A stretch of DNA of 64,000 nucleotides from a virus, in the IMG/VR virus record IMGVR_UViG_3300036770_004143, positions 62,001 to 126,000 of that record. The stretch is one strand, 5' to 3'. Position numbers and translations under genes: made by a program. A model generated the notes under the pieces. It ran no database searches and was not told where the DNA came from. It saw only the letters and a list, made by a program, of their open reading frames with translations. This document shows, piece after piece, positions 1 to 64,000 of this stretch (within the stretch, counting starts at the first letter, position 1; each line of letters starts with the position of its first letter).

Positions 1-412
1 AAGTGCCTGAGTTCAAATATTTAGAATCGTTTATGGATCTTTTATTGTCATATAAATGCGTATAATTTGTTGGAGGCCATAAACCTTTTTCTGCACCCAT
101 AATAATATTGCAATTTAATAGTGTAAATTTATCAATAATATCATTTGGTGGTTTGATAAAGTTTGTATCTGTCGCATCTAAAAATAAAATATATTCATAT
201 TTGCCAATAATATTTAATTCTATATATTCTAAAACCTTTACTGTTTTATAGTAAAATAATTTATCATAGTAAGACCCATTAGTTATTAATCCTGAGTTTC
301 TAACAATATGAATGTTATCAATAGGAAAATATTTTATGGCGTTTTTGTAAAATGTTGGCTCATAATAATCAGGATAATCAAATAGTGCTGTGATTAATGC
401 TATTTTATTCAT
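1..412 (-). CDS. Glycosyltransferase, PLOD/procollagen-type GT-A fold (C-terminus missing)
   Basis: Translating the minus strand from the ATG at 412-410 gives an open frame of 137 codons that runs off the left edge, so the C-terminus is absent. Visible features: an N-terminal beta strand (IALITALFDYP), LFLDATDTN at about residues 76-84 with two acidic residues where GT-A enzymes bind metal and sugar nucleotide, AEKGLWPP at about 107-114, and YLNSGT at the cut end. The order YDKLFYYKT, LFLDATD, AEKG..WP, YLNSG resembles the glycosyltransferase domain of procollagen lysyl hydroxylases (PLOD) and related viral enzymes, which act on hydroxylysine-linked sugars. The acceptor here is unknown. It is the last gene of the minus-strand fibre/glycosylation block, one base after the next gene's stop, which supports a role in glycosylating phage proteins. 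It could be another GT-A family. Confidence 0.65.
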   Translation of the reverse strand, partial: MNKIALITALFDYPDYYEPTFYKNAIKYFPIDNIHIVRNSGLITNGSYYDKLFYYKTVKVLEYIELNIIGKYEYILFLDATDTNFIKPPNDIIDKFTLLNCNIIMGAEKGLWPPTNYTHLYDNKRSINDSKYLNSGT

Positions 413-413
413 G

Positions 414-1052
414 TTAATTATTATTAATTTGTTTATAAAATTCATTTATAAGATTCTCATCACTCATATATATTTTGTCTTCACCAAAAAACTTAAATGG
501 TATTTCATTTTCCCAAAAAAATATCAATTCGTTTCCTTTTGAATTTTCAATAATTTTATTTGAATCATCATAAACTTCAATAAATGAAAATTTGGGATAA
601 ATACAAACCATATTATTACTAATATCAATAATTTGTTTATGATGAGCATTTCCTCTATATTTATTACCCCATAAAAAAGAAAATTCATTAAATTTTGATG
701 GTACTGCAACATATCCTTTATGTGATATTTTGGGTAATAGTTCTAACAAATCTGTTGGAGTTATTATATCTTCCAAAGTATGAGAACAAATGCTATAATC
801 AAATTTACCATACTTGTTAACGTACTCTAATAATTCAATCCAAGTAGTTTTATCTTGTATGTTAAAGTTAAAAAATTTTACATCATCTTTTTTTATTTCA
901 ACAATATCCGCAACAAATTTACATTCAGGATATGACCAAAATTGTAATGATGCGCCAATATCAATAGTTTTTAAATTATTATCAGATATTATTTTTTTAA
1001 CTTCATCTATTAATTGTTTAACGGATTTGTTGTATTGCCAATGTGTTATCAT
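414..1052 (-). CDS. SAM-dependent methyltransferase-like protein
   Basis: A 212-residue protein with a degenerate class I methyltransferase pattern: LKTIDIGAS (motif I, about residues 27-35), ADIVEIKK (end of strand 2, about 48-55), FDYSICSHTLEDI (motif IV region, about 84-96) and a Pro/Gly strand, KISHKGYVAVPS. The pattern matches methyltransferase domains often found beside glycosyltransferases. Its start lies inside the end of the upstream FkbM-type gene (35-base overlap), so the two are translationally coupled. Substrate cannot be told; a sugar or glycosylated fibre is likely from context. Motif I lacks the usual Gly-rich GxGxG loop, so it could bind SAM poorly or act on a non-methyl chemistry. 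Confidence 0.55.
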   Translation of the reverse strand: MITHWQYNKSVKQLIDEVKKIISDNNLKTIDIGASLQFWSYPECKFVADIVEIKKDDVKFFNFNIQDKTTWIELLEYVNKYGKFDYSICSHTLEDIITPTDLLELLPKISHKGYVAVPSKFNEFSFLWGNKYRGNAHHKQIIDISNNMVCIYPKFSFIEVYDDSNKIIENSKGNELIFFWENEIPFKFFGEDKIYMSDENLINEFYKQINNN

Positions 1053-1659
1053 AATTTTTATTTAAGAAAAATATATCTTGTTGAATTAACTCATATGTTA
1101 TTGGGTGATTTATATTACCAATAAGTTCCACAGGTTTAAACCCCAAATTATCCATATATTCGTAAACAAATTCTTTTGCTGGTGAATTTTTATTATATTC
1201 AACCAAAGAGATTTCCATTAAAATACCCTTAGCTTTTTTGAATATATCTATTCCCCCATTTATAATATCAATCTCAGACCCTTGGACATCAATTTTTATT
1301 AAATCAAATGTTTTATTTAAAAATATATTAGAAATTGTTTTAGTTTGTTTTTTTTTAATAATGATTTGATCATCATCATAAAAAGATGTGTTCTCTCGAT
1401 AAATTGAATTACCTGTACACCTTGGTTCGTTTTTTCTAATGTAAAAATCAACTTGTTTTGCAACGTCACTTAATAAATCTATTGAGTAGTCAACCCCCAA
1501 AGTACGCAATACATCTTCACAAGTTTCATTACCCTCAATCAAATAATAATAAGCATTTGGAAATACAATCATACTTTCTTTATAAAACTGACCAACATTA
1601 GCACCTATATCTAAAATTGATTTAGGTTCAAAATAATCTTTAATTTTTTCTAAACCCAT
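1018..1659 (-). CDS. FkbM-family methyltransferase
   Basis: A 213-residue protein with FkbM-family hallmarks: ILDIGANVGQF near residue 15-25 (SAM-binding motif I), YYLIEGNE (acidic end of strand 2), and FDLIKIDVQGSEIDIINGG at about 118-136, the family's signature D-x-Q-G-x-E. FkbM enzymes O-methylate hydroxyls on polyketides and, very commonly, on sugars in surface glycans. The gene is six bases from the next upstream methyltransferase gene and four genes downstream of two Thr/Pro-rich fibre genes, so methyl capping of fibre sugars is a reasonable inference. The family call is firm; the substrate is a guess. Confidence 0.8.
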   Translation of the reverse strand: MGLEKIKDYFEPKSILDIGANVGQFYKESMIVFPNAYYYLIEGNETCEDVLRTLGVDYSIDLLSDVAKQVDFYIRKNEPRCTGNSIYRENTSFYDDDQIIIKKKQTKTISNIFLNKTFDLIKIDVQGSEIDIINGGIDIFKKAKGILMEISLVEYNKNSPAKEFVYEYMDNLGFKPVELIGNINHPITYELIQQDIFFLNKNYDNTLAIQQIR

Positions 1660-1665
1660 AATGAA

Positions 1666-2220
1666 TTAAAAAATTACTACCCCAGTTCCGGTTAAATGAC
1701 CTAAATGTGAAATATCTATTTTATTAATATCAATAAACTTCCAAAAAGTAATCATTTCTTCATTTAATTTTATGTCATCTAGTAAAAGATAACCTTTGTA
1801 ATTTATTTCCTTTAAATAATTGAAAAAAGTTTTCTCAAATGTTCCATCATGGAAAGTATCAAGCAAAATATATCTTGAACTTAATATTAAATCTAAATAT
1901 TCTGGTTTTAATATGTCATCAATATATACATTAATATTTGTAGGGGTAACTGTTAAAGTTAATTGATTATGTAAATTAAATGTATTAATTTTATTACTTG
2001 AATTTATAGACATAGCTAATGCTGAACACCCTTTAAGTGTTCCTATATCTAACATTTTAATACCATCATTGTTTAATGATATATAAGATAATAATCTATA
2101 ATGTTCTACTGAAGATTTAGACGTAAAATAATCTCTATATTCTAAATCATCAATCTTCAAAGATAATGTTGATAAATCAATTTTATCTAAATCTAAATTT
2201 GTTATTTTTTCAAAATCCAT
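1666..2220 (-). CDS. Class I methyltransferase-like protein (Methyltransf_24/CmcI type)
   Basis: A 184-residue protein with MLDIGTLKGCSALAMS (about residues 56-71) in the position of the SAM-binding loop, a strand YILLDTFHDGTFEKTFFNYL where the D-x-x-H-D motif of the metal-dependent CmcI/macrocin O-methyltransferase group sits, and YLLLDDI near 142. These match the layout of that group, which methylates sugar or macrolide hydroxyls. It starts two bases after the GlcNAc-transferase stop, suggesting one polycistronic mRNA. The N-terminal 50 residues, rich in short Leu/Asp repeats, are not recognised. Enzyme activity is inferred only. Confidence 0.55.
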   Translation of the reverse strand: MDFEKITNLDLDKIDLSTLSLKIDDLEYRDYFTSKSSVEHYRLLSYISLNNDGIKMLDIGTLKGCSALAMSINSSNKINTFNLHNQLTLTVTPTNINVYIDDILKPEYLDLILSSRYILLDTFHDGTFEKTFFNYLKEINYKGYLLLDDIKLNEEMITFWKFIDINKIDISHLGHLTGTGVVIF

Positions 2221-2222
2221 AT

Positions 2223-3473
2223 TTATAACTCACCAGTTAACCTATCACACCAACCTTTAGATTCGCTATGTGGCCAAATAACCCAATATTTTGGTTGCCT
2301 AACCGCATTGAATTCCCTCCATACTTTGCAATATTTGTCGGGATCATTTAACATTCTATTAATCTCATTCTTATCTGCATCTGCTCTATGGATTGTTTCA
2401 TCATTCTCATCATGAAAAGCAACAACCCAAAAATCATAATCTTTTTCTGGAACAGATGAATATGAAACATCAATGCAATGCTTAAAAACACTTGAAAATG
2501 AATTTAACCAATCTTGCTCACTTTCATAATTATATGTATTTGGTGGATAAGTATGATTTATTGTTTCCTCCTGGATTGCCCTCCTTTCAAATAACATACC
2601 AGCATATCTCTCATAATCCCTCAATGTTCTAACCTTTCCAAATCCAAACAAACCATCATGACCTTCTTGTGTTAAACCATCCATTCCAAATAATTTCTTA
2701 TTTATCAAATGGGATTTTCTATTCTTCTCTGTCCATTCCTTATCATCATCCCATTGTTTTGTTCTATTTTTCCTTGTATATTCATGATACACTGTCAATC
2801 TATGTGGATGAAATAAATCATAACCATGTGTATATGCTCTTGCTGCAATGGATATTTCCTCACCATGAAAATAATATTCTGGATTATGTTGAACTTCAAT
2901 AGAGAATTGACCCAATGTGAAACAAAAATGGGCTGAATAGAATCTTGCTGGGACTGGTAAGGTTAAACTTTGCCAATCTTTTATTGCATCTGGCAAAAAG
3001 AAAACAGCGCCCTCTGGAATAAATCTATCAAATAACATTCTCCAAGGTTCTTTTGACCTTGCCTCTGGGTCATTATCTGGATCAAAAGATGTTACATAAC
3101 CTGTTAATAATGGTTTTGGATGACCTGCTTTTTGTAAATCCTTAATCATTTTAATTAAGATTGTATCCCAATTTTTCTCAAATCTCATATGAGAATCAAT
3201 CTGCAAGGTGTATTCCTCTCCATCATATAACTGTTGGGTTAAATTTCTTGCCCAACAAACACCCTCTGTCTCATTATATGGAATGTCAAGTATCTTGAAT
3301 CTCTTATCTTTTCTCCACTTGTCTAATGTGTCAAATTTATCATTTGGATGATATTGTCGTGCAATTGCAATAACCAAATTTTTTGGATATTTGGCATTTG
3401 ATAACATATCTTCTATGGTTGATTCTAATAAATGGTCTCTGTAAGAGGCAATTTGAACGAAAATTTTGCTCAT
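2223..3473 (-). CDS. GT60-type polypeptide GlcNAc-transferase (Skp1/mucin type)
   Basis: A 416-residue protein with the pattern of the 'GlcNAc' glycosyltransferase family (Pfam PF11397, CAZy GT60): IFVQIASYRD at residues 4-13, strings such as FKILDIPYNETEGVCWARN (about 59-77), the metal/sugar-nucleotide motif LQIDSHMRF (90-98, D93-S-H), FSAHFCF-like acceptor region (about 176-184) and YYFHGEEISIAARAYTHGYD (about 200-219). Characterised members are Dictyostelium Gnt1, which puts GlcNAc on hydroxyproline of Skp1, and the Trypanosoma cruzi enzyme that puts alpha-GlcNAc on Thr of Thr/Pro-rich mucins. It lies directly downstream of two phage proteins with long Thr/Pro stalks, so those are its obvious candidate acceptors (inference). 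The family assignment is confident; the acceptor is not shown by sequence. A separate sugar acceptor on a lipid or DNA is the alternative. Confidence 0.85.
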   Translation of the reverse strand: MSKIFVQIASYRDHLLESTIEDMLSNAKYPKNLVIAIARQYHPNDKFDTLDKWRKDKRFKILDIPYNETEGVCWARNLTQQLYDGEEYTLQIDSHMRFEKNWDTILIKMIKDLQKAGHPKPLLTGYVTSFDPDNDPEARSKEPWRMLFDRFIPEGAVFFLPDAIKDWQSLTLPVPARFYSAHFCFTLGQFSIEVQHNPEYYFHGEEISIAARAYTHGYDLFHPHRLTVYHEYTRKNRTKQWDDDKEWTEKNRKSHLINKKLFGMDGLTQEGHDGLFGFGKVRTLRDYERYAGMLFERRAIQEETINHTYPPNTYNYESEQDWLNSFSSVFKHCIDVSYSSVPEKDYDFWVVAFHDENDETIHRADADKNEINRMLNDPDKYCKVWREFNAVRQPKYWVIWPHSESKGWCDRLTGEL

Positions 3474-3524
3474 ATTATTTATCTTATATAAAATATATAG
3501 TTTTTTTTTATTTAAAATAAATAA

Positions 3525-4067
3525 TTAAATTATTAATTGCCAATTTAATGTCTCTTCATTCCAATAATTATTACCATCACTTGGGTATGGTGTTGGTGAA
3601 ACATAATAATTATTCTGATTTAATGACCAACTATCAAATGGTTTCATTAATTCCCAATTTATAATATCTTCATTCCAAACATATCTGTTGTATATTTTAT
3701 ATGGCTCTGGTATGTTTGATGTATCTGGATATGGTATTGGTGAATTCCATAAGCAACTAAATTCCTCTAATATCCATGAAGGAAAAGGTTTTGGAGGGAT
3801 AAAAGCATCCCTAATGCTGTCGTAGTAGTAACCTATTCCAGCATAGTTTTTTCTAAATGCCTTGCTTTGGTCTTGGCTTGGTGTGTTGTTATCAGATTGA
3901 TAATGAACACCACCTCTTGTATTGTAAGAGGTGCGTTTTGCAACACAATTATATAAGTTTGAATAATTTGTTTCAGTATCCAAACCATCTATAATATACG
4001 TCTCATCTGCACCACTTATAACAGATGTGACAAAATTTTCATTATTTAAAAGTGCGTAATGTGCCAT
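3525..4067 (-). CDS. Fibre-partner protein, two-unit version
   Basis: A 180-residue protein starting [11 protein letters not shown]. It has a core KRTSYNTRGGVHYQ..AFRKNYAGIGYYYDSIRDAFIPPKP followed by two copies of a 36-47-residue unit, P-F-x-S-W-x-L ... W-x-x-P-x-P-Y-P ... W-N-E-x-x-x-W-x-L. The core and unit resemble a conserved small structural protein of marine T4-like phages whose function I do not know. Its first base is shared with the last base of the protease-fibre gene upstream, and a one-unit paralog sits in the same position after the other fibre gene, so it probably assembles with, folds or tips the fibre. Cytosolic chaperone versus virion component cannot be decided. Confidence 0.7.
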   Translation of the reverse strand: MAHYALLNNENFVTSVISGADETYIIDGLDTETNYSNLYNCVAKRTSYNTRGGVHYQSDNNTPSQDQSKAFRKNYAGIGYYYDSIRDAFIPPKPFPSWILEEFSCLWNSPIPYPDTSNIPEPYKIYNRYVWNEDIINWELMKPFDSWSLNQNNYYVSPTPYPSDGNNYWNEETLNWQLII

Positions 4068-7000
4068 TATGAAAATGTTACTGTTCCAGAATTTTTAATT
4101 TCTCTAATGTTATAACTACCATCAGTATAACTTACTGCATTTGTTTCAGCACCATTTGATAATGTAATAGTTGCAGAAGATGTTAACCATCTTATTATAA
4201 CAACACCTCTGCCACCTTTACCACCAATTGGGGTCTGCCCACCTGTTGCACCACCACCACCACCACCAGTGTAATCAGTACCAACACCACCAGCAGTATT
4301 AGCATCACCTTGTGAACCATTACCTCCACCTCCTATATCACCAGTTCCAGCAGTTAATCCTCCTCCTGCTCCACCTCCACCACCTCCACCACGAGGTATA
4401 TTATTTCCTGTTATTGCCGAATATAATCCAACACCACCATTCCCAGATTTAGTATTTGGTATACTATCTTGACCTTGTGCACCAGCACCCCCACCTCCAC
4501 CAGTAATTGAATTTACACCAATATAATTACCCCCATCATAACCTTGATTAGGAGAACCAGAACCACCTTTGTTTTCATTAGTTCTATTAGCAGCTCCGCC
4601 ACCAGAACCACCATTTGACCCATTTTCTGAAAAACCACCAGAACCACCACCACCACCAGCAATAGAAGTAATAGTTGCAAAAACACTATTAGTGCCATTT
4701 TGACCTTTTACTGTATAGGTTCCACCATTACCACCACCACCAATAGTAACTGTGTAAGTTGTCCCTTTTGTTAAATATAATGCAGTTTCAGCAGCCGAGC
4801 CACCTCCTGATGTACCAAAAGAAGTTCTATAACCTCCAGCACCACCTCCACCACCACGGTCAGCACCACCTCCACCTCCACCAGCAATAACAAGGTAATC
4901 AACTTGAATAGGGGGAACTGTTGGTGTAACTGTTCTTGTTGGTGTGATTGTTGGTGTAATTGTATTTGTAGGTGTAATTGTATTAGTTGGAGTTATTGTT
5001 GTTGTTGGAGTTATGGTATTTGTAGGCGTTATTGTTTGTGTTGGTGTAATGGTATTTGTAGGTGTAATTGTATTAGTTGGAGTTTCTGTATTGGTTGGTG
5101 TTATGGTTGGAGTTGGCGTTTCTGTGTTTGTTGGTGTTATAGTTTGAGTTGGTGTTTCTGTATTGGTTGGTGTTATAGTTGGAGTTGGTGTTTCACTACT
5201 TGTTGGAGTTTGTGTTGGGGTTTCTGTGTTGGTTGGTGTAATTGTATTAGTTGGAGTAATTGTATTTGTAGGTGTTATAGTTTGTGTTGGAGTTTTACTA
5301 CTTGTTGGAGTTATTGTTGGGGTTTCTGTATTTGTTGGTGTTATAGTTTGAGTTGGTGTTTCTGTATTGGTTGGTGTTATAGTTGGAGTTGGTGTTTCTG
5401 TGTTTGTTGGTGTTATGGTTGGAGTAGATGTTTCACTACTTGTTGGTGTTATAGTTTGAGTTGGTGTTTCTGTATTGGTTGGTGTTATAGTTGGAGTTGG
5501 TGTTTCACTACTTGTTGGAGTTTGTGTTGGGGTTTCTGTGTTGGTTGGTGTAATTGTATTAGTTGGAGTAATTGTATTTGTAGGTGTTATAGTTTGTGTT
5601 GGAGTTTTACTACTTGTTGGAGTTATTGTTGGGGTTTCTGTGTTGGTTGGTGTTGGGGTTTCTGTATTTGTTGGGGTTATGCTTGGAGTTGGTGTTTCTG
5701 TGTTGGTTGGTGTTATAGTTGGAGTTGGTGTTTCACTACTTGTTGGAGTTTGTGTATTGGTTGGAGTTATGGTTGGAGTTGGTGTTTCTGTGTTTGTTGG
5801 TGTAATTGTATTTGTAGGTGTTATAGTTTGTGTTGGAGTTTCTGTGTTGGTTGGAGTAATTGTATTTGTAGGTGTTATAGTGCTAGTTGGTGTTATGCTT
5901 GGAGTTGCATCTTGAGATGCTCCTGGTGTTTTTGTTATAGATGGTGTGACAGTATTAGTTGATGTTATGCTTGGAGTAGGTGTAACTGTGTTGGTTGGAG
6001 TTGGAGTTTGTGTTGGTGTTTCTGTATTTGTTGGTGTTATGGTTGGTGTTGGGGTTTCTGTATTTGTTGGGGTTATGCTTGGAGTTGGAGTTTCACTACT
6101 TGTTGGAGTTTGTGTTGGTGTAACTGTATTTGTTGGAGTTATTGTTGGTGTTATTGTGTTGGTTGGTGTTATAGTTGGGGTTGCATCTTGTGATGCCCCT
6201 GGTGTTTTTGTTAGAGATGGTGTGACTGTATTTGTTGCTGTTATAGTTGGTGTAATTGTGTTTGTTGATGTTGGAGTTATACTACTTGTTGGTGTAATTG
6301 TGTTAGTTGGTGTTATAGTTTGAGTTGGAGTTATACTACTTGTTGGTGTAATTGTGTTTGTTGGTGTTATAGTTTGAGTTGGTGTTATACTACTTGTTGG
6401 TGTAATTGTGTTAGTTGGTGTTATGGTTGGTGTTGGTGTTTTACTAGTTGTTGATGTAACTGTATTGGTTGGTGTTACAATTATTATATTTGTGCTTGTT
6501 GGTGTTGGTGTTAAAGCAGAAATTAACCCTCCTTGCCAAAATATATTATTATCAATGGTTATTGTATTTTCAGAACTTCTACCAACAACCAGATGAGTTT
6601 GTGTTGCTGCGGTATTTGAAAATTCAATGGAATTGCCCAACCAAGGTGAAATATTTATATTATTTGCAATATTATCAATTCTATTTGCCAATCCATGTGT
6701 TACAATATTATTAATACCATATACACCAGCAAACACCAAACCAATTATTTTTCTTGTTCCATTTATATCAGCAATTAATGCTGAACCAGAATCACCAGGT
6801 GCTATTGGATAAATGCAAATGAATCCATTTGGTGTGGTTGCAGCACTTGCAACAAATTCAATACAATTATCAAATTGAATTGTTGTTGGTAATCCTTGTC
6901 TTTCATATGAAATTGATATAACAACATTTGTTGCATATGTTAATAATTTCATATCACCTTCACCTTTTGCACCTGAAGTTCTACCTGAACTAAATAGGTT

Positions 7001-7753
7001 TGGATTTAAATATAATAAATCATCAATTTCTTGTGTTGTTGCAAATTCTAGTGGTTCTGTCCAACCAGTTAAACCCAATTGCAAATATGATTCTGAATAA
7101 CTTATATCTGATTCATTTATTGTGGTTAATGCAACATCACTATTATTATAACCATCAAACCTTAAAGGATAATATTTTTTTATAAAACCAATTGAATTTT
7201 GCAATCCTTTATCAGTTGGTTCATTTGGTTGCGTTGCAACATTATTTAAAATATTTGATAATTGTAATCTTGGATTTCTATCACTTGTTATAAATGCATC
7301 TTCAACTAGAACATGGTTATTGGATACACCAACCAAAGAATTTGTTTCATTATCAATAGCCAAAAACCCTAATGTGCCAACCCATGATCCATTTGATGCT
7401 GTATAATTTGTTAAAGATATTCCACCTTGTAATGGTCTTATTTTATTTCTGTTATTTGGATTTGTTGTTTGCCAAGAATAAAAATCTGATGGACATTCTT
7501 CCAAGAATTTTATTTCACATTCAACAACATCTGTTTTAAATGTGTTGCCAGAAAAATTAATTATGCTTGGTATTTGTTCATTTTCTGGTATATCAGAAAT
7601 ATTTAATTTCTTTTTTACTTTAAAAATTAATGATTTCTCATCTGTAACCAAATTGTTGGTTGTTTTATAACCATAACCAACACCAATAATATTTTCAGAT
7701 GTCTCTTCAAAATATTTTAATGTTAATTCTGATAATAATTTTTGATCAATCAT
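4067..7753 (-). CDS. Tail-fibre-like protein: trypsin-like protease head, Thr/Pro stalk, Gly-rich tip
   Basis: A 1228-residue multidomain protein. Residues about 1-405 form a PA-clan serine protease-like domain: SNNHVL (His147), NNSDVALT (Asp206) and PGDSGSAL (Ser322), with a GRTSG loop at 257-261, so the catalytic triad is complete. Residues about 410-945 are a stalk of Thr-Pro repeats (TPTNT, TPTIT, SSETP). Residues about 948-1165 are a Gly-rich domain opening with [13 protein letters not shown], like Gly-rich tips of phage adhesins (compare T2-type gp38 polyglycine sandwiches). A short beta-rich C-terminus follows. No signal peptide is seen, as expected for a virion protein. The protease may cleave host surface proteins or mature the fibre itself. 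The partner gene starts on its last base. Fibre role is inferred from architecture. Confidence 0.75.
4915..6512 (-). repeat. Thr/Pro-coding degenerate tandem repeat (stalk of protease fibre)
   Basis: About 1.6 kb of degenerate 12-18-base units (on the plus strand forms of GTTGGTGTTATAGTT and GTTTCTGTATTGGTT) that encode the Thr/Pro stalk. Many longer blocks recur almost unchanged, for example the stretch around 5170-5330 again around 5480-5640, so the tract is prone to length change by recombination. The repeat keeps frame throughout, and the opposite strand shows long spurious open frames. Confidence 0.9.
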
Positions 7754-7764
7754 TTAAATTTTAT

Positions 7765-8157
7765 TTATGTATTATAAATATTCCATTGTTTATTTTCCTC
7801 ATCCCAATAATATTGGTTGCCATCATTTGGATAAGGTATAGGTGGTTGCCATAAGCAACTAAATTCATCTAATGTCCAACTTGGGTATGGTTTTGGTGGG
7901 ATGAAAGCGTCCCTTATACTATCGTAATAATAACCTATTCCAGCATAGTTTTTTCTAAATGCCTTGCTTTGGTCAAGGCTTGGTGTATTGTTGTCGGATT
8001 GGTAGTGAATACCACCATGTGTGTTGTAGGATGTGCGTTTATGAACTATACCTAATTCATTAAACCAACCAATTTCACCATCCCAATCATCTTCATGACC
8101 AGCACTCTTCATATCTATTACAAAATTATTTTCATCTAAAACTGCATAATACGCCAT
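7765..8157 (-). CDS. Fibre-partner protein, one-unit version
   Basis: A 130-residue paralog of the partner protein at 3525-4067. I chose the start MAYYAVLDENN at 8157 because it aligns with [11 protein letters not shown] of the paralog; an upstream in-frame ATG at 8178 would add seven residues and overlap the fibre stop. It shares the KRTSYNT.GG.HYQ and RKNYAGIGYYYDSIRDAFIPPKP core but carries only one P-x-P-S-W-x-L ... W unit. DNA identity with the paralog is very high across the core (exact over 40 bases around 7940). It follows the LamG-like fibre gene by 14 bases, so each fibre gene has its own partner gene. Confidence 0.7.
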   Translation of the reverse strand: MAYYAVLDENNFVIDMKSAGHEDDWDGEIGWFNELGIVHKRTSYNTHGGIHYQSDNNTPSLDQSKAFRKNYAGIGYYYDSIRDAFIPPKPYPSWTLDEFSCLWQPPIPYPNDGNQYYWDEENKQWNIYNT

Positions 8158-8171
8158 AATGTTATATTTTA

Positions 8172-17101: not shown

Positions 17102-17487
17102 GAATTTGGGTAAATGGTTGCTTTGACGTGTTGCACATTGGACATATATCATTATTAGAGTATGCAAAAACACTTGGATATGTCCTAGTTGGTGTTGATT
17201 CTGATGAAAGGGTCAAACAATTGAAAGGCAATGATAGACCTGTAAATTCTGTTGATGATAGGATTAAGATGTTAAAATCTTTGAAATTTGTGGATGATGT
17301 TTGTATGTTTGATACAGATACAGAGTTAAATGACATCTTATACCTATATCAACCAGATGTTATTGTGATTGGTGATGATTATAAATCAAAGAATATAATT
17401 GGTTCAGAACACGCAAAAAGAATTGATTTTTTTGAAAAAAAGAATGATATTAGTACAACTAAAATTTTAAATCATAAAAACAAATAA
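17098..17487 (+). CDS. Cytidylyltransferase-fold sugar-phosphate nucleotidyltransferase (RfaE-C/TagD type)
   Basis: A 129-residue HxGH-family nucleotidyltransferase: NGCFDVLHIGHISLLE (residues 6-21, HIGH at 13-16), GVDSDERVKQLKG, RPVNSVDDRIKMLKSLKFVDDV, and the C-terminal ISTTKIL that closes the active site. It looks like the adenylyltransferase half of HldE/RfaE (heptose-1-phosphate) or glycerol-phosphate cytidylyltransferase. It would make a nucleotide-activated sugar or polyol for the neighbouring glycosyltransferases. Substrate choice between the two is not decidable by eye; the DRPVN..DRI pattern favours heptose. Confidence 0.75.
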   Translation: MRIWVNGCFDVLHIGHISLLEYAKTLGYVLVGVDSDERVKQLKGNDRPVNSVDDRIKMLKSLKFVDDVCMFDTDTELNDILYLYQPDVIVIGDDYKSKNIIGSEHAKRIDFFEKKNDISTTKILNHKNK

Positions 17488-17488
17488 A

Positions 17489-18103
17489 ATGGAAAATAGA
17501 GAAAATTATAGCCAGGAAGAGCTTGAGAACCTAAAAAATTATCTTGATGGTATAGATGGTGATGAAACTATTGATGATACAGATATGGAAGCATTTATTC
17601 AAAATATGTTTGGTATGTCAATGGATGAATATTCAAATGCTCTTGAAGATGCAATGAAATCAAAAACTCTTGGTTATAAGAAATTATCACCTGATGCTGT
17701 TGAACCCAAGTATAATTTTGAGAAAGATTCTGGATTTGATTTACATTCAGTTGAGGATATTGATTTGGGTGGTATGTCAAGGGCTATGGTTAGCACAGGA
17801 ATAGCATTTAATATTCCTGATGGGTATGAGATACAAATTAGACCCAAAAGTGGATTAGCAATCAATTATGGACTTACAGTACTAAACACACCCTCCACAA
17901 TTGATGGTGGGTATGTTGGTGAGGTTAAGGTGATATTATTTAATACATCAAGAGAAACTTATCAAGTTAAAAAGGGAATGAAAATTGCCCAAGCAGTATT
18001 ATGTCCAGTTCAGCAAGGCAAATATGTAAATCTTGAAAATATAGATGAATTACCTGATACTGATAGAGGTAGTGATGGATTTGGATCAACTGGATTAGTT
18101 TAA
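17489..18103 (+). CDS. dut: dUTPase with acidic N-terminal extension
   Basis: A 204-residue protein. Residues from about 66 hold the five trimeric dUTPase motifs: DSGFDLHS, IRPKSGLA, LNTPSTIDGGYVGEV, and the C-terminal RGSDGFGSTG that closes over the nucleotide. The third motif reads IDGGY where IDxDY is usual, but the first Asp, the catalytic base, is kept. The first 65 residues (rich in Glu/Asp, SQEELENLKNYLDGIDGDE) are an extension absent from standard enzymes of about 150 residues. The enzyme hydrolyses dUTP to dUMP, keeping uracil out of DNA and supplying dUMP for thymidylate synthesis, which fits the ThyX-like gene at the right edge. Confidence 0.9.
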   Translation: MENRENYSQEELENLKNYLDGIDGDETIDDTDMEAFIQNMFGMSMDEYSNALEDAMKSKTLGYKKLSPDAVEPKYNFEKDSGFDLHSVEDIDLGGMSRAMVSTGIAFNIPDGYEIQIRPKSGLAINYGLTVLNTPSTIDGGYVGEVKVILFNTSRETYQVKKGMKIAQAVLCPVQQGKYVNLENIDELPDTDRGSDGFGSTGLV

Positions 18104-18116
18104 TATAAAAAATAAT

Positions 18117-19628
18117 ATGATAACAATAGTATATTCAACACATAAAGATATAAACTACAATCAAAAATTCAAAAAACATTTACTAGATAAAGTTGGATTA
18201 AAAGATGTGCAAGTTTTAGAATACCTTAATAATAATGAGTTTTCACTTGCACATCTATATAACAAAGGAATTAGTGAAGCCATATATGACGTTGTTGTTT
18301 GTTTACATAACGATGTTATTTTATCTAAGGATTGGGGTAAAAAATTATTAGATGATTTTAAAAATAATCCTGAGTATGGTATTATAGGAAAAGCTGGATC
18401 TACTCATTTTCCAGAATCAGGAATATATTGGGAGAAGATGCACATGACAATGGTTGGGCAAGTTTACCACCACCCACAAGATAAAGATAAATTTTTGAGT
18501 ATGTATTCACCTAAACTAAATTACCTTATACCTGTTGTGACCATTGATGGTCTTTTTATTGCTTTTGATAAAAATAAAATAAGCCATAAGTTTGATGAAA
18601 CTATTGGGAAGTTCCATTTTTATGATCATTCTTTTTGTCTTCCAAATTATTTTGATGGGGTTAAATTGGGCGTAACTAGTTCATTTGAGATTACGCATGA
18701 ATCTGTTGGTCAACCAAATGAAGAGTTTTTTGAATCAAAAGATGTTTTCTTAAAAAAATTTGGTGAAAAGTTACCCATAACTATTTTACCTGAAAAACCA
18801 CATGTTAATCCAGTTGCTGCATATAATAATAAAAACAATAATAAAGTTGCTGTTATTATACCAACTAAGGGTAATATTGATGTTTTATTTGAATGTATAG
18901 AATCCTTTTATCAAAACTGTAATCCTAATTACTTTAAAATTTTTGTTGCTGACACTGGTTCAGAAGTTGATGAAAAAAATAAAATGAAAGAAAAGTTTTC
19001 ATCATATTCTAATATAGAATTAATTGAATATGATTATTACAATTTTTCTAAAATTAATAACAATGTTGTACAAAATTATGTAGATGGTAGTTTTAATTTC
19101 ATTTTATTCTCAAATAATGATATCAAGTTATTATCCAATGTTATTGATAGTATGTTAATGACGTTTAATGAAAAACCAAATGTTGGCACTGTTGGGGCTA
19201 GACTTTATTATCCAGATAATACAATTCAACATGATGGTGTTTTTGTGTTGTATAATACAAAAAATAATTTCTTAGGTGTTTCACATTTTGGGCTTAAAAC
19301 ACATTACAATTTCATAAACACCAAAAGAATTGTATTAGGGAATACTGGCGCGCTACTCATGATAAGTAAAAAAACTTTTGAGAAAGTTGGTATGTTTAAT
19401 GAGGAATATATAAGTTGCTTTGAAGATGTTGAATTAAATTTACAATGCATTTTACATGGTATGCAAAACTACTTGGATTCAAATGCTGTTGCATATCACT
19501 ATGAGTCCAAAACTAGGGGTGAAGATTCTGATAATTTAAAAAAACTAAACATTGACTATTCAGAAAGATTATTACCTTACATAAGTAATAATATGAATAA
19601 ATTAAAACCATATTTTAATATTAAATAA
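18117..19628 (+). CDS. Two-domain GT2-type glycosyltransferase
   Basis: A 503-residue protein made of two GT-A domains. The N-terminal domain (about 1-225) begins ITIVYSTHKD and has VVVCLHNDVILSKDWG near residue 60-75, as in the Glyco_tranf_2_5 group. The C-terminal domain (about 240-500) begins KVAVIIPTKGNIDVLFECIESF, has FNFILFSNNDIKLLS (D-x-D equivalent N-D), GNTGALLMISKKTFEKVGMFNEEY and FEDVELNLQCILHG, the canonical GT2 acceptor/base region, ending near a YHYESKTRGED motif typical of GT2 rhamnosyl/galactofuranosyl enzymes. The presence of UDP-galactopyranose mutase two genes downstream makes a galactofuranosyl donor conceivable. Confidence 0.8.
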   Translation: MITIVYSTHKDINYNQKFKKHLLDKVGLKDVQVLEYLNNNEFSLAHLYNKGISEAIYDVVVCLHNDVILSKDWGKKLLDDFKNNPEYGIIGKAGSTHFPESGIYWEKMHMTMVGQVYHHPQDKDKFLSMYSPKLNYLIPVVTIDGLFIAFDKNKISHKFDETIGKFHFYDHSFCLPNYFDGVKLGVTSSFEITHESVGQPNEEFFESKDVFLKKFGEKLPITILPEKPHVNPVAAYNNKNNNKVAVIIPTKGNIDVLFECIESFYQNCNPNYFKIFVADTGSEVDEKNKMKEKFSSYSNIELIEYDYYNFSKINNNVVQNYVDGSFNFILFSNNDIKLLSNVIDSMLMTFNEKPNVGTVGARLYYPDNTIQHDGVFVLYNTKNNFLGVSHFGLKTHYNFINTKRIVLGNTGALLMISKKTFEKVGMFNEEYISCFEDVELNLQCILHGMQNYLDSNAVAYHYESKTRGEDSDNLKKLNIDYSERLLPYISNNMNKLKPYFNIK

Positions 19629-19636
19629 TTTAAATA

Positions 19637-20392
19637 ATGAATAAAGTAATTTTAGCAACAGGTTCAGATTACAAATATCTGCAAAAAATTCAACCATATT
19701 TATCATCATTAGATAAGAACTCCAATTTTGATGAGAATGTTTTAGTATTTATAGGTGATGAGGATTTTCATTTTGAAAACAAATCTATTTCTTTAACAAA
19801 GTTACCAAAAACATCAATATTATCACTAAATACAATTAGTTGTGTGCAACATGGTGAATTTGCGTTTGCCCCTTATTTTGATAAATTTGAAGATTCTGAT
19901 ATAATTTTTTTCACTGATGGTGATATGTTCTTACAACGAAGTATTACCACAGAAGAAAAAACAATGTACTCAAATTTTAATGATGGAGATGTTTATATTG
20001 GGTATAATTCATCAAAAGATGATACTCTTCAAAAAGAATCTCCAAGGATAGGGTACAAGAATATTATGTATAAAGAATTTGAAAGAGACTGGAATTCAAT
20101 AAAAATTTACAACACCGGAGTGGTGGGTATGAATAAAAAATCATGGAAAAAGTTGGCAAAAGATTATATAGAACTTTATCCTTTAGTTGATACAATGTTT
20201 ACACACTATGCAAAACAACAATGGTTGATTTCATTCCTTATAGGAACAGATAATTATTTTAACATAATAGAAATGGGATATGATATTCATAACCACACAC
20301 ATTATGCTAGTCCAATAGGAACAACACAAGACGCTAATCGTAATGTTTTTTTTGATAATAAACTTGTATTGTTCAAACATAAATGGGATTAA
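19637..20392 (+). CDS. GT-A glycosyltransferase (GT8-like)
   Basis: A 251-residue protein. It opens KVILATGSDYKYLQ, has IIFFTDGDMFLQRS near residues 93-106 (D-x-D for metal and nucleotide sugar), YNTGVVGMNKKSWKKL (about 158-173) and ends LFKHKWD; the final H-K-W resembles the H-x-P-W closing motif of GT8 enzymes. Acceptor unknown. It sits between a two-domain GT2 enzyme and UDP-galactopyranose mutase, with 4-9-base gaps. Confidence 0.65.
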   Translation: MNKVILATGSDYKYLQKIQPYLSSLDKNSNFDENVLVFIGDEDFHFENKSISLTKLPKTSILSLNTISCVQHGEFAFAPYFDKFEDSDIIFFTDGDMFLQRSITTEEKTMYSNFNDGDVYIGYNSSKDDTLQKESPRIGYKNIMYKEFERDWNSIKIYNTGVVGMNKKSWKKLAKDYIELYPLVDTMFTHYAKQQWLISFLIGTDNYFNIIEMGYDIHNHTHYASPIGTTQDANRNVFFDNKLVLFKHKWD

Positions 20393-20395
20393 AAT

Positions 20396-21496
20396 ATGTA
20401 TGATTATGTAATTGTTGGTGCTGGGTTTTTTGGTTCTATTTGTGCGCATGAATTGACTAAAAAGGGTAAAAAAGTTTTAGTACTTGAAAAAAGAAACCAT
20501 TTAGGGGGTAATTGCTATACAGATAAATGGGATAATATAAATATCCATTATTATGGTCCTCACATTTTTCACACATCAAATGAAAAAGTTTGGCGCTGGA
20601 TTAATAAATTTGCAGAATTCAAACCTTATAAACATAATGTTGTGGCAAATTATAAAGATAATGTTTTCTCTATGCCATTCAATATGTGGACTTTCTCCAA
20701 ACTTTGGAATATAAAAAGCCCTGATGAAGCAAAAAAAATAATTAAAGAACAAAGTTTAGGAATAGAATACCCTAAAAATTTAGAAGAACAAGCCATAAAA
20801 CTTGTTGGTACTGATATATATGAAATGTTCATAAAGGGTTATACGCAAAAGCAATGGATGAAAGATCCAAAAGATTTACCTAAAGAAATTATCAAAAGAA
20901 TACCTGTTAGATTTACTTATGATAATTCATATTATTTTGACAAATATGAAGCAATACCTATTGGAGGGTACACCCAAATTTTTGAAAAATTATTAGTAGG
21001 AATTGAAGTTAGACTTAACACTGATTATTTTACAGAAAAAGAATATTACAATTCAATAGGGGAGAAAGTTATTTTTACTGGACCTATTGATAAATTTTTT
21101 GATTATAGTTTAGGTAAACTAGAATACAAAACTACTAAATTTTTGCATAAGAGATTTGAGACTAATAACTACCAAGGTGCTGCCCAGATAAATTATACTG
21201 AATTAGACACTCCACAAGTTAGAACTTTGGAACATAAACATTTTGAAAAATCTGAATCTAATGTGACTTGGGTTACTTGGGAATATCCAACTCCATATAT
21301 TGTGGATGAAACAGAGCCTTACTATCCTGTAAATGATGACATCAATAATAGAATGTATCAAGAATATAAAGAGATGGCTAATAATTACCCAAATATTTAT
21401 TTTGGAGGGAGATTAGGTGATTATAAATATTATGATATGGATAAGGTTATAGACTTAGCATTAAATTTTGTTGAGAATTTGACTACTAAATCATAA
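20396..21496 (+). CDS. glf: UDP-galactopyranose mutase
   Basis: A 366-residue flavoenzyme, the usual length. It has the FAD-binding YVIVGAGFFGSICAHEL (residues 4-20), VLVLEKRNHLGGNCYTD, HYYGPHIFHTSNEKVW (about 52-67), MPFNMWTFSKLW, GYTQKQWMKDP, RIPVRFTYDNSYYFDKYEAIPIGGYTQ and a C-terminal GRLGDYKYYDMDKVI. The enzyme turns UDP-galactopyranose into UDP-galactofuranose in the cytoplasm. In a phage this supplies an unusual furanose donor for one of the glycosyltransferases around it, which points to galactofuranose in a phage or altered host glycan. Confidence 0.95.
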   Translation: MYDYVIVGAGFFGSICAHELTKKGKKVLVLEKRNHLGGNCYTDKWDNINIHYYGPHIFHTSNEKVWRWINKFAEFKPYKHNVVANYKDNVFSMPFNMWTFSKLWNIKSPDEAKKIIKEQSLGIEYPKNLEEQAIKLVGTDIYEMFIKGYTQKQWMKDPKDLPKEIIKRIPVRFTYDNSYYFDKYEAIPIGGYTQIFEKLLVGIEVRLNTDYFTEKEYYNSIGEKVIFTGPIDKFFDYSLGKLEYKTTKFLHKRFETNNYQGAAQINYTELDTPQVRTLEHKHFEKSESNVTWVTWEYPTPYIVDETEPYYPVNDDINNRMYQEYKEMANNYPNIYFGGRLGDYKYYDMDKVIDLALNFVENLTTKS

Positions 21497-21530
21497 TACC
21501 TATTATTTATTATTAAATAAAAACAACTTA

Positions 21531-22262
21531 ATGACGAGAAGAAGATTTGTGAAAAAAGAAGATGAGGTTGAGTTAGCTCCCCAATCAAGAAAAAGCCAAA
21601 TTTGTAGTTTGCTTAAAAAGAAGACAAAAGAGAAATTTCTAAACGACAATCAAGCAATTTATTATGATAAATTGTTAAATCACCAAATAACAATTTGTGT
21701 TGGTCCGGCTGGAACAGGCAAAAGTTATATGTCAATGAAGGCAGCAGTTGATTTACTTGCAGACCCAAACAATACATATGAGAAATTGGTAATTGTTAAA
21801 CCAGCTGTTGAAGCAGAAGAAAAGTTAGGAGCATTACCAGGAACAGTAAATGAGAAGATGGATCCATATATTTACCCATCTTTTTATCTTTTAAACAAAA
21901 TCATTGGCAAGAATATCCGTGAAAAATTAATGGATATGGAGGTTATTGAGGTTATGGCTCTTGCTTATATGAGGGGGTTAAATATTGATAATACTATATT
22001 GGTTTTGGAGGAAGCACAGAACACTACACCAAACCAAATGAAATTAGTATTAACAAGGATTGGTTTTAATACTAAATTCTTTATATCTGGTGATTTGGAG
22101 CAAACTGACAGGTATAAAGACAAAAGGGGAACTGGATTATATGATGCTATGTTAAGATTGCAAGATGTTGATGATATTGCACATCATGAATTTGGTACTC
22201 AAGATATTGTAAGAAATCCCCTAATATCAAAAATATTAAAAAAATATGAAGATTGGAATTGA
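21531..22262 (+). CDS. phoH: PhoH-family ATPase
   Basis: A 243-residue PhoH-like protein: ICVGPAGTGKSYMSMKAAV (Walker A at 58-65), LVIVKPAVEAEEKLGALPG, EVMALAYMRGLNIDNTILVLEEAQNTT (Walker B with EEAQ), MKLVLTRIGFNTKFFISGDLEQTD. PhoH proteins are ATPases with RNA-helicase-like relatives and are widespread in large phages, with no agreed role. An N-terminal basic stretch (RRRFVKKEDE) precedes the domain. The operon continues with the HAD-like gene 13 bases downstream. Confidence 0.92.
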   Translation: MTRRRFVKKEDEVELAPQSRKSQICSLLKKKTKEKFLNDNQAIYYDKLLNHQITICVGPAGTGKSYMSMKAAVDLLADPNNTYEKLVIVKPAVEAEEKLGALPGTVNEKMDPYIYPSFYLLNKIIGKNIREKLMDMEVIEVMALAYMRGLNIDNTILVLEEAQNTTPNQMKLVLTRIGFNTKFFISGDLEQTDRYKDKRGTGLYDAMLRLQDVDDIAHHEFGTQDIVRNPLISKILKKYEDWN

Positions 22263-22275
22263 TTTGACAAAAAAT

Positions 22276-22863
22276 ATGAGAATTGGTATTGATTTGAATG
22301 GGGTTTTAAGGGATACCCTTGGTAAAATAGAGCAAGTGTATGATAAGTTCTATGTCTCAAATGAGGAGGGGGGGAGTGATTTTAAATATGAAGTAAATTA
22401 TCCCATTGATTCCTTAAACCTTATGAATCACTTCAAATTTGAGAATAGTGAAGATTTGTATAATTTCTTATATGTTGAACATCCTATGGAAATATTTGGT
22501 CATGCAGCATCCGTTGAATATACAGGGATGAATGATTTAAATGATTTCTATCTTGATATGAGAGATAATTATAAAATTATTATTATTTCAGATGAGATTG
22601 GTAAATCCAAACCTGCCACATTATTTTTTTTATCAAAGTTTTCTTGTTTGATTGAAAACATTATGTTTTATAGTGAACAGACAAAAAATAATATGCTTGG
22701 GTCAATAGATGTTTTACTTACAGCAAATCCAGACTTATTATTAAAAGAAGTTAATGGCTTGAAGGTTATTAAATATGAACAAGAATATAACAAAAACATT
22801 AAAGCTAAATACAGCATAAACAAACTAAAAGAGTTAAAAGATAAAATTTTAGAAATATGTTAA
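22276..22863 (+). CDS. HAD-like hydrolase
   Basis: A 195-residue protein with IGIDLNGVLRDTLGKI at the N-terminus, the HAD motif I position (Asp nucleophile then Asn-Gly rather than D-x-D), IIIISDEIGKSKPATLFFLSKF (motif II Ser, motif III Lys), and DVLLTANPDLLLK near residue 150. Short nucleotidases and sugar phosphatases of phages look like this. I chose the ATG at 22276; the ATG at 22246 would overlap phoH and gives an N-terminus (MKIGIDLT) that looks like a copy of MRIGIDLN, a curious 18-base near-repeat. The missing second Asp of motif I weakens the phosphatase claim. Confidence 0.55.
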   Translation: MRIGIDLNGVLRDTLGKIEQVYDKFYVSNEEGGSDFKYEVNYPIDSLNLMNHFKFENSEDLYNFLYVEHPMEIFGHAASVEYTGMNDLNDFYLDMRDNYKIIIISDEIGKSKPATLFFLSKFSCLIENIMFYSEQTKNNMLGSIDVLLTANPDLLLKEVNGLKVIKYEQEYNKNIKAKYSINKLKELKDKILEIC

Positions 22864-23135
22864 AAATCTTAGGAGAACATTATTATGTTGATTTAGATGT
22901 TGTTGAAAAGTATGTTGATATGACAGAAGTTGCACCAATAGAAACAACAGGTACAACAGATACAAAAATAAATATCATTAAATATGAACTTGTAAAACTA
23001 ATGTTAGATGTCATTTTAACAGAAAGTGATGATATTGATGAAAAACTTGGTTTAAGTTCAGCTAGTGACTTGAGTTTACCATTTAAATTGGCTTTTAATA
23101 CATTATTAAACAAAAAGATAATAAACAAATATTAA
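22857..23135 (+). CDS. Small protein of unknown function
   Basis: A 92-residue acidic protein with no family I recognise. It has a polar N-terminus with a TTGTTDT linker and two helices (INIIKYELVKLMLDVIL, FKLAFNTLLNKKI). Overlaps the HAD-like gene by seven bases and is one base from the next gene, so it is a member of the same operon. Confidence 0.6.
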   Translation: MLKILGEHYYVDLDVVEKYVDMTEVAPIETTGTTDTKINIIKYELVKLMLDVILTESDDIDEKLGLSSASDLSLPFKLAFNTLLNKKIINKY

Positions 23136-23136
23136 C

Positions 23137-24183
23137 ATGAGTGATATCAAAACAAAAATTGAAAATTCCTTAAACCTATTAAAAGACAAAAAATCAAGAA
23201 TTTATTTTGTTGCCCAAGATACAAAAGGAAATGCTAGGGCTTCTATAAAATACATTTATGACCTTGCTTTGGCTTTGAAGGAGAATGGATTTAACCCCAT
23301 CATCTTACATGAAAAAAAAGATTACACAGGTGTAGCATCTTGGCTTGATGAAAGTTATATGACAAATCTTCCCCACCGTTCAATTGAGGGGGAAAATTTA
23401 GAAATTAGCCCAGAGGATTTTATTGTTCTTCCTGAAATTTATGGTTTCATTATGGAACAGATTAAGGATTTACCTTGCGGTAAGATTGTATTAACCCAAT
23501 CATATTCATATGTGTTGGATACATTGCAACCTGGTCAAAGTTGGCCATCACTAGGCTTCCTAAAATGTATCACAACTTCTGAAAAACAGAAAGAGCAGAT
23601 TGAATCTTATATGAAAAAAATGTCATATGATATTATCACACCTTACATAGCAGAAGTTTTTGATAAACCAAAATTACCCCCAATGCCAATTGTTGCAGTT
23701 CATACAAGGGATCAGACAGATACCATTAACATTGTTAAGCAATTCTACTTAAAGTATCCCCAATTTAGGTGGTTTACTTTTAGGGATATGAGGGGTCTTA
23801 ACCAAGTAGAGTTTGCCAACTCTTTAAAGAGTTGTTTTCTTAGCGTTTGGATTGATGATATTAGTGGTTTTGGAACATATCCATTGGAATCAATGGCTTG
23901 TGGGATTCCAGTTATTGGAAAAATACCTGATTTAATTCCAGAGTGGATGAATGAGAAAAATGGAATATGGGTACAGGACAAGTTAAAGATGGTTGATTAT
24001 ATTGCAGAGTTCATCCAGAATTGGCTTGAGGATAGCATTACCCCTGATTTATATGAGGAACTTGAGAAAACAGGGAATGAATACAAGGATAAAGAAAAAT
24101 TCACAACAAATGTTGTCAAGTGTTTTACAGGCTATTTTGATAATAGAATAAATGCATTTCAAGAACAATTAAACAAATTATAA
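23137..24183 (+). CDS. GT4-type glycosyltransferase
   Basis: A 348-residue GT-B-like protein. N-terminal half: SRIYFVAQDTKGNARASIKYIYDLALALKENG (about residues 20-51), a donor-less Rossmann domain; C-terminal half: PIVAVHTRDQTDTINIVKQFYLKYPQFRWFTF, then SVWIDDISGFGTYPLESMACGIPVIGK (about 248-274), the canonical GT4 E-x7-E donor region. Second GT4 enzyme in the window, distinct from 15172. Followed by a GT2 gene one base away. Acceptor unknown. Confidence 0.75.
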   Translation: MSDIKTKIENSLNLLKDKKSRIYFVAQDTKGNARASIKYIYDLALALKENGFNPIILHEKKDYTGVASWLDESYMTNLPHRSIEGENLEISPEDFIVLPEIYGFIMEQIKDLPCGKIVLTQSYSYVLDTLQPGQSWPSLGFLKCITTSEKQKEQIESYMKKMSYDIITPYIAEVFDKPKLPPMPIVAVHTRDQTDTINIVKQFYLKYPQFRWFTFRDMRGLNQVEFANSLKSCFLSVWIDDISGFGTYPLESMACGIPVIGKIPDLIPEWMNEKNGIWVQDKLKMVDYIAEFIQNWLEDSITPDLYEELEKTGNEYKDKEKFTTNVVKCFTGYFDNRINAFQEQLNKL

Positions 24184-24184
24184 A

Positions 24185-24991
24185 ATGAGTAATAAATTAT
24201 CATTATCTGTTATACTACCAATAAAGTCATCAAAAACAAAAGATTTTAATGCATTTTTTGACAAGGCAATTGCATCATTAGAAAAACAAGAAACTGATTT
24301 TGATGAATTGGTTATTGTCCACACAAAGGAAGATTCTCTTGTTAAATTCTTAAATGAATATGACTTTAAGAATTTGAATGTAAAGAAATTTGAATGGACT
24401 TCTGATCCAAATTATTGTTCACAGATTAATTATGGTGTTGAAAAAGCATCATCAGAATGGGTTTCATTATTTGAATTTGATGATGAATATTCCAACATCT
24501 GGTTTAAGAACTTTAGAAAATATGCTGAAGTGTATCCAGATTATGCAGCATTTTTACCAGTTGTAGTTGATGTGGACGCACAGGAGGTTTTTGCTGGGTT
24601 TACAAATGAGGCAACTTTTGCTGCAAATTTCACCCAAGAAATGGGAATATTGACCAATGACATTTTACATGATTATCAAAATTTTCAGACATCTGGAATT
24701 ATTTTGAAAAAGGATATATTTATTAGCACAGGGGGATTCAAACCATCCGTTAAATTAACTTTTGGCTATGAGTTCTTACTAAGGCTTACCTATAATTCAA
24801 CACCAGTAATGACAATACCTAGATTGGGATACAAACATACCAATCTTAGAGAAGGATCTATATTTTGGAATTATAAATTTGCCAAAGATAAAATTACTGA
24901 AGATGAAGTTAAGTTTTGGCTTCAAACTGCTAAAAAAGAATATTTCTTTACAACTGATAGGGAAATAAAATATGAAACTGAAAACTCTTAA
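24185..24991 (+). CDS. GT2-type glycosyltransferase
   Basis: A 268-residue GT-A protein: LSVILPIKSSKTKDFNAFFDKAIASLEKQ (strand 1 and helix), INYGVEKASSEWVSLFEFDDEY (about 78-99, with the D-D-E metal motif), FLPVVVDVDAQ and a C-terminal TSGIILKKDIFISTGGFKPSVKLTFGYEFLLRL typical of GT2 acceptor regions. Its stop overlaps the ATG of the sigma-factor gene by one base. Acceptor unknown. Confidence 0.75.
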   Translation: MSNKLSLSVILPIKSSKTKDFNAFFDKAIASLEKQETDFDELVIVHTKEDSLVKFLNEYDFKNLNVKKFEWTSDPNYCSQINYGVEKASSEWVSLFEFDDEYSNIWFKNFRKYAEVYPDYAAFLPVVVDVDAQEVFAGFTNEATFAANFTQEMGILTNDILHDYQNFQTSGIILKKDIFISTGGFKPSVKLTFGYEFLLRLTYNSTPVMTIPRLGYKHTNLREGSIFWNYKFAKDKITEDEVKFWLQTAKKEYFFTTDREIKYETENS

Positions 24992-25725
24992 TGATAAATC
25001 AAATTGTTGATGTAATTGATGATACTAAGAAAACAAAGAAAAAACCAAAAGAAAATTATTTTGACATAAGAGAAGAAAATGCGGTTATTGAGTTTTTAAC
25101 CGCAACTTCTTTTTATGATAAAAATAAAATATACAATGAATTTCTTAGAAAGCCCTTAGATAAAATGATCTCGTCTATAATTAGACGATATAGATTATAT
25201 AGAAAAGATATGGACTTCAATGAGATTCATACAGATGTCCATTCTTTTCTTATGACTAAGGTGGATAAATTCAAGCCATCTAAAAATAAAAAAGCATATT
25301 CTTACTTTGGTACTATATGTAAGAATTACTTGATGGGGCAGATATTAAAAGACCAAAAAGAAACAAATAGGAAAGTTTCATATGAGGACATATCCTCAAC
25401 TATAGAAGAACGTCCAGATATGTTATATCACATTGATGAAGATGTTTTGGATTTAGATTCAGTCATAATAGAATATACAATAAAACTTAAAGATTTTGTT
25501 GAAACCCAATCATTAACTGATAATGAAAAGAAATTAGGGTTGGCTTTAATAGATGTATTTGAGAAATATGAAACAATATTCACATCAACAGATAATTCAA
25601 AGTTTAATAAAAATTTAATATTGTTGTCATTACGTGAAATGACAAACTTAACAACAAAAGAGATTAGAGTTTCATTAAAAAAATTCAAATCTCTTTATAT
25701 TTTTATTATAAATAAAATTACATAA
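24991..25725 (+). CDS. gp55-like late-transcription sigma factor
   Basis: A 244-residue protein with a region resembling the T4 gp55 minimal sigma factor: RYRLYRKDMDFNEIHTDVHSFLMTKVDKFKPSKNKKAYSYFGTICKNYLMGQI (about residues 64-117), the sigma region-2 core with its Tyr/Phe-rich DNA-melting helix. The remainder is polar and helical, with no region 4. T4 gp55 directs host RNA polymerase to late promoters with the TATAAATA element. A gp55 homolog fits the motif ATATTTATA found before the head and lysis genes here (see findings). Placed at the end of the sugar operon, before tail genes. Fairly sure of the family, less of promoter specificity. Confidence 0.7.
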   Translation: MINQIVDVIDDTKKTKKKPKENYFDIREENAVIEFLTATSFYDKNKIYNEFLRKPLDKMISSIIRRYRLYRKDMDFNEIHTDVHSFLMTKVDKFKPSKNKKAYSYFGTICKNYLMGQILKDQKETNRKVSYEDISSTIEERPDMLYHIDEDVLDLDSVIIEYTIKLKDFVETQSLTDNEKKLGLALIDVFEKYETIFTSTDNSKFNKNLILLSLREMTNLTTKEIRVSLKKFKSLYIFIINKIT

Positions 25726-25727
25726 TT

Positions 25728-26096
25728 ATGCCTAGACCATTAAAAAAAGAAATTTCATTTAATCAAGAATCAATTTTGAACTTGATGCAAGAAATTTACA
25801 ACGAACTTGTTGAACAGAGGACAACAGCAATCCGCATACAAAATAAAATGTTGGCAATGTTGAAAGAACCTGAAGATATGACTATGATTGGACCAGTCAT
25901 TGAGAAACAACAAAAAATCATAAATGAGTGTGTTGAAAAGAAATTAAGTTTATCTAAACTCCAATCAACTATTTGGGGTAAAATGAGCAAAGATGAAACA
26001 TCCTATTCATTTGCAGATTTGGATGAAGGTGTGTTACAAAGTTTATTGGATAAAGATATTAATAATGAAATAACAAATAATTATACAGTAAAGTAA
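25728..26096 (+). CDS. Coiled-coil protein of unknown function
   Basis: A 122-residue protein: after RPLKKEISFNQESILNL a long helical stretch to about residue 95 (LVEQRTTAIRIQNKMLAMLKE, QQKIINECVEKKLSLSKLQ). No catalytic motif. It is two bases after the sigma-factor gene, the place where a small co-regulator might sit, but I have no evidence for that. Confidence 0.6.
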   Translation: MPRPLKKEISFNQESILNLMQEIYNELVEQRTTAIRIQNKMLAMLKEPEDMTMIGPVIEKQQKIINECVEKKLSLSKLQSTIWGKMSKDETSYSFADLDEGVLQSLLDKDINNEITNNYTVK

Positions 26097-26100
26097 TTAT

Positions 26101-28143
26101 ATGCCAGATTTACTGAATGATTATAAAAAAATTAGTAAGCAGATAGATGCTTACACAACTTATTTAAATAGTGTTCAAGCATCAGATAATGCAAGAGCAC
26201 AAGCCCAAGTATTCTTTGACAAAAAAGTATCTGATGTTAAGAATGCAATTAATGTTTTTGATTCAGTAAAGAATTTAAAAAAAAACAAAACCCCCTCTTT
26301 ATTTGACCAATTAATTGGGTTTATCAAAAAGTTGGATGGGGAAGGTCCAGATACAAATAATAAGTTATTAAAGACTTTTTCAGATATTCTTGTTAAGAAT
26401 TTACCTGAAATTAAGAAAATCCTTTCAGAGGAGGCAATCAAATTATTGGGATGTAGGGATGAACAGACATTCCCAGCATTAAAGTTAGTTGATTTTAAGT
26501 CAGATAATTTTATTGTTCCAATTACAAATCAAATATATGTTCCATTAAAAAATTTGGATTTATGGAAAAATCTAAAAAAAGACCCTGATTCAACAGCTGG
26601 AATTTTCTTTTATGAGGATTTGGGTGGTGTTGATATATTAGATGGTATCAATAATGAAAAATATAAGAATTTTGGTGGAGATTTAAAATTTCCTTTTAAT
26701 AGGGAGATATATGCTAGGATTATATCCCCTAATCAAAGTTTTTATAATAAGTATGATGAGGCTTATCAAGGAGGGCCAAATGCACCTTTGTTTGATTTTA
26801 AGTATGTTACAGAGAATGATTTGGGGGAAACAGGAGATTTTATTGCTGTGACATTATTAAGTAAGAATGATGAATTTAATTTTTATAGCAAATTTATTTT
26901 TGACTATTATGATAGTATTAATATTTTTGATTTTAATAATATTATAAAGAACATTTTTAATTATTTGCTTGATGGTGCTGATATAACACAAACTAGTTCA
27001 CCAAAAGAAATAGGTGAGAAAACAAAGTTTATGTTATTGATTGAAAGGCTTTGTGGTAAATGTTTTGATAATAGTGATGAGATTGATGTTAGTGGTATTG
27101 CCAAAATTGCTGAATTAGATGATGATAGTGATGATTTCTTCACATTTTCAGAAATAGATTTGAGACAAATTGATGACAACATAAATAACTATATGAATAA
27201 GATTGTTAGTTTTGATAGTTGTGGAGTTGTTAACCAGCAGATTGATTATGATAGCATTGTTGATTATGCCAAAGAGGTTGTTGGTGGCTTTGAAACATTA
27301 AATTCAACAGGAAAGAGTGATGCAATAACCAATGCCATTTTAAATATATTAAAAAACAATAACTTAAAAAACAACAACTCAACATTATTTTCATTTGTTA
27401 AATCAATTTTGGAATCTATTTTAACCCCAAAGGTTTTATTCCCCATTATGGTTTTGGGTCAAGTCATTGAAAAGACAGCAACTGCACAATATGATTTGGT
27501 AAGGGGACGTGCTGATGATTTTATTACACAAAATAAGAAAGCAATAAAAAACTTTACAGATGAGGCATTTGATACACCTGAATTTTTTGCAAAAAAATAT
27601 AAGACATATCTCCAGAATGTTACAAGAAGGGTTTTAGAATTATTCTTAAAAGAATTGTTTAATGTTCTTAAGGGTAAGTTAAAAAAATTGGTATCAAGGG
27701 TTGTTGGGGGTGTATTTAAGAATTACTCAAAAAAGCAAGTCCAAGTTATATTGGCTTTAAGTACAGGTTTATTGGGTATTATATCAACAATTACAAATTT
27801 TAGGAAATGTAAAAGTGTTATTGATAGTATTGGTAAAATTTTAAATTCAATAAACATACTAACAAAAGCAGCAATAATTCCAATACCCCCACCATTATTG
27901 ATTGGGGCACAGTTTTTGCCAGGTTTTTCAAATGAAAGGGCAAAGATTAATGTGATTGCTGAAATGCAAAGTTTGGGATTGCCAACAGAAGATTTATTGG
28001 ATGGTTCGCCAAATAGAGTTTTATTATTTGCTGAATCTGTTATAAATGGTATGGATACAGAAGAGATAACAAATGGTGCAGTTGATGGTTTCATTGACCC
28101 CCTATTAACAGGAAGGGTATTTGCCAAAAAAAGACATGGATAA
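26101..28143 (+). CDS. Large tail/baseplate protein of unknown function
   Basis: A 680-residue protein. N-terminal coiled-coil-like region (DYKKISKQIDAYTTYLNSVQ), a beta-rich middle (KLVDFKSDNFIVPITNQIYVPLKN, then GDLKFPFNREIYARI), an acidic segment near 345-360, and three hydrophobic stretches toward the C-terminus (LTPKVLFPIMVLGQVI, VILALSTGLLGIISTI, AAIIPIPPPLLIGAQF) near 440-610. First of the tail genes, ahead of an OB-fold hub gene. No family recognised. The hydrophobic stretches suggest membrane contact or injection rather than a soluble plate protein. Confidence 0.6.
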   Translation: MPDLLNDYKKISKQIDAYTTYLNSVQASDNARAQAQVFFDKKVSDVKNAINVFDSVKNLKKNKTPSLFDQLIGFIKKLDGEGPDTNNKLLKTFSDILVKNLPEIKKILSEEAIKLLGCRDEQTFPALKLVDFKSDNFIVPITNQIYVPLKNLDLWKNLKKDPDSTAGIFFYEDLGGVDILDGINNEKYKNFGGDLKFPFNREIYARIISPNQSFYNKYDEAYQGGPNAPLFDFKYVTENDLGETGDFIAVTLLSKNDEFNFYSKFIFDYYDSINIFDFNNIIKNIFNYLLDGADITQTSSPKEIGEKTKFMLLIERLCGKCFDNSDEIDVSGIAKIAELDDDSDDFFTFSEIDLRQIDDNINNYMNKIVSFDSCGVVNQQIDYDSIVDYAKEVVGGFETLNSTGKSDAITNAILNILKNNNLKNNNSTLFSFVKSILESILTPKVLFPIMVLGQVIEKTATAQYDLVRGRADDFITQNKKAIKNFTDEAFDTPEFFAKKYKTYLQNVTRRVLELFLKELFNVLKGKLKKLVSRVVGGVFKNYSKKQVQVILALSTGLLGIISTITNFRKCKSVIDSIGKILNSINILTKAAIIPIPPPLLIGAQFLPGFSNERAKINVIAEMQSLGLPTEDLLDGSPNRVLLFAESVINGMDTEEITNGAVDGFIDPLLTGRVFAKKRHG

Positions 28144-28348
28144 TATGGATAAGATTGAAAATATCATTGAGTTTTCAAAAGATTTGAAAAATAAAACCAA
28201 TGCACAGATTATAGAAAGTCTTGATACTTTAAATGAAGAGTTTAATGTTACAAAGAATGTTGTTATTAACTTGACACACAATTTGGATAAGATTGAGGAG
28301 TTATATACAATAATCCTAAAAGAGTATAATACAAGACAGAATGGATAA
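28121..28348 (+). CDS. Small coiled-coil protein
   Basis: A 75-residue charged helical protein with heptad-like Ile/Leu spacing (IENIIEFSKDLKNKTNAQIIESLDTL). Overlaps the upstream gene by 23 bases and the downstream baseplate gene by eight, which argues that it is a real gene expressed with the tail module. Function unknown. Confidence 0.6.
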   Translation: MPKKDMDNMDKIENIIEFSKDLKNKTNAQIIESLDTLNEEFNVTKNVVINLTHNLDKIEELYTIILKEYNTRQNG

Positions 28349-29843
28349 TAGGTTATTATTCCCAGCAATCATCACAAACATTGATGACCCCCTTATGATT
28401 GGTCGTGTTAGGGCAGAGATTGAATCAGACAGGAATGATGCTATTCTAAAATCTATAACTGATCCCCCATTTAATATTAAGAAGGATATATGGGGGGATA
28501 GGGATCCATTCATATTTAAGCCATTATTACCATATTATTATAATATGCCATTAGCAGTTGGGGAAAGGGTATTGGTTGTGTTCTCAAACAAGGATTTTAA
28601 GTTTGATAATCAGTATTTTATTCAATCTGATTTTACATCCCCAATGCGGGTGAATTTTAATAGTGCAACAGAGGCAAGAATAACCACAGGCTCTGGTAGA
28701 AGGTTTAAGACAAATTTGAGTTTAAAGAATTTGGATGGGACATATAGAAAGAATAAGACAAAAGGAATTTTTGTTGAGCCCCAGGATAATGGTGTTATTG
28801 GTAGGGGTTCTGCAGATGTTATTGTTAAGGAAAACGATGTATTAATAAGATCGGGGAAATATAAAGGACAATTAGACCCAAGAGAATTTCCAAATCCAAA
28901 TATAAATAGATCATTTGTTCAAGTATCACAATTCAATACACGTAAGATTGTTTTACCCCCAGTTGAATTTGAGTTTGAAAGGGAAAAGTTTTTAACAACA
29001 AAGTTTTTGATTGAATGGGTTATTCAGAATCCAGATTCAACATCAACATTTAATGGAGTTGTTAATCTATACTCATTGAAACAAAATGAACGTGTTGCCA
29101 TAAATAAACTTGATATTAATAGTTTGGTTGATGACTTGAAAGTCATTAGAGCAAGAACATCATTTACTGGGTTAAACAAAGAAAAAACAATTGCATTTAT
29201 AAATAATTTTATTTTAAATTGTGATACTCTTCTTAAATTGGATAATGGGACACAAATGTTCTTTCCAAATGAGGTTAAATACCCCATATTTTTTAGACCA
29301 GGATTTGCAACAGTAGTTAGATTAAATGGTTCTTTTGGTAAGGTAATTCCACAGAATTTAGTGGATATATATAACAATATTAAATTTGATAAATTTGCCC
29401 CATCAAGTGGATATGGCTTCATTTATTCAAAAGGAAGCACAAAAGTACCAACACTTACAGAAACTGCTGAAATAACCCAAACACAAATTATTAATGAAGA
29501 TAATTCAGCAACATTGATTGGGGCAGATGAGATATACTTATTATCTCATAAGTCAGATGTTGTTCCAAATAAGAATAAAGTTGATTTAACTGGCTCATTA
29601 TATGGGATTGAACAGGATAAAATAATTGATAATATTTTACCAAATACATCTTCAATGGTTAGGGGAGAGGAGTTATTGGAACTTATTAATTTGATTGTTA
29701 GATTTCTAATAACTCATGCACATCCATTCCCAGGTTTGGCACCAGTTTCAGTGACAGAAGATGGATCCACCATAAATGGTTTGTTGAATGAATTATCATT
29801 GGCAACTAAAAAGATTTTAAATAAAAAAATTAGAATGAATTGA
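28341..29843 (+). CDS. Baseplate hub protein, gp5-like OB-fold
   Basis: A 500-residue protein beginning with an OB-fold of the gp5/VgrG type: LLFPAIITNIDDPLMIGRVRAEIESD (residues 4-29), PFIFKPLLPYYYNMPLAVGERVLVVFSNKDFKFDNQYF (about 56-93). The C-terminus has ADEIYLLSHKSD (about 395) and MVRGEELLELINLIVRFLITHAHPFPG (about 437-463), a pattern common in phage baseplate hub proteins of large T4-like phages. No lysozyme domain. It probably lies in the hub or spike above the tail tube. Confidence 0.7.
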   Translation: MDNRLLFPAIITNIDDPLMIGRVRAEIESDRNDAILKSITDPPFNIKKDIWGDRDPFIFKPLLPYYYNMPLAVGERVLVVFSNKDFKFDNQYFIQSDFTSPMRVNFNSATEARITTGSGRRFKTNLSLKNLDGTYRKNKTKGIFVEPQDNGVIGRGSADVIVKENDVLIRSGKYKGQLDPREFPNPNINRSFVQVSQFNTRKIVLPPVEFEFEREKFLTTKFLIEWVIQNPDSTSTFNGVVNLYSLKQNERVAINKLDINSLVDDLKVIRARTSFTGLNKEKTIAFINNFILNCDTLLKLDNGTQMFFPNEVKYPIFFRPGFATVVRLNGSFGKVIPQNLVDIYNNIKFDKFAPSSGYGFIYSKGSTKVPTLTETAEITQTQIINEDNSATLIGADEIYLLSHKSDVVPNKNKVDLTGSLYGIEQDKIIDNILPNTSSMVRGEELLELINLIVRFLITHAHPFPGLAPVSVTEDGSTINGLLNELSLATKKILNKKIRMN

Positions 29844-29863
29844 TATTTATTATATAAAATATA

Positions 29864-31366
29864 ATGTCAATTCACTTATCTTATTTCAATAAAAATAATA
29901 CATTAATATCAAATTCCAAAATCAATACAGGTAGAAACCCTGTTATGGAATTATCCTATGGGGCAACAGACTATCTAATCCCAGCATATGGACCAACAAG
30001 ATTAATCTTTAATTTAAATCTCCAACCATTAATTGATAAAGTTAATGATAATATCATTTTTAGTGGTTCATTAAGTAGTGCAACACATACATTGGTAATG
30101 AAGAATTCGGCATCATTTGATGAATCATTGTTGAATGGTAAAATGCCATCCCAAAAAAGAAGAGCATCTTCATTTGATTTAAATCTATTTAGAATTCCTT
30201 TAAGCAGTGGTGACACTGGTTATACCCAATATTGGGATGAAGGTGTTGGCTATGATTATACCAATTATTCAAAAAACTTGAATTCAGGATCAGGTGCAAA
30301 ATATCCCCTTGTCATAAAAGATGATAATTCATTTGCCACAACCGCATCCAATTGGTTTAGTGGTAAGACCATAAGTGGCTGGACAGAATCAGGGATATAT
30401 AACAATAGAAATACAGGAAATGTTAATTATAGCGGATTAACCATTCTTGATACACAGCATTTTGAATTTGGGAATGAGGATATTTCTTTTGATATGACAA
30501 ATGAGATAAATGACATTCTAACAGGTTCTACAACAGACTATGCTGGTTGGGGTATTGCTTATCCACCTTCTTATGAAAATGCAACAGGGTTAACAGAAAG
30601 TTATTCTGTGGGCTTTTTTTCAAGGCATACACAAACATTCTATGAACCATATCTTATCACCACATATGATGATTTGGTAAAAGATGATAGAAATAATTTT
30701 GTGAAAAATAAAATAAATAAACTATATTTGTTTATTACAGATGATGGAAATTACATAAATTTGGATTCAAATCCTATTGTCAATATCATTGATAATGATG
30801 GTGATGTTATGAGTGATATAACTAATCTATCAACAAGATTGGTAACAAAAGGGGTTTATGAAGTTTCTATTCCAAATGTGTTTAGTGGATACACAGCACC
30901 AATGGTATTTATAGATGTATGGAGTGGATTAACCTTAAATGGAATAACCTTGCCAAATGTTGAAAATGAATTTGTATTATATGATATGAATAATAGAATT
31001 AAGACCGGAACAAAATCAACAGAAAATGAATCATATAATTTTGATTTTTATAATGTTATGCAAGGGGAGAAAATCCTTAACACAGATATTAGGAAGGTTG
31101 GGGTTATTATAAAGAAAGCATATAGCACAGATGAATTATTAACAGGGGTTAAAGCATATTATAGGGTTTATGTTAAGGAGGGTGAAACAGAGGTGCAAGT
31201 GCAAGATTGGACAGAAATAAATAGAAGCCCAAATGAATATTATTTTATATTTGACACAAGGGATAAAATCCCAAATAAATATTTTATTGATTTAAAAGTT
31301 CATATTGCTGGGGAAGTTTCAACGTATAAAAAACAATTAGCATTCTTTATTGTAAATAAAAAATAA
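29864..31366 (+). CDS. Virion structural protein, beta-rich
   Basis: A 500-residue, Asn/Ser/Gly-rich, beta-strand-rich protein. Central segments such as DTQHFEFGNEDISFDMTNEINDILTG (about residues 200-225) resemble the DNRLRE-type beta sandwich found in phage and surface structural proteins; a second domain around GGYEVSIPNVFSGYTAPMVFIDVW-like strands follows. The last 130 residues form another beta domain (IRKVGVIIKKAYSTDELLTGVKAYYRVYV). No enzyme motif. A tail or baseplate component is the likely role from context. Its start has a variant promoter motif upstream (29843-29851). Confidence 0.6.
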   Translation: MSIHLSYFNKNNTLISNSKINTGRNPVMELSYGATDYLIPAYGPTRLIFNLNLQPLIDKVNDNIIFSGSLSSATHTLVMKNSASFDESLLNGKMPSQKRRASSFDLNLFRIPLSSGDTGYTQYWDEGVGYDYTNYSKNLNSGSGAKYPLVIKDDNSFATTASNWFSGKTISGWTESGIYNNRNTGNVNYSGLTILDTQHFEFGNEDISFDMTNEINDILTGSTTDYAGWGIAYPPSYENATGLTESYSVGFFSRHTQTFYEPYLITTYDDLVKDDRNNFVKNKINKLYLFITDDGNYINLDSNPIVNIIDNDGDVMSDITNLSTRLVTKGVYEVSIPNVFSGYTAPMVFIDVWSGLTLNGITLPNVENEFVLYDMNNRIKTGTKSTENESYNFDFYNVMQGEKILNTDIRKVGVIIKKAYSTDELLTGVKAYYRVYVKEGETEVQVQDWTEINRSPNEYYFIFDTRDKIPNKYFIDLKVHIAGEVSTYKKQLAFFIVNKK

Positions 31367-32070
31367 TGGAAAAAGAAAAACTAAAAAGAATATTTAATTT
31401 CCTTGAAGAGAAAGGAGAACACATTATAGCATTACCAGTTAAGATTAAATTGGCTATGCCAATAGCAAAAGAAGATTTAAATGTTAAAGGTGATTTGAGT
31501 TTAAGACACGCAAATATAACCTCATTGCCAGAAGGTTTGAAAGTTGGTGGTGATTTATATTTAACTAATTCAAACATAACCTCATTACCAGAAGGTTTAA
31601 AAGTTGATGGTGATTTGATGTTAACCTTTTCAAAAATAATCTCATTACCAGATGATTTACAAGTTGGTGGTTCTTTGAATTTATCATATGCGGATATAAA
31701 CTCACTACCAAAAGGTTTGAAAGTTGGGGGTTCTTTGCATATAGAGGACACAAAAATAACCTCATTGCCAGAAGGATTGAAAGTTAATGGTAATTTGGGT
31801 TTAACTAATTCAAAGATAACCTCATTGCCAGAAGGATTGAAAGTTGGTGGTTATTTGACTTTATCACATACAAATGTAACCTCATTGCCAAAAGGATTGG
31901 AAGTTGGTAGAAATTTGTATTTAAGACATACAAATATAACCTCATTGCCAAAAGGTTTGAAAGTTTATGGAAAATTACTTATAGAAAATGCCCTATTAAG
32001 AAAATACACAGATGAAGAATTAAGAGAAATGATTAGACCTGGATTTATAGATGGAGAAATATTTAGATAA
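31366..32070 (+). CDS. LPEGLKVGG-repeat protein, cluster 1 member 1
   Basis: A 234-residue member of an 11-gene paralog family here. Common plan: N-terminal helix KEKLKRIFNFLEEKGEH, a short segment ending in DLNVKGDLSL, then 20-residue repeats (S-L-P-E-G-L-K-V-G-G-x-L-x-L-x-x-x-x-I-T), then an exposed C-terminus YTDEELREMIRPGFIDG. This one has eight repeats. The unit has the 20-residue period and LP-x-x-L core of a leucine-rich-repeat-like solenoid and resembles repeats known from other phages. The stop overlaps the next ATG (TAATG), so the six genes are translationally coupled. Function unknown; solenoids of this kind bind other proteins. Confidence 0.8.
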   Translation: MEKEKLKRIFNFLEEKGEHIIALPVKIKLAMPIAKEDLNVKGDLSLRHANITSLPEGLKVGGDLYLTNSNITSLPEGLKVDGDLMLTFSKIISLPDDLQVGGSLNLSYADINSLPKGLKVGGSLHIEDTKITSLPEGLKVNGNLGLTNSKITSLPEGLKVGGYLTLSHTNVTSLPKGLEVGRNLYLRHTNITSLPKGLKVYGKLLIENALLRKYTDEELREMIRPGFIDGEIFR

Positions 32071-32666
32071 TGGAAAAAGAAACAATAAAAAGAATATTTG
32101 AGTTCCTTGAAGAAAAGGAAGGGAAAAAACATAAAGATAGAGATAACTTTATTTGGAAATTAAAATTTAATGAACCCCTAACAAAAGATGATTTAGTTGT
32201 TAATGGTGATTTGGATTTAACAGATTCAACATTAAAATCATTACCAGATAATTTGGAAGTTAAAGGTGGTATGCTTACTAGATTTTCAAGAATAGAAGAA
32301 TTACCAAAAGGGTTGAAAGTTGGTGGTACTTTGGATTTATCCTACTCTAGGATAAAAAACATACCAGATGATATTAAAATTGGTAATTCTTTGTATTTAC
32401 ACAATACAAAAATAACTTCACTACCAGAAGGATTGAAAGTTGGTGGTAGTTTAAGTTTAGTTTTTGCAGATATAGAATCATTACCAGAAGGGTTGAAAGT
32501 TGGTGATATTTTGCATTTACAGCGTTCAAAAATAACTTCATTACCAAAAGGGTTGGAAGTTAAAGGTGAGTTGATTATTAAAAATACAGCATTATTAGAA
32601 TACACAAATAATGAATTAAGAGAAATGATTAAACCTGGATTTATAAAAGGAGACATAATAAGATAA
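32070..32666 (+). CDS. LPEGLKVGG-repeat protein, cluster 1 member 2
   Basis: A 198-residue paralog with six repeats, two of them degenerate (NIPDDIKIGNSLYL). Bases 32124-32431 are identical to 34321-34628 in the last gene of the cluster. The C-terminus is YTNNELREMIKPGFIKGDIIR. Stop and next ATG overlap (TAATG). Confidence 0.8.
   Translation: MEKETIKRIFEFLEEKEGKKHKDRDNFIWKLKFNEPLTKDDLVVNGDLDLTDSTLKSLPDNLEVKGGMLTRFSRIEELPKGLKVGGTLDLSYSRIKNIPDDIKIGNSLYLHNTKITSLPEGLKVGGSLSLVFADIESLPEGLKVGDILHLQRSKITSLPKGLEVKGELIIKNTALLEYTNNELREMIKPGFIKGDIIR
32124..32431 (+). repeat. 308-bp perfect direct repeat, copy A
   Basis: Identical, base for base on reading, to 34321-34628 (offset 2197). It covers the N-terminal linker and about four repeats of gene 32070 and the same part of gene 34267. 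The sequence diverges sharply at both edges. Confidence 0.92.
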
Positions 32667-33064
32667 TGGAAAAAGAACAATTAAAAAGAATATTTGAGTT
32701 CCTTAAAACAAAGGAAAATCTTAACCAACCACTTGTGTGGAAGTTGAAAACTAATATGCCATTAAGAAAAGAAGATTTGGAAATTAATGGTGATTTGCAA
32801 TTATCAAATATAACATCATTGCCAGATGGATTGGAAGTTAAGGGTACTTTGTATTTAGACAACTCAAGTATAACTTCACTGCCAGAAGGATTGAAAGTTG
32901 GTGATGATTTAAGTCTATATAATACAAAAATAACCTTATTACCAAAAGGTTTGAAAGTTGGGCGTAGTTTATTTATTAGAAATACTCCATTAGAAGATTA
33001 CACTAATGAAGAATTAAGAGATATGATAAACCCTGGATTTATAAAAGGAGACATAATAAGATAA
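32666..33064 (+). CDS. LPEGLKVGG-repeat protein, cluster 1 member 3 (short)
   Basis: A 132-residue paralog, the shortest of the cluster, with three repeats between the conserved N-terminal helix (KEQLKRIFEFLKTKE) and C-terminus (YTNEELRDMINPGFIKGDIIR). The short repeat number next to members with eight suggests copy number changes freely. Stop overlaps the next ATG. Confidence 0.8.
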   Translation: MEKEQLKRIFEFLKTKENLNQPLVWKLKTNMPLRKEDLEINGDLQLSNITSLPDGLEVKGTLYLDNSSITSLPEGLKVGDDLSLYNTKITLLPKGLKVGRSLFIRNTPLEDYTNEELRDMINPGFIKGDIIR

Positions 33065-33642
33065 TGGAAAAAGAAAAACTAAAAAGAATATTTGAGTTCC
33101 TTGAAGAAAAGGAAGGGCATAATGCACCATTTCGATGGAAAATATTAAATAATAAGCCAATAACCAAAGAAGAATTAAATGTTAAAGGTGATTTGGATTT
33201 AGAAAGAACAGAAATTACCTCATTACCAGAAGGGTTAAATGTTGATGGTAATTTATACCTTTATGAATCAAGCATAACTTCATTGCCAAAAGGATTGAAA
33301 GTTAGGGGTTTATTTTTAGCTAGTTCAAGAATAAAATCATTACCAGAAGATTTGAAAGTTGAAGGTTTGGATTTAGGTGGTACAGAAATAACTAAATTAC
33401 CAAAAGGTTTGAAAGTTGATTATAATTTAGTTTTAAAACATTCAAAAATAGAATCATTGCCAGAAGGATTAGAAGTTGGTGGCGATTTAAATTTAAGAAA
33501 TTGTAAAAACTTAAAGTCCTTACCAAAAGGCTTAATAGTTGGTGGAGATTTACATGTTTATGGAACATCCATATATAAACTTGATGATGATGAAATTGCA
33601 AAAATGATTCATCCTGGATACATAAATGGGAGCATATATTAA
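33064..33642 (+). CDS. LPEGLKVGG-repeat protein, cluster 1 member 4
   Basis: A 192-residue paralog with about six repeats, two of them shortened by two residues (KVRGLFLASSRIK, KVEGLDLGGTEIT). It ends DDEIAKMIHPGYINGSIY, a diverged form of the shared C-terminus. The next gene starts five bases after its stop. Confidence 0.8.
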   Translation: MEKEKLKRIFEFLEEKEGHNAPFRWKILNNKPITKEELNVKGDLDLERTEITSLPEGLNVDGNLYLYESSITSLPKGLKVRGLFLASSRIKSLPEDLKVEGLDLGGTEITKLPKGLKVDYNLVLKHSKIESLPEGLEVGGDLNLRNCKNLKSLPKGLIVGGDLHVYGTSIYKLDDDEIAKMIHPGYINGSIY

Positions 33643-33646
33643 GATA

Positions 33647-34267
33647 ATGGAAATAAATACAATAAAAAAGATACTTGATTTTATTAAAAAGAAAGAAAAT
33701 AAAGTCCCCTCCTATATTAAGTTAAGAAAACTTAACCTAATGTATGACCTAGAAAATTATCCTGATGATGTTCAATTTACACATAATGATAATCTGTATT
33801 TATACGAAATGCCTATAAAAAAACTACCAAATAAATTTAATGTTAAGGGTTATTTGATGGTGAAAGATTGTAAAAATTTAAAAGAACTTTCAGGTGATTT
33901 ACGTGTTGAAGGTTGGGCAGATTTAGCAGGTTTAAATATAACAAAACTCCCAGATAAAATATATGTGGATGATTATTTAGATTTAGATTCTTGTGAAGAA
34001 TTAATAAAACTCCCAAGTGAATTATATGTTGGGGGTAGTTTAAATTTATCTGATTGTGTAAAAATAAAAGAACTTCCAGATAATTTATACGTTGGAGGTA
34101 ATTTTGGTATTATTTCTACACAAATAGAAGATTTTCCAAATAATTTATATGTTAGACGAGATATAGGCATAAGAAACACCCCCCTTGCCAAAAAATATAC
34201 AGATGAAGAAATAAGAAGTAATAAAAATTTAAATGGGGGAAAATTTGAAGGTAAAATATTTAGATAA
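33647..34267 (+). CDS. LPEGLKVGG-repeat protein, cluster 1 member 5 (divergent)
   Basis: A 206-residue divergent paralog: MEINTIKKILDFIKKKENK helix, then about six degenerate repeats where LPEGL becomes LPDNL, LPSEL or FPNNL, and YV- or RV- replaces KVGG. I chose the start at 33647 (MEINTIKK, aligning with the paralogs' MEKEKLKRI) over 33626, which would overlap the previous gene. C-terminus YTDEEIRSNKNLNGGKFEGKIFR. Confidence 0.75.
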   Translation: MEINTIKKILDFIKKKENKVPSYIKLRKLNLMYDLENYPDDVQFTHNDNLYLYEMPIKKLPNKFNVKGYLMVKDCKNLKELSGDLRVEGWADLAGLNITKLPDKIYVDDYLDLDSCEELIKLPSELYVGGSLNLSDCVKIKELPDNLYVGGNFGIISTQIEDFPNNLYVRRDIGIRNTPLAKKYTDEEIRSNKNLNGGKFEGKIFR

Positions 34268-34806
34268 TGGAAAAAGAAACAATAAGAAAAATATTTGATT
34301 TTATTGAGAAGAAAGAAAACAAAAAACATAAAGATAGAGATAACTTTATTTGGAAATTAAAATTTAATGAACCCCTAACAAAAGATGATTTAGTTGTTAA
34401 TGGTGATTTGGATTTAACAGATTCAACATTAAAATCATTACCAGATAATTTGGAAGTTAAAGGTGGTATGCTTACTAGATTTTCAAGAATAGAAGAATTA
34501 CCAAAAGGGTTGAAAGTTGGTGGTACTTTGGATTTATCCTACTCTAGGATAAAAAACATACCAGATGATATTAAAATTGGTAATTCTTTGTATTTACACA
34601 ATACAAAAATAACTTCACTACCAGAAGGGTTATTCATTGGTAATTGGTTAGGAATAATGGATACACCAATAAATAAGTTACCAAAAGGGTTAATAGTTAA
34701 TGGCTACTTAAACATAAATAGTGGAAGTAGTTTAGCCAATTTTTCTAATGATGAATTAAGAGAAATGGTTAAACCTGGATATATAAAAGGAATAATTAAA
34801 ATGTAA
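34267..34806 (+). CDS. LPEGLKVGG-repeat protein, cluster 1 member 6
   Basis: A 179-residue paralog with five repeats. Its first third (34321-34628) is a perfect copy of part of gene 32070, joined to a different N-terminal helix (RKIFDFIEKKENK, closest to the neighbour at 33647) and a different C-terminal half. It looks like a chimera made by gene conversion. Ends the six-gene cluster. Confidence 0.8.
   Translation: MEKETIRKIFDFIEKKENKKHKDRDNFIWKLKFNEPLTKDDLVVNGDLDLTDSTLKSLPDNLEVKGGMLTRFSRIEELPKGLKVGGTLDLSYSRIKNIPDDIKIGNSLYLHNTKITSLPEGLFIGNWLGIMDTPINKLPKGLIVNGYLNINSGSSLANFSNDELREMVKPGYIKGIIKM
34321..34628 (+). repeat. 308-bp perfect direct repeat, copy B
   Basis: Second copy of the 32124-32431 segment, in the same orientation and the same reading frame, within gene 34267. 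Confidence 0.92.
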
Positions 34807-34940
34807 CCATTAAATCCCATTTAACCACACACAATTTAACCAAGACAATAGATTTTAATAAATATGACATAGTAATAGGCTAAAACAAAAAGTATCTTAA
34901 AATCAAAATATGGAAGCCTTAATCAAAATAGACCTTAATG

Positions 34941-34949
34941 ATATTTATA
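34941..34949 (+). promoter_or_regulatory. Late-promoter-like motif ATATTTATA
   Basis: Perfect ATATTTATA ending 13 bases before the ATG of gene 34963. It lies in a 156-base gap (34807-34962) after the repeat cluster in which I see nothing else. Confidence 0.6.
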
Positions 34950-34962
34950 AATAAAAATTAAT

Positions 34963-35385
34963 ATGATTAATCCAAGAATTAAAAGAATTATTGAAACTGC
35001 CATAAAGGAACAAGCAACTGAAAACTATATGTTCTTTGGTAATTTAAAACAAATAAAAAGACAATGTGAATTATTGCTTGAACTGCAACCAGATGAGGTG
35101 AATGAATTAATAAAAAATGGCCATGACTGGGCAGATGACCACATTAGTGTTGCAAAAGAAAATATGGATCAAGTATTTGATTTTATGATGAATGAATTCA
35201 ATGAGAATGATGACCAAAATTTAACAGAAGCAAAAGCCAAAAAGAACAAACCCAAAAATCCAAAATTATGGAGTCAATGTTTAAGTTGGGCAAAATCAAG
35301 ATATAAGGTATGTCCTAGTGCATATTGCAATGGTGCTGCAGCAAAACGTTATAAGCAATTAGGTGGAAAGTGGAAGAAAGAGTGA
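34963..35385 (+). CDS. Protein of unknown function with C-terminal Cys/Trp motif
   Basis: A 140-residue protein. Helical N-terminus (INPRIKRIIETAIKEQ), an acidic middle (HDWADDHISVAKENMDQVFDFMMNEF) and a basic C-terminus WSQCLSWAKSRYKVCPSAYCNGAAAKRYKQLGGKWKKE with three Cys that could bind a metal. Similar tails occur on small proteins of other large phages, often beside head genes; function unknown. Preceded by a promoter-like motif. Confidence 0.65.
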   Translation: MINPRIKRIIETAIKEQATENYMFFGNLKQIKRQCELLLELQPDEVNELIKNGHDWADDHISVAKENMDQVFDFMMNEFNENDDQNLTEAKAKKNKPKNPKLWSQCLSWAKSRYKVCPSAYCNGAAAKRYKQLGGKWKKE

Positions 35386-35408
35386 TTTGTTTTTATGAAA
35401 TTTTGTTG

Positions 35409-35416
35409 TATATTTG
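35409..35416 (+). promoter_or_regulatory. Bacteroidetes-type promoter (TATATTTG -7 box)
   Basis: TATATTTG at 35409-35416 with TTG at 35387-35389, a spacing of 19 bases, matching the Bacteroidetes housekeeping promoter (TTG-N17-23-TAnnTTTG). It would drive gene 35438 early with the unmodified host polymerase. Confidence 0.65.
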
Positions 35417-35437
35417 CAGTGAAACAAAATAAAAACT

Positions 35438-35815
35438 ATGAAACTATTAAATGATTTGATTGCTTCATTTAAGCAAAATATTTTAGCAATGGTTGATCCA
35501 TCAGAAGATGACATACGTTGCAAGAATATATGTCTTAAACTAATTAATCATCCTGATGCAAATTTAGCATATTCATCAAAATCCCCAGAAAGATTGGTAT
35601 ATCTTGAGGAGGATAACATTTATGTCAATATTATTGATAGAGATGTTTGTATCATATATGAATATGAGGTGTTTAAATTTTTTATTTCCCACCAAAACAC
35701 GCATTTGGAAATAGTGCAGGCTTTTGATGATAAAATGGCATCAAAATTTGATGTATTCTATGATTTATCAAATTACCTAAAAGAAAATTTCTTAGTGAAG
35801 GTTGAAAGTTTTTAA
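35438..35815 (+). CDS. Small protein of unknown function with its own host-type promoter
   Basis: A 125-residue acidic protein with no recognised family (LLNDLIASFKQNILAMVDPSEDDIRCKNICLKLI, later NIIDRDVCIIYEYEVFKFFIS). Unlike its neighbours it has a Bacteroidetes -33/-7 promoter just upstream and a terminator just downstream, so it is a stand-alone unit, probably expressed early. Its function could be host takeover or defence evasion, a guess. Confidence 0.6.
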   Translation: MKLLNDLIASFKQNILAMVDPSEDDIRCKNICLKLINHPDANLAYSSKSPERLVYLEEDNIYVNIIDRDVCIIYEYEVFKFFISHQNTHLEIVQAFDDKMASKFDVFYDLSNYLKENFLVKVESF

Positions 35816-35827
35816 TGTTTAAAACAC

Positions 35828-35880
35828 ATCACTTATTTAAATGATAATACAAAATATCATTTATTTAAGTGATATTTTTT
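35828..35880 (+). terminator. Terminator after gene 35438
   Basis: Arms ATCACTTATTTAAATGATA (35828-35846) and TATCATTTATTTAAGTGAT (35855-35873) form a 19-bp stem with two mismatches, followed by eight T. Confidence 0.8.
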
Positions 35881-35910
35881 TTGTATTTAATTATTTTTTG
35901 TTTATCTTTG
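35881..35910 (+). promoter_or_regulatory. Bacteroidetes-type promoter (TTG ... TATCTTTG)
   Basis: TTG at 35881-35883 and TATCTTTG at 35903-35910, 19 bases apart, 22 bases before the ATG of gene 35933. Second host-type promoter in this short region. Confidence 0.65.
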
Positions 35911-35932
35911 CGTAAACAAAAAAATCAAATGT

Positions 35933-36763
35933 ATGAATGCTAATAAAAGTGGAGAGGAATACCAGGAAGAAATTTTTAAACTTCTAAAAACAACAAATTT
36001 ATCTAATGATTTAATGAATGTAGATTCTTCTATTATTGATAATATTGATGCAAAAAAGAATTTTTTTAAAAACCTAAGAAAAAAAATAACAAAGTTATTC
36101 TTAACTAAGAATGATAAATTACCTTATATTAATTATAATTCATCCATAAAGGGTGATATAATTATTAAAGGTTTAGTTAATATAATTTGTGATATAAAAA
36201 ATTATAGTAATATAGATGGTCGGATGAAATTCCCAACAAACTATGGATTAACAATGAACTCTTTTATGAAAGGAGTGGATTCAAATATAAAATATCCTAT
36301 TTTTTATTTTTTTAGAAATTATGAAAATGACTTAAGTAAACTTTATATTTATTTCTTTTTATTAAAGAAAAATAAATTCAATACATTTACATCTAAATAT
36401 AAAACAAAAGAAACAGTATGTTTTTTAAGCACAGAAAAATTTATTGATTTGTTTTGTTTTATTGAACTTGGTTTTGGATGGAAGTTACACAACATATCCC
36501 CAGTAAAGTATTTTTTAACAAAAAATGAGGATAAAATACAATACAAATCTATTGATTTCAACAAGACATTAGATGATTCTAATATTAGAGTTGATTTATT
36601 GTTTGAAAATGATTATACCTATATATTTTTCTACCAAAATGATGAATGTATATATATTTTATCACAAAGACCAACATCTGCTAATTGTTCATTTATTAAT
36701 TTAAACCATATTAAAATTTTAAATGAAGTTAATATTGTTGACTATCAAACACAAATTCCCTAA
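35933..36763 (+). CDS. Protein of unknown function, possible PD-(D/E)XK nuclease fold
   Basis: A 276-residue protein. It opens NANKSGEEYQEEIFKLLK and has IKGDIIIKGLVNIICDIKNYS at about residues 69-89: an Asp, about 12 residues, then D-I-K, which fits the PD-(D/E)XK nuclease core with an upstream Glu (GEEYQEEI). The rest is Tyr/Phe/Asn-rich and not recognised. It has its own host-type promoter and terminator context and converges on the minus-strand gene 36729, overlapping its 3' end by 35 bases. An early nuclease would fit, but the match is short and could be chance. Confidence 0.5.
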   Translation: MNANKSGEEYQEEIFKLLKTTNLSNDLMNVDSSIIDNIDAKKNFFKNLRKKITKLFLTKNDKLPYINYNSSIKGDIIIKGLVNIICDIKNYSNIDGRMKFPTNYGLTMNSFMKGVDSNIKYPIFYFFRNYENDLSKLYIYFFLLKKNKFNTFTSKYKTKETVCFLSTEKFIDLFCFIELGFGWKLHNISPVKYFLTKNEDKIQYKSIDFNKTLDDSNIRVDLLFENDYTYIFFYQNDECIYILSQRPTSANCSFINLNHIKILNEVNIVDYQTQIP

Positions 36764-37088
36764 TAATTCTAACTATACTTTCATTTGAAACCATTGTTGG
36801 TTTGTTGCCTGTTCCAGATTTTGGATTCTTTTTTTCAGCACTCCTCTTTTTGGCACAGGCAGCTTTTTTTTCAGCATCACTCATTTTACCAGCAACACCT
36901 GCAGCCCTACATTTTGGATAACCCCCTTTACTATCTGACTCCCTTCCACAGGGTGGATGTTTACCACTTGAATCTTTTCTACATATATTAACCCAGGGTC
37001 CTTTGGGTTGGTTGCTACCTTTTGGTTTCTTTTTTGTACCAAACCAAACAGCAAGATCCTCATTTAGAAATGATGGTTTGTTTTCCAT
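36729..37088 (-). CDS. Small Cys/Lys-rich protein (DUF5872-like)
   Basis: A 119-residue basic protein with WVNICRKDSSGKHPPCGRESDSKGGYPKCRAAG and a Lys-rich stretch (KKAACAKKRSAEKKNPKSG). The V-x-x-C-R ... PCGR ... YP-x-CR pattern recalls a phage-associated small family (DUF5872) whose Cys may bind zinc; assignment from memory. A promoter-like motif sits 12 bases before the start. The C-terminus overlaps the convergent gene 35933. Confidence 0.6.
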   Translation of the reverse strand: MENKPSFLNEDLAVWFGTKKKPKGSNQPKGPWVNICRKDSSGKHPPCGRESDSKGGYPKCRAAGVAGKMSDAEKKAACAKKRSAEKKNPKSGTGNKPTMVSNESIVRIIREFVFDSQQY

Positions 37089-37100
37089 ACTATTTTATTA

Positions 37101-37109
37101 TATAAATAT
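37101..37109 (-). promoter_or_regulatory. Late-promoter-like motif ATATTTATA
   Basis: Perfect copy on the minus strand, 12 bases before the ATG at 37088. Confidence 0.6.
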
Positions 37110-37170
37110 AAAACTATTATGTTTTTTTCTAATATATAAAATATATTCACCTCTATGGGAAAATATATAA

Positions 37171-37201
37171 AAAAAAGGGTTGCAAAACCTTGCAACCCTT
37201 T
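37171..37201 (-). terminator. Terminator after the major capsid gene
   Basis: AAAGGGTTGCAA / TTGCAACCCTTT form a perfect 12-bp stem (37174-37185 with 37190-37201, loop AACC). Read on the minus strand it is followed by eight T, so it ends the transcript of the capsid gene. Confidence 0.92.
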
Positions 37202-37253
37202 CTATTATCCTTTAAAATGTCCAGTTTTTTAGTAAAAAAAGTGGACAAATTAA

Positions 37254-39047
37254 TTATCTTAACTCTTGTAAGTCAAATGTTCTAACTCCATCAACTGTAA
37301 TTCTACCATAGAAACGGTTATTAACCAATTTTTTAGCATAACGAGTCATTATACCTTTGATAGGTGTGAAGTTGAATGGGTTATACATAGTTGGAGTTAA
37401 TTGTAAAGGTACATAAGGTGCATAGATATAACCTGTGTCAAGTAAAGATGTTCCTTTATGTCCCATCAAAATTTGGTTTGCTGGGAAGTAAGGATCACGA
37501 TATACTTGGTAACGACCAGCTAATGTACCTACTCTTTCAATACCCATGTTGTATTGGTCTTGCTCTGGTGAAGCATTTGATACATGGAAGTATTCCAAAT
37601 CATCAAAAACTGCACTTACTTCAGAAGAAACAACAATCCAGTTTGCACCACCTCTCAAAGTTGATTTGTGAATTTGTGCAGATACTTGGTTGATTGTTGT
37701 AATCAATGTTTGATTCCAATCTTTTTGAGTGTAAGGGATTGCATTTGTACCCAATCTCTTCCAACCATTGTAATCCCAACGTAAATTCCAAGCTGCACCT
37801 TTTCTAAGGTCACGAAGAATTTCTCTATCAATCTCTGCTGCAATTTGCTCTGACAATAAAGCAGTTAATTCTGCTTCAGCATCAATATTATGGAATGCAG
37901 CAACATCCTGTGCCATTTCTGGAGACCATTGAGCCCTTAACTTTCTTTCAGTTACAGAAACTGTAACAGATTGTAAGTCAAAAGAAACCTCACCAATCTT
38001 ATCTTCAAATTCTAAACTCTTGTAAATTCTATAAGTTGCACCAAATGATGAAGTAGATGTTCCACTAATTGCGGTTGTAAGGCCTGAATAACCATCTAAT
38101 GAATTTGAACCAACAGTTGCTGGTCTTAGTAAATCAACTTCAAGATAAACCACACCTTCTGGTGTTGATAAATCATTATATTGTCCACCACCTGTTAAAC
38201 TATCAGGGAATCCTGCTGTTTGAGTACTACCATATTGAACAAGCCCTTTTGCATACTTCTGTGTCACAACTCTAAATAATAATGGACTACCAGCTACTGT
38301 TGTTGCAGCTGAAAAAGGACCATCAGTTTTAGCAGTTATTGTTAAACTAGCCAAGAAACTTTCATTATCAATTGGATTACCATCAGCACCAATTAATTTA
38401 CCTTCACCTGTGCTTGAGAATCCAGTTAAAGCTATTATAACTTTTCTATACTCAGTTGCAGTAGTAATAGATGCATTTTCTAAATTACTACCATTCCAAA
38501 CAACTGTATTAACTCCAGCAGTAACTGCACTATATTGTCCTTTTGAATAATCATAAAGACCTTCTGGGTTTAAACCTGGCTCATTACCTTCATAGAACCT
38601 ATCATATAGATTTTTTCCACTACCATAACCAGAAGTAGGAGTTTGGTCACTTGGTACACCAGGTGCCCCATAAGGTGAATAATGAGCACCAGCAACATTA
38701 CCAGCATTTGCCTCTTGAATTTGTGGCACAAAGAAGAACAATTTACCAATAGGTAAGTTCATTGCTTGTACAGAAACAATATCATTAGCCAATAATTTAG
38801 AGAATACTCTCCTTACAATTGGGAAAACAACTGTTTCAAATGCACCAGTATCAGATGTACTGGCTGCTTCATTTATAAGATATGATGCTTGGTTTTCATA
38901 TAACTGTGCAACATTCTCTTTTAGGTGGCCTTTAAGACCTTCAAGGAATCCTAATTTATTCCATTTGCTAATAGTATCTTCTTTGATAACTTTTAGGTGT
39001 TTCAACCCAATATTACCAACAAGACCTGATTCTAATAATGCTCCCAT
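37254..39047 (-). CDS. Major capsid protein, gp23-like
   Basis: A 597-residue protein of the T4 gp23 fold. Matches include TGAFETVVFPIVRRVFSKLLANDIVSVQAMNLPIGKLFFFVPQI (about residues 68-111), SLEFEDKIGEVSFDLQSVTVSVTERKLRAQWSPEMAQDVAAFHNIDAEAEL, VVSSEVSAVFDDLEY and the C-terminal FTPIKGIMTRYAKKLVNNRFYGRITV. Near residue 57 it reads LINEAAS, so the prohead protease could cut after Glu60 (consensus L/I-x-E), which matches T4 gp23, cut after residue 65. The mature protein would be about 537 residues. No promoter-like motif of the ATATTTATA type lies just before the start, but A-rich DNA does. A terminator follows. Confidence 0.93.
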   Translation of the reverse strand: MGALLESGLVGNIGLKHLKVIKEDTISKWNKLGFLEGLKGHLKENVAQLYENQASYLINEAASTSDTGAFETVVFPIVRRVFSKLLANDIVSVQAMNLPIGKLFFFVPQIQEANAGNVAGAHYSPYGAPGVPSDQTPTSGYGSGKNLYDRFYEGNEPGLNPEGLYDYSKGQYSAVTAGVNTVVWNGSNLENASITTATEYRKVIIALTGFSSTGEGKLIGADGNPIDNESFLASLTITAKTDGPFSAATTVAGSPLLFRVVTQKYAKGLVQYGSTQTAGFPDSLTGGGQYNDLSTPEGVVYLEVDLLRPATVGSNSLDGYSGLTTAISGTSTSSFGATYRIYKSLEFEDKIGEVSFDLQSVTVSVTERKLRAQWSPEMAQDVAAFHNIDAEAELTALLSEQIAAEIDREILRDLRKGAAWNLRWDYNGWKRLGTNAIPYTQKDWNQTLITTINQVSAQIHKSTLRGGANWIVVSSEVSAVFDDLEYFHVSNASPEQDQYNMGIERVGTLAGRYQVYRDPYFPANQILMGHKGTSLLDTGYIYAPYVPLQLTPTMYNPFNFTPIKGIMTRYAKKLVNNRFYGRITVDGVRTFDLQELR

Positions 39048-39077
39048 TTTTTTTATTTAGTTTTTTTTATTTATTTT

Positions 39078-40703
39078 TTAACCTAATTTACCCATTAAAT
39101 CTTTCATCCTCAAAAATTGTGGATTTTCATAAGTTTTGGATTCAATCAAGTTAGCAGATGAACCTGTTGAGGCAACATTTGAAATCTTGCGGTTAACAGA
39201 TTCATTTAAAGACGTATTTGAATCTTTTGATAATTCGCTATTAATAGCATTGTATAGATTTTTTGATTCTTGTAATGATTGAATATTATCAAAACGTCTT
39301 AAAATGTTTATTTTTTCTTTTTTTGTTGTTGAATGTTCTGTGAACAATCTTGTTGCATATGCCAAATTAGCATTGAAAACAGCAACATCATTTAATTTCT
39401 CTCTAAATACATTTAATGATTTTTTATAATCACTATTCTTTTGTCTTAATTCCAAAACTTGGTTTTCAAGAGATTCTAAATTCAAATTTCTATTTGGTGT
39501 AATGCCTTTTTTAAGACCCCTACCTGCTTTGCTTCCCATACCATAAGTTCTTGATGCTTCTTTGGTTTCTTGTTTTCTACCAGGAGTTACTTTCTTCATC
39601 TTACCATCAACATTTGCGGCAGATTTGTCATAGTCAAACTTGGCTTTTCCTGTTCCCATTTTTTTAGGACCCTCTTTCATTTTTTCGTTAAAACCATTTT
39701 TAGCCATCTTATACTTAAATTTGGAAGCCTTTTTAGCCTCACCTAAATAGTCATATTTTTCAGATGTTTCACTTTTATTTGCCATACATCCATTATTTTC
39801 TAATACTTTCATTATTCTTCCAGCCTCTGTAATTCCATATTCTTCTATGAAATCACTAACTGAAAAATTATCACAATCAACTTCAATGTTGTTTAAATCA
39901 TCTTCCATATCCATATCAAAATCATCTTCCATATCCATATCATCTTCCATATCCATATCAAAATCATCTTCATCTTCCAAATCAATTTGCTCATCTACTT
40001 CAATTTCATAAATGATATTAGATTTTCTGGTATTAGTTCTTTCAAAAATTTTATCAATGGTTGATTGAGTGTCATCTTCATACATTTCACCCATTTCATC
40101 ATCATAATCACCATCCATTTCCATTTCATCTTCATCTTCAAAACCCATATCCATTTCATCTTCATCTTCAAAATCCATTTCCATTTCATCATCATCTTCA
40201 AAATCCATTTCCATTTCATCTTCAAAATCCTCACCACCAAACTCACTTATTTGTTCACCTAATCTTATTAAATATTCATTATCATCATCAGTTAAAGAGA
40301 TGTCCCCACCATCTTTGCTAACAATAATACCATCTTCATCACCCATTGCTTTAAATACTTTTAATAAGTCATGCTCTGAAGACCCCCTCATATCAATGAC
40401 ATCATCATCATCTTCCATATCAAACTCATCTTCATCTTCCATTTCATCATCCTCTATGTCCATATCCATATCCATATCTTCATCCTCCATATCATCCTCC
40501 ATATCTTCAACATCATCTTCCATATCTAAATCAGTGTCATCATCTTCAATATCTTCTTGCTCATTTAAAGATTCTTTAACTAATTCTTCGATTTCTTCCT
40601 TCATTGTTGAAGAAAGTATTCCTTTTGCGTTTTCTGCAAGCACATCTTCAATTTGTTTCATTTGAATTAGTGCTTCTTCTACTAAGTTTTTTTCAGATTG
40701 CAT
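39078..40703 (-). CDS. Acidic prohead scaffold/core protein
   Basis: A 541-residue protein. The N-terminal half is extremely acidic with Met-Asp-Glu repeats (EDMDMDMDIEDDEMEDEDEFDMED) to about residue 285, partly encoded by near-tandem copies of ATGGATATGGAAGATGATATG-like units. The C-terminal half is basic with an ASKFKYKMAKNGFNEKMKEGPKKMG segment and a helix-rich end (LENQVLELRQKNSDYKKSLNVFREKL). Position between capsid and protease genes and high acidity match a scaffold of the T4 gp22 type, which the protease destroys. ATATTTATA lies 20 bases before the start. Confidence 0.75.
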   Translation of the reverse strand: MQSEKNLVEEALIQMKQIEDVLAENAKGILSSTMKEEIEELVKESLNEQEDIEDDDTDLDMEDDVEDMEDDMEDEDMDMDMDIEDDEMEDEDEFDMEDDDDVIDMRGSSEHDLLKVFKAMGDEDGIIVSKDGGDISLTDDDNEYLIRLGEQISEFGGEDFEDEMEMDFEDDDEMEMDFEDEDEMDMGFEDEDEMEMDGDYDDEMGEMYEDDTQSTIDKIFERTNTRKSNIIYEIEVDEQIDLEDEDDFDMDMEDDMDMEDDFDMDMEDDLNNIEVDCDNFSVSDFIEEYGITEAGRIMKVLENNGCMANKSETSEKYDYLGEAKKASKFKYKMAKNGFNEKMKEGPKKMGTGKAKFDYDKSAANVDGKMKKVTPGRKQETKEASRTYGMGSKAGRGLKKGITPNRNLNLESLENQVLELRQKNSDYKKSLNVFREKLNDVAVFNANLAYATRLFTEHSTTKKEKINILRRFDNIQSLQESKNLYNAINSELSKDSNTSLNESVNRKISNVASTGSSANLIESKTYENPQFLRMKDLMGKLG

Positions 40704-40723
40704 AATTTTTTATTTATTTTTAT

Positions 40724-40732
40724 TATAAATAT
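40724..40732 (-). promoter_or_regulatory. Late-promoter-like motif ATATTTATA
   Basis: Perfect minus-strand copy, 20 bases before the ATG of the scaffold gene (40703). Confidence 0.6.
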
Positions 40733-40742
40733 ACAGAAAAGC

Positions 40743-40774
40743 AAAAAAGTTACTAAACAGCAGTAACTTTTTTT
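40743..40774. terminator. Bidirectional hairpin terminator
   Basis: AAAAAAGTTACT / AGTAACTTTTTT form a perfect 12-bp stem (40743-40754 with 40762-40773), loop AAACAGC, T run either way. Confidence 0.8.
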
Positions 40775-40782
40775 AAAAACAA

Positions 40783-40811
40783 AAACCCCCAACATAAAAT
40801 GCTAGGGGTTT
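40783..40811 (-). terminator. Hairpin terminator after gene 40833
   Basis: AAACCCC (40783-40789) pairs with GGGGTTT (40805-40811); on the minus strand it is followed by GTTTTTGTTTTT. It ends the transcript of gene 40833, just before the second hairpin. Confidence 0.7.
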
Positions 40812-40832
40812 AAAAGGAAAAACAATTAGTTT

Positions 40833-41042
40833 TTATTGGAAAACTTCATCAATTTTTGATTCTGACACAGCAGTTATTCTCCATTCTTGTGTGAAATTTT
40901 GATACTTTTCAGTTATCTTGGCTTCCACATCTGTTACAGAATAACCCTTCACCAATTTTTCTTCTCTTATCTTTTTTAATTTTCCAGTGTTTTCATCTGG
41001 TAAATTAAAAGTTAGTTTTGCAACAAAGAATTTTTCATCCAT
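40833..41042 (-). CDS. DUF4494-like small protein
   Basis: A 69-residue protein: FFVAKLTFNLPDENTGKLKKIREEKLVKGYSVTDVEAKITEKY ... EWRITAVSESKIDEVF. The pattern, a beta-alpha-beta module with a Val-Thr-Asp-Val-Glu-Ala turn and a C-terminal K-x-x-E-V-F, matches DUF4494, which I know as a small Bacteroidetes family also found in their phages. Function unknown. It stands alone between two terminators and the repeat cluster. Confidence 0.65.
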   Translation of the reverse strand: MDEKFFVAKLTFNLPDENTGKLKKIREEKLVKGYSVTDVEAKITEKYQNFTQEWRITAVSESKIDEVFQ

Positions 41043-41125
41043 AGGTATTGTTTTTTATTTGTTTGTGTAAATATAGTTATTTTTTTAGTTTAAATCAAAT
41101 ATTATTTTTAGTTTTTGTATTTCTA

Positions 41126-41590
41126 TTAGTCATATATTCTACCTTTTATAAAACCTGGTTTTATCATTTCTCTTAATTGTCGTTTTGTATATTTTGTTAA
41201 ATCTGTTCCATGAATATATAAATCACCTCCAACTTCCAATCCTTTTGGTAGTGAGAATATACTTGAATATGCTACACTCAAACCACCCCCAACTATCAAA
41301 TCTTTTGGCAATGATTCAATTGCTGATTTATATAACATCAAATCACCACCAACTTCTAATCCTTCTGGTAGTGAGATTATTTTTGAACCTCTTAAAGATA
41401 AATCACCTCCAACTTTCAATCCTTCTGGTAATGAGGCTATATCTAAATATGAAAAGTCTAAATCACCTTTAACATTTAAATCATCTTCTATTAATGATAT
41501 ATTATTTATTAATTTCCATTTAAGTGGTAATCTATGTTCTCCCTTCTCTTCAAGGAACTCAAATATTCTTTTTAATTTCTCTTTTTCCAT
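41126..41590 (-). CDS. LPEGLKVGG-repeat protein, cluster 2 member 3
   Basis: A 154-residue paralog with four repeats (for example SLPEGLKVGGDLSLRGSKII), the conserved N-terminal helix KEKLKRIFEFLEEKGEH and C-terminus YTKRQLREMIKPGFIKGRIYD. Last in transcription order of the three minus-strand members; downstream of it lies the DUF4494-like gene. Confidence 0.8.
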   Translation of the reverse strand: MEKEKLKRIFEFLEEKGEHRLPLKWKLINNISLIEDDLNVKGDLDFSYLDIASLPEGLKVGGDLSLRGSKIISLPEGLEVGGDLMLYKSAIESLPKDLIVGGGLSVAYSSIFSLPKGLEVGGDLYIHGTDLTKYTKRQLREMIKPGFIKGRIYD

Positions 41591-41593
41591 TAT

Positions 41594-42184
41594 CTAATCT
41601 CTAACTATTGGGCCATCTATAAATCCAGGTTCAACCATTTTTCTTAATTGTCTATTTGAATATTTTTCTAATGGTGATCCAGAAATCTCCAAACCACCTT
41701 TAACTATCAAACCTTTTGGTAATGTTTCTATTTTTGTAAAGGATAAAACTAACTCCCCCACAATTTTAACACCTTGGGGTAATGATTTTATTGGACTATT
41801 AAATAAATTTAAATCGCCCTTAACAACCAATCCCTCTCCAATGGAAACTATTCTTTTTGCGTATAATTGTATGCTTTTGCCAACTTTTAATCCTTTTGGT
41901 AATGAGGTTATGGCTTCACAACCAATTATATTTAAGTCACCCCCAACTTGTAAATCATCTGGTAATGAGGCTATTTTTGAAAAGGTTAACATCAAATCAC
42001 CCTCAACTTTCAACCCATCTGGCAAGGAGGTTATTGTTGAATTTTCTAAATGTAAGTCACCTTTAAAATTTAACTCTTCGTTTGTTATTGGCATATTATT
42101 TTGATGTTTCCATAAAAATGGCGCATTATGCCCTTCCTTCTCTTCAAGAAAATCAAATATTTTTTTTAATTGATCTATATTCAC
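41594..42184 (-). CDS. LPEGLKVGG-repeat protein, cluster 2 member 2
   Basis: A 196-residue paralog with six repeats, one changed to SIGEGLVVKGDLNL. Starts NIDQLKKIFDFLEEKEGHNAPFLWKH. It overlaps the upstream member by four bases. Confidence 0.8.
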   Translation of the reverse strand: MNIDQLKKIFDFLEEKEGHNAPFLWKHQNNMPITNEELNFKGDLHLENSTITSLPDGLKVEGDLMLTFSKIASLPDDLQVGGDLNIIGCEAITSLPKGLKVGKSIQLYAKRIVSIGEGLVVKGDLNLFNSPIKSLPQGVKIVGELVLSFTKIETLPKGLIVKGGLEISGSPLEKYSNRQLRKMVEPGFIDGPIVRD

Positions 42185-42846
42185 GACCTATATATTTTAC
42201 CTTTTATAAATCCAGGTTTTATCATTTCTCTTAATTCATTATCTGAATATTTTTTTAATGGTGTTTTTGCTATATATATATGGTTGCCAACTTCCAATCC
42301 TTTTGGCAATGAAGTTATTTTTGTTTTAGTTAAAAACAAATCTGAACCAACTTTCAATTCTTCTGGTAATGAAATTAAATTTTTACAATTGTATAAACCC
42401 AAACCCCCTCCAACTTTAAATCCTTCTGGTAATGAAGTTATGTTTGTGTTGTGTAAATGCAAATTGCCAACAACTTTCAAATCTTCTGGTAATGAGGTTA
42501 TAGATGTTGACCCTAGGTTCAAATCACGACCAACTTTCAATCCTTTTGGTAATGAGGTTATTTTTGATTCATCTAAATATAAATCACCAATAACTTCCAA
42601 TCTTTCTGGTAATGAGGTTATGTTTGCGTATTTTAAACTTAAGTAACCATTAACTTTTAATCCTTCTGGTAATGAGGGTATATTTTTTTTAAAATCAAAA
42701 TCTAAGCTACCTTTAACATTTAAATCTTCTTTTGTTAATGGCTCATTAAGTGCAATTTTCCAAAGTAAATCTTCTTTTATGCTAGAAAATTTATTTTCTT
42801 TTCTTTCAAGGAAATCAAGTATTTTCTTTAATTTTTTTAGTTCCAT
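42181..42846 (-). CDS. LPEGLKVGG-repeat protein, cluster 2 member 1
   Basis: A 221-residue paralog with seven repeats and the sequence SLPEGLKVNGYLSLKYANIT and relatives. It begins one base after the prohead-protease stop codon, so this repeat cluster is co-transcribed with the head genes and is probably late. Confidence 0.8.
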   Translation of the reverse strand: MELKKLKKILDFLERKENKFSSIKEDLLWKIALNEPLTKEDLNVKGSLDFDFKKNIPSLPEGLKVNGYLSLKYANITSLPERLEVIGDLYLDESKITSLPKGLKVGRDLNLGSTSITSLPEDLKVVGNLHLHNTNITSLPEGFKVGGGLGLYNCKNLISLPEELKVGSDLFLTKTKITSLPKGLEVGNHIYIAKTPLKKYSDNELREMIKPGFIKGKIYRS

Positions 42847-42847
42847 T

Positions 42848-43549
42848 TTATTTTAAATAACTATCAAGTTTGGACATTAATTTTAATACATTATTAACTG
42901 GTTCAATTTTCTTTTCCTCTTCCAATTTTTCATCATACTTATGTCTATCTTCCTTATTTGAGAATAGATATGCCCCTGGCGTTGATGGTGATGAAACCAA
43001 ATCAAAGCAAATAAGTTCAAAGTCATCTTGAACCTCATTTTTCTCCCCAACTTTTTTTAGTGATCCAACCCCCCTAGAACTGATACCAAGGCTCACTCCT
43101 TGCCTCATTAGGTTTGCTGCAATATCTCCTTTGGTTGAAACTATGCCTCTCTCATGGAAGGCAGGAGAGGTCAATAACAATAACTTCCCCATTAGGATAT
43201 TGCTATCCCACCAAACATCTGTAATTAAATGGGAAACTCTATCCAAATCAATAAGGGATGATTCTGGGTGGTTTAATTCTGATGTTGATAAACCTTTTTC
43301 AATAATCTTTTTATATCTTTCTGCTTCTCTCTTTAATATCTTTTCAGGATATGTTCTGCCGTTCCTATTTGGAACGTCATGCTTTTGCAAGACAGCAAAA
43401 AACTCAAAAGGTTTGCTATAATCTAATTTTTTATTTTCTCTTATTAAATCAATGTTCAACTCATCTTTTGGATTAACCCACCCAGCATCCATTTCAATTA
43501 GAATGCCATGCCCTATTTCATTTGCTTCAAGAAGTCTTAATTCTTTCAT
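42848..43549 (-). CDS. Prohead core protein protease, gp21-like
   Basis: A 233-residue serine protease of the T4 gp21 (S80) family: VLQKHDVPNRNGRTYPEKILKREAERY (about 53-79, a motif shared by phage prohead proteases), STSELNHPESSLIDLDRVSHLITDVWWD (about 88-115, catalytic His94), ANLMRQGVSLGISSRGVGSL (about 145-163, catalytic Ser157 or Ser158). It cuts scaffold and capsid at L/I-x-E sites during head maturation. ATATTTATA lies about 14 bases before its start. Confidence 0.9.
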   Translation of the reverse strand: MKELRLLEANEIGHGILIEMDAGWVNPKDELNIDLIRENKKLDYSKPFEFFAVLQKHDVPNRNGRTYPEKILKREAERYKKIIEKGLSTSELNHPESSLIDLDRVSHLITDVWWDSNILMGKLLLLTSPAFHERGIVSTKGDIAANLMRQGVSLGISSRGVGSLKKVGEKNEVQDDFELICFDLVSSPSTPGAYLFSNKEDRHKYDEKLEEEKKIEPVNNVLKLMSKLDSYLK

Positions 43550-43563
43550 AATATATTTTAATA

Positions 43564-43572
43564 TATAAATAT
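43564..43572 (-). promoter_or_regulatory. Late-promoter-like motif ATATTTATA
   Basis: Perfect minus-strand copy, 14 bases before the ATG of the prohead protease gene. Confidence 0.6.
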
Positions 43573-43586
43573 TAAAATATTTTGTT

Positions 43587-44027
43587 TTAAACAGATAAAT
43601 CCTTTTTTGTTATAAAAAAGTCAAAATATTTGTTCTTTGAAATGTTTTTGTTGTAAATTTCTTTTATGATTTTTCTAACAGCATCCTTCATTTCTTGGGA
43701 TTTGAATAATACACCATCCTTAACAAATAATGTTATTTCTAAATTCATAAATGATTTTTTATCAAGGGATATTCCACTATGCCTAATATCCAAATCAACT
43801 ATTGTTGATTTATGGAATAGATTTAAATCATTGGCATCCAAGATTGTGTGTTTAATATCCCTTGACTGGGTGCAAACAATTTTTCTCCAATTGTTATAAT
43901 CATCCTTGGGTGAAACCCAAGATTGTATATTGATGTATATTGATTTTAATTCAATGTAATCAATTGTCCCATAAAAAATCTTTAAATCATTAAATAATCT
44001 AAGCCTTATTTTTTTTCCATTCTTCAT
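43587..44027 (-). CDS. Protein of unknown function
   Basis: A 146-residue beta-rich protein in the head module, between protease and portal genes. It has no recognised motif (NGKKIRLRLFNDLKIFYGTIDYIELKSIYINIQSWV; later SFMNLEITLFVKDGVLF). A head-assembly role is inferred from position only. Confidence 0.6.
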   Translation of the reverse strand: MKNGKKIRLRLFNDLKIFYGTIDYIELKSIYINIQSWVSPKDDYNNWRKIVCTQSRDIKHTILDANDLNLFHKSTIVDLDIRHSGISLDKKSFMNLEITLFVKDGVLFKSQEMKDAVRKIIKEIYNKNISKNKYFDFFITKKDLSV

Positions 44028-44083
44028 TGTTTGTTAATTGTTTATATAAAAATAAACAAAAACAATCTATTTACCAAATGGGA

Positions 44084-44788
44084 TTAACTATTCAAGGATT
44101 TATTTAGTGATTTTATCTCATAATAATTCAATATATCAAACTTATCAGTTTTAACCTTCTCAATTGCCTTTAATAATTTTGTCTTAACCTCACCATTTGT
44201 TTCATTCAATAACAATTCAGTTAATTTTTTTTCAGTTTCTTCCTTTAACAAAACAAAATCAGCATTTAACTTATTTTTATCTTCCTTCAATAAGGATAAG
44301 ATTTCTTTTTTGGTTTCCTCATTCAAAGAATTAATATATTCATTTATTTTGTTATTAACAACCTTAACCATTGAACTAATTGGAATATTTACCTTATTCT
44401 CATTAATTGCAATAGGCTGCATTAACACCTTTAAAACACTTTCTTTTAGAACAACCAATTCATCAAGATTGTTTGTTGTTTCATATATTAATTTATCAAT
44501 ATTCTCATATTGATTTTCATCAATCTTATTTAAGATAACAGGAATTTTAGATTTCTTTATAAGTTTTCTACCCCAATCAATACCCTCATCCAAGTATATT
44601 TTTGCAGCAGATTCACTTAATCCCCTTGGCTTGGTTAAATCCCCATATAATACATATAGTTTTGATAAACTCTTATCACTTAATATGTGCTTTTTAAAAT
44701 TTTTAATATTTTCCTTAAAAATCTTTTTATCTTTCACTGATTCTGAAAGATTATTCTCAATAATTGTTTTTACTTTACCAAATTTCAT
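44084..44788 (-). CDS. Helical protein of unknown function
   Basis: A 234-residue Lys/Glu-rich helical protein (KVKTIIENNLSESVKDKKIFKENIKNFKKHIL; ELLLNETNGEVKTKLLKAIEKVK). N-terminal T-I-I-E and similar spots resemble prohead-protease sites. Sits upstream of the protease and downstream of the portal, where T4 has small internal or scaffold proteins; that is only positional inference. Promoter-like motif 14 bases before the start. Confidence 0.6.
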   Translation of the reverse strand: MKFGKVKTIIENNLSESVKDKKIFKENIKNFKKHILSDKSLSKLYVLYGDLTKPRGLSESAAKIYLDEGIDWGRKLIKKSKIPVILNKIDENQYENIDKLIYETTNNLDELVVLKESVLKVLMQPIAINENKVNIPISSMVKVVNNKINEYINSLNEETKKEILSLLKEDKNKLNADFVLLKEETEKKLTELLLNETNGEVKTKLLKAIEKVKTDKFDILNYYEIKSLNKSLNS

Positions 44789-44802
44789 ACTTCTTCTTTT
44801 TT

Positions 44803-44811
44803 TATAAATAT
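44803..44811 (-). promoter_or_regulatory. Late-promoter-like motif ATATTTATA
   Basis: Perfect minus-strand copy, 14 bases before the ATG at 44788. Confidence 0.6.
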
Positions 44812-44813
44812 TG

Positions 44814-46664
44814 CTAACCTAATAACTTTTTTAGTTCATTTTCCAAATCACCCAAAGATTTTTGACCTTTTTTGAATGGTGAATAATTTAATCCATTTAT
44901 TTTGTTGTTTTCTGACAAAATATTTAGATTATCAAATCTTGATTCTGGTGCCAAGCCTGGTTCTCCTGGTGGTGGCATTTCACCCCCTCCTGGTGGCGGT
45001 GGTGGTGGAGGCGCACTCATATCCATTCCTCCCATATCCATTCCTCCCATATCCATTCCTCCCATATCATCTGGTGGTGGAGGCATTGCACCTGCTGTTG
45101 CTGTTCCACCTGAAACTGAACCATATAACTTATCAATATTATCAAACAAGCCAGTTTTCTTGATGATAAGAGGTGTTTGTTTTAATTCTTCACCAACTGC
45201 CTTTTCAATCCTTTGTTGTTGTAAATCCAATCTAATTTCCTCATCTGAAAATCCAAAAATATGTTTCTTTGCCCAAGTTGCAGAAACTGGTGCAATCCCT
45301 GTCCCGGGATCTGAAACAGCATCACGATATAATCCAATTTTCTCTTTCCATATATCAATTTTCAATAAATCAGATTGTGTTGAAGGATTTGTCAAGCCTA
45401 ATGTGAAATTGGATATCTCATCTTCAAAACCCAATAAAAATAAATGTATAATAGCAATCTTATTTAATTCAGATATCATACATTTCTGAATTCTATTTAT
45501 TGTCCTTGCAAATCTAATGTCCTGTAATGATAATGTTTTACCATCACCAACCACATCTTCAAAACCCAAGAATGTTTTTGGTATTCTTAATGCTGTAACC
45601 AATTTCTTTTGAATATATTCAATATCTGCTATTTCTCCCAAATTGCTCGCACCTGCTAAAGTTTCAATTGGACTTGCTTGACCTGGATCCCTAACTGGAA
45701 CAAAATAATCTTGGTCAACAGCCATTTGATTATACCTCATATCAACATTACCGGTTTTGCTATCAACAATCTGTTCTCTCTTGAATTTATTTGCAACACG
45801 TTGTACGTACGCCTCAACATCATTATCATCCATATTTCCAACAAACACTTTAAACACCCTTCTTTCTGGTGCTCTTGATGTTCTATATATTAACATTGCA
45901 TCTTCTGATAATAAAAGTTGCTTCCAGATACGTCTTGCTTTTTCCAATAAGGATGTTCCATATGGTAATTTTCTATCATCCCCCAATATTCTAAAGTGTG
46001 CAATTTCCCAAGGTTGGAATTCCATCTGTTTATTTTTCCATTTAAATTTAAGGGAATCATTTTCTGATGATAGTTCTCCATAGCCTGATGCCTTTTCTGC
46101 ACTACCTGGTTCTAATCTTTCAATTTCAATATTTGGTAATTGATTGCATCCAACAATACCTTTTTCTGGATCCAACTTTAAAAAGACAAAATTATCACCA
46201 AACTTACATGTGTTCCTAGTCCACATTGGTAATGATGTATTTATATCCAAAACATTATTAAATAAATCTGTTAATACAGATTTTATTCTTTTTGATTCTG
46301 AATATATTTGCAACATATGTCCATCTTCATTTGAAGTTGTTGATTCTTCTGCATATATATCTAATGCTGCCCCAATTTCTGGAGTGTACTCCATACTTTC
46401 GAAATCATAGACTGATGCCAATCTTGTTGGTTCATAATAAACTGCTTGGGTATATAAGTGGTTATCAATTTTTGCCCATTGGTTTGATAGATAAAAAGAT
46501 TGCTGTGCTTGTAGTTTTTCTCTTTCAAATTCAACTTTATTTTGAGTTCTTAATAGTTCTTTCTTATCAAACTTATATGTGGGTATATCTTGATTTAAAA
46601 GGGAATTTGGCCCAAAAGTTGCTGATAACCTTTGCCATACTGTTAGATTTTCATTATTGCTCAT
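44814..46664 (-). CDS. Portal protein, gp20-like
   Basis: A 616-residue portal protein of the T4 gp20 family: YEPTRLASVYDFESMEYTPEIGAALDIYAEESTTSNEDG (about 75-113), NCKFGDNFVFLKLDPEKGIVG-like beta region, LLSEDAMLIYRTSRAPERRVFKVFVGNM (about 252-279), DYFVPVRDPGQASPIETLAG and KLVTALRIPKTFLGFEDVVGDGKTLSLQDIRFARTI (about 355-390). The C-terminus is a Met/Gly/Pro-rich tail (MGGMDMGG repeats, PPPPPPPGGG). It forms the dodecameric ring through which DNA is packaged. Confidence 0.92.
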   Translation of the reverse strand: MSNNENLTVWQRLSATFGPNSLLNQDIPTYKFDKKELLRTQNKVEFEREKLQAQQSFYLSNQWAKIDNHLYTQAVYYEPTRLASVYDFESMEYTPEIGAALDIYAEESTTSNEDGHMLQIYSESKRIKSVLTDLFNNVLDINTSLPMWTRNTCKFGDNFVFLKLDPEKGIVGCNQLPNIEIERLEPGSAEKASGYGELSSENDSLKFKWKNKQMEFQPWEIAHFRILGDDRKLPYGTSLLEKARRIWKQLLLSEDAMLIYRTSRAPERRVFKVFVGNMDDNDVEAYVQRVANKFKREQIVDSKTGNVDMRYNQMAVDQDYFVPVRDPGQASPIETLAGASNLGEIADIEYIQKKLVTALRIPKTFLGFEDVVGDGKTLSLQDIRFARTINRIQKCMISELNKIAIIHLFLLGFEDEISNFTLGLTNPSTQSDLLKIDIWKEKIGLYRDAVSDPGTGIAPVSATWAKKHIFGFSDEEIRLDLQQQRIEKAVGEELKQTPLIIKKTGLFDNIDKLYGSVSGGTATAGAMPPPPDDMGGMDMGGMDMGGMDMSAPPPPPPPGGGEMPPPGEPGLAPESRFDNLNILSENNKINGLNYSPFKKGQKSLGDLENELKKLLG

Positions 46665-46679
46665 AATATTTTTTATATT

Positions 46680-48431
46680 TTATTTTACACCAAATAGCCA
46701 ACCATATTTTTGATAATCATTGACATTTGGTTTATTTGATACATTATTATCTGTTGAACTTGATATCATAGGATTAAAGAACATAGATTGTTCTGTATAT
46801 ATGTTCTTGAATGAACTCCAAGAGTTAATCATAGCCTTTGTATGGTTTGTCACTTTTTCCAAAACCTGGAATGATTTTTCTGCAACATATGTAGCCATAG
46901 CAATTGCCATAATACAATCATCATGATGTCCCTTTTGATGATCAGGTCTTCCATTTATATATATAAACGTATTCATCTCATTGTATAGTCTATTTGAATA
47001 TATTTTAAACTCATGCCTCAATGCTTCCTCAAAAGACGCAATCATCTGCACCCTTTTATTATTGAAATTTATTCCTGGGATTTTATCTGCCATTTTTGAA
47101 TCATATTTCCATTTATTGTTATTATCAATATTATCATAATACAAACTTGGATAATTCATTTCTTGCAATTTTCTTGATGTTGCAACACCCATCCCACCAG
47201 TTAAATCAACAACAACAAATGCCTTATATAATGAACACCATTTAAAAACAACTTCTGCCAATATATCTGGTGGTATTTTGCCAACATATTCCAAAACTTG
47301 TTCTTGCGTATCAAAATCAATAATCTGGATGGTTGAAAAATCTTCTGAATCCCCCCTAGACACATCCACACCTGCAACATATCTATGACCATTTTCTGGC
47401 TCTTTAAACATCCATAAACTATTCCCCATCAATTTTGATATGGGATTTGTTAGTTGGTTTTTTAAAATATTTGATAATAATTCAGAATCAAACACATTAT
47501 CCCCAGACCCCAAGAAATTACTTTCAATCTCTTGTGACACCTTTCTCTTATCATATTTAAGTTTTTTAACCATACCCTCATACCAAGATGAGCATGGTTT
47601 ATAACCTTCTTCAATATATTCAATAACTTTCTGATGGTCTCTCTCATAAGAATTTTCATGTGATAAATCAATTAAATCATCTTTGCTATACTCCTCCTTA
47701 TTTAATAGATAGTGAATCATATCCTTTGTCTTCACCATATACAAATCTTTTGTGTATCTTGGATCCCTATACCAAACCATTTCTGTAATCTTGAACTCAT
47801 TCATATTACGTAACGCTTGGTCATATATTTCATAATATATTGGGTCATATCCATTGGGTGTTGATATTACTACAACTTTACCACCAGTACTCAAAGATGC
47901 CATAGATGCAGCCCAAAAATCAGGGTCAGCATCAATATAAGCAGCCTCATCAAATATTAATGTGGTTGGGGTATAACCCCTCAATGCATCCTTTGATGTT
48001 GCCACAGCCTTAACCTCACAATCATTGTTTAATTTAAAATGTCTTGCAGAATTCTTTTCAGATGAAAAACCAATTCCAACCCAATTTGGCCATTGCTCAA
48101 TAAAATGTCTAACCTTATTTGCCATTTCCACAGCTGTATCCAACTTATTTGCAATAATCAATATCTTTTCAGGTTTATTCCTATTTGCAAATGCCAACCT
48201 TTTTGATATCCAGGCTGCTGTCACAGTTGATACACCAGCCTGTCTATACTTTAATGCAATATTTTCATTATATAAATCAAAATCCTCAATCAACTTAATT
48301 TGGTCAGGAAATAAATCTAATGGTACATATCTTTTTGCTGTATTGTCATATGTCTGCAAATATGTCTTTAAACAGTATGGTGTGCTCTTTATGCATTTGG
48401 CAGATTCAATCAATACTTGATCTCTTGTCAT
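46680..48431 (-). CDS. Terminase large subunit, gp17-like
   Basis: A 583-residue ATPase-nuclease. ATPase half: YRQAGVSTVTAAWISKRLA (deviant Walker A, about residues 62-80), ILIIANKLDTAVEMANKVR, TLIFDEAAYIDAD (Walker B, about 157-169). Nuclease half: HRYVAGVDVSRGDSEDFSTIQIIDFD (metal Asp residues), VVVDLTGGMGV, and the C-terminal DCIMAIAMATY. It drives ATP-dependent DNA packaging with the portal. I set the start at the ATG at 48431 (MTRDQVLIES): an in-frame ATG at 48464 would put a promoter-like motif inside the coding sequence and has a poor N-terminus. Confidence 0.95.
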   Translation of the reverse strand: MTRDQVLIESAKCIKSTPYCLKTYLQTYDNTAKRYVPLDLFPDQIKLIEDFDLYNENIALKYRQAGVSTVTAAWISKRLAFANRNKPEKILIIANKLDTAVEMANKVRHFIEQWPNWVGIGFSSEKNSARHFKLNNDCEVKAVATSKDALRGYTPTTLIFDEAAYIDADPDFWAASMASLSTGGKVVVISTPNGYDPIYYEIYDQALRNMNEFKITEMVWYRDPRYTKDLYMVKTKDMIHYLLNKEEYSKDDLIDLSHENSYERDHQKVIEYIEEGYKPCSSWYEGMVKKLKYDKRKVSQEIESNFLGSGDNVFDSELLSNILKNQLTNPISKLMGNSLWMFKEPENGHRYVAGVDVSRGDSEDFSTIQIIDFDTQEQVLEYVGKIPPDILAEVVFKWCSLYKAFVVVDLTGGMGVATSRKLQEMNYPSLYYDNIDNNNKWKYDSKMADKIPGINFNNKRVQMIASFEEALRHEFKIYSNRLYNEMNTFIYINGRPDHQKGHHDDCIMAIAMATYVAEKSFQVLEKVTNHTKAMINSWSSFKNIYTEQSMFFNPMISSSTDNNVSNKPNVNDYQKYGWLFGVK

Positions 48432-48444
48432 ATTCTTTTTTTTA

Positions 48445-48453
48445 TATAAATAC
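48445..48453 (-). promoter_or_regulatory. Late-promoter-like motif GTATTTATA
   Basis: One-mismatch copy, 13 bases before the chosen terminase start (48431); it supports that start. Confidence 0.55.
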
Positions 48454-48465
48454 ACATAAAACAAA

Positions 48466-48497
48466 AAAACCCCAACCTAATTAAAGATTGGGGTTTT
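48466..48497 (-). terminator. Terminator upstream of the terminase gene
   Basis: AAAACCCCAA / TTGGGGTTTT, a 10-bp perfect stem (48466-48475 with 48488-48497) followed on the minus strand by a T run. It ends the transcript of the 48511-52319 genes. Confidence 0.88.
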
Positions 48498-48510
48498 AAA
48501 TATTATTTTA

Positions 48511-49851
48511 TTAGTTTCTTCTAATGTTTAAATCTTTCAATAATTCATCAAGTGATATGTCCTCAAAATCTGAGGGGTCAAAATTTGTTTGCTTACCACC
48601 AGTATAATCATCTGGTGCTTGATTAGATGCAAATTCATCATCATCATAAGCATCTTCATCATCCATATCATCCATATACTGGCTTTGTAGGTAATCAAGA
48701 TATCTCTCTTTACTAACTCTAGCTTGTGAAATTAATTCATCAAATTCTCTTTTAGCATAATCTTGATCAGATGGTGTATCTGATATTACATATTTCATCA
48801 AATTAATAAATTCATCTGCTGGTATTTTATATAACTCAACAAAGAAAAATCTAATCAAACCAATATCTGATTTATCAAATAATTCAGCAGGTAAAATATT
48901 CCTTATTTTTTCCAAAATGGCTGGACCAATTCTTAAACCTTCTGTTTCTGATTTTAATGTATCTGCTTGACCTAATGTCATATTAGCCATATTATCATCA
49001 CTAGAATAACCATGTCTTGCTAATGCTTCTTCAATTCCTTTTGCAATTTCATGACATAATATTGGAAACATAAATGCTGTGGCATTGATTACAGTCTTTG
49101 TTTCACCAGTTTCTGGATCCTCTTCATCATCAACATCAACAGCTGCAGAAACTCCACCACCTTTTGCTGCCATATCCATCATTGATTCATTCAAGAAATA
49201 TAATGCATCAACTAAAGGGATTGTTGTTGAGTATAGTTGGTATAATTTTGGGTCAATTGCATCTAATTGAGATTTAACCTCTGGCTTCTCATATATATAA
49301 TGAGTTTTCCTTGCAACCCCACCAATGATAGCATTAATGATATCCCTTTTGAAAACTTCATTTGATAATTCTTCTTCTTCTTCTGGGGATAATTCTTGTT
49401 TAATTTTATCTTTTTCTTTTCTCATTTTACCAACAACATCATTGCCTGGCATCCCTAAACTAGCATTAATGATGAACTCATCATCACTAACTTCCATTTC
49501 ATTTAATGTTTCACTAATTGCTAATTCAACTAATTCATCACTATACCTAGATTCTAATTGTTGAATTGCAGAAGCATTCTGATATACTCTTGATGTTACA
49601 ATTGAAACTAATTCATTTGCAGTTAATGTTTCTTTACCTGCAATCTTTCTAACTCTATTTAATACATCATTAAATGAACGGCTATATAGTTTTTGAACAT
49701 CTGCTGAACCCCTCTTTAAGGCAGGGTTTTGTCCAAACATAGAATTTGGGTCTGCAAGTTTTTTCTCCAATCTAGGATCCATACGTTCAGGACCAGTGTA
49801 TTCTAACTGTTCTCTTAATTTTTTGTTGATTAGTTTGTCTATGTTCTTCAT
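48511..49851 (-). CDS. Head-module protein of unknown function, acidic C-terminus
   Basis: A 446-residue protein: MKNIDKLINKKLREQLEYTGPERMDPRLEKKLADPNSMFGQ, a helical middle (NAIIGGVARKTHYIYEKPEV; FMFPILCHEIAKGIEEALARHGYSSD), then a C-terminus rich in Asp/Glu (MDDMDDEDAYDDDEF) ending in SLDELLKDLNIRRN. The CHEIAKG segment resembles a zinc site but lacks the HExxH second His. Its position, just upstream of the terminase, suggests a structural or packaging role. No family recognised. Confidence 0.6.
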   Translation of the reverse strand: MKNIDKLINKKLREQLEYTGPERMDPRLEKKLADPNSMFGQNPALKRGSADVQKLYSRSFNDVLNRVRKIAGKETLTANELVSIVTSRVYQNASAIQQLESRYSDELVELAISETLNEMEVSDDEFIINASLGMPGNDVVGKMRKEKDKIKQELSPEEEEELSNEVFKRDIINAIIGGVARKTHYIYEKPEVKSQLDAIDPKLYQLYSTTIPLVDALYFLNESMMDMAAKGGGVSAAVDVDDEEDPETGETKTVINATAFMFPILCHEIAKGIEEALARHGYSSDDNMANMTLGQADTLKSETEGLRIGPAILEKIRNILPAELFDKSDIGLIRFFFVELYKIPADEFINLMKYVISDTPSDQDYAKREFDELISQARVSKERYLDYLQSQYMDDMDDEDAYDDDEFASNQAPDDYTGGKQTNFDPSDFEDISLDELLKDLNIRRN

Positions 49852-50630
49852 TATCCTTTGAAATTTATTAATTGCATAATGTTATCAATAATAGCATCTT
49901 TTGCTTTATTTGGTCCTATTGCTTTTGGAACAGTTTTTACACCTGGGCGTGGGTTTTGGAATGGGTTATCTCTCCTTGATGGTTTTATTTTTGGATTTGC
50001 TGGTTTTACAACTGGTTTTGTTGTTGTATCAGCCTTTGGCATAGGGTTTATTTTTGGATTTGGGTTTTGGAATGGGTTATCTCTCCTTGATGGTTTTATT
50101 TTTGGATTTGCTGGTTTTACAACTGGTTTTGTGTCAGGGGCTTGTTCTTTTAAATGATTTAACAAACCTCTCTTTGTAACTTGTGGTCTTAATTTTGATT
50201 CAACCATTTTATTCATTTGGTCTTCAATAAAAGAATCAATCATATTTGATTCCTTCATATCTTTTTTTGAATTACCCTTAACATCCATAACACATCTTTC
50301 ATATTTGTTTTTTTGTGCTTTTGTCCACTCACTTCTTTCAGAAGTACCAAATTCTTTCTTTAATTGTGCTGTGCAAATAGCCCAAGGATTGGATTTAGAC
50401 TTTTTAGCCTCACCCATCTCTCTTTTCTCTAATCTAACATTATAACCTTTAGCCGCTAATTGCATAGCCTTTGGTTCATTTTTAGTTGAGATGCTTCCTT
50501 TTGTTGTGGTTGATTGTTCACCTAATAACTTTGAGTATAAATAATTTATATTATTATCACTCATACCTTTTAAAGCGTTTATAGAAAAACCCTCCTCCAA
50601 TAAGGTTAATACTTTTTTATTAATTTTCAT
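49851..50630 (-). CDS. Protein with duplicated Pro/Arg unit, unknown function
   Basis: A 259-residue basic protein. Residues with AICTAQLKKEFGTSERSEWTKAQKNKYERCV in the first half recall a motif (AICTA ... KYERCV) seen in other phage proteins. The last third contains two copies of TKPVVKPANPKIKPSRRDNPFQNP, encoded by a 72-base perfect direct repeat (49950-50021 and 50061-50132). Highly basic Pro-rich repeats could bind DNA or act as a linker. Its stop and the start of the next gene overlap by one base. Confidence 0.65.
   Translation of the reverse strand: MKINKKVLTLLEEGFSINALKGMSDNNINYLYSKLLGEQSTTTKGSISTKNEPKAMQLAAKGYNVRLEKREMGEAKKSKSNPWAICTAQLKKEFGTSERSEWTKAQKNKYERCVMDVKGNSKKDMKESNMIDSFIEDQMNKMVESKLRPQVTKRGLLNHLKEQAPDTKPVVKPANPKIKPSRRDNPFQNPNPKINPMPKADTTTKPVVKPANPKIKPSRRDNPFQNPRPGVKTVPKAIGPNKAKDAIIDNIMQLINFKG
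49950..50021 (-). repeat. 72-base perfect direct repeat, copy 2
   Basis: Identical to 50061-50132; encodes the KPVVKPANPKIKPSRRDNPF unit. The copies lie 111 bases apart. Confidence 0.9.
50061..50132 (-). repeat. 72-base perfect direct repeat, copy 1
   Basis: First copy in transcription order; same frame as the second. Confidence 0.9.
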
Positions 50631-51012
50631 ATACTATGGTTTTTTCAAATTCTAAGATTAAATCTCTTTCATACAGTTTATTTTTTATTTCTTGTTCAGT
50701 TTCACCAAACTTAAATACCAATCTATTTTTTGCATCTTCATTAACTTCCCAGCCTAATGCTATAACACCATCAACAGAATCAATCATAGAGAAATAATCA
50801 GAGTTTTGTATTAAATACAATGATACATCTTCTGTTGTTAATTGTCCAACTTTTGTTATATATTTTAATTCTGGCGGTTTTGGATAACCATTGGCAGGTT
50901 TTGCTTCCCAACTCTCCCCCCAAACTGAATCAGAGGATGAAAAGATAAACTCATATATATAATCACCTTTATAATTGATACCCAAAGAATTTATGAAAAT
51001 TAATCTATTCAT
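50620..51012 (-). CDS. Protein of unknown function
   Basis: A 130-residue acidic protein (NRLIFINSLGINYKGDYIYEFIFS; GWEVNEDAKNRLVFKFGETEQEIKNKLYERDLIL). Overlaps both neighbours (11 and 4 bases). Position suggests a small head or neck protein; no recognised family. Confidence 0.6.
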   Translation of the reverse strand: MNRLIFINSLGINYKGDYIYEFIFSSSDSVWGESWEAKPANGYPKPPELKYITKVGQLTTEDVSLYLIQNSDYFSMIDSVDGVIALGWEVNEDAKNRLVFKFGETEQEIKNKLYERDLILEFEKTIVYEN

Positions 51013-52319
51013 TTTATGATTTCTCCTTTTTTTGTTATTTTTACAGTGTTTTCATTTAACTTCAACATAATATTACCCAAGTTAGTCTTACCCATAACTT
51101 TGAATCTCTTAAACTTATTTAAGAAATTGTTTGCAGCAGAATATTGTTTCTCTGTTTCAGATAAAATTTTAATTGATTTTAAATTTTCATTTAATGATTT
51201 TTCTATTTTTCTTTTCTTCTGCTCTGACAACACTTTTTCTTGTGGGCTTAATTCAAAATAGTTTGAAATAATTCTATCCACTTTTGATTCTGAATATCTC
51301 TTTTTTGGTGCATATTCTTCACCACCTTGAGGCATAGCACCCATATCTGGCATTTCACCTCCCATACCATCAATCCCTTGCATATCTGGCATTTCACCAT
51401 CCATTCCTTCCATATCAGGCATTTCACCATCCATGTTAGGCATTTCACCATCCATTCCTTCCATATCAGGCATTTCTTCCATATTGCCCTCTTCTCCACC
51501 TCCTTCAAATTTTGAAAGAATGTCATCAACATCTTCTTCATCAAGAATGTCAATATTTAAAGATGATATGACCATATTAATGACATATTTAATTTCTTCA
51601 GATGTTAAACCTTCTTCATTTTCAAGTGTCCTAATCTTTTGTGTTAATCTTCCTGTTAATTTTTGGATAGTTTTAAAGGTAACTTCCTCATCACCTTTGC
51701 CTTGTTTTGGTTCCATAGGTTCATCCTCCATATCCATATCTGGCATTTCATCACCCATATCATCCATTCCTGGTTCAGCAGGTGGTGGCATTTCACCTTC
51801 CATACCTGGTTCACCCATATCAGGCATTTGCCCTTCACCACCTTCCAATGGAGATGGGGGTAACTCTGGATTTGGAACAGCTGGTGGTTCTGGTGGTGGA
51901 GCAGGCATATCACCCATTTCATTATCAGGTTGTGCAGGTTTTGGTGTTTTTAATGTGTATTTCTTTTGCTCACCAAATAATGATATACCATTTGGATTAT
52001 CATATAGTTCATTTAATTCCTTTGTTATTAGATTTAATTTCTTAAATGCTTGAGAATAAGATCTGTAATATTTTCTGTTTCTTATTGGGTCTATATAATC
52101 TAATGTGGATTCATTTAATCCCTTTTTAATAACATAACCAACTTTCTCTTTAACAATAGCATATACATTACCATCTGTTAATTGTATGTCATATTCCTTT
52201 GAAGAAGTTTCATTTATATTAGCTTTATCAACTTCTTTATACATAGCAATTTCTAACATTCTATTTAGTTTTGCACTACCTTGTAGCTTTTCACTGCCTA
52301 TTGGTTTTAATTTACTCAT
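51009..52319 (-). CDS. Acidic Met/Pro-rich protein, unknown function
   Basis: A 436-residue protein. N-terminus binds-like (KPIGSEKLQGSAKLNRMLEIAMYKEVDK; YAIVKEKVGYVIKKGLNESTLDYIDPIRNRKYYRSYSQA), middle of Pro/Glu/Met-rich repeats (MPDMGEPGMEGEMPPP; MEGMDGEMPDMQGIDG) and a helical C-terminus (SESKVDRIISNYFELSPQEKVLSEQKKRKIEKSLN). Acidic low-complexity segments like this occur in T4-like scaffolds and portal-proximal proteins. Function unknown. Confidence 0.6.
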   Translation of the reverse strand: MSKLKPIGSEKLQGSAKLNRMLEIAMYKEVDKANINETSSKEYDIQLTDGNVYAIVKEKVGYVIKKGLNESTLDYIDPIRNRKYYRSYSQAFKKLNLITKELNELYDNPNGISLFGEQKKYTLKTPKPAQPDNEMGDMPAPPPEPPAVPNPELPPSPLEGGEGQMPDMGEPGMEGEMPPPAEPGMDDMGDEMPDMDMEDEPMEPKQGKGDEEVTFKTIQKLTGRLTQKIRTLENEEGLTSEEIKYVINMVISSLNIDILDEEDVDDILSKFEGGGEEGNMEEMPDMEGMDGEMPNMDGEMPDMEGMDGEMPDMQGIDGMGGEMPDMGAMPQGGEEYAPKKRYSESKVDRIISNYFELSPQEKVLSEQKKRKIEKSLNENLKSIKILSETEKQYSAANNFLNKFKRFKVMGKTNLGNIMLKLNENTVKITKKGEIIK

Positions 52320-52332
52320 TTTTTTATATTTT

Positions 52333-52527
52333 TTAATTATTTAAGCCATTTATTCCACCTAATTTAACTGCTGACATTTCAATAACTGTATCAGTCCCCC
52401 CTGTTGTGTTTACAATAACAGCCTGTGGATGAGGTACTTGTGTTGTCCCAGTCAATGGATCACCACTGAAAAACCCCAACATACCTTTGGTATATTCATA
52501 AAACGTGTTTGCACTAACTACTGCCAT
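52333..52527 (-). CDS. Small protein of unknown function
   Basis: A 64-residue protein (VVSANTFYEYTKGMLGFFSGDPLTGTTQVPHPQAVIVNTTGGTDTVIEM). A perfect ATATTTATA motif 16 bases upstream makes it likely real. No family recognised. Confidence 0.6.
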   Translation of the reverse strand: MAVVSANTFYEYTKGMLGFFSGDPLTGTTQVPHPQAVIVNTTGGTDTVIEMSAVKLGGINGLNN

Positions 52528-52543
52528 TTTTATTTTATTTATA

Positions 52544-52552
52544 TATAAATAT
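52544..52552 (-). promoter_or_regulatory. Late-promoter-like motif ATATTTATA
   Basis: Perfect minus-strand copy, 16 bases before the ATG at 52527. Confidence 0.6.
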
Positions 52553-52590
52553 ATCTATTATGTCAAATATTAATATAGTAAAAATAAAAT

Positions 52591-53334
52591 TTAATAAATT
52601 TCATTTTCAATAGATAATTCTTTGGTTCTTTTATTATATTGATAATTAAACACCTTATCTAATAGACCACTACGCCTTAAATACTTATAAACCAAGTTTT
52701 CATTTGAAAATTCACCCCCCTTCTCCAAGCCACCTTTCCTAAATTTTCTTAATTTATCTGTTAATTTTTTTATTTTTGTTTTTGAAACTTTTAATGATGC
52801 CTCATCTGCATCTTTTAATGTTTTCTTAACAAATTCAACCCAATGGTTTATTTTTAATTTTAATTTTGTTTTATTAACTGGGGGTTTTTCTTTTTTGGGA
52901 ACAACTATCCACTCCTCATTCATTAATGAGTATTGACCTTCTGCTGTATGTTCTTCTTTTTCATCTTGTGGATATACTTCAACATCATAACCTTTGATTG
53001 TTAAATTATGCTTATCATTAAAAATTAATTTCTTTGCTGAAAATAATTTTAAATAAACTTCACCTTCATCCTCAAATTGATCCAAATCAATAATTATATG
53101 CAAATCAAAATCAGAATATTCTGACCAGTTATAATTGGATAATGACCCAGTTAATATTATATCTTCAACAAAAACATCCTCATCCAAAAATTCAATAAAC
53201 TCTTTTGCAATATCCAATAACCCTTTTTTAATTTCAGGCTTCATCTTTGCCTTCTTTACATTATTGGGACTGTCCCAAACTTTTGGGTTCAATGTATCTT
53301 TAACTATAAAACTTTTTATTATATTATTCTCCAT
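52591..53334 (-). CDS. Nucleotidyltransferase-fold protein
   Basis: A 247-residue protein with IILTGSLSNYNWSEYSDFDLHIIIDLD at about residues 58-84: the G-S-x(9-11)-D-x-D signature of the nucleotidyltransferase (Pol beta) superfamily, with both metal-binding Asp (FDLH). The C-terminus is Lys-rich and helical (KINHWVEFVKKTLKDADEASLKVSKTKIKKLTDKLRKFR). It might transfer a nucleotide to a protein, drug or RNA; substrate unknown. Next to a KTSC gene in a small minus-strand group. Confidence 0.7.
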   Translation of the reverse strand: MENNIIKSFIVKDTLNPKVWDSPNNVKKAKMKPEIKKGLLDIAKEFIEFLDEDVFVEDIILTGSLSNYNWSEYSDFDLHIIIDLDQFEDEGEVYLKLFSAKKLIFNDKHNLTIKGYDVEVYPQDEKEEHTAEGQYSLMNEEWIVVPKKEKPPVNKTKLKLKINHWVEFVKKTLKDADEASLKVSKTKIKKLTDKLRKFRKGGLEKGGEFSNENLVYKYLRRSGLLDKVFNYQYNKRTKELSIENEIY

Positions 53335-53336
53335 AG

Positions 53337-53579
53337 TTATTTTTTTACATATTTGTAAGTTTTAGCAATAGTTGTACTAAAGAATTTCCCTTGAGATTCA
53401 GCCATCCTAAATTGGGTGTAAATTTTGTGTGGAACATCATCATATTCATATTTTATTCCATTATTAAATTCAACCAATAACTTTTTTGTTTCCAAATCAT
53501 ATTCAGTTTTTTTAACATTGCTAGATTTGACCTCATTGATGATTTTTTTGCCACTTATAATTTCTTTTGTTATTGCCAT
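53337..53579 (-). CDS. KTSC-domain protein
   Basis: An 80-residue protein with the KTSC domain pattern: YDLETKKLLVEFNNGIKYEYDDVPHKIYTQFRMAESQGKFFSTTIAKTYKYVKK. The domain is small and of unknown function, found in bacteria and phages. It is two bases from the nucleotidyltransferase gene start and is preceded by a promoter-like motif. Confidence 0.85.
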   Translation of the reverse strand: MAITKEIISGKKIINEVKSSNVKKTEYDLETKKLLVEFNNGIKYEYDDVPHKIYTQFRMAESQGKFFSTTIAKTYKYVKK

Positions 53580-53591
53580 AGTATTTTTATA

Positions 53592-53600
53592 TATAAATAT
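53592..53600 (-). promoter_or_regulatory. Late-promoter-like motif ATATTTATA
   Basis: Perfect minus-strand copy, 12 bases before the KTSC start (53579). Confidence 0.6.
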
Positions 53601-53612
53601 ATAAAATGAAAA

Positions 53613-53648
53613 AAGCCTCCAGAAATATCTAAAATATTTTGGAGGCTT
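53613..53648 (-). terminator. Terminator after the lipoprotein gene
   Basis: AAGCCTCCA (53613-53621) pairs with TGGAGGCTT (53640-53648), with an inner AAATAT/ATATTT stem; on the minus strand a T run follows. Confidence 0.8.
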
Positions 53649-53669
53649 AACAAAAATGATTAACCTAAA

Positions 53670-54134
53670 TTAAGGTGTGGAAACAATAAAAGGATATTTG
53701 TAATGGAAAATAGTATCACATTTTTTGTTATGTAACTTCACATCTAATACCCCAAATTCAGGAGTTGATGTTTTTATACTAAATAATAAACCTATATTAC
53801 CCCCCACTTTAGTCTTATCCAGGATAGTTATCCTGCTTTTGGATAATGGGTATAACTCATATTTGACAAAGTAATTACTATCTATAACCATATTTGTCAA
53901 ATTAGTAATATTACCTAAACTATCATTATGATAAAATTTAGTAGAAACTACATATGTAGAACTTGATGCAATTGAAAACCAATCTTCATTTATACTAGAA
54001 TATTTTGTTGTAGAATCAATTGATAATTCAACTGCATTTATATTCCTGTTTGATGTAACTTGTTGCAAGGTAAATACTTCATTATCACAAGATAATATCA
54101 AGGATAGAATAAGGAGGGGGATAATAGTTTTCAT
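53670..54134 (-). CDS. Lipoprotein
   Basis: A 154-residue protein with a lipoprotein signal: MKTIIPLLILSLILSC, Cys16 as lipobox cysteine, followed by DNEVFTLQQ. The rest is beta-strand-rich and not recognised. Phage lipoproteins on host membranes often block superinfection or interact with the envelope, which is an inference here. Own promoter-like motif 10 bases upstream; terminator downstream. Confidence 0.75.
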   Translation of the reverse strand: MKTIIPLLILSLILSCDNEVFTLQQVTSNRNINAVELSIDSTTKYSSINEDWFSIASSSTYVVSTKFYHNDSLGNITNLTNMVIDSNYFVKYELYPLSKSRITILDKTKVGGNIGLLFSIKTSTPEFGVLDVKLHNKKCDTIFHYKYPFIVSTP

Positions 54135-54144
54135 AGTTTTTTAA

Positions 54145-54153
54145 TATAAATAT
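54145..54153 (-). promoter_or_regulatory. Late-promoter-like motif ATATTTATA
   Basis: Perfect minus-strand copy, 10 bases before the lipoprotein start. Confidence 0.6.
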
Positions 54154-54160
54154 ATTATGT

Positions 54161-54592
54161 TTATGAAATGCTTATTGTTTTCTTTCCTGTTTCAACATAA
54201 TTTGGCAAGAATAATGTCAAAATACCATTTGAAACTGTTGCTTCAATATTACCCTCATTTATTTGGTAATTATTCAATTTGAAATTGTGTCTTATTGTTT
54301 TAGTTTCACCCTTCTTGTTAAATACCCTTTTTCCGGTTATCTTTATTTCCTTGTTCTCCAAAACAATTTCCAAATTGTCTTTTGTGTAGCCTGGAACTTC
54401 AAAGGATATATAAGCACCATCCTTGGTTGATTCAATATCATATTCATCATTAAAAATACTACGACTTTGGGTTGATTGTGATGAAATGTTTTGGTCTGAT
54501 GAACTAAAAGGGTTGTAAGTTGAATGTGATGTAAACACAAATGGGCTTGAAGAACCAAATAATAACTCTGCTAAAAAATCTCTCTCTTTCAT
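54161..54592 (-). CDS. Small heat-shock protein, Hsp20 family
   Basis: A 143-residue protein with a full alpha-crystallin domain: DIESTKDGAYISFEVPGYTKDNLEIVLENKEIKITGKRVF (about residues 52-91) and NGILTLFLPNYVETGKKTISIS at the end, where the usual G-x-L motif reads GILTL. The N-terminal 45 residues are Ser/Asn-rich. Hsp20 holds unfolding proteins for ATP-dependent machines. It is divergent from, and shares an operator region with, a ClpC-like gene, so the two probably work together. Confidence 0.9.
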   Translation of the reverse strand: MKERDFLAELLFGSSSPFVFTSHSTYNPFSSSDQNISSQSTQSRSIFNDEYDIESTKDGAYISFEVPGYTKDNLEIVLENKEIKITGKRVFNKKGETKTIRHNFKLNNYQINEGNIEATVSNGILTLFLPNYVETGKKTISIS

Positions 54593-54606
54593 AATTTTGT
54601 TTTTTT

Positions 54607-54615
54607 TATAAATGT
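54607..54615 (-). promoter_or_regulatory. Late-promoter-like motif ACATTTATA
   Basis: One-mismatch copy, 14 bases before the hsp20 start. Confidence 0.5.
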
Positions 54616-54663
54616 TTATTTTTTTTATGAGAAAGTCAAATTTAATACCAACTTATTTTCATA

Positions 54664-54676
54664 TGACATTTTGTCA
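54664..54676. promoter_or_regulatory. Operator dyad 1, TGACATTTTGTCA
   Basis: Perfect 13-base inverted repeat TGACA-N3-TGTCA in the hsp20/clpC intergenic region. Its centre is 31 bases from the next copy. Confidence 0.75.
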
Positions 54677-54694
54677 GTTATAAGCATTGTTAGA

Positions 54695-54707
54695 TGACAT
54701 ATTGTCA
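54695..54707. promoter_or_regulatory. Operator dyad 2, TGACATATTGTCA
   Basis: Second copy, again perfect, centre exactly 31 bases from the first and third copies, placing all three on one face of the DNA helix. Confidence 0.75.
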
Positions 54708-54725
54708 TATGAATCATTATTTTAC

Positions 54726-54738
54726 TGACAATTTGTCA
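54726..54738. promoter_or_regulatory. Operator dyad 3, TGACAATTTGTCA
   Basis: Third copy, between the second dyad and the promoter-like motif of the clpC gene, so a bound protein would sit next to the polymerase site. Confidence 0.75.
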
Positions 54739-54768
54739 AAACTATTGGATTAGTCCAAAATTTGTATG

Positions 54769-54777
54769 ATATTTATA
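54769..54777 (+). promoter_or_regulatory. Late-promoter-like motif ATATTTATA
   Basis: Perfect copy, 14 bases before the clpC start at 54792. Confidence 0.6.
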
Positions 54778-54791
54778 AAAAAACATAAGAT

Positions 54792-56804
54792 ATGAATGTT
54801 GACTATTTTGATGATGAAAAAACAACAAGAGGCAAGAAAAACACCTCTGGTTCAAAAACTCCAGTATTGGACAATTTTAGTAGGGACTTATCCAAATTGG
54901 CTGAGATGGGAAAATTGGATATGTCAATTGGTAGGGAGAAAGAGGTTAAGAGATTGGCTCAAATCTTATCAAGACGAAAAAAGAACAATCCATTAATCCT
55001 TGGTGATGCTGGGTGTGGTAAAACAAACTTAATTGAAGGTGTTGCATTGATGATTTCAAAAGGTGAGGGTCCACAAAATCTATTAAACAAAAGAATTGTA
55101 AATTTAGATTTAACCTCTGTTGTTGCTGGAACTAAATATAGGGGTCAGTTTGAGGAAAGAATGAAAGTAATTCTTGATGAATTGATTGCAAATCCAAATG
55201 TTGTTGTATTCATTGATGAAATACATACATTAATTGGGTCTGGAAACTCATCTAATGCTATGGATGGTGCAAATATATTCAAGCCAGCATTAGCATCTGG
55301 GGATATTCAATGCATTGGTGCAACCACATTTGATGAATTTAAAAAATCAATAGAGAAAGATGGGGCATTAGCAAGGAGATTTCAAAAAATCAAACTTGAA
55401 CAACCTTCAATAAGTGAAACAATTAAAATTGTTAAACAATCTATTGATAAGTATGAATCCTTCCACAAGGCATCATATAGTGATGAGGTTATTGATTTAT
55501 GTGTCAAGATGGCAGATAGATATATTAATGATAGAGCATTTCCTGATAAGGCTTTTGATGTTATTGATGAAGTTGGGGCAAAACTACAAGTTGAGGTTAA
55601 AATACCTGAATCAATTGTAAAATTAAAAGAAAAGATTAATGACTTAAAACAGGAAAAAACAAGAGTTGTTATAAACCAAGAATATGAATTGGCTGCTGAA
55701 ATTAGGGATAAAGAGTTAAAGTTATTAACAAAACTTGAATCTGAAACAAAAAAGTTTGAAGAGGATAAGTTAAAGAATAAGCGAAAGATAGATATTGAAG
55801 ATGTCTATTCTGTTGTTTCAATTATGACAAATATTCCTTTGGAACAAATGAATATTGATGAAAAGCAAAAACTAATAAATTTAGATAAAAAGATTAAGGA
55901 AAATCTTATTGGTCAAGACGCTGCTGTTGAATCTATTACAAGATCAATTAAAAGAAATAGACTTAACATTAAAGACCCAAATAGACCAGTTGGTAGTTTC
56001 ATATTTTTAGGATCCACAGGAGTTGGTAAAACACATTTAGCAAAACAATTAGCCAAACAATTATTTGGAAATGAGAAATCATTGATTAGGGTTGATATGA
56101 GTGAATACCAGGAAAAACACACCATATCAAGATTGATTGGTTCGCCTCCAGGCTATGTTGGTCATGATGAGGGTGGTCAATTGACTGAAAAAGTTAAGAA
56201 TAACCCATATTCAATTATCTTGTTTGATGAGATTGAAAAAGCCCATAAGGATGTATTTAACTTGTTATTGCAGATATTAGATGAAGGTCATTTAACTGAT
56301 AGTCTAGGTAAAACTGTCAATTTCAAAAACACAATCATCATTTTAACAACAAACTTGGGTATCAAAAAATTCCAAGACTTTGGAACTGGAATTAGTTTCA
56401 CATCATCCAAATATGGCAATGAAGTTGCTAAAAAAGAAATGCTAATGAAAGAATTGAAAAAGTTCTTCTCACCTGAATTCTTGAACCGTATTGATGATAC
56501 CATTGTATTTAACACATTGAATGATGAGAATGTTAAAAAGATAACTGAAATTGAACTTAACAAACTAATTACAAGATTAATAGAATCTAATTACATTGTT
56601 TCCTTTGATTCATCTGTTATTGATTTAATTAGCAAAGTTGGATTTGATGACACTTATGGAGCAAGACCAATCAAGAGAGCAATCCAGGATAAGATTGAGG
56701 ATTTAATATCTGATGAGGTTTTAAATGGTTTCATTAAAGAGAATGAACCTTACCACCTAGTGGTTGAAGATGAAAATGTTATAATTAAAAAGGGGGTCGC
56801 TTGA
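54792..56804 (+). CDS. ClpC-like AAA+ unfoldase, no N-terminal Clp repeat domain
   Basis: A 670-residue double-AAA ATPase. D1: GREKEVKRLAQILSRRKKNNPLILGDAGCGKTN (Walker A at 71-78), VVFIDEIHTLIGSG (Walker B). Between the domains a UVR-like motif (KLKEKINDLKQEKTRVVINQEYELAAEIRDKE, about 277-308) as in ClpC. D2: FLGSTGVGKTHLAKQL (about 405-420), ILFDEIEKAHKDVFNLLLQILDEGHLTDSLG, TTNLGIKKF and FFSPEFLNRIDD. The Clp N-domain is missing, so substrates must be recognised by other means. In the D2 region where ClpP partners have an IGF/VGF loop, I see a diverged ISFTSSKYGNE. It lies opposite hsp20, a chaperone pair. A terminator overlaps its stop codon. Confidence 0.92.
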   Translation: MNVDYFDDEKTTRGKKNTSGSKTPVLDNFSRDLSKLAEMGKLDMSIGREKEVKRLAQILSRRKKNNPLILGDAGCGKTNLIEGVALMISKGEGPQNLLNKRIVNLDLTSVVAGTKYRGQFEERMKVILDELIANPNVVVFIDEIHTLIGSGNSSNAMDGANIFKPALASGDIQCIGATTFDEFKKSIEKDGALARRFQKIKLEQPSISETIKIVKQSIDKYESFHKASYSDEVIDLCVKMADRYINDRAFPDKAFDVIDEVGAKLQVEVKIPESIVKLKEKINDLKQEKTRVVINQEYELAAEIRDKELKLLTKLESETKKFEEDKLKNKRKIDIEDVYSVVSIMTNIPLEQMNIDEKQKLINLDKKIKENLIGQDAAVESITRSIKRNRLNIKDPNRPVGSFIFLGSTGVGKTHLAKQLAKQLFGNEKSLIRVDMSEYQEKHTISRLIGSPPGYVGHDEGGQLTEKVKNNPYSIILFDEIEKAHKDVFNLLLQILDEGHLTDSLGKTVNFKNTIIILTTNLGIKKFQDFGTGISFTSSKYGNEVAKKEMLMKELKKFFSPEFLNRIDDTIVFNTLNDENVKKITEIELNKLITRLIESNYIVSFDSSVIDLISKVGFDDTYGARPIKRAIQDKIEDLISDEVLNGFIKENEPYHLVVEDENVIIKKGVA

Positions 56805-56810
56805 CCCCCT
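56791..56810. terminator. Bidirectional terminator overlapping the clpC stop
   Basis: AGGGGGTC-GCTT-GACCCCCT hairpin; the clpC stop codon TGA (56802-56804) lies in it. T-rich tracts flank it on both strands, so it serves both clpC and the convergent peptidase gene. Confidence 0.9.
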
Positions 56811-56817
56811 TCCTTTT

Positions 56818-57630
56818 TTACCTCTTTTCCCTAAAAGATGGTCTTATAACTGGTATATGTTTCTTTTCATATTTTTCATAACCTAGACTTGCAATCATTT
56901 CCCTCCCTATTTTAATCCCATTCTCCACATCTTCTAAAACAACATACTCATCTGGTGTATGATAATCATAATAACCAATGGATATGTTAAGGCAACTAAA
57001 ATCAAATAACTTCTTTAATGCATATACATCTGTATAAGGATGTGAGCCAAACCTGGGGGTTGTATTCTCTACTAATACACTGTTAATCTTATTGAAGAAC
57101 TCACTATCCCTATTAAATAAAGGAACACCAGATGAAATTTCAGTCACCATCCAATCAAAAGGGGCATCAAACTGTATGGCATATCCAACGTTTTTGAAGA
57201 ATTCTGGATCTGCTTTTAATGAACCAATACACCCAATTTCTTCTGATACAAAAAAAGCAGCCTTTAAAACTGGTAATTCTGTCAATAAAGTTAAACAGGC
57301 AAAAACACCAGCTTTATCATCACCCCCAATTCCAGTTGGTTGCCCAATCTTATTATAACCCTTATAAGCCTCTTTTAAGACACCTTTTGAATTTTCCCTT
57401 AGTTCAGTTCTAACATCTATATAAGTGTTGTTGTGGACTGTATCTGTGTGTGCTACAACACAAGGATAGGTTTCTGTTTCACCCTTTGTGCAATATATGT
57501 TGGACATCTTATCAACCTCATATGGTATATTATTCTTTTTTAGAAATTCACATATGTAATTAACTAATTTTAATTCCCTGTCACTATATGATGGAATTGA
57601 TAACACTTCTTTTAATAATTCTTTGTTCAT
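56818..57630 (-). CDS. M20-family metallopeptidase (peptidase T-like)
   Basis: A 270-residue peptidase with the zinc ligands of M20/M28 enzymes: VVAHTDTVH (His61), GIGGDDKAGVF (Asp104), VSEEIGCIGS (Glu130/131), IQFDAP (Asp155) and YYDYHTPDEYV (His224). The typical dimerisation domain is short or absent. Known M20 enzymes trim amino acids or small peptides; peptidase T removes N-terminal residues from tripeptides. Such an enzyme is rare in phages. It may help recycle peptides from host proteins, perhaps those unfolded by the ClpC/Hsp20 pair next door (inference). Convergent with clpC. Confidence 0.85.
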   Translation of the reverse strand: MNKELLKEVLSIPSYSDRELKLVNYICEFLKKNNIPYEVDKMSNIYCTKGETETYPCVVAHTDTVHNNTYIDVRTELRENSKGVLKEAYKGYNKIGQPTGIGGDDKAGVFACLTLLTELPVLKAAFFVSEEIGCIGSLKADPEFFKNVGYAIQFDAPFDWMVTEISSGVPLFNRDSEFFNKINSVLVENTTPRFGSHPYTDVYALKKLFDFSCLNISIGYYDYHTPDEYVVLEDVENGIKIGREMIASLGYEKYEKKHIPVIRPSFREKR

Positions 57631-57639
57631 GTTTTTTTG

Positions 57640-57648
57640 TATAAATAT
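57640..57648 (-). promoter_or_regulatory. Late-promoter-like motif ATATTTATA
   Basis: Perfect minus-strand copy, 9 bases before the peptidase start (57630). Confidence 0.55.
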
Positions 57649-57654
57649 AAGTGA

Positions 57655-58065
57655 TTAAATTGTTAAAAACTTAATTTCACCACCCTTTTCTTTTATCATA
57701 TCCTTGATTTCTTTGTATGAATATTTTTCAGATAGAGTTGTGTATTTTGCAAACATTGAGTGTGCTTTTAGATTTTTTGGAATTGAATCTATTTCTAAAG
57801 CCGTTAGGTATAAATCACCATCAATAGTTAAATTATCTGGGAGAGTTTTTATTTTTGTCAATCTTAAATCAAGATATCCTTTAACAGTAAAATTGTCTGG
57901 TAATCTTTTTACCCTTGCACCATATAAATCAAAATTATCATCATAAAATAAATCTTTATCATCTATTGAATCAAAATCATTGATTAATTTCCATGTTAGG
58001 GGTGTTCTTTTGTTATCTTTTCCTTCAAGGAATTCAAATATTCTTTTTAATACTTCTTTTTCCAT
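57655..58065 (-). CDS. LPEGLKVGG-repeat protein, cluster 3 member 2 (divergent)
   Basis: A 136-residue divergent paralog with about three degenerate repeats (RLPDNFTVKGYLDLRLTKIK, SIPKNLKAHSMFAKYTTL). N-terminal helix KEVLKRIFEFLEGKDNKRTPLTWKL; C-terminus has YSYKEIKDMIKEKGGEIKF in place of the standard end. The gene starts at the stop codon of the member upstream. Confidence 0.7.
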   Translation of the reverse strand: MEKEVLKRIFEFLEGKDNKRTPLTWKLINDFDSIDDKDLFYDDNFDLYGARVKRLPDNFTVKGYLDLRLTKIKTLPDNLTIDGDLYLTALEIDSIPKNLKAHSMFAKYTTLSEKYSYKEIKDMIKEKGGEIKFLTI

Positions 58066-58535
58066 TATCTAATTATTTTTCCTTTTATAAATCCAGGTTT
58101 AACCATTTCCCTTAATTCATCATCTGAATATTTTGTTAATTTTGTATTACCTATAACCAAAAAAGATTCAACTTCCAAACCTTTTGGTAATGATGTTACT
58201 TTTGTAAATCTTAAATCCAAAGCACCACCAACTTTCAATCCTTCAGGTAATGAAGTTATTGAATCACAACCCAATAACCACAAAATACCACCAACTTTTA
58301 AGTCTTTTGGTAGTGAGGTTATATTAATAGAACCATTTAAATCCAAATCACCACCAACTTTTAAACCTTCTGGTAATGATTTCACTTTTGACCTTTCTAA
58401 ACTAAAATTACCTTTAATATTCAAATCTTTTTTTGTTAATGGTATATTATTTTCCCATTTCCATAAAAATGGTGCTCTATGTTCTTGATTATCTTCCAGG
58501 AATTGAAGTATTCTTTTTAATTGTTCTTTTTCCAT
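58065..58535 (-). CDS. LPEGLKVGG-repeat protein, cluster 3 member 1
   Basis: A 156-residue paralog with four repeats, one of them changed to GILWLLGCDSIT. N-terminal helix EKEQLKRILQFLEDNQEH, C-terminus YSDDELREMVKPGFIKGKIIR. A perfect ATATTTATA lies 18 bases upstream. Confidence 0.8.
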   Translation of the reverse strand: MEKEQLKRILQFLEDNQEHRAPFLWKWENNIPLTKKDLNIKGNFSLERSKVKSLPEGLKVGGDLDLNGSINITSLPKDLKVGGILWLLGCDSITSLPEGLKVGGALDLRFTKVTSLPKGLEVESFLVIGNTKLTKYSDDELREMVKPGFIKGKIIR

Positions 58536-58553
58536 TGTTTAGTTAATTTCAAT

Positions 58554-58562
58554 TATAAATAT
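58554..58562 (-). promoter_or_regulatory. Late-promoter-like motif ATATTTATA
   Basis: Perfect minus-strand copy, 18 bases before the start of gene 58065. Confidence 0.6.
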
Positions 58563-58696
58563 ATAAAAAAAACTATTTTTAATACCACATTCAACTAATA
58601 TCACTATAACTAATCTCTTATGTAAAGATAAGTCTTATTATTGACTTTATCATACCCCAAGCAAACTATTTTATTTAAAATAAATGAAAAAAACAT

Positions 58697-58727
58697 TTGG
58701 AAAATCAAAAAAAGGGATGTATATTTG
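58697..58727 (+). promoter_or_regulatory. Bacteroidetes-type promoter before tmRNA
   Basis: TTG (58697-58699) and TATATTTG (58720-58727), spacing 20 bases, 38 bases before the tmRNA. A second candidate, the late-type TATTTATA at 58748-58755, sits closer to the 5' end, so the gene may be made both early and late. Confidence 0.6.
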
Positions 58728-58746
58728 TATTCTCAAAACAAGTGAG

Positions 58747-58755
58747 GTATTTATA
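58747..58755 (+). promoter_or_regulatory. Late-promoter-like motif GTATTTATA before tmRNA
   Basis: One-mismatch copy of ATATTTATA, nine bases before the mature 5' end of tmRNA at 58765. If it works like T4 late promoters, transcription would start almost exactly at the tmRNA. Confidence 0.5.
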
Positions 58756-58764
58756 CAAAGAAAA

Positions 58765-59186
58765 GGGGACGAAAGGTATCGATTGGCGTGGATTGTGTGA
58801 GTAGGCATGTTGGGGCTGAATTAACCTCATTAACAACTGGTTCAAGCCTTTAACTGGCAACACTTTAGAAACTTTAGCAACTTTAGGCTTAGTGCGTGAA
58901 GATGCTGTTGTTGCAGCTTAGTAGTTGTGACAACCCCAGGTCGGTGGGCATATAACCTAGGAACAGAAGCCTCATAGTGTGATACTACTTATTGTGTCAA
59001 AGGTTTTAGTTTGGGGTGCTACCTGTTAGTCTATGCAAATAGCAGAAGTGAATCCTCCATAGTTGGCAGATCAAATGGCAAAATATGAACTGTCTTATGT
59101 GTCCATACAGAATCTATGGAATAAACATGTAGTCTATTTACTTAATTACGAGCAAGACCAGGGTTCAATTCCCTGCGTCTCCACCA
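58765..59186 (+). ncRNA. ssrA: tmRNA (transfer-messenger RNA)
   Basis: About 422 bases with tmRNA ends: the 5' GGGGACG pairs with CGTCTCC at 59176-59182 (one G-U pair), followed by a discriminator A and an encoded CCA (59183-59186). The T arm, CCAGGGTTCAATTCCCTG, lies just before. The tag reading frame ends CGT GAA GAT GCT GTT GTT GCA GCT TAG TAG (58895-58924), giving ...R-E-D-A-V-V-A-A, an AA-ending proteolysis tag with two stops; the resume codon is not certain. Just upstream are three near-copies of ACTTTAG (58862-58886). It rescues stalled ribosomes and tags the product for proteases such as Clp. It is longer than usual, and no SmpB gene is seen in this window. Confidence 0.93.
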
Positions 59187-59218
59187 ATGGAAGAACCATA
59201 TTATTTGGTTCTTCCATT
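59186..59218 (+). terminator. Terminator after tmRNA
   Basis: AATGGAAGAACCA / TGGTTCTTCCATT form a perfect 13-bp stem (59186-59198 with 59206-59218), starting at the last base of the CCA end. Confidence 0.85.
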
Positions 59219-59247
59219 TATTTTAAACAAAATGTTACTTATTATTA

Positions 59248-59256
59248 ATATTTATA
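59248..59256 (+). promoter_or_regulatory. Late-promoter-like motif ATATTTATA
   Basis: Perfect copy 71 bases before the glucosaminidase gene. A second, host-type -7 box (TATCTTTG at 59303-59310) lies nearer the ATG but has no clear -33 element. Confidence 0.45.
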
Positions 59257-59327
59257 TTAAAAATACAACCAATCTAGGGTAAAATCTTACCTTACATTTT
59301 ATTATCTTTGCAAAAAAAAATAAAATT

Positions 59328-59933
59328 ATGAAAAAAATAATATATGCACTAGTTGCAGTATCAACTGTTGACTTGTTACAAATGACAAGTAATACCAAAT
59401 TTCAAAAAAATGAAATTAATGAAATAAAAATAACCAGTCAAAAAGTTCTAAAGAATAAGGATGCCAAATTATTATTCTTATATCTTGAGATAATTGAAAA
59501 TGGTATCAAACATCCTGATATTGTTTTAGCACAAGCAATATTGGAAAGTGGTTATCTATCAAGCCAAATATTCATTGAGAATAAAAACCTATTTGGGATG
59601 AGATTTCCTGAAAGAAGGCCAACAGTTGCCTTATCAAAGAATAGGGGGTATTCTGTTTATGATTGCTGGACAGATAGTGTTAAGGATTATAAGTTGTTCC
59701 AGGATTTTCTATTTAGAAGAAAAGAAAAGACAAGAGATGAATATTTTGATTACTTAAATAGAATTTATGCAGAGGATCCAAATTATGTGCCATTCTTAAA
59801 AAAAGTTATTGAGGATAATAAGATTATCATAGAGTCCAATTTAGATTTATATAAAGAATTCAAAAACAACACAGAAACATATGAATATAATGAAAAAATA
59901 TGTGAATTAGCAAAACCAATAAAAATAGTTTAA
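59328..59933 (+). CDS. Secreted glucosaminidase (FlgJ-type endolysin)
   Basis: A 201-residue protein. Signal-like N-terminus MKKIIYALVAVSTVDLLQ, then the glucosaminidase (PF01832) core: HPDIVLAQAILESGYLSSQIF (about 64-84, catalytic Glu in the IxESG motif), NLFGMRF, GYSVYDCWTDSVKDYKLFQDFLF and the Tyr/Phe-rich end. It cleaves peptidoglycan glycan strands between GlcNAc and MurNAc. The signal region suggests export for host lysis. No cell-wall-binding domain. Confidence 0.85.
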   Translation: MKKIIYALVAVSTVDLLQMTSNTKFQKNEINEIKITSQKVLKNKDAKLLFLYLEIIENGIKHPDIVLAQAILESGYLSSQIFIENKNLFGMRFPERRPTVALSKNRGYSVYDCWTDSVKDYKLFQDFLFRRKEKTRDEYFDYLNRIYAEDPNYVPFLKKVIEDNKIIIESNLDLYKEFKNNTETYEYNEKICELAKPIKIV

Positions 59934-59943
59934 TGATATTGTT

Positions 59944-59952
59944 ATATTTATA
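59944..59952 (+). promoter_or_regulatory. Late-promoter-like motif ATATTTATA
   Basis: Perfect copy, 17 bases before the M23 gene start (59970). Confidence 0.6.
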
Positions 59953-59969
59953 TATATAATATATAAATT

Positions 59970-64000: not shown

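Follow-up and report, generated by a model that had tools for sequence, protein, structure and literature searches.

A predicted NAL1-type protease among the tail-fibre genes of a large T4-like phage and a conserved peptide on its upstream neighbour

Tail fibres and tail spikes can act as enzymes, and the polysaccharide depolymerases and endosialidases are examples of enzymes carried by the attachment apparatus of phages. The locus described here raises the question of whether a protease could hold a similar position and, if so, what it would do there. The original prediction, made from sequence, was that a trypsin-like protease had been fused to a phage fibre, where it might clip host surface proteins during attachment, process the fibre or digest defence proteins.

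The window, meaning the whole 64,000-base stretch that was analysed, covers positions 62001–126000 of a 270,075-base virus record. Judged by its genes, the source virus is a giant or large T4-like phage of bacteria: the best matches of its major capsid protein include Microcystis phage Mel-JY01, Flavobacterium phage immuto and Rhodothermus phage RM378, and the window encodes a T4-type prohead protease homologue that is separate from the protease of interest. The latter lies in a minus-strand run consisting, in order, of an upstream fibre or adhesin gene (gene A), a PHROG 7759 gene, the protease gene, a second PHROG 7759 gene and a glycosyltransferase gene (Table 1). A separate 103-kb IMG/VR contig carries the same protease ORF with zero nucleotide differences across all 3687 bases.

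Table 1. Coordinates of the protease gene, its parts and neighbouring features in the window
Feature	Position	Strand	Basis or remark
Whole ORF, 1228 aa, ATG start: NAL1-like protease, Thr/Pro stalk, Gly-rich tip	4067..7753	-	
Protease head, residues 1-410, portion common to distinct viral homologues	6524..7753	-	
NAL1_N-like N-terminal subdomain, about residues 24-80	7514..7684	-	Profile match to rice NAL1 chains from residue 24
Predicted PA-clan protease fold, residues 106-373	6635..7438	-	VIA-align and Foldseek
Predicted catalytic His147 codon (motif NNHVL)	7313..7315	-	
Predicted catalytic Asp206 codon (motif SDVAL)	7136..7138	-	
Predicted catalytic Ser322 codon (GDSGS; motif GDSGSAL)	6788..6790	-	
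Thr/Pro-rich stalk, residues 411-938 (528 residues)	4940..6523	-	PHROG 15511/2295
Glycine-rich tip, residues 941-1189, PF21722 Gly_rich_2	4187..4933	-	Pfam
Gene A, upstream fibre/adhesin (head, internal tag, stalk, Gly-rich tip); proposed docking partner	8172..12476	-	
Internal tag-like peptide RTIFLFFPN, gene A residues 716-724	10305..10331	-	Sole tag match in the 270-kb record
PHROG 7759 gene after the gene A Gly-rich tip; putative tip-specific assembly protein	7765..8178	-	
PHROG 7759 gene after the Gly-rich tip of the protease gene	3525..4067	-	59% identity with the copy behind gene A
TATTTATA promoter-like motif, 27 bases ahead of the protease start codon	7773..7780	-	
GlcNAc-type glycosyltransferase	2223-3473	-	
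T4-type prohead protease homologue (PHROG 207), separate from the fibre protease	42848-43549		PHROG match

Fold and family of the protease head

The triad originally proposed, His147/Asp206/Ser322 in the motifs NNHVL, SDVAL and GDSGSAL, was located codon by codon at just those residues. The Thr/Pro stalk and Gly-rich tip said to follow it were likewise borne out by composition (45% Thr and 19% Pro in the stalk; 37% Gly in the tip) and by a Pfam Gly_rich_2 match to the tip with an E of 4.8e-20 and 73 bits against a cut-off of 24.3.

Residues 1–405 had been expected to adopt a PA-clan fold, and the fold predicted for the head by AlphaFold2 and compared with VIA-align and Foldseek is of that clan. 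Modelled with 36 homologues, the head reached a mean pLDDT of 90.5 and a pTM of 0.78. The top 33–34 Foldseek matches in the PDB were all rice NAL1, nearly full-length and with a best E of 1.3e-14, and NAL1 structures ranked first for both head models. VIA-align gave a Z of 20.8 to NAL1 8pmi_A over about residues 92–380, and a Z of 19.9 to the Streptomyces trypsin-like protease 2sfa over 189 of 191 residues at an rmsd of 2.7 Å. Global TM-scores of the second model against NAL1 were low (about 0.42) with high rmsd, perhaps reflecting a different orientation of the two subdomains. As modelled, the head is a trypsin-like double β-barrel of the PA clan, with NAL1 as the closest solved fold.

Single-sequence searches of the PDB, NCBIfam and Pfam missed the family of the head or placed it below cut-off, and profiles were needed. 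For example, the window sequence alone scored 19.3 bits against Pfam Trypsin (cut-off 20.6) and 11.4 bits against NAL1_N, PF25608 (cut-off 27), the latter family being matched in 6–8 of the homologues with a best E of 2.2e-4. A profile of the 36 distinct heads matched rice NAL1 chains with an E of 0.0011 (7y77), and the alignment paired NNHV and GDSGS with the His and Ser motifs of NAL1. Moreover, the PHROG 20754 "protease" family matched all 12 homologues tested (best 2e-23) and the window head at 2.2e-18, there over residues 20–162 only.

Much like rice NAL1 (7y77, 8pmg) and maize ZmNAL1a, the viral head appears to consist of an NAL1_N-like region followed by a PA-clan protease in which the His and GDSGS motifs align. 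It differs in being only about 13–16% identical, in being viral, located among tail fibres and often fused to a stalk and tip, and in that no plant-type substrate is known for it. Purified ZmNAL1a degrades REL2, and NAL1-type enzymes can thus be active proteases (PMC12915138).

The homologue set comprised 36 non-identical heads from viral contigs, 39–61% identical to that of the window. His147 and the GDSGS block containing Ser322 were conserved in every one of them and Asp206 in 35, with Glu in one group. This conservation of the triad points to selection for catalysis, and the best reading is that the head is an active NAL1-type serine endopeptidase.

Fusion and gene neighbourhood in viral relatives

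In roughly half of the 36 loci the head stands alone as a protein of about 407–430 aa, and in the remainder it is extended by stalks and tips of several unrelated kinds. When the fused or standalone state was mapped on a maximum-likelihood tree, about seven changes were required, at least four of them forced by supported branches. Since the closest relatives of the window head (61% identical) are standalone and fusion is so variable, the fusion in the window is one of several. The Gly-rich tip was seen on this head only in the window phage. Judging from the homologues, the head–stalk–tip fusion is lineage-specific and not a general rule. The original view of a protease head on a phage fibre therefore stands for this gene, fused as it is to a stalk and tip within a tail-fibre cluster, and does not extend to the half or so of its relatives in which the head is free.

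The constant feature of the family would instead seem to be its place among tail genes, together with the partner peptide described below. Many relatives have a stalked fibre gene upstream of the protease and further fibre genes downstream, and in another clade neck- and sheath-type genes adjoin it. Locus L054 carries four tandem NAL1-like protease genes, and one L054 gene contains a second, degenerate protease copy without the His and GDSG. A scan of GTDB genomes found no close relatives, and a search of deposited phages found only the 484-kb phage LR756508, where a 335-aa NAL1-like relative lies alone, away from recognisable fibre genes. The protease was also not seen in twelve relatives chosen as near by capsid (fragments of 42–134 kb). 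Five of these twelve were readable at the position that lies between gene A and the glycosyltransferase, and there they carry other stalked fibres.

A conserved peptide at the end of the upstream gene

The gene directly upstream of the protease ends, 0–6 aa from its stop, in the pattern [TSV][ILV][FY][IVML][HFY][ITYF]P in 22 of the 36 loci, the pattern having been built from the observed sequences themselves. The consensus of this tag is N-T-[IL]-F-[IV]-H-I-P-N, and the motif had a single other occurrence, in an antisense frame, across 229,020 residues of ORFs. Among the 14 loci without a strict tag on the directly upstream gene, two have no upstream gene in the available sequence, one ends in NTIYVHTL and two have degenerate versions; the tag is absent from the clade of L055, L056, L060, L062 and L072.

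Two other origins of the tag were considered and set aside. The peptide might have been a by-product of DNA, such as the promoter TATTTATA lying inside the end of the upstream gene, this motif being enriched ahead of gene starts. However, the Thr/Ser column of the tag uses seven codons and the invariant Pro two, and this synonymous variety, along with the pattern of amino-acid substitution, indicates a constraint on the protein. Shared ancestry of the upstream fibres, taken as the only cause, is countered by the variety of proteins that share the tag: one large group and several groups without detected homology to it, at least five in all. The large group was linked by SEG-masked BLAST, in which stalk repeats may have joined unrelated proteins. 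Nor was the tag found in the fibre loci of protease-less relatives (51,643 residues), homologues of gene A included.

A weight matrix made from the main group was applied to five held-out tags and 970 background C-termini. Three of the tags beat every background sequence and a fourth all but 1; the fifth was weak, with 15 background sequences at or above it. The same scan turned up an unsought tag on the third of the four tandem proteases of L054 (13246–14562), directly before the fourth. With a looser pattern, a tag was also seen in L065 and L066, where it lies close to the C-terminus of a virion-type gene that immediately follows the protease. IMG/VR as a whole was scanned with two patterns, F[VIM]HIPN-stop and FxFIPNL-type ends, and 35 matches resulted. 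Each of the eight that ended a long ORF was directly followed by the protease (the upstream ORF of L213 runs off its locus, and its length was taken from L028), and the other 27 fell in frames of 87 aa or less. The eight came from already-known contigs, some of them near-identical, and thus speak for an absence of exceptions and add no new cases. Across these searches the tag would seem to pair exclusively with the protease gene.

The window departs from this arrangement in that the tag of gene A is internal and a 137-aa PHROG 7759 gene separates gene A from the protease gene. Behind the internal tag, gene A continues with a stalk and a Gly-rich tip and is followed by the PHROG 7759 gene; the protease head has the same kind of stalk, a Gly-rich tip and a PHROG 7759 gene behind it. 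A further PHROG 7759 copy, at the other extremity of the record, is likewise preceded by a Gly-rich protein. It appears that a cassette of stalk, Gly-rich tip and PHROG 7759 gene was appended to both gene A and the protease, and such an insertion would account for the separation of the tag from the protease gene.

Possible roles of the protease on the fibre

A reading given close to an even chance is that the protein is a NAL1-type endopeptidase of the tail-fibre apparatus, docked on the C-terminal peptide of the upstream fibre, with the cutting of host-surface proteins a less certain part of it. The peptide would seat the protease on the end of the upstream fibre, and the enzyme would be carried on the virion at a fibre end when standalone or at a joint between two fibre segments when fused. 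In the window phage, the appended cassettes would make a longer, branched or two-segment fibre. The enzyme might then cut host-surface proteins during attachment, as an endopeptidase counterpart of the polysaccharide-degrading tail spikes; it would differ from enzymatic fibres and spikes of that kind in being a predicted endopeptidase and not a glycan-active enzyme. A broader proposal, on the doubtful side, is that these proteins form an undescribed class of proteolytic tail fibres, in which a portable C-terminal docking peptide would attach NAL1-type endopeptidases that can be exchanged from one fibre type to another, are duplicated in tandem in one lineage and would cut host surface proteins during attachment.

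A parallel for the docking step exists in T2-type phages, where the gp37 fibre carries a separate protein, gp38, at its tip (PMC12892980). Both systems would place a separate protein on a fibre end, and gp38 also has a glycine-rich region; gp38, however, binds receptors and has no protease domain, and the Gly-rich part here is a separable Gly_rich_2 cassette. No gp38 family appeared among Pfam matches at E up to 1, nor in the homologues, and gp38-like docking on the upstream fibre end is suggested by analogy.

The order of domains bears on where the enzyme could act. If the protein is oriented like other phage fibres, its N-terminal head would lie at the end or joint of its stalk nearer the virion and not at the host-facing tip. 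In a fused fibre, a protease in this position would be well removed from the tip at the C-terminus, which counts against a host-surface role. It is conceivable that the protease serves in maturation: during tail assembly it would cut itself or, in the region of the tag, the fibre encoded upstream. The tag would then be its recognition site, and the enzyme may have no action on the host. Processing of phage structural proteins is common, and the adjacency of the genes and the tag's exclusive pairing with the protease speak for this role. Moreover, the internal position of the tag in gene A is compatible with maturation, as a cut at that point would leave a tag at a new C-terminus or detach the tip. 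In most relatives, however, the tag is already the genetic C-terminus and a cut would remove only a few residues, and the phage has a separate prohead protease homologue. Repeated fusion to stalks and tips is also easier to reconcile with a structural part that is kept than with an enzyme needed only briefly for processing, and such retention favours host-surface cutting over fibre maturation. On balance, maturation is unlikely, although it has a real share of the probability.

Considerably less probable is a purely structural connector, in which the substrate groove of the protease fold would hold the C-terminal strand of the fibre and catalysis would be incidental or inhibited by product. 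The tag would be an extended hydrophobic C-terminal peptide of the kind that such grooves bind, and the Glu that replaces the catalytic Asp in one group and the degenerate second copy in L054 also speak for it; against this, none of the 36 divergent homologues departs from the His, the Ser or the oxyanion block, which is unexpected if catalysis is dispensable. Least probable of all, and improbable by any measure, is a protease that works within the host cell as an effector or in counter-defence and whose gene is in the tail cluster by coincidence or so that the protein can be injected. The lone relative in LR756508 would suit such a protein, but the conserved location in fibre clusters, the stalk and tip fusions and the tag partner do not, and a search for a link to defence systems in PADLOC gave no family matches. 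The docking-type peptide of the upstream fibre speaks more for an enzyme that is mounted on the fibre or processes it than for intracellular digestion of defence proteins, the last of the roles first suggested for the head.

If the protease is indeed mounted on the fibre and docked by the peptide, several consequences would follow. Many phage fibres carry sugar-cutting enzymes, and a protease would add protein layers to the barriers that can be opened; it could also explain attachment to hosts covered by surface proteins. Should the peptide bind the head, it would be a natural plug for joining a module to a fibre end, and its conservation at the C-terminus would give a precise and cheap handle on the assembly of multi-part fibres in large T4-like phages. 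NAL1 enzymes, so far studied in plants, would gain a second biological setting.

Enzymatic fibres and NAL1 proteases are each known, and their combination with a conserved docking-type peptide appears to be new. Among the PMC papers searched in full text, none describes a phage fibre that bears a trypsin-like or NAL1-like protease. One review mentions a trypsin-like serine protease common to a cluster of alphaproteobacterial phages, in a passage that states no fibre role (PMC10783043). The library entry for PHROG 20754 gives no fibre fusion, tag partner or function. In BFVD, an uncharacterised protein of virus NIOZ-UU157 (A0A7S9XDX3; 449 aa) is 31% identical and has a matching predicted fold.

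Protease heads and neighbouring tips

Two cysteines of the protease head, C87 and C313 in the window ORF 4067-7753, are kept in more than 90% of homologues and could form a disulfide or another structural link. In L054, the second gene of the tandem protease array encodes an active-looking head and also a second, degenerate copy. The product of the third gene has the docking-type peptide at its C-terminus. The L042 tip domain is similar to part of the fibre encoded upstream of the L072 protease; it has an E-H-x3-H-like stretch (EVLEHVLHTIH) and is possibly a metal-binding enzyme. In two stretches of the whole record (G000), PHROG 7759 genes come after Gly_rich_2-type tips, which suggests that tip and assembly protein travel together as a mobile cassette.

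Features and their locations
Feature	Location	Remark
NAL1-like protease genes	L054:8001-15840	four in tandem
Tip domain	L042:1231-2094	
Fibre	L072:4377-7928	
Gly_rich_2-type tips, PHROG 7759	G000 65.5-71 kb, 266963-269830	
TATTTATA sites	window 7773-7780, 40724-40731, 43564-43571, 44803-44810, 54145-54152	and others
Small-paralogue family	window 31366-34806, 41126-42846, 58065-58535	many members
Sugar-related genes	window 414-3473, 15172-24991	by eye
UDP-galactopyranose mutase-like protein	window 20396-21496	by eye
tmRNA, phage-encoded	window 58765-59186	predicted tag GNTLETLATLGLVREDAVVAA

A promoter-like motif

On the sense strand, TATTTATA precedes 10 of 50 start codons in the window at 17-33 bases, and its complement, TATAAATA, occurs 35 times against 15.3 expected (both strands summed). 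The motif may be the late promoter of this phage's lineage; in T4, late promoters carry TATAAATA on the sense strand.

Repeat paralogues and sugar-related genes

The small paralogues start with MEKEKLKRIFEFLEEKEGH or similar. The LPxGLKVGGDLxL unit recurs along them, in a manner reminiscent of leucine-rich or beta-solenoid repeats. By eye, the sugar-related regions encode several glycosyltransferase-like proteins together with methyltransferase-like proteins, and a GlcNAc-type glycosyltransferase adjoins the fibre cluster; these genes possibly serve glycosylation of virion proteins.

Follow-up and report, generated by a model that had tools for sequence, protein, structure and literature searches.

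The window analysed in this work, a DNA stretch of 64,000 nucleotides, is part of a virus record of 270,075 bases and carries on its plus strand, at positions 58765 to 59186, a tmRNA gene (ssrA) of the one-piece form with an encoded CCA. ARAGORN called a single tmRNA at exactly these positions, with the tag GNTLETLATLGLVREDAVVAA followed by two stop codons, and the Rfam model RF00023 matched the same interval over its full length (model positions 1 to 374) with 87.1 bits and an E-value of 2.1e-32, the gathering cut-off being 47 bits. Thus, the complete tmRNA with paired ends, CCA, terminator and tag frame that an earlier note had described from the letters alone was recovered by both programs with identical coordinates, and its fold was accepted by the covariance model. 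The acceptor stem pairs 58765-58771 with 59176-59182 (7 pairs, GGGGACG/CGTCTCC) and includes the G3·U70 pair that marks alanine identity. The resume signal (58852-58858) consists of an A at position −4 (58852) and the resume codon GGC at 58856. The tag reading frame (58856-58924), found by ARAGORN and under selection at the peptide level in relatives, comprises 21 codons (58856-58918) and a double stop (58919-58924), and an intrinsic terminator, made of a hairpin with a 13-bp stem and a T-rich tail, covers positions 59186 to 59218.

The claim that the gene is phage-encoded was borne out, since the tmRNA sits in the virus record, which carries T4-type head and portal genes. The source of the tmRNA is a T4-type jumbo phage of 270 kb with a host from the Bacteroidota, although the record may be incomplete. 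We assigned the host because a Shine-Dalgarno motif precedes only 4% of the phage genes (genes of at least 120 aa), whose upstream bases are A-rich, because a promoter of the Bacteroidota type lies before the tmRNA (see below), and because the cellular ClpC proteins nearest to the ClpC encoded by the phage all belong to Bacteroidota (50-54% identity). By head protein, the nearest named isolates were Microcystis phage Mel-JY01, Flavobacterium phage immuto and Rhodothermus phage RM378, in none of which a full tmRNA match was found. Searches against isolate phages with the tmRNA of the window (blastn) and with the consensus tag (tblastn) gave no matches.

In order to follow the gene through related phages, we used the first 24 distinct phage tmRNAs as nhmmer query and recovered the gene in 157 fetched loci. 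The distinct full-length tmRNAs amounted to 112, 86 from the nhmmer set and 26 from a sister clade. Among 25 diverse relatives, compensatory substitutions, in which both partners change and pairing is maintained, were observed at 34 of 40 consensus pairs, and the G3-U pair was retained in all 25; in a larger set it was retained in 80 of 83 tmRNAs, while acceptor pairs 4 to 7 covary. The long helix H2 and the T stem also covary according to RNAalifold, a program which cannot display the pseudoknots PK1 to PK4. The A at −4 of the resume codon was present in 86 of 86 relatives, a count from which the 26 sister-clade tags were left out because the search for their tags itself required this base. 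It has the same role as A86 of Escherichia coli, which occupies the corresponding position and sets the frame (PMC2481249). On this comparative evidence, the phage tmRNA is functional. That the gene is a stray host gene, an assembly error or a decayed relic without function is vanishingly improbable: the record has T4-type head genes, and the reading is already contradicted by the 112 distinct relatives on phage contigs, since their fold covaries and their tag frame is selected. An origin of the tmRNA as a relic of an integration site was also considered and rejected, there being no integrase among the neighbouring genes examined.

Phage-encoded tmRNAs have been known previously (PMC4131195), and one survey found them in 402 of 18,146 phage genomes (PMC9004378). 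The rarity that the earlier note had attributed to them does not hold in this lineage, where the tmRNA is near-universal. ARAGORN detected 25 of the 72 tmRNAs that we found linked to a phage clpC gene and none in loci L384-L386, which may explain why the class has been overlooked.

The 112 distinct tmRNAs encode 58 different tags of 21 to 23 residues (52 of 21, five of 22 and one of 23), and 46 of the 50 tags of the main set have exactly 21. Their consensus is GNTFAKMAALGLTREEAVVAA, with a conserved internal core, GNxFAKMxxLGLxRE. In the 21-residue tags Gly11 is invariant, and K6, L12, E15 and V19 are nearly so. In contrast, variation is greatest at the penultimate position 20 (V, A, T, G, E or K), and alanine is the last residue in about nine in ten tags. 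The tag frame ending in REDAVVAA, as first read, is real and 21 residues long, but the relatives do not conserve the AA at its C-terminus, and the emphasis placed on that ending was misdirected, the conserved part being the internal core. Regarding the classical features of a ClpXP-type ssrA tag, the LAA ending was found in none of the phage tags and a penultimate alanine is not conserved. The pattern of conservation is thus the inverse of the bacterial one. An amphipathic helix formed by the core was considered as well and dropped, as the amphipathicity of the core did not exceed that expected by chance.

In order to assess selection on the tag, we counted the codon changes that involve a single base along a minimum spanning tree of the tag genes. 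In frame 0, 110 of 183 changes were synonymous compared to 53 expected, in frame +1 82 of 214 compared to 55, and in frame +2 synonymous changes were depleted (22 of 216, with 37 expected). The excess in frame 0 together with the depletion in frame +2 indicates that it is mainly the frame-0 peptide which is under selection and, as judged from these substitutions, the tag core is kept by purifying selection. These data bear on the possibility that this is an ordinary supplementary tmRNA which only raises the dosage during infection, its tagged products being degraded by host ClpXP as usual and its odd tag being the result of drift. Such a role, which would fit with the alanine at the end of most tags and with the tmRNAs known in many other phages (PMC4131195, PMC9004378), is unlikely, since tag length is fixed, purifying selection acts on the internal core but leaves the penultimate residue free (K, E, G, T), and the gene is linked to phage genes for ClpC, a peptidase and SmpB.

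The suggestion that the tag is not of the host form was confirmed by comparison with 29 Bacteroidota tmRNA tags predicted by ARAGORN, all of which have 9 or 10 residues and end in LAA or MAA (e.g., GENNYALAA, GNTQYAMAA and DNNNSYALAA). The host tmRNAs share with those of the phages the one-piece form, the alanine as last residue and, in some families, a tag start of GN or GNT; they differ from them in the tag, which in the phages has 21 to 23 residues, an internal core and a variable penultimate residue. A degenerate pattern of the phage tag, which matches 67 of the 112 phage tmRNAs and hence has a sensitivity of about 60%, was found in none of 395 Bacteroidota genomes.

Two kinds of promoter-like motifs precede the tmRNA. 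The first one, TTTG (58696)-N20-TATATTTG (58720), spans positions 58696 to 58727 on the plus strand and resembles a housekeeping promoter of Bacteroidota. The pattern TTTG-N17-21-TAnnTTTG, which is the Bacteroidota promoter consensus, occurred in 86 of 108 distinct upstream regions of phage tmRNAs compared to 0.6 in shuffled sequences. The second one, the octamer TATTTATA at 58748-58755 (plus strand), is a recurrent motif 20-30 nt before start codons that was present in 45 upstream regions of the phage genome, with 2.5 expected, and that also precedes the peptidase gene and clpC (54770-54777, plus strand). The two promoter types that had been proposed are thus present as motifs, whereas the early and late expression ascribed to them comes from the motifs only. 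We also observed that the tight spacing of the octamer before many starts holds genome-wide, structural genes included (e.g., 54770, 57640, 58748 and 59945), and that the T4 late promoter TATAAATA has the octamer as its reverse complement, the two running in opposite senses.

Upstream of the tmRNA, at 54792-56804 on the plus strand, lies a gene for an AAA+ unfoldase of 670 aa (phrog_4871, E 1e-228; Pfam AAA_2, AAA_lid_9 and ClpB_D2-small) with two AAA+ domains. Its alignment to the ClpC structure 6em8 starts only at residue 150 of the latter, and the phage proteins have 666-675 aa compared to 837-895 aa in hosts; by length and alignment the N-domain, which in bacterial ClpC binds adaptors, is absent, hence we refer to the protein as ClpC-type and N-domain-less. 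Apart from this difference, the phage proteins share with bacterial ClpC-ClpP the two AAA+ domains, a UvrB/C-like middle motif, the GIGF loop and the catalytic motifs of ClpP. The GIGF loop, presumed to dock ClpP, was present in 76 of 80 phage ClpCs and reads GISF in the clade of the window. Between clpC and the tmRNA, on the minus strand (56818-57630), is the gene of an M20/M42/PepT-like peptidase of 270 aa (phrog_4191, E 1e-39), which matched the PepT-like model TIGR01883 with an E-value of 1e-9, below the cut-off of the model. A small heat shock protein of the Hsp20 type (PF00011) is encoded at 54161-54592 on the minus strand and is an optional neighbour, present in 19 of 42 loci. Between the peptidase gene and the tmRNA, also on the minus strand, we observed two adjacent genes for paralogous leucine-rich-repeat-like proteins (MEKE.LKRI...; 57655-58065 and 58065-58535), a pair that only 4 of 42 relatives have at this place. 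Beyond the tmRNA, a protein of 536 aa (61488-63098, minus strand) had no PHROG or Pfam match.

In order to see how constant this arrangement is, 80 phage loci were fetched by their ClpC, 72 of which had enough downstream sequence, the other 8 ending within 3.6 kb. All 72 loci with room have a tmRNA downstream of clpC, on the same strand and 2.0-5.7 kb away, the loci being from related phages, so that such counts are not independent events. The peptidase gene lies between clpC and the tmRNA in 42 of 42 loci with both flanks, whereas most other downstream genes were found in 4 of 42. The structural genes upstream are likewise conserved in the 42 loci and, therefore, the island of clpC, peptidase and tmRNA sits at the border of a conserved block. 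In two huge phages of other lineages with a related ClpC, no tmRNA over the cut-off was found. A Mantel test between tmRNA and ClpC distances gave r = 0.35, which is weakly consistent with co-inheritance of both genes.

ClpP was found in all eight phage records tested. In the genome of the window (G000) its gene is located at 129278-129946 of the record, outside the window and 8 kb beyond the tmRNA, and the protein (PF00574, E 1.9e-57) retains the Ser, His and Asp motifs of the catalytic triad. No SmpB was detected in this 270-kb record, which is possibly incomplete. Using the SmpB of one relative as query, we found 52 phage SmpB loci and, as judged on 3-kb flanks, 35 of them have a tmRNA of this class within 2.3 kb. 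In the sister clade, clpC, peptidase, tmRNA and smpB follow each other in this order within about 6-10 kb (L372-L375 and L378-L380), and ClpP was present in 6 of 7 records of this SmpB clade. In one of these loci, L375, additional fragments that resemble ClpC and the peptidase lie in the interval from clpC to the tmRNA (about 8070-8648) and may be duplicated remnants. The genome of the window further contains twelve phage tRNA genes in clusters (G000:C1, 159921-212715), including one called as tRNA-Leu with anticodon AAG.

Taken together, we consider it fairly probable that this is a working phage tmRNA which forms part of a phage-owned module for ribosome rescue and protein recycling with its own class of degron. 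Host RNA polymerase would transcribe the gene from the Bacteroidota promoter, and the RNA would be charged with alanine via its G3-U70 pair. It would then enter stalled ribosomes with SmpB, that of the host in the phage of the window and the phage's own in the sister clade, and the stalled chains would receive alanine and the 21-residue tag. These steps, which we propose because of the conserved anatomy and the known biology of tmRNA, make tagging by the phage tmRNA well supported at the level of comparative sequence data. The tag would represent a phage-specific class of degron with its conserved core internal, rather than the terminal LAA of ClpXP. The likeliest receiver of tagged chains would be the N-domain-less ClpC with the phage ClpP, a routing that we infer from gene linkage and tag conservation, and the linked peptidase may trim the degradation products. 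The likely benefit would be the release of ribosomes from mRNAs of host and virus that are cleaved in the course of infection, with unfinished chains being turned into amino acids. The initial idea that the phage may reprogram proteolysis thus gains the linkage to phage ClpC, peptidase, ClpP and, in relatives, SmpB, while its routing part is as yet an inferred one. We regard as an even proposition the more specific claim of a viral pathway orthogonal to the host, in which the long degron would be read via its internal core by phage ClpC-ClpP and the peptidase would finish the products, feeding phage protein synthesis.

ClpXP of E. coli recognises the tag mainly through its terminal Ala-Ala, and a replacement of one or the other alanine raises KM (PMC7652416). 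Consequently, tags ending in VVKA, VVEA or VVTI should be poor ClpXP substrates by E. coli rules, from which Bacteroidota ClpX may differ; most tags still end in alanine, so host ClpXP might accept some. The poor recognition that the same rules predict for ends other than LAA (PMC7652416) would also suit a stabilising tag, with ribosomes rescued and nascent chains shielded from host proteases. This is, however, distinctly improbable, as a tag of that kind would need neither a conserved 12-residue core nor a linked unfoldase, ClpP and peptidase. The core, being internal and more like a binding peptide than a terminal degron, could also be an address that directs unfinished chains to a compartment or a particle of the phage, or be bound by a dedicated phage adaptor. 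We hold this to be highly improbable since the core shows no amphipathicity above chance level, no partner was identified and the proteolytic neighbours favour degradation.

A module with degradation of tagged chains by phage proteins would have a cellular parallel in Mesoplasma florum, whose long divergent tag is read by its own protease Mf-Lon, orthogonally to E. coli (PMC9097571). Both would combine a divergent tag with an own protease, the phage counterpart being a candidate; they differ in that the former is cellular and uses Lon, whereas the candidate is viral ClpC-ClpP. The tmRNAs of mycobacteriophages of the Bxz1 type, Bacillus phage G and Melnitz are likewise phage-encoded, but these phages are unrelated to the present lineage. 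The tag of phage G, AKLNITNNELQVA, also lacks LAA and is unrelated to the tags described here, and the Melnitz tmRNA is a two-piece form controlled by a riboswitch (PMC9004378). Both tmRNA and SmpB have been reported in huge phages, where they were proposed to help translation (Al-Shayeb 2020; PMC7162821). Those genes, too, are encoded by jumbo phages and the tmRNAs were detected with ARAGORN, but the passages of that report considered here describe neither this tag class nor the island of clpC, peptidase and tmRNA. With respect to the open-licence literature, a class of long and conserved tags, in constant genetic association with phage ClpC and peptidase and, in one clade, also with SmpB, appears to be new. 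In phages, tmRNAs have long been recorded without a clear purpose; since this lineage provides linked parts and a measurably selected tag, their purpose becomes a simple reporter question. Should phage ClpC-ClpP turn out to be the sole reader of the tag, the latter would constitute a new class of degron and a possible tool for orthogonal degradation.

Finally, a tmRNA of only 112 bases, restricted to the tRNA-like domain, was observed at 414804-414915 of the huge phage LR756508.1 (L310), with 58 bits to RF00023, in addition to a full tmRNA at 92434-92880. This short form recalls the mini-tmRNA of DS6A, which reportedly inhibits the tmRNA of the host.
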